Source of the DNA: Roseateles aquatilis
Lineage (GTDB): Bacteria > Pseudomonadota > Gammaproteobacteria > Burkholderiales > Burkholderiaceae_C
DNA length: 64,000 nucleotides
Reading direction: 5' to 3'
Assembly (NCBI RefSeq): GCF_002205645.1
Contig: NZ_NIOF01000004.1
Location: 248,001-312,000, forward strand
Positions 1-64,000 of the stretch are shown here, one piece after another. The notes under the pieces are model-generated. The model was given only the letters and a program-made list of their open reading frames with translations. It searched no databases and was not told the DNA's origin. The position numbers and the translations under genes are program-made. Each line of letters begins with the position of its first letter. Position 1 is the stretch's first letter.

Positions 1-158
1 ACGCCGAGGCGCTGGCGCAGGCCGCGCGCATCGTCGAGGCCGCGCGCGCGGCCGACGCGTCGGGCCGCGGCGCCTTCGTCGTCGACGGCCACATGATCGA
101 CCCGCCCTTCCTGCGCCGTGCGCAATCGCTGCTCGCCGCCGCGGCGCGCGTCGCCTGA
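1..158 (+). CDS. C-terminal fragment of a HpcH/HpaI (CitE-like) aldolase/lyase
   Basis: Only the last 51 codons are in the window; reading starts at base 3 and stops with TGA at 156-158. The piece has the typical CitE-family tail: a helix rich in Ala followed by VVDGHMIDPPFLRRA, the segment that in CitE/citramalyl-CoA lyase-type enzymes precedes the last helix. The family cleaves or forms C-C bonds of short acyl-CoA hydroxyacids. The next gene starts 24 bases downstream on the same strand, so they may be cotranscribed. A class III CoA-transferase lies at 12121-13314, and lyase plus CoA-transferase is a common pairing. The substrate cannot be told from this fragment. Confidence 0.6.
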   Translation, partial: AEALAQAARIVEAARAADASGRGAFVVDGHMIDPPFLRRAQSLLAAAARVA

Positions 159-182
159 TCCTTTCGCCTTCCCGGTCCCCGC

Positions 183-2528
183 ATGACTCTCCTTCTTGCC
201 GCTCTCCGACATCTCCTGATCCTGACGTGCTGCCTGGCGGGGCTGGCGCGAGCCGACAGCCTGGCCAGCGTGCGCGGCGGCGGCGCGCCGCCGCTGCCCG
301 GCGCCGCCCCGATCGACGCCCTGCTCACGATCGCCGGCCAGCCGGTGGCGATCGCCGGGGACCAGGCCTGGACGCTGGTGGACGGCAAGACCTGGAGCGC
401 CTCGCCGTGGACGGCCGACGCGCCGCTGCTGGCCACGGCCGGCGGCGGCGACGCGGCCTTCGCGCTGCGCGGCGGCGCCCGCGTCGACCAGTTGCGCCTG
501 CGGCAAGGCGGTCTCGTCGCCACGTCGCTGGCGCCGCTGCCGCTCGCGCTCAGGAACGCGCGGGTCGCGACGCTGGGCGCCAGCGTCTTCGTCGCGGGCC
601 GCGATGCCCAGGGCCAGGCGCGGCTGTACGAGATGAAGGCCCCCGATGCCACGATGCCGTGGCAGGAGCGCCCGGCCTGGACCGGCGTGGGCGAGCCGAG
701 CGCGCTGGTCGGTCAGACCGGCGCGCTGTTCCTCGCGCTGGACAACGGCCACTGGCTGCGCTGGTCCGCCGACAAGGGCTGGGCGGAGCGCGGCACGCTG
801 CCTGGCGCGCTCACCCCCGGCGCGCTGCGCGCGATCGGCCAGGCCCACCTGCTGATGCTGTCGACCGCCCCCGGCGCGGCGACGCAGCTGATGACCTTCC
901 ACACCATCACCGGCTCCTGGGCCACGCTGCCGGCGCCGACCATCGCCGGCGCGCGCCTGGGCACCAGTTGGGGAGACGGCCTGCTGTGGCTGCCGCCCGG
1001 CCAGGGCCAGGCCTTCGTCGGCGCCGAGGTCGAGGCCGGCAAGCAACTGCTCAAGTGGCTGGACTGGGTCGTCATCGTCGTCTACCTGGTGGCGATGCTG
1101 GGCATGGGCGCCTACTTCTACCTGCGCGAGAAGCGCAACTCGACCTCGGACTTCTTCGTCGGCGGCCGCAGCATCCCGTTCTGGGCGGCCGGCATCAGCC
1201 TGTACGCGGCCAACACCAGCTCGATCAGCTACATCGCGATCCCCGCCAAAGCCTTCGAGAGCAACTGGCAGTACATGACCAACAACCTGGTCGCCGTCGT
1301 CGGCCTGATGTTCGTGGCCGTGTGGATCGTGCCGCTGCTGCGCCGGCTCGACCTGATGTCGGTCTTCCACTACCTGGAGATCCGCTTCCACCCCGTCATC
1401 CGCATGCTGGCCAGCGCGCTGTGCATCGCGGTGCAGATCGGCAGCCGCATGAGCGTCGTGCTGTTCCTGCCGGCGCTGGCCATCGCCACGATCACCGGGC
1501 TGGACGTGGTCTGGAGCATCCTGATCATGGGCGGCTTCACCATCGTCTACACGGCGATGGGCGGCATGAAGGCGGTGGTCTGGACCGACTTCGTGCAGCT
1601 GTTCGTCAAGATGGGCGGCGCGATCTTCGCGATCGGCTTCATCGTCTATCAGCTGAACGGTGGTTTCGGCGAGTTCATGCAGGTCGCCGCCGCCGAGAGC
1701 AAGACCAAGCTGTTCGACTTCAGCTTCGACCTGACCAAGGCGACCGTCTGGGGCTTCATCTTCCTGGTGCTGTTCGACGTGGTGCTGACCTTCCCCAAGG
1801 ACCAGGTGCTGATGCAGCGCGTGCTGTCGACCAAGTCCGACAAGGAGGCGGGCCGCTCGATCTGGGCCTTCGCGGCGATCATGATCCCGGGCGGCTTCGT
1901 GTTCTACGGCATCGGCACCGCGCTGTTCGTCTACTACAAGGCCAACCCGGAGCGCATGAACCCGCTGCTGCCCATCGACGCGACCTTCCCGCTGTTCATC
2001 GCCGCGGAGCTGCCCATGGGCATCACCGGCCTGATCATCGCCGGCATCTTCGCGGCGGCGATGGCCACCCTGTCCAGCATCATGAACAGCGTGGCCACGC
2101 TGGCCTCGGTCGACTTCTACGAGAAGCTCGCCAGGAACCCGACGCCGAAGAACAGCGTGCGCTTCGCCGAGGTGATGACGGTGGTGGCCGGGCTGCTGGG
2201 CATCGCCACCGCGCTGCTGCTGTCGCGCTTCGACATCCACTCGCTGTTCGACGTGTCGATCGAGCTGGCCGGCCTGCTCGGCGGCGGCTTCGCGGGCGCG
2301 TACACGCTGGGCATGTTCACCCGCCGCGCCAACTCGGGCGGCGTGGCGATCGGGGTCGCGTCCAGCATCGTGCTGACCTCGATCGCCTGGTCGATGAAGC
2401 TGGTGCACCCCTACTTCTATCTGGCCATCTCCATCATGTTGTGCATCGTCATCGGCTACCTCGCCAGCCTGCTGTTCCCGGCGCCGACGCGCTCGCTGAA
2501 GGGCCTGACGATCTACAAGGACGTCTGA
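183..2528 (+). CDS. Kelch-type beta-propeller fused to sodium:solute symporter
   Basis: Predicted Na+-coupled solute importer of 781 residues. Residues 1-25 look like a signal peptide (ends SLARADS-like after a hydrophobic run). Residues about 30-285 have no membrane segments and carry repeated short beta-type stretches with Kelch flavour (for example VFVAGRD ... LYEM ... WQERPAW), so they probably form an extracytoplasmic propeller. From about residue 288 (LLKWLDWVVIVVYLVAML) the protein is a standard SSS-family transporter with STSDFFVGGRSIPFWAAG and many hydrophobic segments to the end. Fusions of mutarotase-like propellers to SSS transporters are known in sialic-acid-type systems; here the ligand is unknown. 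The transporter could deliver the sugar handled by the kinase and glycosidase genes downstream. Confidence 0.8.
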   Translation: MTLLLAALRHLLILTCCLAGLARADSLASVRGGGAPPLPGAAPIDALLTIAGQPVAIAGDQAWTLVDGKTWSASPWTADAPLLATAGGGDAAFALRGGARVDQLRLRQGGLVATSLAPLPLALRNARVATLGASVFVAGRDAQGQARLYEMKAPDATMPWQERPAWTGVGEPSALVGQTGALFLALDNGHWLRWSADKGWAERGTLPGALTPGALRAIGQAHLLMLSTAPGAATQLMTFHTITGSWATLPAPTIAGARLGTSWGDGLLWLPPGQGQAFVGAEVEAGKQLLKWLDWVVIVVYLVAMLGMGAYFYLREKRNSTSDFFVGGRSIPFWAAGISLYAANTSSISYIAIPAKAFESNWQYMTNNLVAVVGLMFVAVWIVPLLRRLDLMSVFHYLEIRFHPVIRMLASALCIAVQIGSRMSVVLFLPALAIATITGLDVVWSILIMGGFTIVYTAMGGMKAVVWTDFVQLFVKMGGAIFAIGFIVYQLNGGFGEFMQVAAAESKTKLFDFSFDLTKATVWGFIFLVLFDVVLTFPKDQVLMQRVLSTKSDKEAGRSIWAFAAIMIPGGFVFYGIGTALFVYYKANPERMNPLLPIDATFPLFIAAELPMGITGLIIAGIFAAAMATLSSIMNSVATLASVDFYEKLARNPTPKNSVRFAEVMTVVAGLLGIATALLLSRFDIHSLFDVSIELAGLLGGGFAGAYTLGMFTRRANSGGVAIGVASSIVLTSIAWSMKLVHPYFYLAISIMLCIVIGYLASLLFPAPTRSLKGLTIYKDV

Positions 2529-2580
2529 GTCTGTGCGAGCCGCACACGGCAGCGTCCGCCCAATCGTGTAGCCTGCCCGC

Positions 2581-3504
2581 GTGGACACCCAGTTCCTGAA
2601 CACCTTCGTGGCAGTCGTCGACCATGGCTCGATGGCGGCGGCCGCGCGCCTGCTCAACATCACGCCAGCCGCGGTGGCGCAGCAGATCCGCACGCTGGAG
2701 CGCGAGATCGGCGCGCCGCTGATCGCGCGCGTGGGCCGCACCGTCAACGTGACCGAGTCGGGCTCGCGCATCCTGCAGCGCGCGCGCGACCTGCTGCGCG
2801 ACGTGGCCGACCTCAGCGCCGTGGCCAACGACGACGCGACCGCCGGCGAGTTGCGCCTGGGCGCCGGCACCAACGCGCTGACCGGCATGCTGCCGGACAT
2901 CCTGGCGCGCATGGTCGAGCGCTTCCCCCGCATCAAGGTCTTCATCAAGCCCGGTTATTCCCCCGACCTGCACCGCAGCGTCGAGAACGGCGAGCTCGAT
3001 GCCGCCATCGTGCTGCAAGCGCCCTTCGCGCTGCCCAAGACCTGCGACTGGGAGCTGCTGCGCGAGGAGCCGCTGGTGGTGCTGGCGCCCGCGCGCATGG
3101 CCGGCCGCGACCCGCACGAGCTGCTGGCCACCGAGCCGCTGATCCGCTACGACCGCAGCCAGTGGGGCGGCCGGCAGGCCGATCAGTACCTGCGCCTGGT
3201 GGGCATCACGCCGCGCGAGCGCTTCGAGCTGAACGCCTTGAACGCGATCGCGGTGATGGTGGACCGCGGCCTGGGCGTGTCGCTGGTGCCCGACTGGGCG
3301 CGGCCCTGGCCCGAGGGCCTGCAGCTGGTGCGCATCCCGCTACCGCGTGAGTTCGAGCCGCGCCGCATCGGCATCGTCTGGTCGCGCTCGACGATACGGG
3401 TGCGGCTGGTAACGGCCTTCCTGCAGGAGAGCCGCGCGGCGATGGCGGCCCATGATGGCGACCCGTGCCCGGCCGTCGCGGACGACACGAAAGCTGTCGT
3501 GTGA
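2581..3504 (+). CDS. LysR-family transcriptional regulator
   Basis: A 307-residue DNA-binding regulator. The N-terminal winged helix-turn-helix (residues 1-60) is clear: FLNTFVAVVDHGSMAAAARL ... ITPAAVAQQIRTLEREIG. The rest is a substrate-binding-type effector domain (GELRLGAGTNALTGMLPDIL, then LVPDWARPW near the end), normal length for the family. The start is a GTG without a strong ribosome-binding site, chosen because it gives the canonical LysR N-terminus. It sits 52 bases after the symporter on the same strand, so it may be expressed with it instead of divergently, which is less usual for LysR genes. It probably controls this locus in response to a metabolite; no operator can be assigned with certainty. 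Confidence 0.9.
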   Translation: MDTQFLNTFVAVVDHGSMAAAARLLNITPAAVAQQIRTLEREIGAPLIARVGRTVNVTESGSRILQRARDLLRDVADLSAVANDDATAGELRLGAGTNALTGMLPDILARMVERFPRIKVFIKPGYSPDLHRSVENGELDAAIVLQAPFALPKTCDWELLREEPLVVLAPARMAGRDPHELLATEPLIRYDRSQWGGRQADQYLRLVGITPRERFELNALNAIAVMVDRGLGVSLVPDWARPWPEGLQLVRIPLPREFEPRRIGIVWSRSTIRVRLVTAFLQESRAAMAAHDGDPCPAVADDTKAVV

Positions 3505-3572
3505 ACGTAGCCGCCGCTACTTTGAGATCGGGCGGCGCACGCTGAGACTGGGTCTCCCAACGAGGAGACAAC

Positions 3573-4616
3573 ATGACAGAAAAACAATCGCCCCCACCCC
3601 TGATGACGCCGCCGCCGCGCCCGCGCGGGCCCGGTGAACTGAGCCGTCGAGGGCTGGTGCTGGGTGGCCTGGGCAGCCTGAGCTTGGCGGCCTGTGGCGG
3701 CAGCGACGGCCTGCCCGTCGTCGTGCCGCCGGTGGTGGTCGCGCCGCCGCCGCCCGCGACCCCGAGCGCCAGCTCGATCACCGAGATCAGCTTCGCCTCG
3801 GCGGTGCTCGGCGGCACGCGCTACTACAAGGTCTACCTGCCGGCCGGCTACGAGACCTCGGGCCTGCGTTACCCGGTCGTCTACATGCTGCACGGCCGCG
3901 GCGACAACCTGTCGGCCTGGGGCCGCAACAAGGCGATGTGGGACGAGCTGATCGCGGCCGGCACGGTGCCGGCCTTCATCGGCATCATGCCGGACGCGCC
4001 GTCCAGCGACCGCGGCGGCTACTACGTCGACTCGGCCTACACCAACCCCAAGCTGCCCGGTGCCAAGGTCGAGACCGGCATCGTCGGCGAGCTGCTGCCG
4101 CATGTCGACGCCACCTACCGCACCCTGCCCCAGCGCACGGCGCGCGCGTTGATGGGTTACTCGATGGGAGGCTATGGCGCGCTGCGTTATGCGCTCGTCT
4201 ATCCCGAGCTGTTCTGCGCCACCATCGTGATGAGCCCGGCCGTCTACACGCCGCTGCCGCCGGCCGGATCGAGCACGCGCGAGTTCGGCGCCTTCGGCAC
4301 CGGCAACACCCTGTTCGTCGACGAGATCTACCGCGCCAAGAACTATCCGGCGCTGCTGGACGGCTTCGCGGCCAAGGGCCTGCCGCTGCGCATGTTCATC
4401 GCCGCCGGCGACGACGAGTACAAGAACGAGGACCCGGCCGAGGCGCTCAACGACATCGACGTCGAGGCGCACCAGCTGTTCAACCGCGTCTCGCGCGTCA
4501 AGCAGATCACCGCCGAGCTGCGCATCCTCAACGGCGACCACGACTGGGGGGTCTGGCAGCCCGCCATGCGCGAGGGGCTCGCCGACATCTTCCGCAACAT
4601 GGCCAAGCCGGCCTGA
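3573..4616 (+). CDS. Lipoprotein esterase of the esterase D / feruloyl-acetyl esterase type
   Basis: An alpha/beta hydrolase of 347 residues. The N-terminus holds an SRRGLVLGGLGSLSLAACGG segment: twin arginine, hydrophobic core and lipobox (LAAC), so it is probably exported and lipid-anchored. A Pro/Ala-rich linker follows. The catalytic serine is Ser197 in GYSMGGYGAL, the oxyanion region is MLHGRGDNLSAWG, and the histidine is His323 in GDHDWGVW; an Asp in AAGDDEYKNED is a likely third member. A good ribosome-binding site (GAGGAG) precedes the ATG. Family members remove acetyl or feruloyl groups from polysaccharides, which fits the GH127 gene and TonB receptor nearby. The exact ester is unknown. 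Confidence 0.85.
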   Translation: MTEKQSPPPLMTPPPRPRGPGELSRRGLVLGGLGSLSLAACGGSDGLPVVVPPVVVAPPPPATPSASSITEISFASAVLGGTRYYKVYLPAGYETSGLRYPVVYMLHGRGDNLSAWGRNKAMWDELIAAGTVPAFIGIMPDAPSSDRGGYYVDSAYTNPKLPGAKVETGIVGELLPHVDATYRTLPQRTARALMGYSMGGYGALRYALVYPELFCATIVMSPAVYTPLPPAGSSTREFGAFGTGNTLFVDEIYRAKNYPALLDGFAAKGLPLRMFIAAGDDEYKNEDPAEALNDIDVEAHQLFNRVSRVKQITAELRILNGDHDWGVWQPAMREGLADIFRNMAKPA

Positions 4617-4842
4617 TCCAGGCCGGTCCACGCGGAGCCGCGCGACGCCCCCTCGGCACGCAAGAAACGCTATCGCCTGAACATAGCTCGGGATAGTTTT
4701 TCTTGGCTCCGCGATCGCTGAGACTGAGCCCGTCGTTGAGGGTCCGGGACTGCGTTGCGGCCGCCCTGACCGGCCGGCCGGGCCACGGGACCATGCGCGG
4801 TGCCTGCCGATTCCCCGCCACCAAAACAGAGCTAAAAAATAT

Positions 4843-6993
4843 ATGAGACAAGCCCCTCCCTCCCTGTCCCTGTTGCTGCTGGTCAGCGCCGTCTCGGCCG
4901 CCTACGCACAGCCCGTTCCCCCCGCCGCCGCCGCCAGCGCCCCCGAGGCCAACGAGCCCGCGCAGCTGGAACGCACCATCGTCACCGGCTCGCGGACCGC
5001 CAAGGCGATCGACAAGATCCCCGGCGCGATCACCGTCGTGGGCAAGGCCGAAGTGGCCCACACGCTGGCGCTGACCGAAGACGCCAGCGCCGTGTTGGCG
5101 CGCAGCGTGCCGGGGTACTCCGAGTCCTCGCAGGCGATGAGCAACACCGGCGAGACGCTGCGCGGCCGCATCGCGCTGCGCCTGTTCGACGGCGTGCCGC
5201 AGGGCTCGCCGCTGCGCGAGGGCGGCCGCAACGCGACCTTCACCGACATGGGCGTGGTCGGCCGCATCGAGGTCATCAACGGCCCGTCGGCGTCCGAGGG
5301 CGTCGGCGCGGCCGGCGGCATCATCAACTACATCTCCAAGGTGCCGACCAAGCAGGGCAACGAGTTCGAGCTGATCACCCGCTTCACGACGCAAGGCCAC
5401 GACGACAGCAGCGGCTTCAAGGTCGGCGTCAACTTCATGCGCAAGGACGAGAACTACGACCTGCTCGTGTCCGCCTCGCACATCGACCGCGGCATGACCT
5501 ACGACGCGCAGCCGCGTCGCATCGGCCTGAACACCAGCGGCTCGGTCGCCGACTCGAAGGCCAACAACCTGTTCATGAAGGCCGGCTTCGATTTCGGCAC
5601 CGACAAGAACCAGCGCATCCAGGTCTCGGCCAGCAAGTTCAAGATCGAAGGCAACAACGGCTATCGCCTGGTCGACGGCGACCGCGAGACCGGCTCGACC
5701 AACACCTCCGAGCGCGGCGCGGTCCCCGGCTCGCGCGCCGAGTTCAACGACTTCGAGCAGTTCACCGCGTCCTACCGCCACAACGACCTGTTCGGCGGCA
5801 CCTTCACCGCCGACGCCTACATGGCCAAGCAGGCGATGCGGTATCCGGCCGAAAACGGCGACGACCGCCAGGATCCGCTGATCGCGCCGCTGGGCACGTT
5901 GTGGGACCAGTCCGAGATCTACACGAAGAAAAAGGGCCTGCGCACCTCCTGGACGCGCCCCGACATCTTCGCGATCAACGGCCTGGAGTTCCGCGGCGGC
6001 GTCGACCTGGTGCGGGACGAGGCGCAGCAGCGCCTGGCGCTGACCAACCGCCTGTGGGTGCCGCCGATGCTCTACAAGAGCACCGCGCCCTACGCCCAGC
6101 TGTCCTACGACCTGGGCCCGGTGACGCTCAGCGGCGGCCTGCGCCACGAGAGCGGCGACCTCAGCGTCGACAGCTACACCACCACCTACTACCGCAAGCG
6201 CGTCGACGTGCAGGGCGGCACCTTGAGCTACTCCGCCAGCCTGCCCAACGTCGGCGCCGTGCTGCGCCTGCCCAGCGACTGGTCGGTGTTCGTCTCGATG
6301 GGCAAGGGCTTCAGCCTGCCCAACGTCGGCATCCCGCTGCGCAACATCAACTACCCCGGCCAATCGGTGGCGGGCATCCTCGACCTGCAGGCCATCATCG
6401 TCAAGAACAAGGAAGTCGGCGTGAACTGGCGCGGCCGCGACGCCAGCTTCGGCGCCTCGGTCTACGACTCCAAGTCCGACCTGGGCGTGTCGCTGGCCAT
6501 CGACCCCATCACCAACGACTTCATCATGAACCGCGCGCCGGTGCAGATCCGCGGCCTGGAAGTCTCCGGCGACACGAAGCTGACCCGCGACTGGAAGGTG
6601 TCCGCGCTGTACTCGCGCATCCTGGGCAAGACCACCTTCGTGTCGGGCGGCCCGCTGGACAAGCGCATGGGCGTGAACGACATCAACCCCGACAAGATCG
6701 GCGCCTCGGTGACCTGGAAGTTCGCGCCGGGCGGCGACGCCACGCTGGGCGCCACCCGGCTGCTGTCGCGCGACCTCAACGTCGGCAAGAGCGGCGAGGA
6801 GCACACCAAGGGCTACACGCTGTTCGACCTCAGCGCCAACTACGACCTCGGTCGCTACGGCAAGCTGACCGGCGGCATCGAGAACCTGACCAACAAGTTC
6901 TACATCCTCAGCTGGTCGCAGCTGGCGGGCTACCGGAACTACTGGTCGGGCCGCGGCCGGGTCTATTCGATCACCCACACGCTGACCTTCTAA
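4843..6993 (+). CDS. TonB-dependent outer membrane receptor
   Basis: A 716-residue beta-barrel receptor. It begins with a signal peptide (SLSLLLLVSAVSAAYA), then a Pro/Ala-rich stretch and a TonB-box-like segment (RTIVTGSRTAK), a plug domain (AITVVGKAEV ... GRIEVINGPSASEGVGAAGGIINYISK) and a long barrel ending in the C-terminal aromatic residue (ITHTLTF), as expected for Bam-dependent insertion. The plug RIEVINGPS motif is classic. The length is normal. It imports a ligand too large for porins across the outer membrane using TonB energy; iron-siderophore receptors share this shape, but the neighbours (esterase, GH127, kinase, symporter) suggest a glycoside. The 226-base leader before it has no further gene. 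Confidence 0.92.
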   Translation: MRQAPPSLSLLLLVSAVSAAYAQPVPPAAAASAPEANEPAQLERTIVTGSRTAKAIDKIPGAITVVGKAEVAHTLALTEDASAVLARSVPGYSESSQAMSNTGETLRGRIALRLFDGVPQGSPLREGGRNATFTDMGVVGRIEVINGPSASEGVGAAGGIINYISKVPTKQGNEFELITRFTTQGHDDSSGFKVGVNFMRKDENYDLLVSASHIDRGMTYDAQPRRIGLNTSGSVADSKANNLFMKAGFDFGTDKNQRIQVSASKFKIEGNNGYRLVDGDRETGSTNTSERGAVPGSRAEFNDFEQFTASYRHNDLFGGTFTADAYMAKQAMRYPAENGDDRQDPLIAPLGTLWDQSEIYTKKKGLRTSWTRPDIFAINGLEFRGGVDLVRDEAQQRLALTNRLWVPPMLYKSTAPYAQLSYDLGPVTLSGGLRHESGDLSVDSYTTTYYRKRVDVQGGTLSYSASLPNVGAVLRLPSDWSVFVSMGKGFSLPNVGIPLRNINYPGQSVAGILDLQAIIVKNKEVGVNWRGRDASFGASVYDSKSDLGVSLAIDPITNDFIMNRAPVQIRGLEVSGDTKLTRDWKVSALYSRILGKTTFVSGGPLDKRMGVNDINPDKIGASVTWKFAPGGDATLGATRLLSRDLNVGKSGEEHTKGYTLFDLSANYDLGRYGKLTGGIENLTNKFYILSWSQLAGYRNYWSGRGRVYSITHTLTF

Positions 6994-7047
6994 GTCCCGC
7001 AACCGGTCGGGGTCCGGCCGTCGCGCCGGGCCCCGCCATCCAACCCG

Positions 7048-8022
7048 ATGCTCCCCACCATGAACGCGCCCAGCGGCAACACCCTCCTCGTGGCAGGCTC
7101 TGCCAACCTCGATTTCGTCGTCCGAGCCAACCATGTGCCCGCGGCCGGCGAGACCGTGCTGGGCCGTGACTTCGCCACCTTCCCCGGCGGCAAGGGCGCG
7201 AACCAAGCGGTGGCCGCCGCGCGCGCCGGCGGCGTGCCGACGCAGATGCTGCTGGCGCTGGGCAGCGACGCCGCCGCCGCGCCGATCGAGGCCTCGCTGA
7301 GCGGTGCCGGCGTGCTGCAGCACATCGTGCGCGTGACCGACCAGGCCACCGGCAGCGCCTTCGTCTGCCTGTCCGACGCCGCGGAGAACGCCATCACCGT
7401 CGCCCCCGGCGCCAACGCCGAGCTGCTGCCCGACCACCTGCCGCCGCTGGCGGGCATCAGCCATCTGCTGCTGCAGCTGGAGACCCCGGTGCCCTCCGTC
7501 ACCGCCTACGCGCAGAGCGCCCGCGCCGCGGGCGTGACCGTGGTGCTGAACGCCGCGCCCGCGCAGGCCCTGCCGGCCGCGCTGCTGGACGCGGTGGACG
7601 TGCTGATCGTCAACGAGGGCGAGCTCGACGTGGTCGCCGGCCCGGCGGCCTCGCTGACCGAGGCGCTGGCCCGCCTGGCCGTGCCCGTCGTCGTGGTCAC
7701 GCTGGGCGCGCGCGGCTGCTGCGCGCGCAGCGGCGGCGCGTTCCACCTGCAGCCGGCCTTCCCGATCGACGCCGTCGACAGCACCGCCGCCGGCGACACC
7801 TTCTGCGGCGCCCTGGTCGCCGCGCTCAGCGGCGGCGACGACCTGCCCGCGGCGCTGCGCCGCGCCAGCGCCGCCGCCGCCCTCGCCTGCACCCGGCTGG
7901 GCGCGCAGACCAGCGTGCCCACGCGCGCCGAGGTCGATGCCTTCCTGCAGGCCCGCGCCGACATCGCGCGACACGACGACGCATTGGCCGCCTACTGCGG
8001 CCTGGCCCTGAGCCCCGCCTGA
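7048..8022 (+). CDS. rbsK: Ribokinase-like PfkB-family sugar kinase
   Basis: A 324-residue cytoplasmic kinase that would phosphorylate a pentose, most likely ribose, at C5. It has the N-terminal sugar-binding signature GSANLDFVVRANHVPAAGET and FPGGKGANQAVAAARAGG, the NxxE phosphate/Mg motif (NEGELDVVAG), and the ATP-site signature DSTAAGDTFCGALVAAL with the catalytic Asp. Two in-frame ATGs are possible, at 7048 and 7060. It ends 17 bases before the next gene. In this setting it could act on a pentose freed by the GH127 enzyme. The gene symbol is given on family resemblance; another furanose kinase specificity is possible. Confidence 0.85.
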   Translation: MLPTMNAPSGNTLLVAGSANLDFVVRANHVPAAGETVLGRDFATFPGGKGANQAVAAARAGGVPTQMLLALGSDAAAAPIEASLSGAGVLQHIVRVTDQATGSAFVCLSDAAENAITVAPGANAELLPDHLPPLAGISHLLLQLETPVPSVTAYAQSARAAGVTVVLNAAPAQALPAALLDAVDVLIVNEGELDVVAGPAASLTEALARLAVPVVVVTLGARGCCARSGGAFHLQPAFPIDAVDSTAAGDTFCGALVAALSGGDDLPAALRRASAAAALACTRLGAQTSVPTRAEVDAFLQARADIARHDDALAAYCGLALSPA

Positions 8023-8039
8023 TTCCCTACGATAGCCGC

Positions 8040-10217
8040 ATGACCGATACCGACCACCTGACGCCGTCCGGTGACGATGACCGTCGTCCCGTCAAGACCG
8101 AATTCCGCTTCTCGCATGTCACCACCGGCCGCTACCTGCCGACGCCGGGCAAGGCGCCCGGCTGGCCCTTCGCCGAGATCGGTCACTGGAAGATGGACGC
8201 CAAGGGCACGGCCGAGGACTGGCTGCGCGAACTGATCGACTGGCGCCGCGAGCACCTGATCCGCATCGGCTACGACGACGCCAACTACCGCCGCCCCGAG
8301 CTGCAATGGGCGCAGCGCAATTTCGTGCACGCGCAGATGATGGTGGAGGACCGCTACTTCTACGACCCGGTGAAGGGCGAGTACACGGTCGACCGCTACC
8401 TGGACGACCTGGAGGCGCGCTTCGGCGGCATCGACAGCGTGCTGATCTGGTACATCTACCCCAACATCGGCGTGGACGACCGCAACCAGAGCGACCTGGC
8501 CCACGATCTGCCGGGCGGACTGGCCGGCCTGAGGGGCGCGATCGCCGACTTCCACCGCCGCGGCGTGCGCGTCTTCCTGCCGACCAAGCCCTGGGACAAC
8601 GGCACGCGCGAGCAAGGCCAGCGCGACTGGCACGCGATCGCCGACATCATCCGGGAGGTGCGCGCCGACGGCATCAACGGCGACACCTACAACGGCGTGC
8701 CGCGCGCGTTCTTCGACGCCTGCGAGGCGGTCGGCTGCCCGATCGTGCTGCAGCCCGAGTCGACGATCTCCTCGGAGGAGCAACTGATCTGGAACGTGCA
8801 GAGCTGGGGCAAGAAGGTGCCGGCCGACGTGATCCCGTCGGTGGCCAAGTTCAAGTGGCTGGAACCGCGCCACATGATCAACCTGGAAAACCGCTGGGGC
8901 CGCGACCGCACGAACGACCTGCAGTACATCTTCTTCAACGGCGTCGGCTACAACGCCTGGGAAAACATCTGGGGCATCTGGAACCAGCTGACCCCGCGCG
9001 ATGCCGAGACCCTGCGCCGCATCGCCACCCTGCAGCGCCAGTTCGCGCCGCTGATGGTGAGCATGGACTGGCGGCCCTATGCGCCGACCTTGCAGGCCGG
9101 CATCTTCGCCAGCCGCTTCCCGGGCGACGGGCAGGTCCTGTGGACCCTGGTCAACCGCCATGAATACACGGTCGCCGGCGAGCAGATGGCGCTGCCGCAT
9201 GCCCAGGGCCGGCGCTACCTCGACCTCTGGAACGGCCGCGAGCTGCACCCGCGCGTCGTCGACGGCCAGGCGCTGATCGAGCTGAGCCTGGAGCCCCGCG
9301 GCTACGGCGCCGTGCTGGCGCTCGAGGCCGGCCGATCGGTCGACGGGCTCGATGCCTACCTGGCCCTCGCGGCGGACTTCGCGCGCACGCCGCTGCAGAG
9401 CCTGTCGGCCGAATGGCGCGCGATACCGCAGCGGCAGGTCGAGATCCCGACGACCACGCGCCGGGCCGAGGCGCCCGCGGGCATGGTCACCATCCCCGCC
9501 GCGGAGTTCGAGTTCGTCGTCGGCGGCATCGAGATCGAAGGCCAGACCTGGGCCGGCGTGGACGTGCAGTACCCATGGGAAGACAGCGCGCGCCGCGGCC
9601 ACCGTCGGCGCCTGCAATTGCAGACCTTCCACATCGACCGCCACCCGGTCACCAACCTGGAGTTCAAGCGCTTCCTCGACATCAGCGGCTACGCGCCGCG
9701 CGATGCCCACAACTTCCTGCGCGACTGGGTGGACGGCGCGCCGCGCGTGGGCTGGGAGAAGAAGCCGGTGACGTGGGTCGGCATCGAGGACGCCCGCGCC
9801 TATGCCGCCTGGGCCGGCAAGCGCCTGCCTCGCGAGTGGGAATGGCAATACGCCGCGCAAGGCGGTGACGGCCGGCTCTATCCCTGGGGCGACCGCTGGG
9901 AGGCCGCCGCCGTGCCGGCCCCCGATCTGAACCGGACGATGCGCGCGCCGGCCGATGTCGACGCGCATCCGCAAGGCGCCAGCCCCTTCGGCGTCGAGGA
10001 TCTCGTCGGCAATGTCTGGCAGTGGACCGACGAATTCGAGGACGAGCACACGCGCGCGGCGATCCTGCGCGGCGGCAGCAGCTACCAGCCGCAGACCTCC
10101 CACTGGTACTTCCCGCAGGCGTATCGGCTGGACCAGCACGGCAAGTACCTGCTGATGGCGCCCAGCAAGGACCGCTCGGCCGGCATCGGCTTCCGCTGCG
10201 TCGTGGACGCCGCATGA
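8040..10217 (+). CDS. Putative TIM-barrel glycosidase fused to a sulfatase-modifying-factor-fold domain
   Basis: A 725-residue two-part protein without a signal peptide. Residues about 1-430 look like a TIM-barrel hydrolase (LIWYIYPNIGVDDRNQSDL, VFLPTKPWDNG, INGDTYNGVP, IVLQPESTIS), with acidic residues at strand ends. Residues about 470-725 are a formylglycine-generating-enzyme-like domain (IDRHPVTNLEFKRFLD, VTWVGIEDARAYAAWAGKRL, DLVGNVWQWTDEF, ILRGGSSYQ, IGFRC). The Cys pair that does formylglycine chemistry is not seen: only one Cys remains in GFRC. The second domain is therefore probably a binding or structural module. The stop overlaps the start of the GH127 gene (ATGA), so the two are translationally coupled. 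Its activity is not known. Confidence 0.7.
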   Translation: MTDTDHLTPSGDDDRRPVKTEFRFSHVTTGRYLPTPGKAPGWPFAEIGHWKMDAKGTAEDWLRELIDWRREHLIRIGYDDANYRRPELQWAQRNFVHAQMMVEDRYFYDPVKGEYTVDRYLDDLEARFGGIDSVLIWYIYPNIGVDDRNQSDLAHDLPGGLAGLRGAIADFHRRGVRVFLPTKPWDNGTREQGQRDWHAIADIIREVRADGINGDTYNGVPRAFFDACEAVGCPIVLQPESTISSEEQLIWNVQSWGKKVPADVIPSVAKFKWLEPRHMINLENRWGRDRTNDLQYIFFNGVGYNAWENIWGIWNQLTPRDAETLRRIATLQRQFAPLMVSMDWRPYAPTLQAGIFASRFPGDGQVLWTLVNRHEYTVAGEQMALPHAQGRRYLDLWNGRELHPRVVDGQALIELSLEPRGYGAVLALEAGRSVDGLDAYLALAADFARTPLQSLSAEWRAIPQRQVEIPTTTRRAEAPAGMVTIPAAEFEFVVGGIEIEGQTWAGVDVQYPWEDSARRGHRRRLQLQTFHIDRHPVTNLEFKRFLDISGYAPRDAHNFLRDWVDGAPRVGWEKKPVTWVGIEDARAYAAWAGKRLPREWEWQYAAQGGDGRLYPWGDRWEAAAVPAPDLNRTMRAPADVDAHPQGASPFGVEDLVGNVWQWTDEFEDEHTRAAILRGGSSYQPQTSHWYFPQAYRLDQHGKYLLMAPSKDRSAGIGFRCVVDAA

Positions 10218-12124
10218 CGGCCGTGCGTCCCGCTCAGCAACTCGGCGGCGCGACGCGCCTGGGCGGTCTGCTCGGCCGCGCGCTCGACGCCAACCGCCGC
10301 GGCCGGCTGAGCCACTTCATCACCGGCCCGGACAGCCCCGCGATCGCCATCTTCGACCCGGCGCGGATCGCCAGGAACTTCGAGGGCGACTGGTACGGCG
10401 AGCACGCCGGCAAGTGGCTGGTCGCCGCGTCCAAGGCCTTCGCGCGGTCGCAGGACCCGACGCTGGCGGCACATCTGCGCCAGGTCGCGGACTACCTGCT
10501 CGACGTGCAGCAGCCCGACGGCTACCTCGGCACCTACGCGGCCGAGCGCCGCTTCATGGTCAGGCAGCCGCCCAAGCCGCTCAGCTGGGACGGCGCGCCG
10601 GCCCTGCGCACCTGGGACATCTGGACCCACAGCTACCTGCTGCTGGGCCTGCTCGAAGCGCACAAGGCGCTGGGCGACCTGCGCTACCTCGGCGCCGCGC
10701 GGCGCATCGGCGATCTCTGCTGGCTCAGCCTCGTGCAGGACGGCATCGACATCACGACGCTGGGCAACCACCACGGCATGTCGGCCACGGTGCTGCTGGA
10801 TCCCGCCGTCGACCTGTACCTGACGACGCGGGAGCCGCGTTACCTGGCGCTCGCCGAATGCATCCTCGACCAGGCCGAGGCGCATCCCCAGCTGGCGCTG
10901 CTGAGCCGCGCGCTGGCGGGCGTCGACGCCTCGGAGATCGCCACCGGCAAGGCCTACCAGCTGGCGTGGAATCTCGTCGGCCTGGCCAAGCTGCACAAGG
11001 CCACCGGCCGCGAGGACTGCCGGCGCGCGGTCGAGACGCTGTGGACCAACATCCGCGACCACCACCTGAGCCTGGGCGGCGGCCCCTGGGGCGGCGTGGC
11101 GCATCGCTCGCGGGAGGTCTTCAATCCGCGCGGCGTGTTCGAGCCGCAGGCCTATGTCGAGACCTGCTCCACGCTGGCCTGGCTGCAACTGAATCGCGAG
11201 CTGCTACTGATCACCGGCGAAGCCCGCCACGCCGAGGAGATCGAGCGCAGCGCCTACAACGACCTGCTCGGCGCGATGGCGCCGAATGGCGAGGACTGGT
11301 GCTACTACTCGTTCCCGAACGGGCGGCGGGTGCACACGACCTACTGGCGCTGCTGCAAGTCCAGCGGCGCGATGGCCGTCGAGGAACTGCCGCCGCTGGC
11401 CTACGGCGTCACCGCCGACGGCGGCCTGGCCGTCAACCTCTACGGCCCGTCGACCGCCAGCCTGCAACTGCCCCGCGCGGGCACCGTGCGCGTCGAGCAG
11501 CAGACCGAGTACCCCTTCGACGGCCACGTGCGCCTGCGCCTGACGCAGGTCGACCATGGCGCCGCGCCCTTCGCGCTGCAGCTGCGCATCCCCGGCTGGG
11601 CCGGCGGCGCGACGCTGAGCGTGAATGGTGAAGCCGTTCCCGTCGAGCCAGGCGGGTATGCCGTCCTCGACCGCGTCTGGCGCGGCGGCGACGAGTTGCT
11701 GCTGACCTTGCCGATGGCGATCCGCACGCATCGCCGCACCCACCGCAACGTGCAGGAATCGCGCGCGCCCGACGGCTCGCCGGTGGAGCAGCAAGTGCTG
11801 CGCCACGACTACGTCGCGCTGAGCCGCGGCCCGCTGGTCTACGCCACGCCGCTGATCGACGGGTTCAAGACCGAGGAAACGATCAAGCTCCCCCCCGGCG
11901 ACGAGAGCGAATGGCTGGAGTTGCTGCCCACCACCAGCGGCGGCGGCAGCGACACGGACGATGGCGAAGGCGAAGGCGAAGGCGCGGCGATCCGCCTGCA
12001 TCTGGGCTATCGCGCGCCGCTGGACTTCGCCCCGTACTACCGCGCCGGTGGCCGTGTCGACGGCAGTTGGCGATTGACCTGGTTGTCCCTGGCCCCCGAC
12101 ACCCCTCCTGATCACGAGACATGA
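10214..12124 (+). CDS. GH127 family glycoside hydrolase (beta-L-arabinofuranosidase type)
   Basis: A 636-residue cytoplasmic hydrolase, an (alpha/alpha)6-barrel with a C-terminal beta region. The family's cysteine/zinc centre is present: the Glu-x-Cys of YVETCSTLAW and the Cys pair of TYWRCCKSSG, equivalent to the Glu/Cys and nucleophile Cys-Cys of the characterised Bifidobacterium enzyme HypBA1. The start is the ATG overlapping the previous stop. Family members remove beta-L-arabinofuranose, or related acid sugars, from plant glycans and hydroxyproline-rich glycoproteins. The C-terminal part has an acidic low-complexity insert (GGGSDTDDGEGEGEG) before the last 40 residues. The stop overlaps the next start by four bases. 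Confidence 0.88.
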   Translation: MTAVRPAQQLGGATRLGGLLGRALDANRRGRLSHFITGPDSPAIAIFDPARIARNFEGDWYGEHAGKWLVAASKAFARSQDPTLAAHLRQVADYLLDVQQPDGYLGTYAAERRFMVRQPPKPLSWDGAPALRTWDIWTHSYLLLGLLEAHKALGDLRYLGAARRIGDLCWLSLVQDGIDITTLGNHHGMSATVLLDPAVDLYLTTREPRYLALAECILDQAEAHPQLALLSRALAGVDASEIATGKAYQLAWNLVGLAKLHKATGREDCRRAVETLWTNIRDHHLSLGGGPWGGVAHRSREVFNPRGVFEPQAYVETCSTLAWLQLNRELLLITGEARHAEEIERSAYNDLLGAMAPNGEDWCYYSFPNGRRVHTTYWRCCKSSGAMAVEELPPLAYGVTADGGLAVNLYGPSTASLQLPRAGTVRVEQQTEYPFDGHVRLRLTQVDHGAAPFALQLRIPGWAGGATLSVNGEAVPVEPGGYAVLDRVWRGGDELLLTLPMAIRTHRRTHRNVQESRAPDGSPVEQQVLRHDYVALSRGPLVYATPLIDGFKTEETIKLPPGDESEWLELLPTTSGGGSDTDDGEGEGEGAAIRLHLGYRAPLDFAPYYRAGGRVDGSWRLTWLSLAPDTPPDHET

Positions 12125-13314
12125 CGAGCAAAGCGACATCCCAGCCCGGGCCCCTGAGCGGCATCCGGGTGCTCGACCTGAGCGCCTACATCGCCGGCCC
12201 CTACGGCTGCGCGATCCTGGCCGACCAGGGCGCCGAGGTCATCAAGATCGAGCCGCCCGACGGCGACAACCTGCGCAGCTATCCCTCCACGCTGGAGCGC
12301 GAGAGCCGGGCCTTCCTCGGCGTCAACCGCAGCAAGCGCGGGCTGGTGCTCGACCTGAAGAAGCCCGAGGGCCTGGCGCTGCTGATGCGCCTGGTGCGCG
12401 AGGCCGACGTGCTGGTGCATAACTTTCGCCCCAGCGTGCCCAAGCGGCTGGGCATCGCCCATGAACAGCTCAATGTGATCAACCCGCGGCTGATCTACTG
12501 CGCGGTGACCGGCTACGGCGAGACCGGGCCGATGAAGGACAAGGCCGGCTACGACCAGGTGCTGCAGACGATGACCGGCATGTGCGCCATGCAGGGCAAG
12601 CCGGGCGGTCCGCCGGAGATCCTCTACGGCTCGGTGGTCGACTACTACGCGGCCGCGTTGCTGGCGGGCGGCGTGTCCTCCGCGCTGTTCGAGCGCGAGC
12701 GCAGCGGCCTGGGCCAGTACGTCGGCGTGTCGCTGCTGCGCAGCGCGCTGACCATGCAGTCGGCGCGGCTGGTCTGGGCCGAGGGCGAGCCGCTGGACGT
12801 CGGCCGCGACATGCGTTCGGGCGGTGTGACGGGCATCCATCCGACGCGGGACGGCCACCTCTACATCTCCGCCAACACCGCGCGCTTCTGGAAGGCGCTG
12901 TGCGAGAAGATCGGCCGGCCCGAGCTGGCCGAGGACACGCGCTACGACAGCGTGCGCAAGCGAGCCCAGGCCGCGGCGGAGTTGATCCCGCAGCTGCACG
13001 CGGCGCTGCGCCAGCGCGGCGCGCTGGAGTGGGAAGCGCTGTTCGGCGACGACGTGCCCTGCGCGGCCGCGCGCCGCATCGAAGAGATGTTCGACCACCC
13101 GCAAGTGGTGGCGGAAGAGATGGTCAGCCGGGTCGAGCATCCGGTGCTGGGCCACTATCGCGGGCTGACGCGCTCGATCAAGTTCGGCCGCACGCCGGGC
13201 CCCGAGCCCTTCGCCGCGCCCACGCCCGGACAGCATTCGGCCGAACTGCTGGCGGACCTGGGCTACGAGGAAGAGGAAACGCGGCGGCTGGTGGAGAGCG
13301 GCGCGGTGCGCTGA
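12121..13314 (+). CDS. Class III (CaiB/BaiF) CoA-transferase
   Basis: A 397-residue enzyme that moves CoA between carboxylic acids. The N-terminus LSGIRVLDLSAYIAGPYGC, the EVIKIEPPDGD strand and NRSKRGLVLDLKKPEG are family signatures, and the catalytic aspartate is Asp145 in GYDQVLQTMTG. Length is typical. It overlaps the GH127 stop by four bases, so it belongs to the same transcription unit. Together with the CitE-like lyase at the window start it suggests activation and cleavage of a carboxylic acid derived from the imported substrate; that link is an inference. Specificity (formyl-, succinyl-, or other) cannot be read from sequence. Confidence 0.9.
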   Translation: MTSKATSQPGPLSGIRVLDLSAYIAGPYGCAILADQGAEVIKIEPPDGDNLRSYPSTLERESRAFLGVNRSKRGLVLDLKKPEGLALLMRLVREADVLVHNFRPSVPKRLGIAHEQLNVINPRLIYCAVTGYGETGPMKDKAGYDQVLQTMTGMCAMQGKPGGPPEILYGSVVDYYAAALLAGGVSSALFERERSGLGQYVGVSLLRSALTMQSARLVWAEGEPLDVGRDMRSGGVTGIHPTRDGHLYISANTARFWKALCEKIGRPELAEDTRYDSVRKRAQAAAELIPQLHAALRQRGALEWEALFGDDVPCAAARRIEEMFDHPQVVAEEMVSRVEHPVLGHYRGLTRSIKFGRTPGPEPFAAPTPGQHSAELLADLGYEEEETRRLVESGAVR

Positions 13315-13394
13315 GGGGTTTGGGCGCGGGAAGCGCCGCACCCATTGCACGATCCCATGGGAAACGGCTTAATCGCGCGGCAACCCGGATCGCC

Positions 13395-14504
13395 ATGGAT
13401 CAAGCTCTTTCTCGCCGCGACGCGTTGCGGCGCCTCGGCCTTCTCGGCGGACTGGCCGCCGCCGCGTCGTCGGCGCTCGCCGCGCCCACCGAGGGCGGCC
13501 CCACCGGCTGGCGCATGCCTGACGAGGCCGACCGGCACGCGGCCACCTGGATGTCCTTCGGCCCGTCGGCGGACGTCTGGGGCCGCGAGCTGCTGCGGCC
13601 CGCCCGCGAGCATCTGGCCGGCATCGCGCGGGCGATCGCGGCCTTCGAGCCCGTGCGTTTGCTCGCGCGTGACCAGGATGCGGCGCTGGCGCGGCGCCTG
13701 TGCGGGCCGCGGGTCGAGGTGCTGGTACAGCCCGTCGACGACCTCTGGATGCGCGACACCGGCCCGGTGTTCGTGCGTGATCGCCGTGGTCGCATGGCGG
13801 GGGTCGATTTCAACTTCAACGGCTGGGGCGGCAAGCAGGCCCACGAGCACGATGCCGAGGTGGCGGCTCACGTCATGGAGGCCGTCGACTTGCCCCGGAT
13901 CGAGACGTCGCTCGTTCTGGAAGGCGGCGGCATCGAGGTCGACGGACAGGGCACCGCGATCATCACCGAGAGCTGCGTGCTCAACGCGAATCGCAACCCC
14001 GGTCTCGGCAAGGCCGCTTGCGAGGCCGAACTGCGCCGGCTGCTGGGCATTGAAAAGGTGATCTGGCTGCCCGGCATCGCGGGCAAGGACATCACCGACG
14101 GCCATACCGACTTCTATGCGCGCTTCACGCAGCCGGGCGTGGTGGTCGCCGGACTGGACGACGATCCCCAGTCCTACGACCATGCGGTGACGCGCCGCCA
14201 TCTGGAGATCCTGCGCCGCGCGACCGATGCCCGCGGACGGCGTCTGAAGCTGGTGGTGCTGCCCGGCCCAGGCCGCATCCGGCCGACGCTCGAAACACCC
14301 GAGTTCGCAGCCGGCTACATCAACTTCTATGTCTGCAACGGCGCGGTCGTCGCGCCGCAGTTCGGCGATGACCGGGCCGACGCGAATGCGCGTTCGATCC
14401 TGCGCGAGCAGTTCCCCGGCCGGGAGATCGTGCAGCTCGACATCGACGCCATCGCCGCGGGCGGCGGCGGTATTCATTGCACGACGCAGCAGCAACCCGC
14501 TTGA
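13395..14504 (+). CDS. Exported agmatine deiminase / peptidyl-arginine deiminase family protein
   Basis: A 369-residue guanidine-modifying enzyme. The N-terminus (SRRDALRRLGLLGGLAAAAS, then ALA) looks like a Tat signal peptide. All key motifs are present: MPDEADRHAATWMSFG, WMRDTGPVFV, FNFNGWGGK, LEGGGIEVDGQGT, DGHTDFYARF and the catalytic cysteine Cys362 in GGGGIHCTTQ. The family hydrolyses agmatine to N-carbamoylputrescine and ammonia. Most agmatine deiminases are cytoplasmic, so the export signal is notable and suggests periplasmic scavenging of guanidino compounds. The ATG at 13395 was chosen because it gives the signal peptide. It lies 80 bases after the CoA-transferase and may have its own promoter. 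Confidence 0.88.
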   Translation: MDQALSRRDALRRLGLLGGLAAAASSALAAPTEGGPTGWRMPDEADRHAATWMSFGPSADVWGRELLRPAREHLAGIARAIAAFEPVRLLARDQDAALARRLCGPRVEVLVQPVDDLWMRDTGPVFVRDRRGRMAGVDFNFNGWGGKQAHEHDAEVAAHVMEAVDLPRIETSLVLEGGGIEVDGQGTAIITESCVLNANRNPGLGKAACEAELRRLLGIEKVIWLPGIAGKDITDGHTDFYARFTQPGVVVAGLDDDPQSYDHAVTRRHLEILRRATDARGRRLKLVVLPGPGRIRPTLETPEFAAGYINFYVCNGAVVAPQFGDDRADANARSILREQFPGREIVQLDIDAIAAGGGGIHCTTQQQPA

Positions 14505-14752
14505 TGTTTGTGGGCGCCTTGAACCGTGGCCTGGCCCGTGCCAGGGCCTCGATCGCAGTCCTGGCGCCGCGCGATCCCCGCCGGCTCGGGGCTCGGGGCT
14601 CGGGGCTCGGGGCTCGGGGCTCGGGGCTTGACGATAGGCCCTCACGATCACTCGCTTGGCGCGAAATGAAAACTGCCACCGGCAACGCGATGTCGTCGGT
14701 GGCAGTCATTGATGACAGCGCCAACCACGGGTGGGTTGGCGTTGCCTGGCAT
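14505..14752. other. Non-coding spacer with hairpin between the deiminase gene and the ssrA-integrated element
   Basis: I see no convincing gene here. The stretch holds the GGGGCTC tandem array (14584-14629) and, next to the element boundary, a perfect 8-bp stem (CGCCAACC at 14719-14726 pairing with GGTTGGCG at 14734-14741, 7-base loop). Read on the minus strand this hairpin lies just behind the displaced tmRNA 3' end at 14753, so it may be part of the original downstream structure of ssrA before insertion; it has no U-tract, so terminator function is unproven. Confidence 0.5.
14584..14629 (+). repeat. Tandem 7-bp repeat (GCTCGGG) with G-quadruplex potential
   Basis: Six perfect head-to-tail copies of a 7-base unit run from 14584 to 14625, followed by a partial copy. 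The + strand therefore has successive G4 tracts separated by CTC, the canonical spacing for a four-stranded G-quadruplex with three-base loops. It lies in the spacer 80 bases downstream of the agmatine deiminase stop codon and is not part of a credible reading frame. Copy number is expected to vary by slippage. Confidence 0.9.
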
Positions 14753-14766
14753 TGGTGGAGCCGGCG
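14753..14766 (-). repeat. Distal attachment site (displaced tmRNA 3' end)
   Basis: TGGTGGAGCCGGCG is identical to the last 14 bases of the tmRNA gene (including its CCA end) at 24577-24590. On the left the sequence departs immediately (T versus A), on the right after the G (TCAC versus GGAA). It marks the far end of the inserted element and presumably is the original chromosomal 3' fragment of ssrA. Confidence 0.85.
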
Positions 14767-14953
14767 TCACCTAAAAACAACGCGGAAAGCCGCATGAATC
14801 CTAGCGATCACAGTTGTCCATTGGGCAAGTTGTGCAGTCACCTGTGCGGTCGAATCAGTCCCTTCGCGCCATTGCGATTCGCGCCAGCTGGTTCGTCCAT
14901 CTGGCCGCACGGGGCTGCACGCGGACCTGCCAAGTGCGACGGCCGCCTCGATC

Positions 14954-15403
14954 TCAGCCCAGACCTCGCCGGCAGGCAACACAGACGTCGACGCCGCCGC
15001 GCCCGCGCCGCGTCAGCGCGCTGTGATGGCTCCAGAACGCCCTCAACCCTGCGAGATGCCTCACCTGACTCAGTTGCGGGGGGATCCGCTGCATGCGGAG
15101 TTGCGCTTGGGAAGGTAGCCGCTGCGGAACGTACAGAATGGTCAGGACTTGCCGCTCCAGCTCGCCAACAGCCTTCATGGCCTCTTGAACTTGCATGGCG
15201 TCGTCGCCGGTCAGCGACTCAAGGGGGAGTCGACGAGCCTCAAGTGCCTCACCTCCCGGAGCGCGGTATCGCCCCTCGGCGCTGCCACAGCGCGCAGCGC
15301 GCCAGCGATCCATTGCCCACCGACCATAGCGGTGAAGGAGCTGGTCGGCCTGTTGAAGGTCCGAGGGGATTTCCGCGTAGATCTGCAGACGCTCTTTGCT
15401 CAA
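14954..15403 (-). CDS. Phage antiterminator-like / late regulator protein
   Basis: A 149-residue protein if the TTG at 15403 is used; that start has GGAGAG about six bases upstream and gives MSKERLQIYAEIP. The frame stays open back to GTG codons at 15448 and 15586. The middle (LLHRYGRWAMDRWRAARCGS, then AEGRYRAPGG) resembles the conserved YGRW ... CGSAEGRYR pattern of phage proteins annotated as Q-like antiterminators, and the C-terminal part (AVGELERQVLTILYVPQRLP ... IPPQLSQVRHLAGLRAFW) looks like a sigma-type helix-turn-helix. It is the last gene before the distal att site. A role in turning on late genes of the element or its helper is an inference. Confidence 0.6.
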   Translation of the reverse strand: MSKERLQIYAEIPSDLQQADQLLHRYGRWAMDRWRAARCGSAEGRYRAPGGEALEARRLPLESLTGDDAMQVQEAMKAVGELERQVLTILYVPQRLPSQAQLRMQRIPPQLSQVRHLAGLRAFWSHHSALTRRGRGGVDVCVACRRGLG

Positions 15404-15747
15404 ACCGCTCTCCGGTCTAGCCGTTGGTGGGGACTCTTCGTCAAACACTGTAGCCGCCGAACGCGACACATGGAACGCACGCGCGTCGACCGGCGCGCGT
15501 TCATGGGGAGTTGGTCGATCGACTGAAGCGCGAGTGCCCTGCCACGGCCAATGGGGCGCTCCGTCGTTTCGACGTCGGCCCGACACCGCCCGCTCGGCCG
15601 CGCTGCATCGGAGGCTGAGATCGAGCGCCTGGGCGTCAACGCGCGATCCGCGCGGGAAATCTCTGAAGCGCGGCTCCGGGCCAACCCTCTGCCGCTCGGC
15701 AGCCGCGGGCGATAGGCTGCGAGCCCATCAACCAGAGGGAGAGCGAG

Positions 15748-15951
15748 ATGCACGGAAAGTGCCCGAAGTGCGAGACGTTGATCACGAACCTGCGCATGGA
15801 CACGCTGCAGGCCGGGGTCGGCATGTTTCCGAAGAAGACCTGGAATGCCGTGACCTACTGCTGCCCTAGCTGCAGCACCGTTCTCGGAGCCGGGATCGAC
15901 CCTGTGGCCCTGAAGACCGACGAGGTGCTGAAGGGGCTGGGTAGGGGCTGA
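15748..15951 (+). CDS. Small zinc-ribbon-like protein of unknown function
   Basis: A 67-residue protein with two CxxC knuckles (CPKCETL near the N-terminus and CCPSCSTVLG in the middle), suggesting one structural zinc. A good ribosome-binding site (GAGGGAG) lies before the ATG. It is the only credible plus-strand gene in the element and faces the broken minus-strand gene next to it, so it could be a late-acquired cargo (moron) gene. The function is unknown; Zn-ribbon proteins of this size often bind nucleic acid or other proteins. Confidence 0.65.
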   Translation: MHGKCPKCETLITNLRMDTLQAGVGMFPKKTWNAVTYCCPSCSTVLGAGIDPVALKTDEVLKGLGRG

Positions 15952-16238
15952 CGGCCATGCCGGCGCGCTCGGTGCGCCAGCCGCGCTGGCCGCCTCGGCG
16001 ATCGGCCAGGATCTCCGTCACCCCGTACTCCTCAAGGAGCTTGCGCGCCAGCTCGCGCAGGTTGTTGATCGTCAGCGGCAGGCTGTCGCGGCTGAGGAAC
16101 GCGTGCACGAAGGCCCGGCCGGTCACCCAGCAGGTTCACCGTCGCGACGGCGCTGTAGGGCGCGCGGCGCTCGTAGTCGCCGACCTGCACCAGGCGGCGC
16201 AGCGTCAGCTCGGTGGGTTCGGCGTGCCAGATGGACAT
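15866..16238 (-). pseudogene. Frameshifted small phage-type gene
   Basis: The gene starts well: AGGAGGTGGGCC directly before the ATG at 16238, encoding MSIWHAEPTELTLRRLVQVG ... SAVATVNLLGD. Near 16120-16130 the coherent protein sense moves to another frame (AFVHAFLSRDSLPLTINNLR, then ELARKLLEEYGVTEILADRRG), consistent with one extra C/G in the run GGCCCGGCCGG. Joined, the two parts make an unbroken amphipathic protein of about 90-120 residues whose end overlaps the opposite-strand zinc-ribbon gene. I do not recognise the family. Either a real inactivating indel or a sequencing error in a GC run would explain it. Confidence 0.6.
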
Positions 16239-16249
16239 GGCCCACCTCC

Positions 16250-16555
16250 TCAGGGTTGCGGCGCGCCGGCGGCGGGCCAGGCCTTGACCAGCGCCGCGTG
16301 GCGCGCGCGGCAGACCGCGGCAGCGCCCTCGCGCTGCCGGACGATCTCCAGCAGCTCGGCCAGCAGCGCCTCGCCCGGCGGGTAGTCGGGCCCGGCGCCG
16401 CACGGCGCGGCCAGGTCAGCGGGCCGCGGCGGGATCTGGCGCGCGACCGGCCCCGGCGTCGCGCAGCCGATCAACCAGCACGGCGGGCACAGCAACGCTG
16501 CCCAGCGGGACAGCCGACGCGCCGTCGGCGCAGGCGACAGGGGTCTGGAGCGCAT
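16250..16555 (-). CDS. Outer-membrane spanin-like lipoprotein (LysC/Rz1 type)
   Basis: A 101-residue protein with a positively charged start (MRSRPLSPAPTARRLSRW), a hydrophobic segment and a lipobox ending in LIGC, then a Pro-rich mature N-terminus (ATPGPVARQIPPRP) and a helical tail (LLAELLEIVRQREGAAAVCR). This is the plan of LysC-like Rz1 lipoproteins, which link to an inner-membrane partner to disrupt the outer membrane at the end of phage lysis. As in phage Rz/Rz1 pairs it overlaps another reading frame (16416-16796). It keeps a full frame, whereas its presumed partner seems damaged. Confidence 0.6.
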   Translation of the reverse strand: MRSRPLSPAPTARRLSRWAALLCPPCWLIGCATPGPVARQIPPRPADLAAPCGAGPDYPPGEALLAELLEIVRQREGAAAVCRARHAALVKAWPAAGAPQP

Positions 16556-16796
16556 GGTCGGCCTCCTTGGAGATGGTGCTGCGCGCGGCGCGGATCTGCG
16601 CGAGCTGCATCTGGTAGCCCGCCCAAGCGTCGTTGCCGGTGCGGACATCGGCGGCCAGCTTTGCGCGCATCCTGCTCGGTCTGAAGGCGGTCCTACAGCT
16701 GGTCGCACTCCTCGAGGACGCCGCAGGCGATCCAGCCGCCGCCGGCGCCCAACGCCAGCGCGATGGTGACCGCGCCCAGGGGCGCGGTGCCGCCAC
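16416..16796 (-). pseudogene. Damaged LysB/Rz-like inner-membrane spanin remnant
   Basis: The frame 16416-16796 contains a plausible helical middle (MRAKLAADVRTGNDAWAGYQ ... QLAQIRAARSTISKEADHAL) that overlaps the Rz1-like gene in a different frame, as in LysB/LysC pairs. The expected N-terminal membrane helix is instead found in another frame (VTIALALGAGGGWIACGVLE), which ends with TAG near 16693. A frameshift around 16690 would join the two. I therefore treat it as a broken or mis-sequenced gene. No endolysin or holin is recognised beside it apart from the membrane protein upstream. Confidence 0.45.
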
Positions 16797-16812
16797 GAGA
16801 CGGCAACCATCT

Positions 16813-17268
16813 CTAGCCGATCAGTCGAAAGACGGCGAACGCTGCCAGGACCACGCCACCCCCGAAGGTGATGAAGCCCAGCAGCGACAGCACCACCGCC
16901 AACCTCCCCAGCAGGTCGCCTTGCGCTGCCTTGCGCCGATTCTCTGGCTCGATCGATTGAAAGTGCAGCGACTGGGCGAGGTACCGCGCCGCATGTGCGA
17001 GGCCGCCAAGAAGCGCCGCCACACCGAAGGCGATCAGTGCCATCGCGAGTCCCGACGCGGCCGAGGGAAGCTTGCCATCCTTGACCAACGTGCCGATGAA
17101 ACCGAGCAGCACGATAACTGCGCCACCGCTGATCAGGATGAGGGTATTGAGTGCATCCTTCCCCGTCTCGAACGTAGCCTTCAGCATCTCGAGGCGATAC
17201 CCCATCCGGGCCTCGTAGTGCGCCTGTGGGCGCCAGCCCTCTTGTTCACGATCTGCGCTCATTTCCAT
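16813..17268 (-). CDS. Three-helix membrane protein, possible holin-like role
   Basis: A 151-residue protein with a polar N-terminus (about 40 residues) and three predicted membrane helices: LNTLILISGGAVIVLLGFIG, GLAMALIAFGVAALLGGLAH and LAVVLSLLGFITFGGGVVLA. I do not recognise a named family. Its position directly upstream of spanin-like genes, and its helix count, would suit a holin, but the charged cytoplasmic stretch between helices 2 and 3 and the long N-terminus are unlike small holins. The ATG at 17268 is the only good start. Confidence 0.6.
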   Translation of the reverse strand: MEMSADREQEGWRPQAHYEARMGYRLEMLKATFETGKDALNTLILISGGAVIVLLGFIGTLVKDGKLPSAASGLAMALIAFGVAALLGGLAHAARYLAQSLHFQSIEPENRRKAAQGDLLGRLAVVLSLLGFITFGGGVVLAAFAVFRLIG

Positions 17269-17624
17269 GCGACCTCACAACGTCTTCGGGAGGCCATTCT
17301 TTTACAGAATCCGGTGCGCGCCGAAAATCTCGGCGGCCGTAAAAAAACCCGTGCGTGCGGGACTAGGCGGTCCAGGGCTCAGCCGCCCCAGGGATTGAGC
17401 CCCCCTACCCCCGATCGGCCGACCGTTCGAGGGTTCGACGATGGGTCTGCGGGGCGCCCAGCGACCCCAGGTTGGCCGATCGCATCAGGGTTGTGGCGTC
17501 GGCGGAGGCAGGTCCTTGACGAGCATGGCGGCCGTCCAGGTGAGGTGCGGTCATGTGGCGCGGAAAGGGAACGTCGGGATGACCGCAACGCCCCTCAGGG
17601 CGCCCCGATTCTGTCGGCTGTTGT
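17269..17624. other. Gap between capsid gene and membrane-protein gene
   Basis: No gene is convincing here. One short minus-strand frame (17379-17588) is Arg/Pro-rich without recognisable features. The region holds a T-tract hairpin (17341-17362) that could end transcription of the capsid gene. In a complete phage this is where protease, portal or terminase genes would be expected; none remains. Confidence 0.5.
17341..17362 (-). terminator. Possible terminator behind the capsid gene
   Basis: On the minus strand CCCG and CGGG pair around a short loop and are followed directly by seven T residues. The stem is short (four pairs), so the call is tentative, but the T-run and the position downstream of the capsid gene fit. 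Confidence 0.35.
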
Positions 17625-19106
17625 TCAGCGCGCGCCCAGCACCACGAATGGCGAGACGGTGCTCGTGCCGTCGCGCAGCGTGGTCGGCGCTGCGTCCTCC
17701 GGCATGCCGTCGAGCCGGAGTGTCAGCTTGAAGGCGATCTCATCGGTGTCGAAGAAGCGCGAGCTGTCACGGATCAGTCGCACATCGGATCGCATGGTGA
17801 TCAGGTAGCGCATCGGGTCCGCCAACACGATGTCGCCCTTGGCCGAGAGCGAACTGCATGCATCCGTCACCAGCGCCGGCCGACCGAAGATCCGCAGGTT
17901 GCCTTCGGCATCCGTTGTCACGGCGGGGATGTAGCTACCGCCGACGTTCTCCGTGCCGGCCACGTTCTTCACGGTGAAGCTCAAGCCATACAGCGCGGGG
18001 ATCAGCGTCGGGTGCACGTACCAGACACTGCGCTTGAAGCTCACCGGATCCAGGCGTCCCACCATCTTGGCCAAGTTCTGCAGCAGCAGCGTGTTGGAGG
18101 TCTGCCCACTTTCCTTGGCGACCTCGATCGCCGCGCCCGAGTTGATCACGCCCAATGCGGTGCCGCTGCCGTTGCCCGCGAGGAACGCGTAGTCCAGCCC
18201 GGAAGCGACCGCCGCTGTCATGGCCTGGGTCAGCGCCTGGTCGAAATTGGGAGCGTCTTCCGCCAACTCGCTCGATACCACGCAGAAGACGTTCGCCTTC
18301 TTCGCCGAGGCCTGGACGCGGCGGGCCCGCGGCTTTTGCTGCACGAGTTCTTCGGCCTCTGCGCCCCACTCCAGCTTCAGCCCAGCGCGCTTGCCGCCGG
18401 TGCGGTCGGTGCTCTCGAAGCCTGCGATGATCGCGTCGCCGCTGGTGATCGGGACGACGTTCGCGAGCGGCCGGAAGACCTCGATCTGCAGCGCGGCGTC
18501 CATCATCTGCTGGACGAAGGCGGACGGGACGAGGAAGCCGGCCGAGGCCCCTTCGCCCGTCGTCGACCCGGCGTAGGAGTTGCGCACCATCAGGCGTTGA
18601 TCGTTGCCCGACGCCACGGCAAGCGCGAACTCTCCCAGCGTCTGGAAGCGACCGCCGTAGGGATCTCGCGCGGCAGCGAACATTTCGGCGAAACGGCGAG
18701 GCGGCTCGACGCCGCGAGACGTCAACATCGTGCGTTGACCCGGTCGCCGGCCAGAGCCTTCATTCGGCGAATCCGAAGCGTTCGCTGCGGTCCGCCGAGG
18801 CGTCGGACGGGTGAGCAGTGCTTGGATGGTACCGGCCTGCTCATCCAGTTGCTCGACCTCATCGGTGCGCCGCTGGATGGCTCGACGCTCGTCCGCGGTC
18901 AGCTCACGTTGAGCTGCATCCGCTTGGTCCAAAACGCTCTGAGACCGCGCGTTCAAGCGTTCCTGTCGAATGCGGATCGAATCGAGTTCCTCCTGAAGCT
19001 CTTCGGGGGAGCGACCATCCGCTCGGATGCCGACGCGCGCTACCAGGGATTGGACGCGGAAAACGCGTCGATTCCATTCGACGCGGTGATGGTTCATGGG
19101 GGTCAT
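17625..19106 (-). CDS. HK97-fold phage major capsid protein with delta/scaffold domain
   Basis: A 493-residue capsid protein. Residues about 25-95 are a charged coiled-coil (SPEELQEELDSIRIRQERLN ... LTADERRAIQRRTDEVEQLD), the usual delta domain. The HK97 core begins near residue 150 and contains AGFLVPSAFVQQMMDAALQI, EIFRPLAN-type text, FCVVSSELAEDAPNFDQAL, FLAGNGSGTALGVI and WYVHPTLIPALYGL, all family hallmarks. The ATG at 19106 is preceded by AAAGGA. Normal HK97-type phages encode a prohead protease that removes the delta domain, but no protease, portal or terminase is seen in this element, so assembly would need a helper phage or would be defective. Confidence 0.92.
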   Translation of the reverse strand: MTPMNHHRVEWNRRVFRVQSLVARVGIRADGRSPEELQEELDSIRIRQERLNARSQSVLDQADAAQRELTADERRAIQRRTDEVEQLDEQAGTIQALLTRPTPRRTAANASDSPNEGSGRRPGQRTMLTSRGVEPPRRFAEMFAAARDPYGGRFQTLGEFALAVASGNDQRLMVRNSYAGSTTGEGASAGFLVPSAFVQQMMDAALQIEVFRPLANVVPITSGDAIIAGFESTDRTGGKRAGLKLEWGAEAEELVQQKPRARRVQASAKKANVFCVVSSELAEDAPNFDQALTQAMTAAVASGLDYAFLAGNGSGTALGVINSGAAIEVAKESGQTSNTLLLQNLAKMVGRLDPVSFKRSVWYVHPTLIPALYGLSFTVKNVAGTENVGGSYIPAVTTDAEGNLRIFGRPALVTDACSSLSAKGDIVLADPMRYLITMRSDVRLIRDSSRFFDTDEIAFKLTLRLDGMPEDAAPTTLRDGTSTVSPFVVLGAR

Positions 19107-19335
19107 GATGATCCTTTGGCGAGCGCAGGTGCGGCAAAGGAGCGCGCAGCACCCGCGAAACGTTGGGGCCGCGACGGTGTCGTGCGGCAACGGGCCGGCG
19201 ATGTGGGTGCTTGCGCGAGGCGTTTGGCGGAGATCGGTCACGGGGCCGCCGACGTGGGGCGGGCATGACGGAGCGTCGAACGGGGCGGAAGCGAGTGCCG
19301 GACAAATTTCATTCTGGCGATCTTTGATTGCGACG

Positions 19336-19737
19336 TCAAACCGGCACACCGATCTCGCAGCTGCACAGCTGCACGGAGGTCGTGTCGTCTGCCATTCTGA
19401 GGACGATCGACCTCAGCCTCGGATCGACCAACACCTGCAGACGCGCTCCGCGCATGGCCGCCATCGAGATCGCTTCGAGCACATCGTCCCCAAGGGTCTC
19501 AAGGGCCTTCTGTGCGATTGGGGCGACAGCCTCGCACACCTCTGCAGCCGCATCGTCGATCTTCGGCAAGGCTCGGACATGCTGGTCGCCAGGTTCCCAG
19601 AGCCCGATGGCTGTGACTGGCGAGACGGTGATCACCGCGATTGCGTCTTCTCCAGCGCCCATCCGGGCCAGCCAAGTCGCAACTGCGTGCAGCAGGTTGG
19701 GCTCCAACTCAATCCCGGTTTGATCTTCATGTTCCAT
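19336..19737 (-). CDS. Unknown element protein upstream of the capsid gene
   Basis: A 133-residue acidic protein (MEHEDQTGIELEPNLLHAVA ...) with no motif I recognise and no membrane segment. The ATG at 19737 has GAGGGA six bases upstream; a GTG at 19755 overlapping the previous stop is an alternative. It lies between the replication protein and the capsid gene on the same strand, separated from the capsid start by about 230 bases without a clear gene. A role in replication or capsid control is a guess only. Confidence 0.65.
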   Translation of the reverse strand: MEHEDQTGIELEPNLLHAVATWLARMGAGEDAIAVITVSPVTAIGLWEPGDQHVRALPKIDDAAAEVCEAVAPIAQKALETLGDDVLEAISMAAMRGARLQVLVDPRLRSIVLRMADDTTSVQLCSCEIGVPV

Positions 19738-19751
19738 TCGATTCCCTCGAT

Positions 19752-20636
19752 TCACGTGGCGGTGCGTTCAAGCACCACCGGTTGATCGTCCGGCCCTCTG
19801 GACTCGGCAATGACGTTCGACAACTGCGCGCGGCGTGCTTGCAGCCCTCTGGTCGTGAGCAGGTACTCGTTGCCCTGAAACATCCAGAGCTTCAGCCAGT
19901 CTTCCTTGACAGCGCGACGGAACACCGCGCGCCAGTCGACATAGGTCTTCGGCTTCTCCGGCGATGCAGGGTCCGGCGTGTAGCGATCCTTGAACACGTC
20001 CCACGCGAGCGCGAGGAACTCAGGTGGCAGGCCTACGCGCTCCGACCAGTTGAAAATCGCGTCATCACCGGGAACGGCCTTTCTTCCTGCCGCCGCTTCG
20101 CCGGTCAGCCACTCGGCGAGAGTCGTCTCCTCGATGCGTCGACGCGGGGCGTGTTCATCACGACGAGAAACCCCCCTCTCCTCTGGTTCCTTACGGTTCC
20201 TTCTGGTTCGGGTAGCACCGGTGCCACCCGTCGGCTGCATGGGTGCCACCCCTTCGTTGCATGGGTGCAACCCGTCGGGCGCATTCGCTTCGCTCGGAGG
20301 GGTAGCACCGGTGCCACCCGTAGGGGTTGCGCCGGTGCCATCCGTCTCCCGCAATGTGGTGAGTCGATCGAAGTGCAGCCGGTAATGCGGCGCGAGGCCG
20401 GGGGCCCCTCCAGCAGCATTCGCCACGATGCTCAAGACCTGGCACTCCAACAGCGTCCGGACACATCGCCGCGCTTGGTCTCTGCTGATACCGACACGCT
20501 CGGCGATCGATGCCAGCGAGAGGTTCAACTGGCCCGTCCGTTCGTTGAGCGCATCGGCAAGGACCACGGCCGTCAGCTTCACTGTTGGTGGCTTCAATGA
20601 AGAAGCGATGACGGCAGTGACCGCGCGAATGCTCAT
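19752..20636 (-). CDS. Lambda O-like replication initiator with embedded origin repeats
   Basis: A 294-residue protein. Residues 1-85 form a winged helix-turn-helix (LKPPTVKLTAVVLADALNER ... LSLASIAERVGISRDQARRC). Residues about 98-150 are a low-complexity linker rich in GGTGATP, encoded by iteron-like DNA repeats. The C-terminal part (residues 170-270, with TYVDWRAVFRRAVKEDWLKL) resembles the helicase-loading end of phage O/DnaT-like proteins. An N-terminal DNA-binding domain, an origin within the linker-coding DNA and a C-terminal partner domain is the arrangement known for lambda O. It overlaps its neighbours by four bases upstream. This implies the element can replicate itself after excision. 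Confidence 0.65.
   Translation of the reverse strand: MSIRAVTAVIASSLKPPTVKLTAVVLADALNERTGQLNLSLASIAERVGISRDQARRCVRTLLECQVLSIVANAAGGAPGLAPHYRLHFDRLTTLRETDGTGATPTGGTGATPPSEANAPDGLHPCNEGVAPMQPTGGTGATRTRRNRKEPEERGVSRRDEHAPRRRIEETTLAEWLTGEAAAGRKAVPGDDAIFNWSERVGLPPEFLALAWDVFKDRYTPDPASPEKPKTYVDWRAVFRRAVKEDWLKLWMFQGNEYLLTTRGLQARRAQLSNVIAESRGPDDQPVVLERTAT
20210..20345. repeat. Iteron-like repeats inside the replication gene (candidate origin)
   Basis: A 22-bp sequence occurs exactly twice, at 20210-20231 and 20300-20321. Each copy is a near-palindrome with the perfect core GCACCGGTGC. A degenerate third copy (GCGCCGGTGCC) lies at about 20329-20339, and shorter variants (CATGGGTGCCACCC, CATGGGTGCAACCC) sit between. 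The repeats are in the linker-coding part of the O-like gene, so they may serve as initiator binding sites as well as coding sequence. Confidence 0.65.
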
Positions 20637-20857
20637 GCGGCGCGCTCAAGGGCCTTCTGCAACGCACGACACCACCCCCTGAGGCGCGGCGCGTCACCGG
20701 CGCGGAAAACCCGCTCGAGTGCTTCATGGAGCAGGTCCGCTGGCGCCATGCCTTCGCGCAGCAGGAGTAACAGTTGAGCAGCCTCCTCCTGTCCCTCAAC
20801 GACGGACAGTGCCCCGTGCGAGAGGCTGCCGGGTCGAGGCAGATCGGGGGCGCTCAT
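20633..20857 (-). CDS. Small unknown protein of the replication operon
   Basis: A 74-residue, mostly helical protein (MSAPDLPRPGSLSHGALSVV ... LLLLLREGMAPADLLHEALE). It overlaps the upstream DNA-binding gene and the downstream O-like gene by four bases each, so it is translationally coupled to both. No family is recognised. Size and position would suit a replication accessory or regulatory protein. Confidence 0.6.
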   Translation of the reverse strand: MSAPDLPRPGSLSHGALSVVEGQEEAAQLLLLLREGMAPADLLHEALERVFRAGDAPRLRGWCRALQKALERAA

Positions 20858-21171
20858 TGCGTACCGCCTTCGGCCCGCTTCGCCGCGGCCGCGAGCGAAG
20901 CCATCTTGGCGCGCCGGAGGAGCGCATCACCCTGGGCCGGCTCGCGTGCCGTCTGCTGAGCGCGCTGGATGAGGAACTGACGAACGTCCGAAAGCAGCCA
21001 GCGAGTGCAGCGATGGGCGCGGAAAACAGGCTGCGGCGCTTCACCTCTGCTCACGAGCGTCTGCCAACTGGTGATCGAAATGCCGCATGCAGCTGCAGCG
21101 GATGGCCCGTCGATCATGGCGACATCCGCCAGGGCTGGGTGAATCTCCGGGTTTTTTGTCTGGTCGGTCAT
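20854..21171 (-). CDS. AlpA/MerR-like helix-turn-helix protein
   Basis: A 105-residue protein whose centre (ACGISITSWQTLVSRGEAPQ ... CTRWLLSDVRQFLIQR) reads as a winged helix of the AlpA/excisionase group: a recognition helix followed by the characteristic 'RGEAPQP ... RW..SDVR.FL' pattern. Such proteins act as excisionases or activators of int in P4-like and PICI satellites. It overlaps the next gene by four bases. The Ala/Arg/Gln-rich tail has no clear role. A control function over excision or the operon is likely but inferred. Confidence 0.7.
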   Translation of the reverse strand: MTDQTKNPEIHPALADVAMIDGPSAAAACGISITSWQTLVSRGEAPQPVFRAHRCTRWLLSDVRQFLIQRAQQTAREPAQGDALLRRAKMASLAAAAKRAEGGTQ

Positions 21172-21224
21172 TTCTGGCCCTCAAGAGTGAGGACCGCATG
21201 GTTGCGCCAGTGCGTCAGTCGACC

Positions 21225-21845
21225 CTAGACAGAAATTCCCCCGCGCTTCGCCCGTCGAGCGGCTCTGCCGATCGACGCCTCCGGCGAAGGCACGCCACAT
21301 GCGACAAGGACCTCGTCAGCCAGATGCTCCGCGTCCTCGACCGACGACAGGCTCTTCTTCAGCTCCGTGACGACGGCGCGAAGCAGCTCGTCCCGCGCGC
21401 GCATTGACGGCCTGCCGCGGTTGGCCTTCTGCCGCCGCAGCGATTCGCATGCGCTCTTCAGGAGATCGCCAATCTCCGAGTCCGACCCGGCCGCAAGGGC
21501 CTCTCGCCACGTCCGCCCGATCTTGAGCGCGGCGTGCGAGACAGCGGGCTCGGCATACCAGGCAGGCAGACGGGCCAGGCGCCCATCGGCACGGGCTGCC
21601 CCCGGGGCGGCCGCTGCCGCCTCCAACCAGCGGATGATCGCGGCCCGTTCCGCCATGCTGGCGCGAGCCATCGCGTGAGCTCGGAACTGGGCAAGCGGCG
21701 CCCGAAGCCAAGCACCAAAGGCCTGCGCGTCAATGCACGAGTCGCGCAGCACCACCGATAGATCGGGGAGCTGCTGCACCAGCTCACCATCGGTCCATAC
21801 CAGGGGCCCCGAAGGTCCCAGGGCGTCGCTCTTCGACTTGGTCAT
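21225..21845 (-). CDS. Unknown element protein, 206 residues
   Basis: Starts at an ATG overlapping the HNH gene's stop by four bases. The sequence is helical and Ala/Arg-rich (LPDLSVVLRDSCIDAQAFGA ... GRTWREALAAGSDSEIGDLL ... RAVVTELKKSLSSVEDAEHL), without Cys/His clusters, membrane segments or a recognised domain. The end is strongly basic (GRAARRAKRGG), which would suit contact with DNA. Its conserved coupling to the HNH nuclease suggests that they work together, perhaps in DNA processing or packaging; that is an inference. Confidence 0.6.
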   Translation of the reverse strand: MTKSKSDALGPSGPLVWTDGELVQQLPDLSVVLRDSCIDAQAFGAWLRAPLAQFRAHAMARASMAERAAIIRWLEAAAAAPGAARADGRLARLPAWYAEPAVSHAALKIGRTWREALAAGSDSEIGDLLKSACESLRRQKANRGRPSMRARDELLRAVVTELKKSLSSVEDAEHLADEVLVACGVPSPEASIGRAARRAKRGGISV

Positions 21846-22399
21846 CGTCTGTGTCCCCAGCGACGCCGTGATTGACCGACCGCCCAGACGAACTCGATCG
21901 CCGTCCGATCTCCCTTGCGGAGATTGCAGGTAGCGCACGCGGCGACCAAGTTCGGCATGCCATCACTACCACCTAGTGCCCGCGGCATCTGATGCTCCAC
22001 GTGCCATGACGAAGACTCGAGTTTCAGGTCGCTGCCGCAGTAGTGGCAACGGCCGCCGGACCGCTCATGCACATGGCGACGCCGGCGAGAGACTCTTGGA
22101 CCTGCTGGCGTAGCCGGCGGCGGCACCGCGGCCAGCTCAGCATCGGACCACAGCCGCGGCTGGTACCACAACGGCAACTCTCCTGCATCGTCCCTGGTCC
22201 GCAGCACGCGCCGCGCGGTCGCCAGCACATCGCTCTTGGACTCAGCGATGCTGACCACGCGACCGGCCGAAGGCTCGATCACCATGAACCTAACGGCATG
22301 GAGCCCCCCGGACACAATCGCCTGCGTGGCAAGTTCGAAGCGCCCGCTTCCGAACGGGCCGCCGAACAAGGGCTTGCGAAGGATGTGACTTGCCGTCAT
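21842..22399 (-). CDS. HNH endonuclease domain protein
   Basis: A 185-residue protein. The C-terminal half is a zinc-associated HNH nuclease: RCHYCGSDLKLE, then WHVEHQMPRALGGSDGMPNL and AACATCNLRKGDR, so two CxxC pairs and the catalytic His and Asn positions are present. The N-terminal 100 residues are unrecognised. In HK97-type phages HNH nucleases support terminase-dependent DNA packaging; in other islands they nick DNA or act in defence. It is coupled by ATGA overlaps to genes on both sides. Confidence 0.85.
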   Translation of the reverse strand: MTASHILRKPLFGGPFGSGRFELATQAIVSGGLHAVRFMVIEPSAGRVVSIAESKSDVLATARRVLRTRDDAGELPLWYQPRLWSDAELAAVPPPATPAGPRVSRRRRHVHERSGGRCHYCGSDLKLESSSWHVEHQMPRALGGSDGMPNLVAACATCNLRKGDRTAIEFVWAVGQSRRRWGHRR

Positions 22400-22647
22400 G
22401 GCGTCCCCGCGTTTCTATGGCGCCATTCCGCGAGCTTCGATCTGAAGTTTCCGCCAGGCAGGTCGTCCCAGTTGCTGACCCCGGCACGTGCAATCCATCC
22501 GAGTTCTCGGGCTTGCAGGTAGGCACGCACCGTGGACCACATCGGCCCGCTGAATTGTTGAGCGCGCTCTTCTTGGGCTCGCTCCCAACCGTCCCACACG
22601 TGCGAGAGGTCCAGGTCCTGAATTCGCTTTGTCCGGGGCTTATCCAT
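22396..22647 (-). CDS. Small unknown element protein
   Basis: An 83-residue protein (MDKPRTKRIQDLDLSHVWDG ... NWDDLPGGNFRSKLAEWRHR), rich in Trp and charged residues. It overlaps the upstream gene by eight bases and the HNH gene by four, so it is a member of the same operon. No family is recognised, and there are no transmembrane or metal-binding motifs. Confidence 0.6.
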   Translation of the reverse strand: MDKPRTKRIQDLDLSHVWDGWERAQEERAQQFSGPMWSTVRAYLQARELGWIARAGVSNWDDLPGGNFRSKLAEWRHRNAGTP

Positions 22648-22996
22648 GGTGCACCTCAGGCTTCGTCGCGGATCGCTGCGCCTCGCGCAGCCGCTGCTCG
22701 GCCAGACTGAGATCCCCGAAGACGAGCCGCTTGAGGTCGTCAAGCTCGCGACCGTGGTTCGCCTCTGGGGCCTCGTCGACGCACGCCGAGATCGCATATC
22801 CCAGCTGCTGAATGCGGATCAGCATCCCGCACCAAGCCTTGCCGGCCTCGTCGAGCTTCGCAGCATCTACCTCTCGCAGAAGTACCGCGGCGAGGGCACT
22901 GACCTCGTATGAAGCCTCGAACGCCAGGTGGGCGTGCTGAAACGAGCTCGTGCGATCAGGTTCCACCGCAGCAGCGGGTAAAGTTCCGTCAGCCAT
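22640..22996 (-). CDS. Unknown element protein, first gene of the operon after the integrase
   Basis: A 118-residue, largely helical and acidic protein (FEASYEVSALAAVLLREVDA ... LDDLKRLVFGDLSLAEQRLR). It is separated from the integrase stop by about 100 bases, which is where the operon promoter could lie. The 3' end overlaps the next gene. I do not recognise the family. Confidence 0.6.
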   Translation of the reverse strand: MADGTLPAAAVEPDRTSSFQHAHLAFEASYEVSALAAVLLREVDAAKLDEAGKAWCGMLIRIQQLGYAISACVDEAPEANHGRELDDLKRLVFGDLSLAEQRLREAQRSATKPEVHHG

Positions 22997-23098
22997 GATT
23001 CACCTCTCCATCAGGTGGCCGTGGTCAGGAGGCCAGAGGTGCTGCAACACCAACTGGCCTCCGCCTATGCCGGCTGCCGGCCGGCGCGGGTTCGCGGG

Positions 23099-24403
23099 TC
23101 AGGCCCGCCGACTCTGCATGTCGATCACATCGCCGCCCTCGCGCAGGCGCTCGAGGTATTCAGCCCAGCGCTGCAGCATGTCGCGGCGCTGTTCCAGGTA
23201 CTGCGTCCGGTTGTAGGCCCGCCCGAGCGCGTCGCCAACGGCATGTGCGAGCTGGGCCTCGATGATCTTGTCCTCGACACCGAGACGCTCTGCGATCAAC
23301 GTGCGCGCCGTGGCGCGGAAACCGTGAGCGGTCATGTCGTCGTTGCTGTAGCCCATGCGCCGCAGCGCACTGCGCACGGTGTTCTCGGACATGCAGCGTT
23401 GCCGCGTCGTCAGGGCCGGAAAGACGAACTTCCCGCCGCCTGTGAGTAGCTGCAGCTCGCGCAGCACGTCGACGGCCCGGGGCGCCAGCGGCACCAGATG
23501 CGGGGGGCCCGACGCCTTGTCTACCTTGAGGCGCTTCATCACCGTGCCGGGCACAGTCAGCAGCGCCTTGTCGAGGTCCACCCAGGCCCATTCCATCTGC
23601 CGTAGCTCGCCGGGCCGAAGCAACAGCAGCGGCGTCAACGCGAGCGCCGCCTTGGTGACCGGGTGCCCGCTGTAGGCGGCCATGTCCCGCAGCAGCGCCG
23701 CCACCTCTGCCGGCGCGATCAGTGCGGCGTGATGCCTCGTTTGGACCGGCTGCAGCGCATCGCGCAGATCCTGAGCGGGGTTCCGACCACAGACGCCCGT
23801 GGCGACGCCGTAGCGAAACACCTGGCTGCAGGCGTCCTTGAGGCGGTGTGCCGTCTCGATCGCCCCGCGAGCCTCGACCCTGCGGAGCGCCTGCAGCAGT
23901 TCGGGCGGATCGATGTCGGCGATCGGGCGTCGGCCGAGCGTCGGGAACGCATCGTTCGCAAGCCGCGTGAGCGTGCGATCGGCGTGGTTGGCGCTGACCT
24001 TGACCTGGTGCACGTTCGCCAGCCACTCACGCGCAACGAACTCGAACGACCCGGGCAGAGGTTTCCCTTCAGCGGCAAGCTTGGCACGCTGCCGCACGGC
24101 CGTTGCCGCGTCCTTGTCGGCGCGTTTAGCCTCGACGGGATCTCGCCCAGCGGCAAGCCCTTGGCGGGCCTCGTCGCGCTTCTGTCGAGCCAACGCGAGC
24201 GTGGTGTCCGGATAGGTGCCGAGGCTGAGACGGTTGGCCCTGGCGCCCACCCAGTACCTCAGGCGCCACCATCCTGCCCCAGAGGGTTGTGCCTCCAGCG
24301 TCAGGCCGGCGCCATCGTTGACGGTCACGGCCTTCCCGGCCGCCGCCGCGCGCTTCAGCGCAGCCTCGATACCCTTCACGCTCAACAGATTCACGCCCGG
24401 CAT
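23099..24403 (-). CDS. int: Tyrosine-recombinase integrase of the ssrA element
   Basis: A 434-residue P4-type integrase. The N-terminal arm-binding domain with LSLGTYPDTTLALARQKRDE is typical, followed by a SAM-like core-binding domain and the catalytic domain: Arg in LLRPGELRQMEW, HGFRATART with the His-x-x-Arg box, the second His in [15 protein letters not shown] and the nucleophile Tyr in YNRTQYLEQR. All catalytic residues are therefore present. The ATG at 24403 has GAGGAG nine bases upstream; a TTG at 24412 is less likely. It starts about 175 bases from the tmRNA end and reads away from it, the normal arrangement for tRNA/tmRNA-directed integrases. Confidence 0.95.
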   Translation of the reverse strand: MPGVNLLSVKGIEAALKRAAAAGKAVTVNDGAGLTLEAQPSGAGWWRLRYWVGARANRLSLGTYPDTTLALARQKRDEARQGLAAGRDPVEAKRADKDAATAVRQRAKLAAEGKPLPGSFEFVAREWLANVHQVKVSANHADRTLTRLANDAFPTLGRRPIADIDPPELLQALRRVEARGAIETAHRLKDACSQVFRYGVATGVCGRNPAQDLRDALQPVQTRHHAALIAPAEVAALLRDMAAYSGHPVTKAALALTPLLLLRPGELRQMEWAWVDLDKALLTVPGTVMKRLKVDKASGPPHLVPLAPRAVDVLRELQLLTGGGKFVFPALTTRQRCMSENTVRSALRRMGYSNDDMTAHGFRATARTLIAERLGVEDKIIEAQLAHAVGDALGRAYNRTQYLEQRRDMLQRWAEYLERLREGGDVIDMQSRRA

Positions 24404-24404
24404 A

Positions 24405-24463
24405 CCGCACAACTCCTCACGTCGCGACGCCCGGACTGGGCGGTTGTGCGGATTGTTGTGCGG
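24405..24463. promoter_or_regulatory. Candidate integrase arm-binding sites
   Basis: The octamer TTGTGCGG occurs at 24444-24451 and 24456-24463 (12-base period) and inverted at 24405-24412, overlapping the integrase start region. Clustered short repeats between att and int are typical arm sites and could also let the integrase repress its own gene. The assignment rests on position and repetition only. Confidence 0.4.
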
Positions 24464-24508
24464 TGGATCAGTGTGTGCAAGCGTTCAAATGCGGCCCTTG
24501 CAAACATG

Positions 24509-24546
24509 AAAAAAGGCCCAAGCCGTTGATTTGCTTGGGCCTTTTA
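24509..24546 (-). terminator. Rho-independent terminator downstream of ssrA
   Basis: A 13-base perfect stem (AAAAGGCCCAAGC / GCTTGGGCCTTTT) around a nine-base loop, with a T-run on the minus strand. It lies 30 bases beyond the tmRNA 3' end. Because it is inside the element boundary, it was brought in by the element together with its copy of the att site. Confidence 0.8.
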
Positions 24547-24576
24547 CGCCTTGGCGGTCCTAGCAGGACCTGAAAA

Positions 24577-24590
24577 TGGTGGAGCCGGCG
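24577..24590 (-). repeat. Proximal attachment site within the tmRNA 3' end
   Basis: The last 14 bases of the tmRNA gene, matching 14753-14766 exactly. Insertion here restores a complete tmRNA acceptor end, so ssrA function is kept. Confidence 0.85.
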
Positions 24591-24950
24591 GGAATTGAAC
24601 CCGCGTCCGCAAGCCTTCATCGGGCAGTTCTACATGCTTAGCTCTCTGGTTTGGATCTCGCCTGGCCGGTCGCGCAGGAGCACGCTACCGGACGGGCCAG
24701 CACCCTAAATCTCGCCATCATCCAAGGTGCACGAATGACAGCCAGCCAATGTGAATAACCTCTCTGTGTCAGGACTTGCGTCCCGTCACCCGGCCCATTG
24801 GCCTACCGGTGAGAGGTCCGCGGGGTTTAAGCCGCGAGAGCGTACGTTTGATCGTTCGCAGTTGGTTTGTTCCAGATGGATTTACGAGCTGACTGGTGCT
24901 CGGCATGCCCTACTCCGAATCCGTACCCACGTCGAAACCAGGTCGGCCCC
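24577..24950 (-). ncRNA. ssrA: Transfer-messenger RNA (tmRNA)
   Basis: The 374-base gene reads on the minus strand from GGGGCCGACCTGGTTTCGAC (5' end, 24950) to the T-arm and acceptor GGTTCAATTCCCGCCGGCTC followed by CACCA (24577). The 5' GGGGCCGAC.. and 3' ..CGGCTCCACCA ends pair as a tRNA-like acceptor. The internal tag frame encodes ANDQTYALAA and a TAA stop. tmRNA with SmpB rescues stalled ribosomes and tags the product for proteolysis. The gene is intact even though an element has integrated at its 3' end. Confidence 0.95.
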
Positions 24951-24967
24951 AGAGAGAGAAGTCTCAG

Positions 24968-24995
24968 ATTATGCCTGCGACCGGGACTTCAAGCC
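24968..24995 (-). promoter_or_regulatory. Possible ssrA promoter
   Basis: On the minus strand CATAAT (24968-24973) follows GGCTTG (24990-24995) at 16 bases spacing. The distance of 17 bases to the mature 5' end fits a short leader removed by RNase P. The -35 match is poor. Confidence 0.35.
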
Positions 24996-25048
24996 CGGGG
25001 CGTCAGACTTATTTCTGAAGTTCGACATGCGTCTGAAATGGCGGGATT

Positions 25049-25756
25049 TCAGGCGTCTTCCCGTAGCCAGTCGATCAATTGGGACGGCGTGTCGATGATC
25101 ACGTCCGCGCCCCACGCATCGATCGATTCGCCCTGCCCCAGATAGCCCCAGCGCACGGCCACCGTCGGCATGCCGGCGGCGCGGCCGGCGAGGATGTCCC
25201 GGGCGTCGTCGCCGACGTAGACGCATTCGTGCGGCGCGACGCCGGCGCGGCGTGCCGCCTCGAGCAGCGGCTCCGGATGGGGCTTGGCATGCGGTGTGGT
25301 GTCGCCACCCACGACGGCCGCCGCCTGCGTCGACCAACCCAGGCCGCGCGCGAGCGGCAACGCGAAGCGCTCCGACTTGTTGGTGACGATGCCCCAGCTC
25401 AGGCCGTCCTCGCGCAGCGCCTGCAGCATGGCCGCGATGCCGTCGAAAGGATGGGTGTCCTGCAGCAGCCGTTGCTCGTAGCGATCGAAGAACTCATCGC
25501 GCAAGGCGGGGAATGCGGGCTCCGTGGGCGTCACGCCGAAGGCGATGCCCATCATTCCACGCGCGCCGGAGCCGACCATCGGCCGTAGACGCTCAAACGG
25601 CACTTGAGGCAGGCCTCGCGCGGTCAACATCTCGTTCGTCGCGCCGGCCAGATCGGGCGCGCTGTCGATCAAGGTGCCGTCCAGATCAAACAGCACCGCG
25701 CGAATGGCAGCCCGCACCGGCACGGCAGCCGGCGAACGCGTCAGCACCGTGCTCAT
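25049..25756 (-). CDS. gph: Phosphoglycolate phosphatase (HAD family)
   Basis: A 235-residue HAD hydrolase that removes phosphate from 2-phosphoglycolate, for example after DNA repair or oxygenase side reactions. Motif I is [17 protein letters not shown], motif II the Thr/Ser of WGIVTNKSE, motif III Lys in [13 protein letters not shown] and motif [19 protein letters not shown]. The ATG at 25756 overlaps the ubiG stop by four bases. The ubiG-gph order is conserved in betaproteobacteria, which supports the name over other HAD phosphatases. Confidence 0.9.
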
Positions 25757-26454
25757 GCGGGACGCCGGCAGGCCAGCAGGTAATTCACGTCGGTGTCCGA
25801 GCCCAGCGCGTAACGCTGCGTGAGCGGGTTGAACGTGAGCCCCTTGGCGCCCTGCACTTCCAGACCGGCATCGCGGCACATCTGCGCGAGCTCCGACGGG
25901 CGGATGAAGCGCGCGTATTCATGCGTCCCGGCGGGCAGCATGCGCAAGACGTATTCCGCGCCGACGATCGCGAGCAGGAAGGACTTGGCGTTGCGGTTCA
26001 ACGTCGACAGAAACACCCAGCCGCCCGGCTTCACCAATTGGCCCAGCGCAGTCACGACCGAGGCGGGATCGGGGACGTGCTCCAGCATTTCCATGCAGGT
26101 CACCACATCGAATGACGCCGGGCGCTGCGCGGCGAGATCCTCGACCGCGATTTCCTGGTACGCGATGTTCTCGGTGCCGGCCTCCATCGCATGGAGCTCG
26201 GCCACGCGCAGCGACTTGGTGGCCAGGTCGATGCCCAGCACCGACGCACCCTTGCGTGCCATCGCATCAGCCAGGATGCCGCCGCCACAACCGACGTCCA
26301 GCGCCGTCTTGCCCTGCAGCGGGCAGTACCCATCGACCCAGTTCAATCGCAGCGGATTGATCTGGTGCAAGGGTTTGAATTCACTTTCGGTATCCCACCA
26401 GCGGTGGGCTAGCTCGCTGAACTTCTCGAGCTCTTTTGCATCGACATTCGCCAT
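25753..26454 (-). CDS. ubiG: Ubiquinone biosynthesis O-methyltransferase
   Basis: A 233-residue SAM-dependent methyltransferase acting twice in ubiquinone synthesis (O-methylation of the ring hydroxyls). It carries the UbiG N-terminus ([20 protein letters not shown]), the SAM-binding motif [17 protein letters not shown], and the post-motifs [16 protein letters not shown] and LKPGGWVF-type text, plus the family's [20 protein letters not shown]. The start was set at the MANVDAKEL methionine. It is followed by gph with a four-base overlap and preceded by ompA on the same strand. Confidence 0.95.
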
Positions 26455-26604
26455 GGGGCGCAATGGTAGCCGAGCATGCATGGCCGGATGCCGTTCATCC
26501 TCGATGGCATCGCAGGGAAGCAGGCGCCGAATCCATCAGCAAAGGGCCGGGAAACAAGCCCGAAGCGCACGCGCCACGTCCCGACGACGCGTGACACGCG
26601 CATG

Positions 26605-26640
26605 AAAAAACCCCGCGAGCCTTGCGGCTGGCGGGGTTCG
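26605..26640 (-). terminator. Terminator of ompA
   Basis: On the minus strand a GC-rich stem (AACCCCGCC ... GCGGGGTT) is followed by six T residues, 34 bases after the ompA stop. It separates ompA from ubiG. Confidence 0.85.
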
Positions 26641-26673
26641 TCGCGGCGGCCAAGGCCGCCACGTTCAAGTCGC

Positions 26674-27321
26674 TTACTTGACGGCGCGAGTACCAACCAC
26701 TTCGATTTCGACGCGGCGGTTCTTGGCGCGGCCTTCCGCGGTCTTGTTGTCGGCGATCGGCTGCTTCTTGCCCTTGCCTTCGGTGTAGACGCGGTTCTTT
26801 TCCAGGCCCTTCGAGACCAGATAGTCCTTCACGGCTTCAGCGCGGCGGACCGACAGCTTCTGGTTGTAGGCGTCAGTGCCGATGCTGTCGGTGTGGCCGA
26901 CGGCAATGATCACTTCCAGATTGATGCCGCCAGTCTTGGAGACCAGGTCATCCAGCTTGGCCTTGGCTTCCGGCTTCAGGGTCGACTTGTCGAAGTCGAA
27001 GAAGGCGTCAGCAGCGTAGGTGACCTTTTCGCTGGTGGGCTTCACCGGCACGGGCACCGGGGTCGGCGCGACCTTCGGCGGCTCGACCTTGGGCTCGGCG
27101 ACAGGCACCACCGGAGCGACCACGGGCTTCAGCGCGCCATCGCAATCCTTGGCAGCGGTAGCCGGGGTCCAAAAGGCATCGCGCCAGCACAGCTCGTTGG
27201 TGCCGTTCTTCCAAACGGTGCCATCGGTAGCACGCCAGTTGTCCACGGTTTGGGCCATAGCGCCCGAGGTGGCCATAGCGGCGACAGCGAAGAGCGACGC
27301 CACGCGGTTCAATTTCTTCAT
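26674..27321 (-). CDS. ompA: OmpA-family outer membrane protein
   Basis: A 215-residue peptidoglycan-binding envelope protein. It has a signal peptide (KKLNRVASLFAVAAMATSGA), a short N-terminal part with two cysteines (NELCWRD and AKDCDG) that may form a disulfide, a Pro/Val-rich linker (PVPVPVKP) and the C-terminal OmpA domain (FFDFDKSTLKPEAKAKLDDL, VGHTDSIGTDAYNQKLSVRR, ENRVYTEGKG-type end). It lacks the large eight-strand barrel of enterobacterial OmpA, as is common for this betaproteobacterial form. A strong GAGAGGAGAATC precedes the ATG. It is divergent from gyrA. Confidence 0.9.
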   Translation of the reverse strand: MKKLNRVASLFAVAAMATSGAMAQTVDNWRATDGTVWKNGTNELCWRDAFWTPATAAKDCDGALKPVVAPVVPVAEPKVEPPKVAPTPVPVPVKPTSEKVTYAADAFFDFDKSTLKPEAKAKLDDLVSKTGGINLEVIIAVGHTDSIGTDAYNQKLSVRRAEAVKDYLVSKGLEKNRVYTEGKGKKQPIADNKTAEGRAKNRRVEIEVVGTRAVK

Positions 27322-27496
27322 GATTCTCCTCTCAAGGAAAGCCGCAGTTGCCCTGCGAAACGTCCAATGTCGGAACTAAAACCTTAGAAGCACCCAGACC
27401 AAGGGTTTCTCCCAGGGACGAACCGATTGTGCCATAGGGCAACAGGACGACTTCATTCTCGCGGCACGCACCGTGACTGTTCATGAACCTGTTGCA

Positions 27497-27525
27497 TTGG
27501 CACTACAAGCGGGCGCAATTAGAAT
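27497..27525 (+). promoter_or_regulatory. Sigma-70-type promoter of gyrA
   Basis: TTGGCA (27497-27502) and TAGAAT (27520-27525) are 17 bases apart, an almost consensus pair, 58 bases before the gyrA start codon. Confidence 0.6.
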
Positions 27526-27582
27526 CATCGGCTTCTGCTCTCTTCAGTGGTCGGCGCTCCCGTGCGCGCGGCCATCACGCGC

Positions 27583-30255
27583 ATGACCCAGTTCGCCAAG
27601 GAAACCCTCCCGATCAGCCTCGAGGAGGAAATGCGCCGCTCCTACCTCGATTACGCGATGAGCGTGATCGTGGGCCGGGCCCTGCCCGACGCGCGCGACG
27701 GCCTCAAGCCGGTGCATCGTCGCGTGCTGTTCGCGATGCACGAGTTGAACAACGACTGGAACCGACCCTACAAGAAGTCGGCCCGTATCGTCGGCGACGT
27801 CATCGGTAAATACCACCCGCACGGCGACAGCGCCGTGTACGACACCATCGTCCGGATGGCGCAGGACTTCTCGCTGCGCCACATGCTGGTGGACGGCCAG
27901 GGCAATTTCGGCTCGGTCGACGGCGACAACGCCGCGGCGATGCGATACACCGAAATCCGTCTGTCGAAAATCGCCAACGAAATGCTGGCCGATATCGACA
28001 AGGAAACCGTCGACTACGGCCCCAACTACGATGGCAGCGAGAAAGAACCGCTGGTATTGCCGGCCCGGCTGCCGAATCTGCTGATCAACGGCTCGTCCGG
28101 TATCGCGGTGGGCATGGCGACGAATATCCCGCCGCACAACCTCAACGAAGTCGTCGACGCCTGCCTGCACGCGCTGAAGAATCCGGAGTGCCCGATCGAC
28201 GAGTTGATGGAGATCATCCCGGCGCCGGACTTCCCCACCGCCGGGATCATCTACGGCCTGAGCGGCGTGCGCGAGGGCTATCGCACCGGCCGCGGCAAGG
28301 TCGTGATGCGCGCGAAGGTCCATTTCGAGGACATCGACCGCGGCCAGCGTCAGGCGATCATCGTCGACGAGATCCCCTACCAGGTGAACAAGAAGACCCT
28401 GCTCGAGCGCATCGCCGAGCTGGTTCACGAGAAGAAGATCGAGGGCATCAGCCACATCCAGGACGAGTCCGACAAGGACGGGATGCGCGTGGTGATCGAG
28501 CTCAAGCGCGGCGAAGTCCCGGAAGTGGTGCTGAACAACCTGTACAAGCAGACGCAGTTGCAGGACAGCTTCGGCATGAACATGGTGGCGCTGATCGACG
28601 GTCAGCCCAAGCTGTGCAACCTGAAGGACCTGATCACGGTCTTCCTGGAGCACCGCCGCGAGGTCGTCACCCGCCGCACCGTCTACGAATTGCGCAAGGC
28701 CCGCGAGCGCGGCCACGTGCTGGAAGGCCTGGCCGTCGCGCTGGCCAACATCGACGACTTCATCGAGATCATCAAGCGCAGCCCCACGCCGCCGGTCGCC
28801 AAGGCCGAGCTGATGGCGCGCGCCTGGGACTCCTCGCTGGTGCGCGAGATGCTGTCCCGCGCCGAGACCGAGGCCGTCGGCGGCCGCAACGCCTACCGTC
28901 CGGAAGGCCTGCCCGCGCAGTACGGCATGCAGGAGGACGGCCTCTACAAGCTGTCCGACGACCAGGCCGGCGAGATCCTCCAGATGCGCCTGCAGCGCCT
29001 GACTGGCCTGGAGCAGGACAAGATCGTCGGCGAGTACCGCGACGTGATGGCGCAGATCGCCGACCTGCTGGACATCCTGGCCACCCCGGCCCGCGTGACC
29101 ACCATCATCGGCGACGAGCTCTCCGCGGTCCGCGTCGAGTTCGGCCAGACCAAGCTGGGCGCGCGCCGCAGCGTGATCGAGCACAACGCCCAGGAGCTCG
29201 GCACCGAGGACCTGATCACCCCGACCGACATGGTGGTGACGCTGTCCCACACCGGCTACATCAAGAGCCAGGCGCTGAGCGAGTACCGCGCGCAGCGCCG
29301 CGGCGGCCGTGGCAAGCAGGCCACCGCGACCAAGGACGACGACTGGATCGACCAGCTCTTCATCGCCAACACGCATGACTGGATGCTGTGCTTCAGCAAC
29401 CGCGGCCGCGTGTACTGGCTCAAGGTCTGGGAAGTGCCGCAAGGCTCGCGCAACGCGCGCGGCAAGCCGATCGTCAACATGTTCCCGCTGCAGCCGGAAG
29501 AGAAGATCAACGTCGTCCTGCCGCTGACCGGCGAGTTCCGCACCTTCCCGGAAGACCACTTCATCTTCTTTGCCACCGCGCTCGGCACGGTCAAGAAGAC
29601 CTCGCTGAAGGACTTCAGCAACCCGCGCAAGGCCGGCATCATCTCCGTCGACCTGGACGACGGCGACTACCTGATCGGCGCCGCGCTGACCGACGGCCAG
29701 CATGACGTGATGCTGTTCTCCGACGGCGGCAAGGCGGTGCGCTTCGACGAGGACGACGTCCGCCCGATGGGCCGCCAGGCCCGCGGCGTGCGCGGCATGA
29801 TGCTCGAGCCCGACCAGCGCCTGATCGCCATGCTGGTGGCCGAGGACGAGACGCAGAGCGTGCTGACCGCGACCGAGAACGGCTACGGCAAGCGCACCAA
29901 CATCGCCGAATACACCCGTCACGGGCGCGGCACGAAGGGCATGATCGCGATCCAGCAGAGCGAGCGCAACGGCAAGGTCGTCGCCGCCACGCTGGTGCGT
30001 CCGGAGGACGAGATCATGCTGATCACCGACACTGGCGTGCTGGTGCGCACGCGGGTTGCCGAGATCCGTGAACTGGGTCGCGCCACGCAAGGCGTGACGC
30101 TGATCGCGCTGGACGAGGGAGCGAAGCTCTCCGGCCTGCAACGCATCGTCGAGAACGATGCCAACGAATCGACCGACGGCATCGATGCCGCCGGTCCCGA
30201 TGCCGGCGACGCCACGGGCGACGCGGGCGACTCCACTCCTGACGTGAAGGAATGA
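27583..30255 (+). CDS. gyrA: DNA gyrase subunit A
   Basis: The 890-residue breakage-reunion subunit of DNA gyrase, which introduces negative supercoils. The start at [20 protein letters not shown] matches the family; a longer GTG start upstream is unlikely. The quinolone-resistance region reads [17 protein letters not shown] with Ser83 and Asp87 (E. coli numbering) unchanged, and the active tyrosine is in the [12 protein letters not shown] segment. The C-terminal GyrA-box QRRGGRGK is present. The acidic tail ends in [11 protein letters not shown]. Its stop overlaps the next start (ATGA). Confidence 0.98.
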
Positions 30256-30869
30256 CCTTGTTGCTGAAGTCCGTACAAGCCGGCGCCATCGCCGCCGCCC
30301 TGCTGGTGAGCCCGTTGGCGTGGGCGCAGAAGGCCGACTCCACGCCCGCCAAGAAGGATCTCATCGCCCGCATCCTCAAGCTGCAGCAGCCCGCCATCGA
30401 GGCCCTGACGGTCGGCGTGCTGAGCCGCCCGGTCAACGAGCTGGCCGCCAAGGCCGCGCCCGCCCTGCGCAACGTGCCGGAATCCAAGCGCGAGGCCACC
30501 GCCAAGCAGATCGACGCCGACCTGCGCAAGTTCATGGAAGACAACGCCCAGCCGCTGGTCGAGAAGGGCGTCAAGCTGGCCCCGTCGACGATGGGCGTCG
30601 CGCTGGACGAGAAGTTCACCGAGGACGAGCTGCGTCAGCTGGTCGCCTGGCTGGAATCCCCGGTGAGCAAGAAGTTCGCCGAGGCCGCCCAGGATCTGCA
30701 GACCACCTATACCAAGAAGCTGATCGACGACAACGGCAAGCAGCTGGACGAGAAGTTCACTGCGCTGCAGCAGAGCGTCGCCAAGCAACTGGGCGTGGAT
30801 GCCGGCCCGGCTCCGGCCGCCTCCGGCGCCAAGCCGGCCCCGAAGGCCGCGCCGACGCCGAAGAAGTAA
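30252..30869 (+). CDS. DUF2059-type periplasmic protein
   Basis: A 205-residue protein with a signal peptide ([20 protein letters not shown]), followed by a helical domain of the DUF2059 type ([20 protein letters not shown] ... [20 protein letters not shown]) and a Pro/Ala/Lys-rich tail ([12 protein letters not shown]). The ATG overlaps the gyrA TGA, so it is coupled to gyrA. The function is not known; position between gyrA and serC is conserved in related genomes to my knowledge. Confidence 0.85.
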
Positions 30870-30976
30870 GCCGCGCCGCGGCGGCCTCGGCCGCCGCCCG
30901 CTCCGAGGGGCGCGCGCCGCGCGACGACTGTCGCGACAGCCGCGCCCCATCCGTCTTTTGCAGTCGAGATTCCGCG

Positions 30977-32101
30977 ATGCTCGTCGTCCGTCCGTTCAAC
31001 TTCTCCGCCGGCCCCGCCGCCCTCCCCGACGAGGTTCTGAGCCAGGTGGCCGAGGAGATGCTCGACTGGCAGGGCTCGGGCATGAGCGTGATGGAGATGA
31101 GCCACCGCGGCCGCGAGTTCATCTCGATCTACGAAGCCGCCGAGGCGGACCTGCGCGACCTGCTGCAGGTGCCGTCCAACTTCCGCATCCTGTTCATGCA
31201 GGGCGGCGGGCTCGGCGAGAACGCGATCGTGCCGCTGAACCTGTCGCGCGGCGGCGCGGTCGACGTGGTGGTGACCGGATCCTGGTCGAAGAAAAGCGCC
31301 GGCGAGGCGAAGCGCTACGCGGACGTCCGCATCGCCGCCGACGCCGCCTCGTCCTCGCCCGAGAGGCGCTACCTCGACATCCCGGCGCCCTCGTCCTGGC
31401 GACTGCGTCCGGACGCCGCCTATGTCCACGTCTGCACCAACGAGACGATCGACGGCGTGGAGTTCCAGTCGTTGCCGGACCTGCGGGCGCTGGGCTGCGA
31501 CGCGCCGCTGGTGATCGATTTCTCCTCGCACGTCGTCTCGCGTCCGGTCGATTGGCGCAAGGTCGGCGCGGCCTTCGCGGGCGCGCAGAAGAACATCGGC
31601 CCGGCTGGCCTGACGCTGGTCATCGTGCGCGAGGACCTGCTCGGCCGCGCGCTGCCGATCTGCCCCAGCGCCTTCGACTACAAGATTGTGGCCGAGGCGG
31701 AATCGATGTACAACACGCCGCCGACCTTCGGCATCTACGTCGCCGGACTGGTCTTCCAATGGCTCAAGCGCTTCGCGTACGCCGGCAGGACCGGCCTCGC
31801 GGCGATCGAGCAACGCAACATCGACAAGGCCGCCCTGCTCTACGCGACGCTGGACGGCTCTTCCCTGTACGAGAACCGCGTGGCGACACCCTGCCGCTCG
31901 CGGATGAACGTTCCATTCTTCCTCCGCGACGAGCGTCTGAACGACGCCTTCCTGGCCGGCGCCAGGGAGCGGGGGCTGCTGCAACTCAAAGGCCACAAGT
32001 CGGTGGGCGGCATGCGGGCATCGATCTACAACGCGATGCCGCTGGAGGGCGTTCAAGCCCTGGTGAGCTACCTGAAGGACTTCGAGACCCAACATGGCTG
32101 A
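30977..32101 (+). CDS. serC: Phosphoserine aminotransferase
   Basis: A 374-residue PLP enzyme that makes 3-phosphoserine from 3-phosphohydroxypyruvate in serine synthesis, and the matching step in pyridoxal phosphate synthesis. Signatures: [41 protein letters not shown], and the PLP lysine Lys205 in [16 protein letters not shown]. The C-terminal [20 protein letters not shown] is also diagnostic. It overlaps pheA by eight bases, so serC, pheA, tyrA and aroA form one transcription unit. Confidence 0.97.
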
Positions 32102-33236
32102 CGCAGCCCAACCGCCCCTCCCTCCCGATCCGGCCATGCCGCCCGCGCCGGTGGCCGACCCTGAACTGCTCGCGCTGCGCGACCAGATCGACACGCTCGA
32201 CGCGCAACTGCTGTCGCTGCTGAACCAGCGTGCCCACGTGGCCGAGCAGGTCGGCGAAATCAAGCGCCGCGACGGTACGCCGTTCTTCCGCCCCGACCGC
32301 GTCGCGCAGGTCATCGCCAAGATCAAGAGCGCGAACCCCGGACCGCTGAAGGGCGAGCATGTCGCCGCGATCTGGCGCGAGATCATGTCCGCCTGCCTGG
32401 CGCTCGAATCGCCGCAGCGCGTCGCCGTGCTGGGCCCGTTCGGCACCTTCTGCGAGCAGGCCGCGATCGAGTACTTCGGCGGCGCCGCCGACCTGATCTA
32501 CTGCAACAGCTTCGACGAGGTCTTCCACGCCACCGCCTCGGGCAGCGCGCAGTACGGCGTCGTCGGCGTCGAGAACATGACCGAGGGCGTGGTGACGCGC
32601 TCGCTCGACCTGTTCCTGCACACGCCCACGCACGTCGTCGGCGAGGTCAGCCTGCTGATTCGCCACAACCTGCTGCGCAAGGAGAACTCGCTGGAGGGCG
32701 TGGAGGCCGTGCTGGCCCATCCGCAGGCGTTGGCGCAGTGCCAGAACTGGCTCTCCAAGCACCTGCCCAACGCCGAGCGCCGCGCCGTCTCCAGCAACGC
32801 CGAAGGCGCCCGGCTGGCCGCGACGAACCCGGCCTGGGCCGCTATCGCCAGCGAGCGCGCGGCGACGCTGTTCGGCCTGCACATCACCGCGCACGCGGTG
32901 CAGGACGAGGCCTACAACCGCACCCGATTCGCCGTCATCTGCCTGCCGCAGACGATGGCCACGCCGCCGGCGACCGGACGCGACTGCACCAGCCTGATCG
33001 TCTCCGTGGCCAATCGCCCCGGCGCGATGCATGATCTGCTGGTGCCGCTGAAGACGCACGGCGTGTCGATGACCCGGCTGGAGTCCCGCCCGGCGCGCAC
33101 CGGCCAGTGGGAGTACTACTTCTACATGGACCTCGACGGCCACCCGTCGCAGCCGCACGTGGCGGCCGCGCTGGCCGAGCTGCGTCAGCTGTGCGCGTTC
33201 TACAAGGTCATCGGCGCCTACCCGTTGAAGGCTTGA
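32094..33236 (+). CDS. pheA: Bifunctional chorismate mutase / prephenate dehydratase (P-protein)
   Basis: A 380-residue enzyme for phenylalanine synthesis. Residues about 20-105 are an AroQ-type chorismate mutase ([20 protein letters not shown] and [13 protein letters not shown]). Residues 110-285 are the dehydratase with [40 protein letters not shown] and the active-site YNRTRFAVI (Thr). Residues 290-380 form the ACT regulatory domain with the ESRP phenylalanine-binding motif ([10 protein letters not shown]), implying feedback inhibition. The Pro/Ala-rich first 20 residues are an extension. It is 13 bases from tyrA. Confidence 0.97.
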
Positions 33237-33249
33237 GAGGTTTCCCACG

Positions 33250-34143
33250 ATGTTCAACCAACTCGGCGTGATCGGATGCGGCCTGATGGGCGGTTCGTTC
33301 GCGCTGGCCATGAAAAAAGCCGGCCTCGTGCGCCGGGTGGTCGGCTACAGCAAGTCGCCGTCCACGACCGAGACCGCCCGCCGCATGGGCGTGATCGACC
33401 TTGCCGCGGAATCGGCGCTGCTGGCCGTGTCCGGCTCGGACATCGTGCTGATCGCCGTGCCGGTGGCCGCGACCGAATCGACGCTCAAGGCGATCCGCCA
33501 CCTGGTGCGCAGCGACGTGCTGCTGATGGACGTGGGCTCGACCAAGAGCGACGTCGTCGACGCGGCCCGCCGCGCGCTCGGCAAGCAACTGCCCAGCTTC
33601 GTGCCGGCCCATCCGATCGCCGGCAAGGAAAGCGCCGGCGTGCAGCACGCCGACGCCGCGCTCTACCAGGGCCGGCAGGTCATCCTGACCCCGCTGGAGC
33701 AGACCCGTCCCGAGCTGGTGCAGAAGGCCACCGACGTCTGGTCGGCGCTCGGCTGCCAGGTGCTCAAGATGGCGCCGCATCACCATGACGAGGCCTTCGC
33801 CGCCGTCAGCCATCTGCCGCACCTGCTGGCCTACGCCTACTTCAGCGCGGTGGCCCGGCAGCCGTCGGGCCGCGATTTCCTGAGCCTGGCCGGCCCGGGC
33901 TTCCGCGACTTCACCCGCATCGCCGCCAGCGATCCGGCCGTGTGGCGGGACGTGCTGCTGGCCAACCGGCAGGACCTGCTGACGCAGTCGCAGCGCTTCC
34001 GAGAGGTCCTCGACCGCATGGAGCAGGCGATCCGCGACGGCGACGGCTCCGCCCTCGAAGCGATGATCCGGCAGGCCTCCGAGGGCCGCGCCCAGTGGCA
34101 GCTCGGGTCGCCGGCCGCGACGCCGCCGACCAAGTCCAAATAA
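33250..34143 (+). CDS. tyrA: Prephenate dehydrogenase
   Basis: A 297-residue NAD(P)-dependent enzyme for tyrosine synthesis. The Rossmann motif is [19 protein letters not shown], and the catalytic/ligand text [26 protein letters not shown] and [20 protein letters not shown] is present. No ACT domain is fused. GAGAGG precedes the ATG. The gene is followed by the aroA-cmk fusion 37 bases downstream, which together with pheA places the three chorismate-related steps in a single operon. Confidence 0.96.
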
Positions 34144-34180
34144 CTTTGTGCCGGCGTGCCCCTGGCCGCCGGTCCGCGCC

Positions 34181-36196
34181 ATGTACAAGATCCCCTTCCT
34201 GGACCTGCCCCCGCTCCGCGGCGCCGCAGGTACCGTCGTCCTGCCCGGCTCCAAGAGCATCTCCAACCGCGTGCTGCTGCTGGCCGGCCTGTCGGACGGG
34301 GTCACGCGGGTCCACGACCTGCTGGCCTCGGACGACACCCGGGTCATGCTGGCCGCGCTGCAGGAACTGGGCTGCAAGCTCGACCGGCAAGCAGACGGCG
34401 TGCTTGCCGTCACCGGCATCGGCGGCCGCCCGCGCACCGAGGCGGCGAAGCTGTTCCTGGGCAACGCCGGCACGGCGATGCGCCCGCTGACCGCCGCGCT
34501 GGCGCTGCTGGCGGCGACGCAGGGCGGCAGCTTCGAGCTCTCCGGCGTGCCGCGCATGCATGAGCGCCCGATCGGCGACCTGGTCGACGCGCTGCGCGGG
34601 CTGGGCTGCGACATCGCCTGCCTCGGCCAGGAGGGATACCCGCCGCTGCGCCTGAGCGGCCCGGCCCGGTTGACGCTCGACGCGCCGGTGCGCGTGCGCG
34701 GCGACGTGTCCAGCCAGTTCCTCACCGCGCTGCTGCTGGCGCTGCCGCTGGTCGCGACGAACGACGTCGTCATCGAGGTCACCGGCGAGCTGATCTCCAA
34801 GCCCTACGTCCACATCACGCTGGAGTTGCTGGCGCACTTCGGCGTGCAGGTCCGTCGCGACGACGACTGGCAGCGCTTCGTGATTCCCGCCGGCAGCCGC
34901 TATCGCTCGCCGGGCGAGGTCCACATCGAGGGCGACGCCTCGTCGGCGTCCTACTTCGTCGCGCTCGGCGCGATCGCGGCGGCGGACGCGCCGGTGCGCA
35001 TCGAGGGCGTCGGCTCGGCCTCCGTGCAGGGCGACGTCCGTTTCCTCGAGGCGGCGCAGGCGATGGGCGCGCGGGTCGAGATCGGGGCGAACTGGCTGGA
35101 GGTCCGCCGCGGCGCCTGGCCGCTGCGCGCGCTCGACCTGGACTGCAACCACATCCCGGACGCGGCGATGACGCTGGCGGTGATGGCGCTCTACGCCGAC
35201 GGCCCGACGACGCTGCGCAACATCGCCTCCTGGCGCGTCAAGGAGACCGACCGCATCGCCGCCATGGCCGCCGAGCTGCGCAAGCTCGACGCCGAGGTCG
35301 AGGAAGGCCCCGACTGGCTGCGCGTCCATCCGCTCAAGGCCTGGCGGCCCGCGTCCATCCACACCTACGACGACCACCGCGTGGCGATGTGCTTCTCGCT
35401 GGCCGCGTTCAACGGCCTGCAGGACGACCGCCGGGGCGCGGCGGTGCCGGTGCGCATCCTCGATCCGCAATGCGTGGCCAAGACCTTCCCGGACTACTTC
35501 GAGACGCTGTTCGGCGTTGTGCGCGCCGAGATCGAGGACATCCCGGTCATCACCATCGACGGCCCCACCGCCTCCGGCAAGGGCACGCTGACCGACGAGG
35601 TGGCCAAGGCGCTGGGGTATCACGTGCTGGACTCGGGCGCGCTGTACCGGGTGACGGGGCTGGCGGCGTCCCGCGCCGGCATCGACCTGGACGACGGCGA
35701 GGCGGTCGCCGCGCTGGTGCCGACGCTGGAACTGCGCTTCCAGGACGGCCAGGCGCTGCTCGACGGCGAGGACGTCTCCGCGGACCTGCGGCTGGAGGCG
35801 ACGGGGCTGATGGCCTCGCAGGTCGGCGCCCACCCGGCGGTGCGCCGCGCGCTGCATCAACTGCAGCTGGACTTCCGGCAACTGCCGGGGCTGGTGGCCG
35901 ACGGCCGGGACATGGGCACCGCCATCTTTCCGGCGGCTCCGCTGAAGGTCTTCCTCACCGCCAGCGCCGCCACGCGGGCCGAGCGGCGGCATAAGCAATT
36001 GATTTCCAAGGGCCTTTCGGCTAATATCGAGGGCTTGCGCGCTGATCTTGAAGCGCGGGACGCACGCGATAAAGGTCGCAGCGCGTCGCCGCTTCAGGCC
36101 GCCGCGGACGCGATCGAGCTGGACAACTCGGCGCAGACCATCGAGCAATCGAGGGATCTGGTGCTGAGCTGGTGGCGGGATCGGCGCCCGTTCTGA
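34181..36196 (+). CDS. aroA-cmk: Fused EPSP synthase and cytidylate kinase
   Basis: A 671-residue bifunctional protein. Residues 1-440 are 3-phosphoshikimate 1-carboxyvinyltransferase ([55 protein letters not shown]), the shikimate-pathway step before chorismate. From about residue 453 a complete cytidylate kinase follows ([54 protein letters not shown]), which phosphorylates CMP and dCMP. The domains are joined by [12 protein letters not shown] without a stop. The ATG at 34181 gives the normal AroA start; the frame is open to a GTG at 34148. rpsA follows, as cmk-rpsA does in most proteobacteria. Confidence 0.95.
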
Positions 36197-36377
36197 CCCA
36201 CGGTCGGCACGCGAATCAAGAGCATCGCCCCTCCCTCCGGACGTCAGTCCACTGGGGGCGATGTGTTCGACAACCTAACCCGCAAGTCCGCTTGCACAAC
36301 ACCGCCAACGCATTGACAGCCGCTCGCCGCTTCATTTGAAGCAGCTGGACCGTCTTCGCCTCGGCAAGGAAATTTTC

Positions 36378-38090
36378 ATGTCCCAAACCCAAACCTCCTT
36401 CGGTGGCGAATCCTTTGCCGCCATGTTCGAGGAGTCGCTGCAGCGCGCCAACATGCGCACCGGCGAAGTCATCTCGGCCGAAGTGGTGCGCATCGAGCAC
36501 AACTTCGTGGTGGTGAACGCTGGCCTCAAGTCTGAAGCCTACGTGCCCGTCGAAGAGTTCAAGAACGACCAAGGCGAAGTCGAAGTCCAGGTGGGCGACT
36601 TCATCTCGGTGGCCATCGACGCCATCGAGAACGGCTACGGCGACACCATCCTGTCGCGTGACAAGGCCAAGCGTCTGGCCTCGTGGCTGTCGCTGGAAAA
36701 CGCGCTGGAATCCGGCGAGTTCGTGACCGGCACCGTCTCCGGCAAGGTCAAGGGCGGCCTGACCGTCCTGGTCAACGGCATCCGCGCCTTCCTGCCCGGA
36801 TCGCTGCTGGACACCCGCCCGGTGAAGGACATGAGCCCGTTCGAGGGCAAGACCATGGAGTTCAAGGTCATCAAGCTGGACCGCAAGCGCAACAACGTTG
36901 TGCTGTCGCGTCGCGCGGTGGTCGAGGCCTCGATGGGTGAAGAGCGCGCCAAGCTGCTGGAAACGCTGACCGAAGGCGCCATCGTCAACGGCGTGGTCAA
37001 GAACATCACCGAATACGGTGCATTCGTGGACCTGGGCGGCATCGACGGCCTGCTGCACATCACCGACATGGCCTGGCGCCGTGTCCGTCACCCGAGCGAA
37101 GTGGTGACGGTCGGCCAGGAACTGACCGCCAAGGTCCTGAAGTTCGACGCCGAGAAGAACCGTGTCTCGCTGGGCCTGAAGCAGCTGGGCGACGATCCGT
37201 GGTTCGGCGTGTCGCGCCGCTACCCGGCCAACACCCGCCTGTTCGGCAAGGTCACGAACATCGCCGACTACGGCGCGTTCGTCGAGATCGAACCCGGCAT
37301 CGAAGGCCTGGTGCACGTCTCCGAAATGGACTGGACCAACAAGAACGTCGCGCCTTCCAAGGTTGTCTCGCTGGGCGACGAAGTGGAAGTCATGGTCCTG
37401 GAGATCGACGAAGACAAGCGTCGCATCTCGCTGGGCATGAAGCAGTGCCGCGCCAACCCGTGGGAAGAGTTCGCCGAGAACGTCAAGCGCGGCGACCGCG
37501 TCAAGGGCCCGATCAAGTCGATCACCGACTTCGGCGTGTTCGTGGGCCTGGCCCAGGGCATCGACGGCCTGGTGCACCTGTCCGACCTGTCGTGGAACGA
37601 GCCGGGTGAAACCGCCGTCCGCAACTACAAGAAGGGCCAGGAAGTCGACGCCATCGTGCTGGCCGTGGACGTCGAGCGCGAGCGCATCTCGCTGGGCATC
37701 AAGCAGCTGGACGGCGATCCGTTCTCGACCTTCGTCTCGGTCAACGACCGCGGCATGACGGTCTCCGGCAAGGTCAAGACCGTCGACGCCCGTGGCGCCG
37801 AGATCGACCTGGGCGAAGACATCATCGGTTACCTGCGCGCCTCGGAAATCTCCCGCGACCGCGTGGAAGACGCCCGCAACGTGCTGAAGGAAGGCGACGA
37901 AGTCTCCGCCGTGATCATCAACGTGGACCGCAAGTCGCGCGGCATCCAGCTGTCGATCAAGGCCAAGGACAACGCCGACCAGCAGGAAGCCATGCACCGC
38001 CTGTCGCAGTCGAACGAGCGTGAAAACGCCGGCACGACCAGCCTGGGCGCCCTGCTGCGCGCCAAGCTGGACAACCAGAACAACGGCTGA
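36378..38090 (+). CDS. rpsA: 30S ribosomal protein S1
   Basis: A 570-residue RNA-binding protein with six S1 OB-fold repeats; repeats 3-6 are easily aligned by G(D/E)[13 protein letters not shown]-type starts and the (K)RRISLGMKQ ends. It brings mRNA to the 30S subunit. The start at [20 protein letters not shown] is preceded by AAGGAAATTTTC. The 180-base leader after the aroA-cmk gene contains no gene and could carry the autoregulatory target known for S1 in other species. A strong terminator follows at 38258-38288. Confidence 0.97.
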
Positions 38091-38257
38091 TCGCGCGGGG
38101 CCTCGATCGAGGACCCCACCGATCGCCGGGACGATCCGGAACCGGATGCCGCGCCTGTCGCGAAACGCGAACAACGCGGCACCGGTCTCCTGAGAATCCC
38201 TGTTCTGGCCGGGGTGCGGCTGAGTTAGCCTCCCCCTCAGACACGCGAAACCGCTCC

Positions 38258-38288
38258 AACAGGCTCGCTCCGCAGCGAGCCTGTTTTT
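38258..38288 (+). terminator. Strong intrinsic terminator between rpsA and ihfB
   Basis: A 12-bp stem (AACAGGCTCGCT / AGCGAGCCTGTT) around a short loop is followed directly by five T residues. It ends only about seven bases before an in-frame ATG of ihfB and 18 bases before the standard ATG, so it occupies the place where a ribosome-binding site would normally be. Confidence 0.85.
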
Positions 38289-38306
38289 ATTCAGATGCCC
38301 ACGACC

Positions 38307-38618
38307 ATGACCCGATCCGACCTGGTGGCCCACTTGTCCGAGCGCTTCGGCCAGCTCACGCAACGAGACACCGAGTTCGCGGTCAAGACCATCCTGGACG
38401 CGATGTCCGACGCGCTGGCCCGGGGCCACCGCATCGAGATCCGCGGCTTCGGCAGCTTCTCGATCAACCGCCGCCCGCCCCGCATGGGCCGCAATCCGCG
38501 CAGCGGCGAGCAAGTGCTGATCCCCGAAAAGCTGGTGCCCCATTTCAAGCCCGGCAAGGCCCTGCGCGAAGCCGTCGACGCGCAACTGCCCGTCCTGGAC
38601 GACGAAGCCGCCGCCTGA
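38307..38618 (+). CDS. ihfB: Integration host factor beta subunit
   Basis: A 103-residue DNA-bending protein of the HU/IHF family; with IhfA it shapes DNA for recombination, replication and transcription. The start [20 protein letters not shown] matches IhfB; an upstream ATG at 38295 would add four residues. Signatures: [20 protein letters not shown] and [20 protein letters not shown], with the Pro at the tip of the beta arm. The leader is unusual because the rpsA terminator abuts the start and no clear Shine-Dalgarno is visible. Confidence 0.95.
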
Positions 38619-38814
38619 GCGGCCACGCACGCGCACACCCCCTCGATCGAGGGTCTCGTCCGACCCGCGGGTCCGCTCGGCGGACATCACGCGCGGATGA
38701 CCGGCAGCGCCGCGCATCGCGGGATTTCCCGGTGCCGCGTCAGGAAGTAAAAGCCGGGTTACCACGCCCTGCCTTCCGTCATACCGCCTTGCGCACACGC
38801 CTAGAATCGCGCCC

Positions 38815-39102
38815 ATGCGAATCCTGGTCTGGCTCTTCCGCGCCTTCCTGTTCTTCACCCTCTTCGCCTTCGCGCTGAACAACAGCCAGGAGGTCGTCGT
38901 GCACTGGTTCTTCGGCCAGGCCTGGCGATCCCCGCTGGTGATCGTAGTGCTGCTGACCTTCGCGGTCGGCTGCGCCTTCGGCGTGCTGGCGATGGTGCCG
39001 TCCTGGTGGCGTCACAAGCGCGCCGCCGCGCGCTCGCTCCCGCCGGCGGACGATCTGCCGCCGGCCGTCATTCCCGACCCCAAGATCCCCGATGGAATTT
39101 GA
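38815..39102 (+). CDS. lapA: LapA (DUF1049) inner-membrane protein
   Basis: A 95-residue protein with two membrane helices (VWLFRAFLFFTLFAFALNNS and SPLVIVVLLTFAVGCAFGVL) and a short hydrophilic tail. LapA with LapB controls the level of LpxC and thus lipopolysaccharide synthesis. It overlaps lapB by 11 bases. Order rpsA-ihfB-lapA-lapB is the usual one in this bacterial group. Confidence 0.9.
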   Translation: MRILVWLFRAFLFFTLFAFALNNSQEVVVHWFFGQAWRSPLVIVVLLTFAVGCAFGVLAMVPSWWRHKRAAARSLPPADDLPPAVIPDPKIPDGI

Positions 39103-40249
39103 TCTCAGCTGGTTGCTGATCGGCGTCCCCCTCGTCTTCGGCCTGGGCTGGCTCGCCTCCAAGCTGGACGCTCGCCAGTGGAAACGCGAGCAGCGCGACG
39201 CCCCCCGCGCTTACTTCAAGGGTCTGAACCTGCTGCTGAACGAGCAACAGGACAAGGCCATCGACGCCTTCATCGAAGCGGTGCAGGCCGACCCCGACAC
39301 CTCGGAGCTGCACTTCGCGCTGGGCAACCTGTTCCGCCGCCGCGGCGAGTACGAACGTGCCGTGCGCGTGCACCAGCATCTGCTGTCGCGCGGCGACCTG
39401 CCCAAGGCGGAGCGCGACCGCGCGCAGTACGCGCTGGCGCAGGACTTCTTCAAGGCCGGCCTGTTCGACCGCGCCGAGAGCGCCTACGAGGCCCTCAAGG
39501 GCACCGCCTTCGACCACGACGCCGCGCTGGCCCTGCTGTCGCTGTACGAGCGCTCGCGCGAGTGGGCCAAGGCGGCGCGGATCTCGGAACAGCTGGAGGA
39601 AGCCGGCACCGCCAGCTTCGCCGGCCGCATCGCCAACTACTGGTGCGAGCTGGCACTGGAGGCGCACGCCCACCAGGACGAGACCGCCGCGCGCCGCTGG
39701 CTGGACCAGGCCCGCGACCGCGCGCCGCAATCGGCGCGCGCCTACGTGCTGCTGGGCCAGATGCTCGCCCACCAGGGCGACCAGGCCGGCGCGCAGGCCA
39801 TCTACGGCGAGCTGCTGAAGGCCAACCCCGACGCGTTCAACCTGGTCGCGCGGGACTACGCGCAAGCCGCGCAGGCCATCGGCACGACGGGCCAGGCGCT
39901 GGCGCTGCTCGAGGCCCAGTACCGCCGCCATCCGAGCATGGCGCTGCTGCAGGCGATCGCGCTGCTGGAGCCCGCGCCCGAGGCGCAGCGCAAGCGGCTG
40001 GCCGAGCACCTGCGCGTCGAGCCCGCGCTGTCCGCCGCGACGCAGTTGCTGCAGCAGAGCCAGTCCCGCCAGCAGCCGCTGAACGAGGACGAGGCCCAGC
40101 TCGTCGGCACCGCGCTGCAACGCGCGGTGCGTCCGCTGCAACGTTATCGCTGCGCCGCCTGCGGCTTCGAGTCGCAGCATTATTTCTGGCAATGCCCGGG
40201 CTGCCTCAGCTGGGACAGTTATCCCCCGCGTCATGTCGAAGAGCTCTGA
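39092..40249 (+). CDS. lapB: LapB (YciM) lipopolysaccharide assembly protein
   Basis: A 385-residue protein with an N-terminal membrane anchor (WLLIGVPLVFGLGWLASKLD), a run of TPR motifs (for example AIDAFIEAVQADPDTSELHF and RRRGEYERAVRVHQHLLS) and a C-terminal rubredoxin-like zinc site (RCAACGF ... WQCPGCLSW). It recruits FtsH to degrade LpxC and so limits LPS synthesis. The end overlaps the next gene by 17 bases, linking it to the surface-glycan genes that follow. Confidence 0.95.
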   Translation: MEFDLSWLLIGVPLVFGLGWLASKLDARQWKREQRDAPRAYFKGLNLLLNEQQDKAIDAFIEAVQADPDTSELHFALGNLFRRRGEYERAVRVHQHLLSRGDLPKAERDRAQYALAQDFFKAGLFDRAESAYEALKGTAFDHDAALALLSLYERSREWAKAARISEQLEEAGTASFAGRIANYWCELALEAHAHQDETAARRWLDQARDRAPQSARAYVLLGQMLAHQGDQAGAQAIYGELLKANPDAFNLVARDYAQAAQAIGTTGQALALLEAQYRRHPSMALLQAIALLEPAPEAQRKRLAEHLRVEPALSAATQLLQQSQSRQQPLNEDEAQLVGTALQRAVRPLQRYRCAACGFESQHYFWQCPGCLSWDSYPPRHVEEL

Positions 40250-41012
40250 ATTCCCGTCCACCCTGCCCGCCTCCGGCATGCCCGGCGGCGACCGCGTCAT
40301 CCTGTGCATGAAGTGGGGGACCAAGTACGGCCCCGAGTACGTCAACCGGCTCTACGCGATGGTGCGCCGCCACCTGCGCGGCGACTTCCGCTTCGTCTGC
40401 CTGACCGATCGCAGCGAAGGCGTGCGGGCCGAGGTCGAATGCCTGCCGATCCCGCCGCTGGCGCTGCCGCCGGGCATCCCGGACCGCGGCTGGTACAAGC
40501 TGACCACCTTCGAGGCCGACCTGCACGGCCTGCGCGGCACCGCGCTGTTCCTGGATCTGGACGTGGTCATCGTCGACGACATGACGCCGTTCTTCGAGGT
40601 GCCGGGCGAGTTCCTGATCATTCACGACTGGAAGCGCCCCTGGCGCATCACCGGCAACTCGTCGGTCTACCGCTACACGCTGGGCGCGCATGCCGACGTG
40701 CTGGCGAAGTTCCGGCGCGAGTTCGAGACCATCCGCAAGGAGTTCCGCAACGAGCAGGCCTACCTGTCCGACGCGATCCATCAAAAGGGTCAGCTGCAGT
40801 ACTGGGACGACCGCTGGTGCGCGAGCTTCAAGTACCACTGCATCCCGCGCTGGCCGTCGAACTACTGGCGCGCGCCGTTCATTCCGGACGGTGCCCGCAT
40901 CCTGATCTTCCACGGCGTGATGAACCCGCCCGACGCGCAGGAGGGCCGCAGCAACGGCAACTGGCGGCGTCCGCTGCCGGCCCCGTGGATCGCCGATCAC
41001 TGGCACGAGTGA
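40233..41012 (+). CDS. Putative glycosyltransferase-like protein
   Basis: A 259-residue cytoplasmic protein with the look of a GT-A type glycosyltransferase: VILCMKWGTKYGPEYVNRLY, FRFVCLTDRS and the LFLDLDVVIVDDM segment, whose DLD would be the metal-binding DxD motif. Later text (FLIIHDWKRPW, SYLSDAIHQKG-type and ILIFHGVMNP) resembles uncharacterised proteins in capsule and LPS gene sets. It overlaps lapB by 17 bases. The sugar and acceptor are unknown. Confidence 0.7.
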   Translation: MSKSSEFPSTLPASGMPGGDRVILCMKWGTKYGPEYVNRLYAMVRRHLRGDFRFVCLTDRSEGVRAEVECLPIPPLALPPGIPDRGWYKLTTFEADLHGLRGTALFLDLDVVIVDDMTPFFEVPGEFLIIHDWKRPWRITGNSSVYRYTLGAHADVLAKFRREFETIRKEFRNEQAYLSDAIHQKGQLQYWDDRWCASFKYHCIPRWPSNYWRAPFIPDGARILIFHGVMNPPDAQEGRSNGNWRRPLPAPWIADHWHE

Positions 41013-41046
41013 ACGCGCGGACGATGACGCCTTCGACGATCTAGCG

Positions 41047-42135
41047 ATGACCTCAGACGCTCCGCCCCCCTCATCACCGACCGAACCGCCACGCGTGCGC
41101 CCGTGGCTGTCGGTGCTGATCCCCGTCTACAACGTCGAGGACTACCTGCGGGAATGCCTCGCGTCGGTGCTGTCCCAGGCCGACCAAGGCGTCGAGGTGC
41201 TGATGGTGGACGACTGCTCCACCGATGGCTCGGGCCAGTTGATGTGCGAACTCGCGGCGCGCGACGCGCGCGCGCGCTGCCTGTTCCACACGCAGAACCT
41301 GGGCCTCTCCGGCGCGCGCAATACGCTGCTGCAGGCCGCCCAGGGCGAGTACGTCTGGTTCCTCGACTCGGACGACTTCCTGACGCCTGGCGCGATCGAC
41401 AGCCTGCGCGGCATCGTCCAGGCGCAGGCGCCATCGCTGGTGCTGTGCGACTTCCGCATGGTCCGCGAACGGATGAAGGCCCGCCACCGCTGGCGGGGGC
41501 ATTTGCACATGCACACCTTCCATGGCCCCGCGCGCGAGCTGCTGAACGACACCTCGCTGCTGGTCCAGGGCCTGTTCGAGGCCGGGCAGTTGCACAGCTG
41601 GTCCAAGATCGCCAAGCGCAGCGTCTGGGGGGAGCAATTGCGCTTCCCGGTCGGCAGGTATTTCGAGGACATGGCCACGACACCGTTGCTGGCCCTGGCG
41701 GCGAGCACGTTCTGGTACGAGCCCGAGGTCTGGATCGGCTATCGCCAGCGCGAGGGCTCCATCCTGCACACGCCCAACCTCAAGAAGGCCGAGCACCTGG
41801 CCCACGCGCTGGCCAACCTGCGCGAGGCCGCGGTCCGGTCCTCGCTGACGGATGCGGCGCTGTTCGCGTGGGCTCATTTCACCGCGCGCAACTTCATCGG
41901 CGCGGCGCGCATGGCGACCAAGGCGCAGCCCGATCGCTGCGGCGGCCTGATCACGCATTACCGGCAAGCTTTCGAGGAGGCGTCGCCGATCTCGCTGCGC
42001 GAGCTGAAGTTCACCTACCTGCGTCGCGGCTGGTGGATCCGCGCGTTGCGCCTGCGCCGCTGGTTGCGCGAGGCCGATTGCGGCAGCCTGGGCCATCAGG
42101 CCCCGGCTCAGAGCGACAGCAGCATGTCCTCGTAG
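41047..42135 (+). CDS. Family 2 glycosyltransferase
   Basis: A 362-residue GT2 enzyme: LSVLIPVYNVEDYLRECLAS, then VEVLMVDDCSTDGSG, NLGLSGARNTLLQAAQGEY and the DxD motif WFLDSDDFL. The acceptor-side region includes a possible catalytic acidic residue in RYFEDMATTPLLA. It is cytoplasmic or membrane-associated with no signal peptide. Its end meets the opposite-strand gene at 42108 (28-base convergent overlap). It likely adds a sugar to a surface glycan. Confidence 0.88.
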   Translation: MTSDAPPPSSPTEPPRVRPWLSVLIPVYNVEDYLRECLASVLSQADQGVEVLMVDDCSTDGSGQLMCELAARDARARCLFHTQNLGLSGARNTLLQAAQGEYVWFLDSDDFLTPGAIDSLRGIVQAQAPSLVLCDFRMVRERMKARHRWRGHLHMHTFHGPARELLNDTSLLVQGLFEAGQLHSWSKIAKRSVWGEQLRFPVGRYFEDMATTPLLALAASTFWYEPEVWIGYRQREGSILHTPNLKKAEHLAHALANLREAAVRSSLTDAALFAWAHFTARNFIGAARMATKAQPDRCGGLITHYRQAFEEASPISLRELKFTYLRRGWWIRALRLRRWLREADCGSLGHQAPAQSDSSMSS

Positions 42136-43241
42136 CGCCGCATCATCAGCGCGACGCCGTGCTCCTCGAGAGCCCGCCGGCGCGCCGCCGCACCGAGCCG
42201 CGCGGCCAGCGCCGGATCGCGCAACAAGCGCTCGATCGCATCGGCCAGGGCCGCGGGGTCGGACTCCGGCACCAGCAGGCCGGTGCGATCCTGCTCCAGC
42301 ACGCCCTCCACGCCCGGCACCAGCGACGCCACGCAGGCGCAGCCCGCCGCCATGCCCTCCAGCAGGGCCAGCGGCATGCCTTCCCAATGGGTGGCGAGCA
42401 CGAAGATCCGCTGGCTCATCAGCAGGCCCGGCATGTCGCCGTGATGGCCCAGGAAACGCACCTGATCGCCCAGGTCCAGCCGGCTCGCCAGTCGCCGCGC
42501 CCACCAGCGGTAGCCGGCCTTGCCGCCGCCGGCCAGATACAGCACCGGCCGCAGCCCGCGATCGCGCAGCAGCGCCACCGCGCGGATCAGGGTCATCTGA
42601 TCCTTCTGCCGTGCGAAGCGGGCCGACATCACGATGCCCGGCTCGCGGCCATCGGCCGGATGCCGGTCGGCCTCGGCGAAACGGTCCAGGCGGATGCCGT
42701 TGGGGATCGCCATCGTCCGGGCCTCGGGCATGCCCAGCGTGACGAGCTGCCGGCGCACCCCCTCGGAAACGCCGACCAGGCGCGCGCTGCGCTCGCTCAG
42801 CCGCCGCGCCTGCGCGCGCGTGGCGCGGGTGTAGCGCTCGCGGGCGTTGTGCTCGACCTGCACCAGCGCCGGCACGCCCGCCTCCAGGCCGGCGCTCCGG
42901 CCCAGCAGGTGCTCGGGAAAGCCATGCGCCATCAGCACGTCGGGACGCAGCTCGGCGCAGAGCCGCCGCAGCGCGCGCCGGGTCGCGAAATGCGCCCAGC
43001 CCGGCACCACGTGCACGGGCAGGCCTTGATCGCGCAGCGCCTGGATGCGCGCGCGGGTGGCGGGGGAGTCGGTGTGGCGCTTGTGGCGCAGCACCAGGAT
43101 GGGCTCGATGCGGGCGCTGTTCAATTGCGCAAGGCAGAGATCGACCGCCACCTGGGTCGCGCCGGAAAACCCGCCGGTGACGAAATGCAGCACGCGGCGA
43201 CGGCTTGAAGTCGACGGCATGCGCGGGAGAGGTTCAACCAT
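42108..43241 (-). CDS. Family 4-type (GT-B) glycosyltransferase
   Basis: A 377-residue retaining glycosyltransferase. The N-terminal domain starts RVLHFVTGGFSGATQVAVDL; the C-terminal domain has FVLATHWEGMPLALLEGMAA with the EG..LALLE signature for nucleotide-sugar binding. The frame allows starts at 43241 or at a methionine seven codons later (43220). It is the only minus-strand gene in the glycan cluster and is divergent from glf, sharing a 64-base promoter region with it. Confidence 0.88.
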   Translation of the reverse strand: MVEPLPRMPSTSSRRRVLHFVTGGFSGATQVAVDLCLAQLNSARIEPILVLRHKRHTDSPATRARIQALRDQGLPVHVVPGWAHFATRRALRRLCAELRPDVLMAHGFPEHLLGRSAGLEAGVPALVQVEHNARERYTRATRAQARRLSERSARLVGVSEGVRRQLVTLGMPEARTMAIPNGIRLDRFAEADRHPADGREPGIVMSARFARQKDQMTLIRAVALLRDRGLRPVLYLAGGGKAGYRWWARRLASRLDLGDQVRFLGHHGDMPGLLMSQRIFVLATHWEGMPLALLEGMAAGCACVASLVPGVEGVLEQDRTGLLVPESDPAALADAIERLLRDPALAARLGAAARRRALEEHGVALMMRRYEDMLLSL

Positions 43242-43305
43242 CGGACGAGTTTATTCGGAGTCACAATCCGCCCATTCCTCAAGCAGGTCCGTCGCGGCCC
43301 GTCCT

Positions 43306-44409
43306 ATGAAGACTGATTACCTCATCGTGGGTGCCGGCTATGCCGGCTCCGTTTGCGCCCGCGTGCTGGCCGATGCCGGCAAGACGGTCCATCTGATCGA
43401 CAAGCGACCGCACATCGGCGGCAACGCCTACGACCAGCGCGACGCCCACGGCGTACTGATCCATCCGTACGGGCCGCACATCTTCCATACCAATGCGAAG
43501 AAGGTGTTCGAGTTCCTGTCGCGCTTCACCACCTGGCGCTTCTACGAGCATCGCGTGCTGGCGAAGGTCGGCGAGCAATTGCTGCCCATCCCGATCAACC
43601 GCACGACGATCAACCAGCTCTACGGCCTGTCCTTGACCGAGGACGAGGTCCAGGGCTACCTGGAGACGGTGCGCGAGCCCCGCGATCCGCTGCAGACCAG
43701 CGAGGACGTGGTGCTCAACAGCGTCGGCCCCGACCTGTGCGACAAGTTCTTCCGCGGCTACACGAAGAAGCAGTGGGGGCTGGACCTGTCGCAGCTGTCG
43801 GCCGGTGTCGCCGCCCGCATCCCGACGCGCAGCAACGACGACGACCGCTACTTCGGCGACAGCTTCCAGTTCATGCCCGCCGAGGGCTACACCCGCATGT
43901 TCGAGCGCCTGCTGGACCACCCGGGAATCACCGTGCGCACCGGCGTCGACTTCAAGGAGGTCCGCGACCAGTTCCCCGGCGCGCACATCATCTACACCGG
44001 CCCGATCGACGCCTACTTCGATCACTGCCACGGCGCGCTGCCCTACCGCAGCCTGAGCTTCGCCCACGAGCATCTGCCAGACACCGCGCAGTTCCAGCAG
44101 GTCGGCACGGTGAACTATCCGAACGACCACGAGTTCACGCGCATCACCGAGTTCAAGCACCTGACCGGCGAGACCCACGCCGGCACGTCCATCGTGCGCG
44201 AATACCCGCAGGCCGAAGGCGACCCGTATTACCCGGTGCCGCGTCCCGAGAACGAGGCGCTGTTCAAGAAGTACGAGGCGATGGCGGAGCAGGCGCGGGG
44301 GGTGACCTTCGTCGGCCGGCTGGCGCAGTACCGCTACTACAACATGGACCAGATCGTGGCCGCGGCGCTGAAGACGGCGCAGGACCTGCTGGGCGGCGCC
44401 GCGGCGTGA
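43306..44409 (+). CDS. glf: UDP-galactopyranose mutase
   Basis: A 367-residue flavoprotein that converts UDP-galactopyranose into UDP-galactofuranose, the donor for Galf in O-antigens or capsules. The FAD motif YLIVGAGYAGSVCARVLADA, HIGGNAYDQ, YGPHIFHTN and the C-terminal LAQYRYYNMDQIV are diagnostic. Residue count and motif order are as in characterised bacterial enzymes. The ATG at 43306 gives the correct N-terminus. The stop overlaps a GTG start of the next gene. Confidence 0.96.
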   Translation: MKTDYLIVGAGYAGSVCARVLADAGKTVHLIDKRPHIGGNAYDQRDAHGVLIHPYGPHIFHTNAKKVFEFLSRFTTWRFYEHRVLAKVGEQLLPIPINRTTINQLYGLSLTEDEVQGYLETVREPRDPLQTSEDVVLNSVGPDLCDKFFRGYTKKQWGLDLSQLSAGVAARIPTRSNDDDRYFGDSFQFMPAEGYTRMFERLLDHPGITVRTGVDFKEVRDQFPGAHIIYTGPIDAYFDHCHGALPYRSLSFAHEHLPDTAQFQQVGTVNYPNDHEFTRITEFKHLTGETHAGTSIVREYPQAEGDPYYPVPRPENEALFKKYEAMAEQARGVTFVGRLAQYRYYNMDQIVAAALKTAQDLLGGAAA

Positions 44410-45329
44410 CGGTGGCGGCCGATCCAGCCCCGGGGTCCGCGCCGGCTTCCGAGACCCGGCGCGACGAGGTCAACGACACCTGGCCGCCGCACGCCGGGGG
44501 ACGCCCGGTCGTGCTGGTGTCCTGGGACGGCGCGAGCGTGCCGCTGGCGCTGATCCACTTCGACGCGACGCCCGAGTTCGACTGGATCCTGTTCGACTAC
44601 ACCGGCCGGCAGGCCGGCGGCGAACGCCAGATTCGCGGGCAACACGTCACCGTGCTGTCCGCCCGCACCGAATGCAAGGGCGAGATCTTCCACCACCTGG
44701 CTGAGCACCTCGCCGCCCCCATGGCCGGGTCGGCGTCCGAGCCGCCGGAGTACGTGGCGCTGATCGACGACGACATCCTCGTGTCCATCGGCCAGATCAA
44801 CTTCGCGCTGCACCTGGGTCGATGCGAGCAGTTGGACGTGTTCTCGCCGACGCTGAGCCATGACAGCCCTTACTCGCATCACTGGATGCGGCATCAGCCC
44901 AACCGCCTCTATCGCGAGGTGGACTGGGTCGAGGTGATGACGCCGTTCTATCGCGGGTCGCTGTTCCTGGCGGCGCGCGAGTATTACCGCGACAACATCT
45001 CATCCTGGGGGCTGGACCGATTCCTGATCCCGGTGCTGCAGCAGCTGAACGGGTGCGCCCGCACCGCGCTGCTGGACGCGGTCATGGTCAGCCACCGGCG
45101 GCCGGTGACCAGCGGCGCGAAGGTCTACCGCAACGGCCGCACGGCCTGGCAGGAGCGTCAGTTGCTGCGCCAGGCCAGCCTGGACCTGGTCGATCGCGAA
45201 GCGCCGGCGCTGCGTGACTCGGCCATCTTCCACCGCCTGTTCGTCGCGCGCGAGACGCCCAACAAGTGGATTCGATGGAAACGCCGCATCGCCCGCGTGC
45301 TCAAGCGCCTGCTGGACGAAGGCAGCTGA
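44406..45329 (+). CDS. DUF707-like putative glycosyltransferase
   Basis: A 307-residue protein starting with GTG overlapping the glf stop (GTGA). The text FDWILFDYTGRQ, YVALIDDDILVSIGQINFAL, LDVFSPTLSHDSPYSHHWMR and VEVMTPFYRGSLFLAA resembles DUF707/GT-A-like proteins; DDD is a candidate metal-binding motif. The C-terminus is basic (RWKRRIARVLKRLL), suggesting membrane contact. It is coupled to glf and likely contributes to the same glycan. Confidence 0.65.
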   Translation: MTVAADPAPGSAPASETRRDEVNDTWPPHAGGRPVVLVSWDGASVPLALIHFDATPEFDWILFDYTGRQAGGERQIRGQHVTVLSARTECKGEIFHHLAEHLAAPMAGSASEPPEYVALIDDDILVSIGQINFALHLGRCEQLDVFSPTLSHDSPYSHHWMRHQPNRLYREVDWVEVMTPFYRGSLFLAAREYYRDNISSWGLDRFLIPVLQQLNGCARTALLDAVMVSHRRPVTSGAKVYRNGRTAWQERQLLRQASLDLVDREAPALRDSAIFHRLFVARETPNKWIRWKRRIARVLKRLLDEGS

Positions 45330-45516
45330 GGCCCCGCCCGCGCCGGCCGCGGACCGAAGGATCAACCGACGGCTCGCTCGACAGGTTGGCCCGTGCCCGT
45401 GCGCGCACCGGCGCCGCCGTTCGGCCGCGATGGGCATCTCCGGCACAATCCCGCTTCCTTCGCCCGATCCCAGGCTGGTTCGGACTGCGCGCACGCGTCC
45501 GGACGGGGCCTCCGAC

Positions 45517-47325
45517 ATGACCGCCGATTCCTCTTCCCCGAAGAAAGACCTCGAACCGCTCGGTCCGACCGCGAGCCGCCTGTGGCGCTTCATGAAGCCG
45601 CACCGCTGGGGCCTGATGCTGTCGGTGCTGGCCTTCGTGCTGGTGGCGGCCACCGAGCCGCTGATCCCCAAGCTGCTGGGCTACGCGCTGGGCGAGGGGT
45701 TCCAGCCCAAGCCGGCCGCCACGCCCGCGGTGCCGGGCGTGTCCCTGCCCTCGGTGGACATGCAGTACAGCTTCCCGATCTGGATGGTGCCGATCGTGCT
45801 GATCGGGCTGTTCGGCCTGCGCGGGCTGTTCAGCTTCTGCGGCCAGTACATGCTGAACTGGACCATCTCCCGCACCGTGATGGACATCCGCGCCGCGCTG
45901 CTGCAGGTGCTGCTGCGCGCCGACGCCCGCGTCTACACCAGCATCCAGCCGGCGACCGCGGTGACCAAGGTGGTCAACGACCCGCAGCAGGTGGTGACGC
46001 TGATCGCCGGGGCGCTGGTGACCATCCTGCGCGACGGGCTGCCGGCGCTGGCATTGATGGGCTACCTGTTCCTGCTGAACTGGAAGCTGACGCTGCTGTC
46101 CATGATCACCGTGCCGGGCCTGGCCTTCGTGGTGCGCAAGGTCAACCGCCGCGTGCGGGCGATGGGCACCTGGGCCTACGACGCGCAACTGCGGCTGGTC
46201 TCGGTGGTCGAGGACGTCACCCGCGCCTGGCGCGTGGTGCGCAGCTTCGACGCCGCGGACTTCGAGAGCCGCCGCTTCGCCGAGCGCGCCCGCGAGGTCC
46301 AGCGCAGCTCGCTGAAGACGGCCGCCGCGAACGCGATGGCGCAACCGCTCTCGCAACTGATGGCCAGCATCGGCATCTCCATCATCGTCAGCCTGGCGCT
46401 GTACCAGTCGCGCCAGAACCAGACGGGCGTGGGCGAATTCGCGTCCTTCGTCGCGGCGCTGCTGTTCATGAGCTCGCGGCTGCGCCACCTGAGCGACGTG
46501 ATGCAGCCCATCACCAACGCGCTGGTCGTGGCGCGCGGCTGCATCGGCCTGCTGGACACGCCGGCCGAGCCCGACACCGGCACGCGCGAGCTGACCGACC
46601 CGCGCGGCGACATCGCGCTGCAAGGCGTCACCCTGCGCTACCCGGGCGCCAATCGCGACGCCCTGTCGGGGCTCAACCTGCGCATCCCCGCCGGCAAGAC
46701 GACGGCGCTGGTGGGCAGCTCGGGCGCCGGGAAGAGCTCGGTGGTGAACCTGCTGCTGGGGTTCGAGCGACCGGACGGCGGGCAGATCCTGTTCGACGGC
46801 GTGCCGATCGACGAGCTGACCAAAGCCAACTTGCGACGTCAGTTCGCGGTGGTCTCGCAGGACATCGTGCTGTTCGACACCTCGGTCGCCGAGAACATCG
46901 CCTACGCGCTGCCGCGCGACGACGCGAAGCTGGAGCAGGTCCTGCGCGCCGCGGCGCTGTGGGATTTCGTGCAGGGGCTGCCGCAAGGGCTGGACACCGA
47001 CGTCGGCGCCAACGGCAGCAAGCTGTCGGGCGGGCAGCGCCAGCGCCTGGCGATCGCCCGCGCCCTGTACAAGGATGCGCCGGTGTGGATCTTCGACGAG
47101 GCCACCTCCGCGCTGGACACCGAGAGCGAGCGCGCCGTGCAGCAGGCGCTGGAGCTGTGGCAGGGCCGCAAGACCCTGATCGTGATCGCGCACCGCCTCT
47201 CGACGATCCGCCGCGCCGACTGCATCCAGGTGATGAGCGAAGGCCAGGTCATCGAGACCGGCGACCACGACACGCTGCTGGCCCAGGACGGCGTCTACGC
47301 CGGCATGGTCAAGGTCCAGCACTGA
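45517..47325 (+). CDS. MsbA-like ABC lipid/glycolipid exporter
   Basis: A 602-residue half-transporter: six membrane helices in residues 1-340, then an ATPase domain with Walker A GSSGAGKSS, signature LSGGQRQRLAIARAL, Walker B VWIFDEATSALD and switch His in IVIAHRLSTI. The arrangement is that of lipid A flippase MsbA and relatives, which move lipid-linked molecules across the inner membrane. A loop insertion between helices 1 and 2 (GFQPKPAATPAVPGVSLPSV) is long for MsbA. The ATG at 45517 was chosen; the frame extends upstream. Confidence 0.88.
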   Translation: MTADSSSPKKDLEPLGPTASRLWRFMKPHRWGLMLSVLAFVLVAATEPLIPKLLGYALGEGFQPKPAATPAVPGVSLPSVDMQYSFPIWMVPIVLIGLFGLRGLFSFCGQYMLNWTISRTVMDIRAALLQVLLRADARVYTSIQPATAVTKVVNDPQQVVTLIAGALVTILRDGLPALALMGYLFLLNWKLTLLSMITVPGLAFVVRKVNRRVRAMGTWAYDAQLRLVSVVEDVTRAWRVVRSFDAADFESRRFAERAREVQRSSLKTAAANAMAQPLSQLMASIGISIIVSLALYQSRQNQTGVGEFASFVAALLFMSSRLRHLSDVMQPITNALVVARGCIGLLDTPAEPDTGTRELTDPRGDIALQGVTLRYPGANRDALSGLNLRIPAGKTTALVGSSGAGKSSVVNLLLGFERPDGGQILFDGVPIDELTKANLRRQFAVVSQDIVLFDTSVAENIAYALPRDDAKLEQVLRAAALWDFVQGLPQGLDTDVGANGSKLSGGQRQRLAIARALYKDAPVWIFDEATSALDTESERAVQQALELWQGRKTLIVIAHRLSTIRRADCIQVMSEGQVIETGDHDTLLAQDGVYAGMVKVQH

Positions 47326-47368
47326 GGCCGGAGTCCGGCGCCGCGCAGCCGCGACGCCGGGCGATCGA

Positions 47369-48079
47369 TCAGGCCGCCGGACGCGCCGGGATGTTCAACC
47401 CGCGCTTCACCGCATCTCGCGCCAGGAACGCCGCCAGCACGCGCTGCACGTTCTTGAACTCGGAGAACCCGACCAGCTCGCCCGCCTCGTAGAAGCCCAC
47501 GAGGTTGTTGACCCACGGCCAGATGGCGATGTCGGCGATGGTGAACTCGTCGCCCATGATCCAGCCGCGGCCGGTGACGCGCTCTTCGAGCACCGCCAGC
47601 AGCCGCTTTGATTCCGCGACGTAGCGGTCACGCGGGCGCTTGTCCTCATACTCGCGGCCGGCGAACTTATGGAAGAAGCCGAGCTGCCCGAACATCGGCC
47701 CGACGCCGCCCATCTGGAACATCACCCACTGCAGCGTCTCGTAGCGACGTGCCGGGTCTTGCGGGATCAACCGGCCGGTCTTCTCGGCCAGGTACACCAG
47801 GATCGCGCCGGACTCGAACAGCGGCAGCGGCTCGCCGCCCGGACCGTCGGGATCGATGATGGCGGGGATCTTGTTGTTCGGGTTCAGCGACAGGAACTCG
47901 GCCGACATCTGGTCGTTGGTCTGGAAGCTGACCAGGTGCGGCTCGTACGGCAGGCCCAGTTCCTCCAGCGCGATCGAGACCTTGACGCCGTTGGGGGTCG
48001 GCAGCGAGTACAGCTGCAGGCGCTCGGGATGCTGGGCGGGCCATTTCTGGGTGATGGCGAAGCGGGACAGGTCCGTCAT
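47369..48079 (-). CDS. Glutathione S-transferase (Nu-class, YghU/YfcG-like)
   Basis: A 236-residue soluble enzyme. The thioredoxin-fold half shows LQLYSLPTPNGVKVSIALEE and LNPNNKIPAIIDPDG with the Glu-Ser pair LFESGAILVYLAEKTGRLIP; the helical half includes GPMFGQLGFFHKFAG and DEFTIADIAIWPWVNNLVGF. The TPNG region matches Nu-class enzymes, which reduce disulfides or peroxides with two glutathione molecules. The start at MTDLSRFAITQKWPAQHPER is best. It is alone on the minus strand, near lepB. Confidence 0.9.
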   Translation of the reverse strand: MTDLSRFAITQKWPAQHPERLQLYSLPTPNGVKVSIALEELGLPYEPHLVSFQTNDQMSAEFLSLNPNNKIPAIIDPDGPGGEPLPLFESGAILVYLAEKTGRLIPQDPARRYETLQWVMFQMGGVGPMFGQLGFFHKFAGREYEDKRPRDRYVAESKRLLAVLEERVTGRGWIMGDEFTIADIAIWPWVNNLVGFYEAGELVGFSEFKNVQRVLAAFLARDAVKRGLNIPARPAA

Positions 48080-48180
48080 GGAGATTCCGGTGGGAATGGG
48101 GGTGATGGAGGGGGTTCGACGGACCATTCTCCGTGGCCCCGCAGAGACCCTGCGCGACACGGGTCAATGCGGCCCGTGCT

Positions 48181-48861
48181 TCAGCGCAGCGGCGCCGCGA
48201 AGCGGTCCCAGCGCGGCGCCCAATGCGACGTGATGTCGGCGGACACCAGCACCCGATGCGCCTGGCCGATGATCAACCGACGCGGCACCAGGCCGATGAA
48301 GCGCGAGTCCTCGCTGTTGTCCCGGTTGTCGCCCATCATGAAAAACTCGTCGGGCGGGATGACCACCGGACCGAAGTCGCGACGGGCGCGAACGTCGGGC
48401 AGGAACTGCACCACGCGGCGCTGGCCGCCCCATTGCTCCACCTCGCGGACGCCGCGGACCTCGATGCCGGGCGCGACGGGTTCGGCCACCTCCTCGACCG
48501 GCGCGTAGGTCGCGGGCTGGCCGTTGATGGTCAGCCGGTCGGCGCGCAACTCGACCGTGTCGCCGGGCACGCCGACGACACGCTTGATCAGCCGCGTGCC
48601 GTCGCGCGGTGATCCGAAGGTCACGACGTCGCCACGCCGCGGCTCGCCCACACGGCGCACCGAGACATCGGTCAGCGGCAGCTTCCAGTCGTAGGCGATG
48701 CGCTCGACGAAAACGACGTCGCCCTCCAGGATCGTCGGCCGCATCGAGCCGCTGGGGACCGGGTTCCAGTCCGCGATCGCGGTGCGGAAGAACAGGAAAC
48801 CCACGATCAGCAAGAGGAAGTTGCGGTTCTCTCGCAGCCAGGACTTGAGGGGGAACTTCAT
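48181..48861 (-). CDS. lepB: Signal peptidase I, short form
   Basis: A 226-residue inner-membrane protease that removes Sec signal peptides. One N-terminal helix (NRNFLLLIVGFLFFRTAIAD) is followed by the catalytic serine Ser39 in PSGSMRPTILEGD and lysine Lys93 in GTRLIKRVVGVPGD, and the C-terminal box FFMMGDNRDNSEDSRFIG. It is shorter than the main LepB of most betaproteobacteria, which has two helices and sits beside lepA and rnc, so it may be a second copy. The ATG at 48861 gives MKFPLKSWLREN. Confidence 0.9.
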   Translation of the reverse strand: MKFPLKSWLRENRNFLLLIVGFLFFRTAIADWNPVPSGSMRPTILEGDVVFVERIAYDWKLPLTDVSVRRVGEPRRGDVVTFGSPRDGTRLIKRVVGVPGDTVELRADRLTINGQPATYAPVEEVAEPVAPGIEVRGVREVEQWGGQRRVVQFLPDVRARRDFGPVVIPPDEFFMMGDNRDNSEDSRFIGLVPRRLIIGQAHRVLVSADITSHWAPRWDRFAAPLR

Positions 48862-49210
48862 GGGGCATCTCCTGAGAAAAGCGCCGCGCGGATTGCGGCG
48901 GGATGGCGAGCGGGCCGCCACACGTCCTGCGACGCAGAGCGTGGCGACTACGCCGTGGAGTGTTGCCGCCACGCCCGGCCTCCCGAACGCTCATGCGGCG
49001 GATGGCTGGAATCGGCGCCCCGGTGGCGGCGCGACGGTGGCAGCGCAGCCTGCCCGCAGACGTCTTGACGCCACCTCCACGTCGACCGAACGCCACCCCA
49101 ACGCCACGGAAACCCGCCAGCAACAATCGACCGACAAGCCCCTGGCCATCGAGGAAAACAGCGCCCTGACCTTCGTCGGCGCCCTCCGGCGACGCTCATA
49201 ATCGCGCCCC
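48862..49210. other. Spacer between lepB and the DUF2946-like gene
   Basis: About 350 bases. Frames on both strands are open, but they are Arg/Pro/Ala-rich shadows without recognisable protein features. I see no RNA gene or strong hairpin. A CATAAT hexamer 10-15 bases before the next gene could be a -10 element, but no good -35 partner is present. Confidence 0.4.
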
Positions 49211-49564
49211 ATGCGCAAGCATCTCCTGCACCTGCTGCTGCCCTTGTTCATGCTGCTCTCGCAGCAGGGTGCGGCCTGGCACGAGATCGGCCATCTGGCC
49301 GGTTCGCACGGGATCGGCGCACCGGGCTCGATCGGCGTCGGCGGCACTGGCGGCACCACGCAGGCCAGCGCCGACGACCCGTCGACCGGCGCGCTGTGCG
49401 AGGTCTGCCTGGCCTTCGACGGCCTGGCCGTGTCGGCACGCTCCGAGGCGCCGACCCTCGCGCTGGCCGAGGCCAGCCATGTGCGCACCCCGGCGCACGA
49501 GCCCGGCACCCGCTCGACCCCCGCGCCCCAGCCGCGCAGCCGCGGCCCGCCCGTGACGCTCTGA
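49211..49564 (+). CDS. Small secreted Cys/His protein (DUF2946-like)
   Basis: A 117-residue protein with a signal peptide (MRKHLLHLLLPLFMLLSQQG), a His pair (WHEIGHLAGSHG), a Gly/Thr-rich stretch and a CxxC knuckle (CEVCLAFDGLA), then a Pro/Arg-rich tail. Such proteins occur next to TonB-dependent receptors in many proteobacteria, and copper or other metal handling has been proposed for DUF2946 proteins. The receptor gene follows 87 bases downstream on the same strand. The assignment is by pattern, not by a clear motif. Confidence 0.55.
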   Translation: MRKHLLHLLLPLFMLLSQQGAAWHEIGHLAGSHGIGAPGSIGVGGTGGTTQASADDPSTGALCEVCLAFDGLAVSARSEAPTLALAEASHVRTPAHEPGTRSTPAPQPRSRGPPVTL

Positions 49565-49651
49565 CCCCCGCGTTCCCCTGACCGCATCGCCGAACTCCCC
49601 CCGGAGCCGCCGGCTTGCGCTCGATCGACCGTTCTTCAGAGCTTTCACATC

Positions 49652-51817
49652 ATGTCCATGCCCCCTCTGCGCGTGCTCGCGCTGTCCCTGTCGCTCGCCT
49701 ATCCGCTGCTGCACGCGCAGCAAGCCCGCGCGGACGACGCTCCCGCGCCGTCGCCCGCCCCCGCGGCATCGGCCGCCGCCGGCAACGAACTGCCCACCGT
49801 GCAGGTCCACGGCGCGCGCAGCCGCCTGGACGCCGCGCGCAACGGCCTGTCGCCGGACACCGGCAGCACCATCTACAAGTTCGACAAGGCCGACATCGCC
49901 CGCCTGCCGCAAGGCGACGACACGCCGCTGAACCAGGTCCTGCTGCAGGCGCCGGGAGTCGTGCAGGACTCCTACGGCGGACTGCATGTGCGCGGCGACC
50001 ACGCCAACCTGCAGTACCGCATCAACGGCGTCGTCATCCCCGAGGCGATCAGCGGTTTCGGCCAGACGCTGGAGACGCGCTTCGCCAACAGCATCAGCCT
50101 GCTGACGGGCGCGCTGCCGGCCCAATACGGCTACCGGACCGCCGGCATCGTGGACATCCAGACCCTGGGCGTCGACGAGAACGACAAACCCTTCGCCGGC
50201 AGCGTCGGCGTGACGGTGGGCACGCAACGCCAGCGCGAGACCGACCTCACCCTGCACGGCACGCAGGGCCGGCTGAGCTACGAGTTCAGCGGCTCCTACC
50301 TCGGCAACAACCTGGGCATCGAGAACCCCACCGCCACGCGCAACGCGCTGCACGACCAGACGCACCAGGGCAAGGGCTTCGGCGTGGTGTCCTACCTGCT
50401 GGACGACGACAGCCGCGTCACCGCGATGTTCGGCGTCACCGACAACCGCTTCCAGATCCCCAACTCCCCGGGCCAGTCGACCAGCTTCAACATCGACGGC
50501 ACGCCGGACAAGGACTCGAGCACGCTGGACGCGCGGCAGCGCGAGCGCAACCGCTTCGCGGTCGTCAGCTATCAGAGCGTCATCGGCGACAAGGCCGACT
50601 ACCAGGTGTCGCTGTTCCACCGCTTCACCGACGTCCACTACACGCCGGATCCGGTCGGCGACCTGCAGTACCTGGGCGTCGCCGCGGACATCCTGCGCCG
50701 CAACGAGGCCAACGGCGTGCAGGCCGACCTGACCTACCGGCTGGACGGCGCCCACACGCTGCGCAGCGGCCTGTTCGCGCAGCGCGAGCACGCGGCGGCG
50801 CTCAACAACGCCCTGGTCTTCCCGGCCGACGCCGACGGCAACCAGAGCAGCGGCACGCCGCTGGCCGTCCAGGACAACGCACGGATCAGCGGCCAGCTGT
50901 GGGGCCTCTACCTGCAGGACGAATGGAAGCTGGACCGCGCGCTGACGCTGAATTACGGCGTGCGCTACGACTCGGTGAACACGGTCACGCGCGAGCATCA
51001 ATGGAGCCCGCGCATCGGCCTGGTCTGGGATGCCACGCCGGCGCTGCGCGTGCATGCCGGCTACGCGCGCTACTTCACGCCGCCGCCGACGGAGAAGATC
51101 GACACCACCTCGGTGGCCGCCTTCGCCGGCACCACCAACGCGCTGCCGTCGGACGCCAACACCGCGGTGCGCTCGGAGCGCTCCAACTACTACGACGCCG
51201 GCCTCGTCTACCAGGTCAACACGCACCTGACGCTGGGGCTGGACGGCTACTACCGCTCCCTGTCCCACCTGCAGGATGAAGGCCAGTTCGGCAACGCGCT
51301 GATCTACTCGGCCTTCAACTACGCGCAGGGACGCATCTACGGGCTGGACCTGTCGGCCAACTACAGGGAGCGCAATTGGTCGATGTACGCCAACCTGGGC
51401 ACCGTCAAGGCGCGCGCCCGGCAAGTGGAAACGGGCCAGTTCAACTTCGATCAGGACGAGCTGGACTTCATCGCCAATCACTGGGTCCACCTGGACCATG
51501 AGCAGAAGCTCAGCGCCTCGGCCGGCTTCAACGTCCGGATGGACGACGGCTACGCGGTGGGCGCGAGCGCGCTGTACGGCAGCGGCCTGCGCAACGGCTT
51601 CGCCAACACGACCCACCTCCCCTCCTACACCAGCGTGAACGCCGACGTCAGCAAGCGCTTCGACCTCGGCGGCGCGGGGCCACTGGAGGCGCGGCTGTCG
51701 CTGCTCAACGTGTTCGACCGGGTCTATCAACTGCGCGACGGCTCGGGCATCGGTGTCGGCGCGCCGCAGTTCGGGCAGCGCCGCACGGTGTACCTGAGCT
51801 TGACGAAGGAGTTCTGA
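49652..51817 (+). CDS. TonB-dependent outer membrane receptor (second copy)
   Basis: A 721-residue receptor with a signal peptide (LRVLALSLSLAYPLLHAQQA), a TonB-box-like LPTVQVHGARS, a plug domain (LNQVLLQAPGVVQDSYGGLH, VRGDHANLQYRINGVVIPEA) and a barrel ending in FGQRRTVYLSLTKEF. The early YGYRTAGIVDIQTLG text replaces the usual RIEV.rGP plug motif, so it belongs to a different receptor branch than the copy at 4843. The small Cys/His secreted protein upstream suggests a metal-complex or copper-related ligand; this is an inference. Confidence 0.9.
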   Translation: MSMPPLRVLALSLSLAYPLLHAQQARADDAPAPSPAPAASAAAGNELPTVQVHGARSRLDAARNGLSPDTGSTIYKFDKADIARLPQGDDTPLNQVLLQAPGVVQDSYGGLHVRGDHANLQYRINGVVIPEAISGFGQTLETRFANSISLLTGALPAQYGYRTAGIVDIQTLGVDENDKPFAGSVGVTVGTQRQRETDLTLHGTQGRLSYEFSGSYLGNNLGIENPTATRNALHDQTHQGKGFGVVSYLLDDDSRVTAMFGVTDNRFQIPNSPGQSTSFNIDGTPDKDSSTLDARQRERNRFAVVSYQSVIGDKADYQVSLFHRFTDVHYTPDPVGDLQYLGVAADILRRNEANGVQADLTYRLDGAHTLRSGLFAQREHAAALNNALVFPADADGNQSSGTPLAVQDNARISGQLWGLYLQDEWKLDRALTLNYGVRYDSVNTVTREHQWSPRIGLVWDATPALRVHAGYARYFTPPPTEKIDTTSVAAFAGTTNALPSDANTAVRSERSNYYDAGLVYQVNTHLTLGLDGYYRSLSHLQDEGQFGNALIYSAFNYAQGRIYGLDLSANYRERNWSMYANLGTVKARARQVETGQFNFDQDELDFIANHWVHLDHEQKLSASAGFNVRMDDGYAVGASALYGSGLRNGFANTTHLPSYTSVNADVSKRFDLGGAGPLEARLSLLNVFDRVYQLRDGSGIGVGAPQFGQRRTVYLSLTKEF

Positions 51818-51934
51818 GCGACGACGCGCCGGCCTCGCGCCGGCGCGTTCCGCCTGATGCCCGCGGGCTGCTGGCAGCCGGTCACCCGGCGCGACCGGGA
51901 GACCGCGCTCCGCGGTCATTGGTCATGCCGGCGA

Positions 51935-53227
51935 TCAGTTGAAACGCACGGTCGCCTCGAATCCCGGCTGCGCATTGCGCAGCACCAGTTGGCTGCCGTG
52001 CGCCTCGGCGACCAGCCGGCACAGCGACAGGCCCAGGCCGACGCCGCCCTCGCTGCGCGCTCGCGCCTCGTCCGGGCGGTAGAACGGCTGGCCGAGTTGC
52101 GACAGCGCCTCGGGCGGCACGCCCGGGCCGTGGTCGCGGACCGTCAGGCGGGCGCCGTCGCCGTCGCGATCCACCGACAGCAGCACCGGCCCCTGCGACG
52201 GATCGTTGTAGCGCAGCGCGTTCTGCACCAGGTTCCGCAGCAGCAGCTGCACGCGTGTCCGGTCCAGCTTCAGCACCGGCACGTCGCGGTCGACGCGCAG
52301 CGCGACGCCGGGCTGGTCCTGCTCCCGCGCCAGCGCGCCGAGGTCGCAGTCCGACACCTGCAGCGCGCGGTGGCCGCTGCCCAACCGCTCGCTCTCCAGC
52401 AGCGCGGCGATCAGCTCCCGCATCTGTCCGAGCTCGTCCAGCAGCGCCTCCTTCGACGCCCCGTCGTCCACCAGCTCGGCATGCAGGCGCGCCCGCGTCA
52501 GCGGGCTGCGCAGCTCGTGGCTGATCGCCAGCAGCAACGCGCGCTTGCCGTCCAGCATCGCCTGGATGTCCTCGGCCATCTGGTTGAAGCGGTGGGCGAG
52601 GTCGCCGATCTCGTCGCGGTGGTAGATCGCCACGCGATGCTGCAGATCGCCGCGACCGAAGGCCTCGGCCCCCGCCGCCAACGCACGCAGCGGCCGGATC
52701 ATGTGACGGATGCCGCCGTAGGCCACGCCGGTCACCAGCAACAGCAGCGGCACGGCCCACAGCAGGCCGCGCACGCCGTCGTCCAGTTGCATGCTGCCCC
52801 AGAGGATGGTGCAGCTCACGCAGGCCAGGACGATGAAGATCGCGATCAGCCGCGCGCCCAGCGAGTGATTGAACTTCGCATGGTGCCGATGCCAGCGCTG
52901 ATGCCAGCGGTTGCGCGCCCGCATGTGCCAGCGCCAGCCGCGCGCGCGCGGAAACGGAATGCCCTTGGCCTCCATCTCCGCCCAACGGCGGAACTGCTGG
53001 ATGTGGCGCATCTTGCGCAGCTGATGCTGGTGCGCCTCGCGCCACCGCTCGCGCTGGAGGTCCTCGCGAGGATCCCATCGCGCGTCGCCGCCGCGCGGGC
53101 CGCCGCGCCGCTTGTCTCGCGGGTCGCCACGCGGGTCATCGCGAGGATCGCCGCGATGGGACGCGTCGCGCGGATCATGCGGATCGCGCGGATCCCAATG
53201 GTCGTAGGGGTGGCGCGGCCCCTTCAC
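51935..53227 (-). CDS. Histidine kinase with DPRD-repeat, His-rich N-terminal extension
   Basis: A 430-residue sensor kinase. Residues 1-123 are a cytoplasmic, highly charged extension: DPRD-type repeats (residues 12-55) and a Trp/His/Arg-rich part (95-122). Two helices (about 124-146 and 153-175) enclose a loop of only a few residues, so there is no periplasmic sensor. A HAMP region follows, then the H-box with His237 in AISHELRSPLTRARL, the N-box LLRNLVQNALRYN and G-boxes DHGPGVPPE and GGVGLGLSLCR. The GTG start overlaps the regulator stop, and GGGGAGGA eight bases upstream supports it, so the odd extension is translated. Confidence 0.9.
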   Translation of the reverse strand: MKGPRHPYDHWDPRDPHDPRDASHRGDPRDDPRGDPRDKRRGGPRGGDARWDPREDLQRERWREAHQHQLRKMRHIQQFRRWAEMEAKGIPFPRARGWRWHMRARNRWHQRWHRHHAKFNHSLGARLIAIFIVLACVSCTILWGSMQLDDGVRGLLWAVPLLLLVTGVAYGGIRHMIRPLRALAAGAEAFGRGDLQHRVAIYHRDEIGDLAHRFNQMAEDIQAMLDGKRALLLAISHELRSPLTRARLHAELVDDGASKEALLDELGQMRELIAALLESERLGSGHRALQVSDCDLGALAREQDQPGVALRVDRDVPVLKLDRTRVQLLLRNLVQNALRYNDPSQGPVLLSVDRDGDGARLTVRDHGPGVPPEALSQLGQPFYRPDEARARSEGGVGLGLSLCRLVAEAHGSQLVLRNAQPGFEATVRFN

Positions 53228-53934
53228 GATGCATCCTCCCCACGCGATGGCAACGCGAAGCAGTAGCCCGCGTTACGCAGCGTCTTGAGCGCTTCCAGCG
53301 GCTCGAGCTTGCGGCGCATGCGGCTCACCAGGATGTCCACCGCGCGGGTGAACAGGTCGGCTTCCTGACCGCGCAGGCGGTTCAGGATCTCGTCGCGCGA
53401 GAACACCTTGCCGGGTTCCTTCGCCAACATCAGCAGCAACTCGTACTCGGTGCTGGTCAGCTCGACGGGCCCGGACGCGCAGCTCACCTGGCGTCGCGCG
53501 GTATCGATGTCCAGCCCCTCGAAGCGCAGCAGCGTCGTCGGCGTCGCGGCCGCCGGCGCGAGCCGCGCGCGGCGCAGGATGGTCTGCAAGCGCGCGGCCA
53601 GCTCACGCGGCTCGAACGGCTTGGCCAGGTAGTCGTCGGCGCCCAGCTCCAGGCCAACGACGCGGTCGGTCAGGTCGCCGCGCGCGGTCAGCATCAGGAT
53701 GGGGATCTCGCGCCACGCGTCCTGGCCGCCGCGCAACTGCTTGCAGAACGCAAAGCCGTCCATCTCCGGCAGCATGCCGTCCAGGATCAGCGCGTCGAAG
53801 CGCTCCACCGCCAACCGCGCCAGCGCGGCGCTGGGCCGCGTCACGGCGACCAGCTCGAAATCGAAACGCGCCAGGTAATGCGCCAGCGGCGCGGCCAGCG
53901 CCTCGTCGTCATCAATCAACAGCAAGCGATGCAT
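53224..53934 (-). CDS. OmpR-family response regulator
   Basis: A 236-residue two-component regulator. The receiver domain starts MHRLLLIDDDEALAAPLAHY, with the phosphorylated Asp in LDGMLPEMDGFAF and Lys in DDYLAKPFEPREL; the C-terminal winged helix has LTSTEYELLLMLAKEPGKVF, SRDEILNRLRG and VDILVSRMRRKLEP. ATGs at 53946 and 53955 would add 4 or 7 residues. It overlaps the ferredoxin stop and the kinase start, so ferredoxin, regulator and kinase are made together. It probably regulates the same operon. Confidence 0.93.
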   Translation of the reverse strand: MHRLLLIDDDEALAAPLAHYLARFDFELVAVTRPSAALARLAVERFDALILDGMLPEMDGFAFCKQLRGGQDAWREIPILMLTARGDLTDRVVGLELGADDYLAKPFEPRELAARLQTILRRARLAPAAATPTTLLRFEGLDIDTARRQVSCASGPVELTSTEYELLLMLAKEPGKVFSRDEILNRLRGQEADLFTRAVDILVSRMRRKLEPLEALKTLRNAGYCFALPSRGEDAS

Positions 53935-54235
53935 CGTGTCGTCCATTGTGCCCATGGCGTACCAGGGTGATGGCGCGCTCCGGGCAGGCCTTCACGCAGT
54001 GGCCGCAGGCGCGGCACACGTCGGCGTTGGGCGTGAACGCCTGCTGCCAGCCGTGCGCATAACCCTTGAGCTTGCCGATCAGGCTCAACGCCTTGCGCCG
54101 GTCCGGCGCCAGGGTGCCGATGGAGAAGACGCCGTAGGGGCAGACCTCGACGCAATCGCCCTTGCCCTCGCAGCGGTTCCGGTCCACGACCGGGCGCAGC
54201 AGCCCGGGGGGCTGCCGGCAGTCCCGGCTGTCCAT
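53912..54235 (-). CDS. Ferredoxin with two iron-sulfur motifs
   Basis: A 107-residue electron carrier. The first motif is CEGKGDCVEVCP (three cysteines), the second CRACGHCVKACP (four cysteines), so it could hold one 4Fe-4S and one 3Fe-4S or 4Fe-4S cluster depending on an extra ligand (Cys6 is a candidate). The text between them (APDRRKALSLIGKLKGYAHG) is helical and basic. The ATG overlaps the stop of the upstream His-rich protein. Placing a ferredoxin inside a two-component operon suggests that redox state or iron supply is sensed or relayed here; that is an inference. Confidence 0.88.
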   Translation of the reverse strand: MDSRDCRQPPGLLRPVVDRNRCEGKGDCVEVCPYGVFSIGTLAPDRRKALSLIGKLKGYAHGWQQAFTPNADVCRACGHCVKACPERAITLVRHGHNGRHDASLAVD

Positions 54236-54954
54236 CAGAAGCTCCGGTCGTCGAAGCCGTCGTCGCGCGCGTCGCGACCGTCTCTGCCGCCCCGACCACC
54301 GCGACTGCCCCGCTCATCGTCGCGACGGCCGGCGCGGCGACGCAGCCGGCGCAACACGAATCGCAGCATCTGCTGCTGATCAAAGTCCAGCGCGTCGAAG
54401 AAGTCCCCGAAAGCCGCGACGAGCGACGGCCCGGTGGCGCGCAGCGCCTCGACCTGGCCGTCGAAGAGCTCCTGCGCGTCCTGGCGCTTGAAGTTGTCGC
54501 CCTCGATCAGGCTGGCGACTTCCGGACCGCGGGCCAGCGCCTTGACGGCGCGCCGCGCGGTGCCGAGCTGATCGATCAGGCGCGCGAGCAGCTCATGCTG
54601 CGTGTCGCTCAGGTCCAGAAAGGCACTGGCCCGGGCTTGCAGCCTTTCGCCGTGGCGGCCACCGGGATGGGATCCCAGGCCCCGGCCGAAGCCTGCCCAC
54701 CCATGACAGCCGTGGTGACCATGGCCACCGTGGTGGCCGTGGCGATGTCCGAATCCTCCCCAGCGGTGGGGGAAGCCACCGAAGCCGTCTGGGTGGGCGC
54801 CTGGGACGCCGCAAGGGTGCCAGGGTCCATGGACGGGCAGCGGGCCGTGGTAGCCAGCGCCACACACAGCGCCGAAAGGACCGAAGCGATCATCGTGGCC
54901 GAAGTGAGGGTGGTGACGTTCATGGTGGTGACTCCAGCGTCGAAACAAATGCAT
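54235..54954 (-). CDS. His-rich Spy/CpxP-like protein without signal peptide
   Basis: A 239-residue protein. Residues 1-95 are extremely His/Gly-rich (HHHERHHPHFGHDD, GHRHGHHGGHGHHGCHGW), a likely metal-binding stretch. Residues 105-200 form a helical domain of Spy/CpxP (heavy-metal-sensor) kind: SAFLDLSDTQHELLARLIDQ ... FKRQDAQELFDGQVEALRAT ... FDALDFDQQQMLRFVLRRL. The tail is Gly/Arg/Asp-rich. Unlike typical Spy or CpxP proteins it has no export signal in this frame, so it may act in the cytoplasm. GAGGA eight bases before the ATG supports the start. First gene of the operon. Confidence 0.8.
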   Translation of the reverse strand: MHLFRRWSHHHERHHPHFGHDDRFGPFGAVCGAGYHGPLPVHGPWHPCGVPGAHPDGFGGFPHRWGGFGHRHGHHGGHGHHGCHGWAGFGRGLGSHPGGRHGERLQARASAFLDLSDTQHELLARLIDQLGTARRAVKALARGPEVASLIEGDNFKRQDAQELFDGQVEALRATGPSLVAAFGDFFDALDFDQQQMLRFVLRRLRRRAGRRDDERGSRGGRGGRDGRDARDDGFDDRSF

Positions 54955-55255
54955 GGTGCAATTCCTCGGTAAAGCCCGGGTGTCCGGGCGGTGAATCCAT
55001 GTCGCCATGATTCCCATCCCCGGCCTCCGGGGGATCTCACCGCGGTATCGCTGTTTTTCGTTTTGTATCGCCGCCCCTGGTCCGATGGAATGCCTCCGAA
55101 GGGGGAACGGGCGCTGCTCCTGACAGCGCGCGGCAGTTGCCATGCCTGCGCGGCCCCCTCTGGCACGCGGCTCGCACCGCCGTCGCCCCTCTACAATCGC
55201 CGGTTCACCCCGTGTCCCCCGCCCAGACGACACCGCCCCGAGGCGGAGCCCGCTC
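54955..55255. other. Divergent promoter region between the His-rich operon and valS
   Basis: About 300 bases with no credible gene. A TACAAT hexamer at 55192-55197 is a likely -10 for valS, without a clear -35. An AT-richer patch (around 55060-55075, TTTTTCGTTTTGTATC) lies in the middle and may hold the promoter of the minus-strand operon. No known regulator site can be named. Confidence 0.4.
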
Positions 55256-58114
55256 ATGACCGAACTCGCGAAGTCCTTCGAACCCTCGTCCTTGGAAGCC
55301 CATTGGGGCCCGCTGTGGGAGTCCAAGGGGTTGTACAAGCCGACGCTGGATCCGGCCCGCCCGTCGTTCAGCATCCAGTTGCCGCCGCCCAACGTCACCG
55401 GCACGCTGCACATGGGGCACGCGTTCAACCAGACCATCATGGACTCGTTGACGCGTTATCACCGCATGCTCGGCCACAACACGCTGTGGGTCCCCGGCAC
55501 CGACCACGCCGGCATCGCCACGCAGATCGTCGTCGAGCGCCAGTTGCAGGGTCAGGGCCAGAGCCGCCACGACCTCGGTCGCAAGAACTTCGTCGCCCGC
55601 GTCTGGGAGTGGAAGCAGCAGTCCGGCAACACCATCACCCAGCAGATGCGCCGCATGGGCGACTCGGTGTCCTGGGAGCACGAGTACTTCACGATGGACG
55701 ACAAGCTGTCCACCGTCGTGACCGACACCTTCGTCAAGCTCTTCGACGAGGGCCTGATCTACCGCGGCAAGCGCCTGGTCAGCTGGGATCCGGTGCTGAA
55801 GTCCGCCGTCTCCGACCTGGAGGTCGAGAGCGAGGAGGAAGACGGCTCGTTGTGGCACATCCGCTATCCGATGGCGGAAGGCGACGAGACGCTGGTGGTG
55901 GCCACCACCCGGCCCGAGACGATGCTCGGCGACACCGCCGTCATGGTCCACCCCGAGGACGAGCGCTACAAGCACCTGATCGGCCGGCAAGTGAAGCTGC
56001 CCATCACCGGCCGTCTGGTGCCGGTGATCGCCGACGACTACGTCGACAAGGACTTCGGCACCGGCGTCGTCAAGGTCACGCCCGCGCATGACACCAACGA
56101 CTACCAGGTCGGCCTGCGCCATCAGCTGCCAATGCTGACGATCTTCACGCTGGACGCGACCGTCATCGACACGCTGGACGAGATCCCCGCCGCCTACCGC
56201 GGCCTGGACCGCTTCGCCGCGCGCAAGCAGATCGTGGCCGCGCTGGACGAGCAGGGCCTGCTGGTCGAGGTCAAGAAGCACAAGCTGATGGTGCCGCGCT
56301 GCACCCGCACCGGCCAGGTCATCGAGCCGATGCTGACCGACCAGTGGTTCGTCGCCACCAGCAAGCCGGGCAAGGATGGCAAGAGCATCGCGCAGAAGGC
56401 GATCGACGTCGTCGCCTCCGGCGAGGTCAGGTTCGTCCCGGAAAACTGGGTCAACACCTACAACCAGTGGATGAACAACATCCAGGACTGGTGCATCTCG
56501 CGCCAGCTCTGGTGGGGCCACCAGATCCCCGCCTGGTTCGGCGAGGACGGCCAGGTCTTCGTCGCCCATGACGAGGCCGAGGCGCAGGCCAAGGCGCGCG
56601 CCGCCGGTTACGCCGGCGCGCTGACGCGTGACACGGACGTGCTGGACACCTGGTACTCGGCGGCGCTGGTGCCGTTCTCGACGCTGGGCTGGCCCGCCAG
56701 GACGGTCGAGCAGGACCTGTTCCTGCCGTCGTCGGTGCTGGTGACGGGCTACGACATCATCTTCTTCTGGGTCGCCCGGATGATCATGATGACCACCCAC
56801 TTCACGGGCAAGGTGCCCTTCAAGCATGTGTACATCCACGGCCTGGTGCTGGATGCGCAGGGCAAGAAGATGAGCAAATCGGAAGGCAACGTGCTGGACC
56901 CGGTCGACCTGATCGACGGCATCGAGCTCGCCCCGCTGCTGGACAAGCGCACGCAGGGCCTGCGCAAGCCGGAGACGGCGCCCAAGGTGCGCAAGGCCAC
57001 CGAGAAGGAATTCCCCGACGGCATCCCCGGCTACGGCGCCGACGCGCTGCGCTTCACCTTCGCCGCGATGGCGACGCTGGGCCGCAGCGTCAACTTCGAC
57101 AGCAAGCGCTGCGAGGGCTACCGCAACTTCTGCAACAAGCTCTGGAACGCCACCCGCTTCGTGCTGATGAACACGCAAGACCAGGACTGCGGCCTGGTCG
57201 AGCACACCAAGGAGCAATGCGCTCCGGGCGGCCCGGCGCACGGCTACCTGAGCTTCAGCCCGTCGGACCGCTGGATCGTCAGCGAACTGCAGAAGGTCGA
57301 GCAGGCCGTCGCGCAAGGCTTCGCCGACTACCGGCTGGACCTGGCCGCCAACGCGATCTATTCGTTCGTGTGGGACGAGTACTGCGACTGGTACCTGGAA
57401 CTGGCCAAGGTGCAGCTGCAAACCGCGCAGGCGGCCGGCGACGAAGCCGCGCAGCGCGGCACGCGGCGCACGCTGATCCGCGTGCTGGAGACCATCCTGC
57501 GCCTGCTGCACCCGATCGCCCCGTTCATCACCGAGGAACTCTGGCAGACGGTGGCCCCGATCGCGGGCCGCAAGACGACCGACTACCTGGTGACCGCGCC
57601 CTACCCGATCGCCCAGCCCGAGCGCATCGACCCGATGGCCGTGGCCTGGGTCGAGCAGTTGAAGGCGCTGGTGGGCACCTGCCGCAGCCTGCGCGGCGAG
57701 ATGGGCCTGAGCCCGTCCGACCGCGTGCCGCTGCTCGCCACCGGCGACCTCGGTTTCCTGCGCGAGGCCGCGCCGGCGCTGAAGGTGCTGGCCAAGCTGC
57801 AGAGCGTCGACCTGATCGAGGACGAGGCCGCCTTCAACCAGCAGAGCGCCATGTCGCCGGTGCTGGTGCACGGCGCCGCGCGACTGGCGCTGAAGGTGGA
57901 GATCGACGTCGAGGCCGAGCGCGCCCGCATCGGCAAGGAGATCGCGCGCCTGGAAGGCGAAGTGGCCAAGGCCACCGCCAAGCTGGGCAACGAGAGCTTC
58001 GTGGCGCGCGCGCCGGCGGCCGTGGTGGCACAGGAGCGTCAGCGCATCGCCGACTTCAGCGCCACCGTGATTCGGCTAAAAGATCAGGCAGCGCGCCTGG
58101 GTGCGTCGGCCTGA
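55256..58114 (+). CDS. valS: Valyl-tRNA synthetase
   Basis: A 952-residue class I aminoacyl-tRNA synthetase that charges tRNA-Val and edits threonine. The HIGH-type motif is [14 protein letters not shown], the editing domain carries [13 protein letters not shown], and KMSKSEGNV completes the active site; a C-terminal coiled-coil arm ([20 protein letters not shown]) is typical. The ATG at 55256 gives [20 protein letters not shown]. The last 59 bases overlap the end of the convergent hydroxyacid-dehydrogenase-like gene. Confidence 0.98.
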
Positions 58115-59030
58115 AGTCGGGCTGCGCCGCCGGCACGGCCAGGATCTCCGAGATCCGCCGCGCCACGCTCCAGGCGGCGCGCATGCGTGACTCCCGCGTG
58201 GTCGCCGCCACGCGCGGCGTGACCTGCAGGCCGGGCGCCCCGTGCAGCGGGCGTCCGGCTTCCATCAGCCCCGGCTCCATCAGGTCCAGCCAGGCCGCCA
58301 GCAGGCGGCCGCCGTGCAAGGCATCGGCGAGCGCCTGCTCGTCGAACAGCGCCGAGTGCGACGTGGACACCATCACCTGCGACGGCTTGCAGAAGCCCAG
58401 CACCCGTTCGCCGATCAGGCCGCGATAGCGTGGGAAGTAGGCCAGCTGGATGCTGACCGCGTCGGCCGCCTGCATCAGCTCGCGCAGGCCGTAGGGCTCG
58501 ATGCCCCATTGCGACCAGAGCGGATCCGCATGGTGCAGGCTGGGGTCGTAACCGATCACCCGCGCACCGAAAACCGGCAGCAGCGTCGCGAGCTGCCGCG
58601 CCGCCGGCGTCAACCCGACCAGGCCGACGGTGGCGCAGCCGAGCTCGCGTCCGACCCATGCGCCGTCCGCCCCCTGCACCGGCACCCGGCGCAGCAGCGC
58701 GAGCAAGGCGCCGATGATGAACTCCGCCTCGGCCGACGCGGCGGCCGTGGGCGCGCGCACCACCTCGATGTTGGCAGCGCGGCAGGCGTCCAGATCGATG
58801 TTCTCCGCCCCGGCGCCGATGCGGCCGACCGCGCGCAAGCGCGGCGACCGGCGTATCGTCTCGCCATCCAGCGCGACCGAGGCGGGCAGGAAAATTGCCT
58901 GGGCCTGCGCAACATGTTCCCTCAGCGCGATCTGGGCGGCCGCGAGCTCGGGCAGCGACTGGACGGCATGGCGCTCGGCCAGCCACTCCAGCACGTCAGC
59001 CTCCAGCGGTTCCAGCACAAGCACTGACAT
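58056..59030 (-). CDS. Aberrant D-2-hydroxyacid dehydrogenase-like protein
   Basis: A 324-residue protein with the fold and order of D-2-hydroxyacid dehydrogenases ([20 protein letters not shown], then a Rossmann domain). Key positions differ from the family: the nucleotide loop is [10 protein letters not shown] (usual GxxGxGxxG; Gly replaced by Thr141 and Ala144), the active Arg of the 'NTARGG' motif is His225 in [13 protein letters not shown], and the active His of 'TPHIA' is Arg273 in TPRVAATT. The Glu (Glu252, LDLMEP) is kept. Dehydrogenase activity is therefore doubtful. It is divergent from galU with an 85-base shared promoter region, and convergent with valS. Confidence 0.75.
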
Positions 59031-59060
59031 GAGGGATTTGGAGAGGATTGTTTGATTTTC

Positions 59061-59079
59061 TTGCAATGGCGCCATGCAA
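59061..59079. promoter_or_regulatory. Inverted repeat between the dehydrogenase-like gene and galU
   Basis: TTGCA and TGCAA flank a nine-base centre that itself contains GGCGCC, forming a 19-base near-palindrome. It lies in the short divergent promoter region, 37 bases before the galU start, so it could be an operator. No regulator can be named. Confidence 0.3.
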
Positions 59080-59115
59080 AAATGCCGGCGCAACTACGCT
59101 TTGGAGTGTACGTAA

Positions 59116-59985
<870 letters not shown>

Positions 59986-60074
59986 CGGCAGGAAGGTCGA
60001 GGCGCTGCAATGCCGGGCGCCTCGGCGCCCGGAGCGCCGGGGCATCACGCTCGTGCCCGGGCGCTCGAAACACA

Positions 60075-60096
60075 AAGGCCACGCATCGCGTGGCCT
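60075..60096. terminator. Bidirectional hairpin between galU and tusA
   Basis: AAGGCCACGC and GCGTGGCCTT form a perfect 10-base stem with a three-base loop between two convergent genes (galU +, tusA -). T-runs are weak on both sides, so terminator strength is uncertain. Confidence 0.5.
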
Positions 60097-60148
60097 TCGT
60101 CATTTCATGGCCGCTCCGCACGGCACGCAAGAGGACCAGCGGAAGAGA

Positions 60149-60376
60149 TCAACGCCGCTTCAGCACGTGAATGAAGTCATCGCCCTCGGTGGTCTGCTCG
60201 ACCAGCTCATTGCCGGTCTGGCGAGCGAAGGCCTGGAAGTCTCGCGTCGAGCCCGGATCGGTGGCGACCACCTTCAGCAACTGACCGCTTTCCATCTCCG
60301 CCAGCGCCTTCTTGGCCTTGAGGATGGGCAGCGGGCAATTCAGGCCGCGGGTGTCGAGTTCCTTGTGGATGTCCAT
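60149..60376 (-). CDS. tusA: Sulfur-carrier protein TusA family
   Basis: A 75-residue protein of the TusA/SirA family, which relays persulfide sulfur for tRNA thiolation and other pathways. The active cysteine is in DTRGLNCPLPILKAKKALAE, and the ATDPGSTRDFQAFARQTGNE segment is typical. Length is normal. It is close to cysM and a Nudix gene but not overlapping. Family members also exist that serve molybdenum cofactor or dissimilatory sulfur routes, so the precise role is inferred. Confidence 0.93.
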   Translation of the reverse strand: MDIHKELDTRGLNCPLPILKAKKALAEMESGQLLKVVATDPGSTRDFQAFARQTGNELVEQTTEGDDFIHVLKRR

Positions 60377-60462
60377 GAGAGCGTCCTTGCCGCCGTCGCG
60401 CCGGCCCCGGCGGACCCGGGAGCGCGCGCGGCGCGTTGATCGAGGATTCTAGGCGCGCGGAT

Positions 60463-60990
60463 TCAGCCCCTGGGCGGCATCCAGCGCGGTTCGATGCCAC
60501 GTCCTCGCAGCCACTGGGCCAGCGCCTGGCCCGTGCCCTGCGGCCAGCATTCCAACTGCTCAGGCGGCGTCAGCGTGTACTCCGTCAGCTCCGGCGACAG
60601 CCGGACCTCTCCGCGTGCCGGCACGTGGTACGCGATGAGGACCTGGTTCTTCTTCTGGAAGTCGTAGACGCCGATCAGCGTCGCGCCGAGCGCCTCCAGC
60701 GAGGTCTCCTCGAACACCTCGCGCCGGATGCCCTCCTCCGGCGTCTCGCCCGCTTCCATGAAGCCGGTGATCAGCCCGAAGAACCGCATCGGCCAGGCGG
60801 CGTTGCGCGCCAGCAAGACCTGGCCCTCGCGATCGACGCACTCGACGACGGCGGCGAGCACCGGGGTTGGATTGTTCCAGTGGGTGAAGTCGCAGTTCGG
60901 GCAACGCGGTCGGGTCTTGGGACCGCCGTCTTCCGGCAGTTCGATCCAGGCCAGTTCGCTGGCGCATTGCGGGCAGAAGCGGAACGTCAT
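60463..60990 (-). CDS. Zinc-ribbon Nudix hydrolase (NudC-like)
   Basis: A 175-residue hydrolase. The N-terminus has a four-cysteine zinc ribbon (FCPQCASEL and PRCPNCDFT), followed by the Nudix box GFMEAGETPEEGIRREVFEE in the correct GX5EX7REUXEEXGU pattern except that the last Gly position is Ser/Leu (TSLEA). Nudix enzymes cleave nucleoside diphosphates linked to another moiety; the ribbon suggests an NADH-pyrophosphatase-related type without the long N-terminal domain. 66 bases separate it from cysM on the same strand. Confidence 0.88.
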   Translation of the reverse strand: MTFRFCPQCASELAWIELPEDGGPKTRPRCPNCDFTHWNNPTPVLAAVVECVDREGQVLLARNAAWPMRFFGLITGFMEAGETPEEGIRREVFEETSLEALGATLIGVYDFQKKNQVLIAYHVPARGEVRLSPELTEYTLTPPEQLECWPQGTGQALAQWLRGRGIEPRWMPPRG

Positions 60991-61056
60991 GAGGCGTGGG
61001 CGAGCGGAGGCTGGCGAGTCGGGACCCGGCGATCATCCCCGATCGCCGGCGCGCCG

Positions 61057-61986
61057 TCAGGCCGGGAACACACCGGTCGACAGATACCGGTCCCCGCGGT
61101 CGCAGACGACGAACACGATCGTCGCGTTCGACACTTGCCGGGCGATCTGCATCGCCACGCAGCAGGCGCCGGCCGCGGAAATGCCGCCGAACAGCCCCTC
61201 CTCGCGCGCCAGGCGACGGGCCATGTCCTCGGCGTCGGACTGGCCGACCAGCACCAGCTCGTCGACGGTCTCGGGCCGGTAGATCTTGGGCAGGTAGGCC
61301 TGCGGCCACTTGCGGATGCCGGGGATGCGCGAGCCTTCCGCCGGCTGGGCGCCGATGATGCGCACCTCGGGGTTCTTTTCCTTCAGGAAGCGCGAGACGC
61401 CGGTGATGGTGCCGGTCGTACCCATCGCGCTGACGAAATGGGTGATGCGGCCGCCGGTGTCGCGCCAAATCTCGGGACCGGTGGTCTCGTAATGGATGCG
61501 CGGGTTGTCGTTGTTGGCGAACTGGTCCAGCACCCGGCCCTTGCCGTCGCGCTGCATCTGCTCGGCCAGGTCGCGGGCGTACTCCATACCGCCGGAGCGC
61601 GGCGTCAGGATCAGCTCGGCGCCGAAGGCCTTCATCGTCTGGGCGCGCTCGATCGACAGGTCCTCCGGCATGATCAGCACCATCCGGTAGCCGCGGATCG
61701 CCGCGGCCATCGCCAGCGCGATGCCGGTGTTGCCGGAGGTCGCCTCGATCAGCGTGTCGCCAGGCTTGATCTCGCCGCGCTCCTCGGCGCGCCGGATCAT
61801 GCTGATGGCGGGTCGGTCCTTCACCGATCCGGCCGGGTTGTTGCCCTCCAGCTTGGCCAGCAGGACGTTGCCCCGGGCCGCCAGTTCGGGACCGAGCATC
61901 CGTTGCAGCCGCACCAGCGGCGTGTTGCCGATGACATCTTCCAGGGTCGGATAGCTCGTGGGATCGAAGGCGCTTGCATCACTCAT
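61057..61986 (-). CDS. cysM: Cysteine synthase B
   Basis: A 309-residue PLP enzyme that makes cysteine from O-acetylserine (or phosphoserine) and sulfide or thiosulfate. It shows YPTLEDVIGNTPLVRLQRML, the PLP lysine in PAGSVKDRPAISMI and the phosphate-binding EATSGNTGIALAMAAAIRGY, plus VSAMGTTGTITGVSRFLKEK; the short 'NNDNPRIHYETTGPEIW' text is of the CysM type. The methionine at 61986 was chosen. In related bacteria cysM often follows lapB and LPS heptose genes; here it lies 20 kb from lapB. Confidence 0.95.
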   Translation of the reverse strand: MSDASAFDPTSYPTLEDVIGNTPLVRLQRMLGPELAARGNVLLAKLEGNNPAGSVKDRPAISMIRRAEERGEIKPGDTLIEATSGNTGIALAMAAAIRGYRMVLIMPEDLSIERAQTMKAFGAELILTPRSGGMEYARDLAEQMQRDGKGRVLDQFANNDNPRIHYETTGPEIWRDTGGRITHFVSAMGTTGTITGVSRFLKEKNPEVRIIGAQPAEGSRIPGIRKWPQAYLPKIYRPETVDELVLVGQSDAEDMARRLAREEGLFGGISAAGACCVAMQIARQVSNATIVFVVCDRGDRYLSTGVFPA

Positions 61987-62127
61987 GCCGCGCATTCTCT
62001 CCTCGGCCGCAAGGCAGTGCGTGGCATAATGCCTTTTCTTTCGCGGCCCCTCGCCTCTCCTTCGAACGAAGGTTCTGGACGACGGTCCCGCGCAGCGGCC
62101 CCATCCCAGGGGCCGCGTTGCTGATGA

Positions 62128-62212
62128 GCCCGGATGGCGAAATCGGTAGACGCAGGGGACTCAAAATCCCCCGCCGCAAGGTGTGCCGGTTCGAGTCCGG
62201 CTCCGGGCACCA
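62128..62212 (+). tRNA. tRNA-Leu (anticodon CAA)
   Basis: The 85-base gene has the acceptor pair GCCCGGA/TCCGGGC followed by ACCA, a D-arm GGCGAAATCGGTAGACGC, an anticodon stem GGGGA/TCCCC around the loop CTCAAAA, giving anticodon CAA, a variable arm of class II size and the T-loop GGTTCGAGTCC. It reads UUG codons. CCA is encoded. A 9-base inverted repeat overlaps its 3' end (GCACCACTC / GAGTGGTGC). Confidence 0.97.
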
Positions 62213-62838
62213 CTCTCAAGAGTGGTGCAGTCTGCTCATCAGTTGACCCCTCCCGTTCCGCGTTTTCCTCCGCGTCGCTCCGCATTCATCGAATGCGGAT
62301 TTGACTCGGATCAGCCGAGCCGTCGCGCCGCCACGCAGCAGGACCGGATCTCTCACGACCCTGGCTGTTCGCCGTGACCATTCGACGGCGGTGACGCCCA
62401 GCGGTCGTTTGCCCAGGGCTGCGCAGCACTTGCCGGCCTTCCTGCTCCCCTCGCGCCCGCCACGTGCCCTTCGCGCGCGGCTCCGACCACCCACTCGCTC
62501 GCCCTCGCTCCGCCGTTCAGGACTTTGAGCCACCACTTTCACGTCAATCCGGTGAGGCCCGTTTTCCTGCCTGAACCAACATTGACCAGTTATGCAATAG
62601 CAAACATTAATATACTTTCAATAACTACAACCACATATTAATCACACCTCAAAGAAAAACCATCAACAAGTGTTGAAATTGGCATTTTCAGAAAACATCT
62701 ACAAATACCTTCGATCGAGAATTCATTGACGGATATCATGGCGTGACAAATCGATGCTACCTAGACTGCAGGCATTGATTCACTCTTCAATCCACCCCCC
62801 TCCATGCCCGTGCGGCGAAAGGGAACGGGCGAGTTGTC
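62213..62838. other. AT-rich intergenic region upstream of the TolC-family gene
   Basis: About 620 bases without a convincing gene. The first part (to about 62560) is GC-rich with low-complexity Arg/Gly frames. From about 62570 to 62790 composition drops sharply to AT-rich (for example CATTAATATACTTTCAATAA), quite unlike the rest of the window. This is typical of a horizontally acquired or xenogeneic-silenced promoter region. I could not assign a promoter with confidence. Confidence 0.6.
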
Positions 62839-64000
62839 ATGCACAAGATCCTTTCTATCCGAGCCTGCATCCTGCTCCTCGCCGGCTTGTATGGCCCGGC
62901 CGCAGTACAACCCGCCGCGGCCGAGCCGAAGCGCTGTGACACATCCCTCCAGGCCAACGCGCCATTGACGCTCTCAGCCGCCGTTGATACCGCGCTGTGC
63001 CTGAATGCGAGGACCGCCTCGGCGTGGGCCGCGATTGACGCGCAAACTGCGCAGGTCGGTTTGGCGAAGGCCGCGTATCTGCCGACGATCAACGGCTCGA
63101 TCACCGCGCAAACCAATGCCACCCAATACCCCGGCAGCGACACCCCAGGCAATCGGGTAAAGGGCCACACCAGTTATCTGGGATTGAATTGGCGATTGTT
63201 CGACTTCGGCGAACGCGCCGCCAACGAAGCGAGCGCCGTCACCCTGCTGTCCGCTGCGATGGCGAGCCATGACGACGCCGTGCGCAAGACGCTCTCGGAC
63301 ACAGTTCAGGCCTATTTCGCGGCGTTGCAGGCGCGGACCACGCTGGACGCGAAGAAGTACGCCGCGGAGCTGTCGCAGAAGACGGTCGCCGCCGCTCAGC
63401 GTCGGGAAGCCAAGGGCGTCACCAGCCGCAGCGACACCCTGCAGGCGGAAACCGCCCACGCCCGTGCACGCTTGGCGCAGCAACGCGCCAAGGCCGATTT
63501 CGACAAGGCCATCACCTCGCTCGTGTACGTGATCGGTGTCGCGACCGACACGCCCCTGACCCTGCCGGAACACATGGCCCCGGTCCCGGCGACCGACCTC
63601 CCGCCGCTGTCGGAGCTGCTGACGGACGCCCGTGCCAGCCACCCGGCCATCCTCGCCGCCCGCGCCCAGCGCGACGCCAGCGAGCGCAGCATCGCGGCGG
63701 CACGGTCCGAGGGCCGTCCCACGGTCGATTTCAGCGTCTCCCGCTATCAGAACGGCTATCCGAATCAGAGTATCCAGGCCACCCGCTCCAACACCGTCAC
63801 CGCGGGCATCACGTTGACGATTCCGATATTCGACGGGTTCGCCAGAAAATTCAAAATCGATCAGGCCAGAGCGCAGGCCGACAAGAGTGCCATCCAGGCG
63901 CTTGATACCGAATACCAAGTGCTCGGCGATCTGATCAAGTCGCATGCCGACGCAGTTTCATCGCTGGAAAACCTGGATGCCTCGAAACAGTTGATCAAGG
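62839..64000 (+). CDS. TolC-family outer membrane efflux/secretion protein, partial
   Basis: The frame is open from an ATG at 62839 to the window end (387 codons). A signal peptide (RACILLLAGLYGPAAVQPAA) is followed by the TolC pattern: LTLSAAVDTALCLNART, AQVGLAKAAYLPTINGSITA, LGLNWRLFDFGERAANEASA, VTSRSDTLQAETAHARARLA, and the start of the second half (DFSVSRYQNGYPNQ). Such proteins form the outer-membrane tunnel for type I secretion or efflux; an inner-membrane partner would be expected just downstream. It is preceded by an AT-rich region. Confidence 0.88.
   Translation, partial: MHKILSIRACILLLAGLYGPAAVQPAAAEPKRCDTSLQANAPLTLSAAVDTALCLNARTASAWAAIDAQTAQVGLAKAAYLPTINGSITAQTNATQYPGSDTPGNRVKGHTSYLGLNWRLFDFGERAANEASAVTLLSAAMASHDDAVRKTLSDTVQAYFAALQARTTLDAKKYAAELSQKTVAAAQRREAKGVTSRSDTLQAETAHARARLAQQRAKADFDKAITSLVYVIGVATDTPLTLPEHMAPVPATDLPPLSELLTDARASHPAILAARAQRDASERSIAAARSEGRPTVDFSVSRYQNGYPNQSIQATRSNTVTAGITLTIPIFDGFARKFKIDQARAQADKSAIQALDTEYQVLGDLIKSHADAVSSLENLDASKQLIK

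Follow-up and report, generated by a model that had tools for sequence, protein, structure and literature searches.

Here we describe an element inserted at ssrA whose gene content, with a single HK97-type capsid gene, indicates that it is probably a PICI-like phage satellite.

The element and its integration site

Within the 64-kb window (the whole stretch of DNA analyzed), ARAGORN located ssrA, the tmRNA gene and integration target, on the minus strand (24577..24950). A repeat search revealed that the 3' 14 nt of ssrA (24577-24590) form one att copy, and that its sequence, TGGTGGAGCCGGCG, occurs exactly twice in the window, at 24577 and at the distal copy (14753..14766). The span between these two exact copies, from the ssrA 3' end to 14753, gives the element a length of 9,838 bp. 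None of 500 first-order Markov resamplings (14.4 kb) contained any 14-mer from the 3' 40 nt of ssrA. The tmRNA call, the exact repeat pair and the resampling thus support the 9.8-kb unit with 14-bp terminal repeats at ssrA that the preliminary description had proposed. In a genus mate (L141 of G579), the left flank lies ~660 bp from ssrA, a gap too small for an island there.

Ten minus-strand genes are present, with codon-position GC3 exceeding GC2 in all ten, and neighbors overlap by 4 bp at five of the nine junctions and by 11 bp at one more. A tyrosine integrase comes first (23099..24412; Arm-DNA-bind_3, Phage_int_M and Phage_integrase; Pfam 5.9e-35, phrog_1 1.1e-54). It is followed by a 118-aa protein without family match in Pfam or PHROG (22640..22996), a ~80-aa protein without Pfam match (22396..22650), for which a longer ORF in frame gives a weak PHROG match (0.11), and an HNH endonuclease (21842..22399; Pfam 9.6e-11, PHROG 1.4e-19). 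The next gene, g206 (21225..21845), has no assigned function, and its single-sequence fold was uninformative (pLDDT 43). The integrase and the nuclease were both correctly recognized in the preliminary description. The AlpA-like regulator named there stands as a DNA-binding protein (20854..21171; phrog_597 7.6e-7) of HTH or excisionase-like, weakly AlpA-like type; the regulator assignment itself is less secure, with excisionase families at just 0.004-0.014 and no Pfam match, PF05930 (AlpA) included. A 74-aa protein without Pfam or PHROG match (20633..20857) separates it from the replication gene.

This gene (19752..20636) encodes a lambda-O-like initiator, in line with the O-like protein claimed earlier; its best four PHROG families range from 1.1e-6 to 4.8e-5 (phrog_4617 1.1e-6, phrog_678 1.1e-5, phrog_270 2.2e-5, phrog_391 4.8e-5). 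Five 22-nt iterons lie inside the gene (20215..20350; start-to-start distances 22, 22, 46 and 24) and constitute a putative lambda-type origin. Between initiator and capsid is a 139-aa protein (19336..19755) without convincing Pfam or PHROG match, and with no match at 1e-3 in the other islands compared. We had considered whether a small conserved gene precedes the capsids, but dropped this, as the small genes of the window and of island L040 match no others at 1e-3.

Beyond the capsid gene, the left end carries a 151-aa ORF without family, a membrane protein by eye (16813..17268, minus strand), and an Rz1/LysC-like gene (16250..16555, minus strand; Pfam LysC 6.1e-5, below its cut-off; phrog_2425 4.9e-5), which could be a lysis remnant or an accessory gene. 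These two genes and the iterons had been left out of the preliminary description. On the opposite, plus strand, a 67-aa Cys-rich ORF (15748..15951) gave weak matches only, and its terminase gpA match (0.0055) was read as noise.

A single capsid gene

The capsid gene (17625..19106, minus strand) is an intact ORF of 493 aa, with ATG 19106 as the likeliest start codon, and its product belongs to the HK97-type major capsid proteins (PF05065 Phage_capsid 1.1e-29, phrog_10 1.2e-32), as had been claimed. A profile built from this protein and related viral sequences hits HK97-fold capsid structures in the PDB. Two N-terminal helices (30-60 and 67-95) are modeled at pLDDT ~90 within an otherwise poor model (mean pLDDT 54), and this helical region, as predicted, resembles a delta (scaffold) domain. 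In a Foldseek search, the SaPIbov5 procapsid (7rwz) ranked fourth with a TM below 0.25; this ranking was set aside as evidence because the model, at pLDDT 54, is poor. Relatives of the protein were few: one weak contig among viral contigs, 33 phage records (all <60%, with at most ~30% identity in the best 20 of the 33), three plasmid records, and none in a short-pattern search of genome contigs.

Neither the ten genes nor nine left-end ORFs gave a convincing match to portal, large terminase, protease or tail families (Pfam, PHROG), and none of these functions appeared in a tblastn panel or, among the matches listed, in a wider ORF set. Across the whole 6.39-Mb genome, PF04860, PF03354, PF05136 and PF03237 (two portal and two large-terminase families) had no match at E <= 0.001. 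The absence of portal, terminase, protease and tail genes noted earlier therefore holds for portal, large terminase, protease and tail by family scans and tblastn, and the element shows none of the portal, TerL and tail genes of an intact temperate phage. No small terminase or cos site was recognized in the window island.

Related islands in other genomes

Two genome searches were performed, each of 399 genomes and apparently of the same set. Since not all first-look candidates received a score (three per genome did in one search, four in the other), some capsids may have been missed. We recovered 56 capsid loci: 38 have a portal nearby, 13 are single-capsid islands with an intact ORF, one is cut by a contig end, one is decayed (L110 in G093) and three were unjudgeable. 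Single-capsid islands thus recur in other genomes, in line with the check proposed in the preliminary description. Contig ends cut L173, L179, L181, L188 and L193, and L187 and L190 are not clean single-capsid islands, because each has one tail-type domain match.

Counting the window element, 29 islands are bounded by att repeats and span 7,047-10,695 bp (median 9,233). Those at tRNA genes share the plan, with differing integrases and replicons. The att repeats measure 32-81 bp in 14 of the 29 islands and 14-18 bp in the other 15; for six of these 15, a chance 14-mer arose in 0-2 of 200 resamplings. A small terminase subunit is encoded by at least six of the 13 islands, a lower bound because the PHROG scans were run on chosen proteins. 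No large terminase was recognized in the sister islands, either by a tblastn panel or among the matches listed in ORF scans. Leaving aside integrase, capsid and one transposase, the 13-island scan started from 226 ORFs (>=120 aa), of which 85 with unusual composition were dropped and 141 scanned, and 25 of its 34 matching families are among the matches listed; the 19-island scan kept 129 ORFs (>=150 aa) and dropped 42.

The nearest match in plan is L040 (G484), whose integrase, g206 and capsid are homologous and keep the order seen in the window element. In both islands a replication initiation gene lies between g206 and the capsid. The two initiators do not match each other, nor do the HTH-position proteins, so shared order is proven for three genes, and an earlier reading of full gene-order conservation was cut back to integrase, g206 and capsid. 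The satellite reading is held less firmly for this reason. L040 differs from the window element in its unrelated initiator, its DnaC-like loader, its capsid from the island-only clade described below and its tRNA-Ser site. Its g206 homologue (7e-12) sits between integrase and initiator. As a marker, g206 was found in three of 399 genomes: the window genome, G484 and, weakly (8e-4), G425, where the similar gene belongs to a prophage's early region; no homologue was found in viral contigs. The window integrase is 47-50% identical to those of islands L074, L041 and L049, and its HTH-position protein matches an L074 protein (5.6e-5). The island capsid nearest to the window's (32%) is that of L029 (G673), an island with Toprim and DUF5906-type genes (by eye, in a pooled scan), HNH, a small terminase and a tRNA-Val site.

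Capsid phylogeny and selection

The capsid tree places the islands in four clusters. The 44 island rows need 5 changes compared with 26.8 in shuffles, and none of 500 shuffles was as low. One cluster of 37 rows holds no recognized phage capsid and forms an island-only clade. The window capsid lies outside it, with L029 beside prophage capsids; the window/L029 pair has support 88/39 in one tree and is not resolved in the other.

Comparison of L041 and L049 gave identities of 95% for the capsid, 89% for RepA, 78% for the primase and 70% for the integrase. The capsid is the most constrained of these four proteins (dN 0.037, dS 0.78), which shows strong purifying selection and disfavors decay as a general account. 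As the window capsid is outside the island-only clade, this result does not come from its own lineage.

Comparison with known satellites

P4-like satellites carry the P4 alpha primase-helicase and P4 capsid factors; among the matches of the element's own proteins in general Pfam and PHROG scans, no family is of either kind. cf-PICIs carry a whole head module (portal, TerL, protease, capsid, connectors) and borrow tails; the window element does not have this complete module. They are satellites that make their own capsids (PMC11389934, PMC10803314), and average 14 kb (PMC10803314) compared with 9.8 kb and a capsid alone here.

Gram-negative PICIs are described as transcribed unidirectionally from int, at att sites never used by prophages (PMC6092414), with an average size near 9.5 kb (PMC10803314). 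The window element likewise has ten co-oriented genes running from int to capsid, its own integrase, att repeats and a length of 9,838 bp. In Gram-negative PICIs the iterons lie just 3' of the replication gene, whereas here they are inside the O-like initiator gene, and we therefore name the element PICI-like rather than PICI.

The preliminary description considered the layout unlike PICI plans. This view is not supported, as EcCICFT073 has a similar plan and PmCI172 and SaPIbov5 are each described with a capsid homologue (PMC6092414, PMC6893505). What survives of the self-replicating, capsid-only unit is the integrase, its own initiator and a capsid as the only firm virion gene, not its novelty. 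EcCICFT073, an E. coli Gram-negative PICI of ~11 kb by annotated genes, resembles the window element in its co-oriented genes, with int first, then a regulator, a replication gene and a single capsid gene (int-AlpA-primase-...-capsid-decoration), and in an annotation without portal or terminase. The parts differ: its capsid is of lambda gpE type (PF03864) and followed by a gpD-type decoration gene, whereas the window has PF05065 and no recognized decoration gene; its AlpA is a true PF05930, which the window regulator lacks; its replication gene is of D5/DUF5906 type instead of an O-like initiator; and the integrases are 25% identical. Although EcCICFT073 has a capsid gene, its DNA, as described, appears to travel in lambda capsids of full size (PMC6092414, PMC6893505).

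SaPIbov5 and PmCI172 are likened to the window element by description, not by sequence. The cos-type SaPI SaPIbov5, whose host Staphylococcus belongs to another phylum, encodes one HK97-fold capsid homologue, Ccm, with a helical N-terminus and no protease identified in its descriptions (PMC8569155, PMC5052747). The element similarly combines a single HK97-fold homologue and a delta-like N-terminus with no recognized protease or portal. Ccm is reported to function only jointly with the helper capsid protein, which it could not replace, so full capsid swapping has no SaPIbov5 precedent, and it strongly blocks its helper (PMC5052747). PmCI172, a Pasteurella Gram-negative PICI, also has one capsid homologue; heads of ~37-39 nm were described after induction, with the role of the capsid gene unproven (PMC6092414) and the mechanism given as not determined (PMC6893505).

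Proposed mechanism and alternative explanations

In our model, growth of a helper phage in the cell would lead the island to excise and to replicate from an origin of its own. The island capsid protein, with its delta-like scaffold region, may join or replace the helper capsid protein, and the resulting shell would fit a ~10 kb unit, as with Ccm of SaPIbov5. Portal, maturation protease, packaging motor and tail would come from the helper, as would most lysis functions. The small terminase of some sister islands perhaps aims the helper motor at island DNA; with none recognized in the window island, another route would be needed there, for example a helper cos or pac site. Capsid swapping and size redirection are both inferred, and the size-redirection step alone we rate just short of an even chance.

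A satellite of this kind fits the data better than a decayed prophage, in which head, packaging and tail genes would have disappeared while integrase, early genes, capsid and Rz1-like gene survived by chance. We regard such decay as unlikely, even if the window capsid is nearest to prophage capsids and L029, a g206-like gene lies in the early region of the G425 prophage, the sister locus L110 has decayed, and a larger phage could have left behind the Rz1/LysC-like gene and the scrappy frames at 15.8-16.8 kb. Against decay stand the intact core ORFs, which overlap at six of the nine junctions, the 13 intact islands in 399 genomes, the narrow sizes of the 29 att-bounded ones, the capsid of another island pair, which is under purifying selection, and EcCICFT073, a published satellite built on the same plan.

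One form of the satellite reading, whose probability overlaps with it, is that the capsid only interferes, poisoning or shrinking helper heads, while island DNA, if packaged, travels in ordinary helper capsids. The strong block of the helper by Ccm (PMC5052747) and the full-size lambda capsids used by EcCICFT073 (PMC6092414, PMC6893505) are in its favor. We nevertheless consider it unlikely as the sole function, as a dedicated packaging route is suggested by the narrow island sizes and by the small terminase of at least six of the 13 islands; the two functions do not exclude each other.

An HK97-fold protein without other head genes could also be a domesticated, encapsulin-like nanocompartment that is carried by an integrative element and has nothing to do with phage parasitism. 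Encapsulins are short shell proteins without delta region and with an adjacent cargo gene. The window protein, at 493 aa with a helical N-terminal region, matches PF05065 and major head protein PHROGs, sister islands encode small terminases, and the families common to the islands (integrases, HTH proteins, primases, small terminases) give no hint of a shared cargo. We rejected this reading, which is very improbable, for the phage capsid family and long helical N-terminus, cargo being judged indirectly.

The single-capsid plan is not new in kind, since SaPIbov5, PmCI172 and EcCICFT073 were published with a capsid homologue and without a full head module. Two things may be new: the series of PF05065 islands in alpha- and betaproteobacteria, and the capsid lineage confined to islands. 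We tentatively propose, at somewhat less than even confidence, that the islands represent a distinct, widespread class of ~9 kb satellites using a single HK97 capsid as structural tool, often with a small terminase, in which one capsid lineage (alpha-, beta- and gammaproteobacteria) is island-only, and related backbones (window and L040) carry different capsid lineages, perhaps matching different helpers. The backbone match is less firm, resting on integrase and g206. An island-only lineage would imply that satellites keep and hand down their own shell protein and, if true, that such genes are retained by satellites over long periods. The compact single-capsid islands, of which there are dozens, offer natural material for testing lone capsid homologues in size redirection, and a lone capsid gene should not count as a prophage.

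Portal-bearing prophages are co-resident with islands in genomes G522, G321, G457, G583 and G400. One possibility considered was that such a resident prophage, with a capsid of the island's type, acts as the helper; the prophage stretches compared from G457, G583 and G400 gave no match to island capsids at 1e-5. The small terminase of L129 has matches of 34-38% in all five prophage stretches, both those of its own genome and those of the other genomes.

The ssrA island and its genes

The ssrA gene of the 6.39-Mb Roseateles aquatilis genome (G000) occupies minus-strand positions 24577-24950, and its terminal 14 nt have one further copy within the 64-kb window, at 14753-14766; no chance match to this 14-nt end arose in 500 resamplings. 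Between the two copies are ten co-oriented minus-strand genes, running from integrase to capsid, whose nine junctions include five 4-bp overlaps and one 11-bp overlap. In the genus mate G579, a matching left flank lies about 660 bp from ssrA, leaving too little room for the island. This left flank was not found in the sequence examined beside ssrA in 14 of the 15 genus mates (L137-L151; 1.5 kb searched, 0.4 kb in L147). Thus, other DNA may lie next to ssrA in those 14, and the gene may serve this genus as a hot spot for integration.

Firm family assignments were obtained for the integrase, the HNH protein and the capsid, while the HTH protein is weakly AlpA/excisionase-like. The O-like initiator (19752-20636, minus strand) matched five PHROG families (1.1e-6 to 0.0079). 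Its gene contains five 22-nt iterons (20215-20350), in a part that by eye encodes a repetitive linker; the iterons represent a putative lambda-type origin carried on a satellite; lambda O and its origin have the same arrangement, with the origin repeats inside the initiator gene. The capsid (17625-19106, minus strand; 493 aa, start ATG at 19106) was combined with nine viral-contig relatives into a profile that matches HK97-fold capsids in the PDB. Its predicted model is poor overall, with confident N-terminal helices at residues 30-95, as would be expected of a delta region. Genes at the left end of the island encode a presumed membrane protein and an Rz1/LysC-like protein, next to small frames without a family. 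By eye, frames adjoining the Rz1/LysC-like gene (stretch 15748-16810) resemble broken phage gene pieces, and the stretch may be a leftover of an older phage.

Family scans of the island ORFs gave no convincing match to a tail, protease or large terminase protein. Across G000, the portal families PF04860 and PF05136 and the large-terminase families PF03354 and PF03237 had no match at E <= 0.001; therefore, no resident phage of those types is apparent.

Single-capsid islands recur

We searched 399 family members, apparently one draw, twice, using the window capsid and a profile of four island capsids, and obtained 56 capsid loci in total. A portal lies close by in 38 of them; in five of these (G448, G373, G466, G688, G559) a lambda-type portal was first picked by eye, three being confirmed by PHROGs and the other two found by tblastn. 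Thirteen loci are single-capsid islands with an intact ORF (G000, G673, G484, G439, G522, G321, G592, G463, G347, G561, G457, G583 and G400), a share that is biased upward because the profile was derived from islands. The others are one locus truncated at a contig end (G371), one decayed (G093) and three impossible to judge (G654, G525, G633). In the decayed locus (L110), the capsid match contains in-frame stops, and transposase-like ORFs and an integrase were seen alongside by eye. An earlier search covering 300 genomes from the order gave 11 capsid loci outside the family, 10 with a portal nearby and one (G200) at a contig edge.

A genome scan seeded with island capsids, which phage relatives bearing other motifs could escape, gave 41 loci: seven with a portal, one impossible to judge (L196) and 33 with no portal, TerL or tape-measure match in the stretch examined, four of which (L162, L163, L174, L176) were already counted as islands. 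A PF04860 search found portals in 13 of these 33 genomes; from contig numbers and positions, our reading, not a proof, is that none falls inside an island.

Of 15 islands (the 13, the viral contig L074 and the cut G371 locus), 10 are enclosed by direct repeats located at a tRNA or tmRNA gene, as are 19 of another 25 tRNA-linked loci, which come from named genomes. These 29 islands measure 7,047 to 10,695 bp (median 9,233); 14 of them have repeats of 32-81 bp and the other 15 have repeats of 14-18 bp. The targets are tmRNA and the tRNA genes for Val, Ser, Arg, Thr, Asn, Gly, Leu, Cys, Ala, Lys, Phe and Trp. PMC10803314 gives mean sizes of 9.5 kb for PICIs and 14 kb for capsid-forming PICIs, and places PICIs in many Firmicutes and Gammaproteobacteria.

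The preliminary description held that a single-capsid layout departs from PICI plans. This was not borne out; the plan is already known. Among the open-licence papers listed by our searches, we saw no description of such islands in beta- or alphaproteobacteria.

Gene content of the sister islands

Pfam matches among 141 ORFs of a set of 13 islands that includes L074 comprise Toprim, DUF5906/DUF3987 primase-type domains, AAA_25, RadC, HNH, a trypsin-like domain, IstB and single matches to Terminase_4 and DUF1441. The 25 of 34 matching families listed include no portal, large terminase or tail protein. The 129 ORFs of 19 further islands matched 18 Pfam families, with one tail-type domain each in L187 and L190 and no portal or large terminase. 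According to PHROGs, at least six islands of the set of 13 encode a small terminase subunit (L029, L107, L129, L121, L074 and, as a partial match, L131).

In L029, the island of G673, an HNH gene, a small terminase, a 96-aa ORF and the capsid are consecutive (9132-12059), arranged as in a phage head module minus large terminase, portal and protease. Elsewhere the head gene is a protease-capsid fusion, recognized by PHROGs in L131 (8051-10030), L133 (8478-10574) and L124 (3898-6060), and also present in the viral contig L074 (6070-7989).

Island capsids cluster on the capsid tree

In a 56-row capsid tree, the island label requires 5 changes, compared with 13.3 in shuffles (0 of 500 equally low), and eight islands form a group with support 99/95. 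In an 81-row tree, 44 island rows again require 5 changes, gains and losses pooled, compared with 26.8 in shuffles, and at least four of these changes fall on branches with good support. One group holds 37 of the 44 island rows (SH-aLRT 97; midpoint root, quick search), with no recognized phage capsid inside it; going by the titles of their records, its members belong to Burkholderiales, Nitrosovibrio, Lysobacterales and other gammaproteobacteria, and many to alphaproteobacteria. One of its members is 21.6-27.3% identical to phage records among 20 of 155 matches listed. The window capsid falls outside this group and, with that of L029, adjoins prophage capsids.

The islands of G439 and G522 (L041/L049) both lie at tRNA-Arg genes with differing anticodons. 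Their proteins are 95% (capsid), 89% (RepA), 78% (primase) and 70% (integrase) identical, and the capsid has dN 0.037 and dS 0.78, for one pair outside the window capsid's lineage.

A possibly related backbone with different capsids

L040, the island of G484, shares with the window, in the same order, the integrase (30% identity), the gene of unassigned function at 21225-21845 on the minus strand (g206; 33-34%) and the capsid (28% over 312 aa). In both islands, g206 and the capsid are separated by a gene for replication initiation, and both of these genes match phrog_270; the two initiators do not align to each other, and the same holds for the proteins at the HTH position. The L040 capsid lies inside the island-only group and the window capsid outside it. 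One account of these sequence comparisons is that capsid genes were exchanged on a related backbone; convergence could instead lie behind the likeness. In the early region of a G425 prophage, a g206-like gene adjoins an O-like gene, suggesting that the backbone on which capsids may have been exchanged derives from phage.

A possible role for the capsid

What has been demonstrated for these islands is their parts and the recurrence of those parts. We hypothesize that a helper phage would drive excision, that the island would replicate by its own replication system, and that its capsid protein would enter the helper's assembly line. By analogy, the best tested precedent is Ccm, the capsid homologue of SaPIbov5, which, according to PMC8569155 and PMC5052747, occupies pentamers in small isometric procapsids and is unable to substitute for the helper capsid protein. 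For the Gram-negative PICI EcCICFT073, PMC6092414 and PMC6893505 report that deleting the lone capsid gene did not restore lambda plaques, and in these papers the role of this gene in EcCICFT073 and PmCI172 is still unsettled.

In G400, the small terminase of the L129 island matches two resident lambda-like prophages (L157/L158) at 36-38%; the island capsid has no match in these two prophages. The island and these prophages are a possible helper pair, but similar terminase matches occur in other genomes too. Island cargo varies: L040 has, by eye, a trypsin-like protease gene at 6382-7233 (one Trypsin_2 match in the 13-island Pfam scan), and the wider set yielded a single match to zeta toxin, along with one protein that has PD-T4-10-like defence matches.
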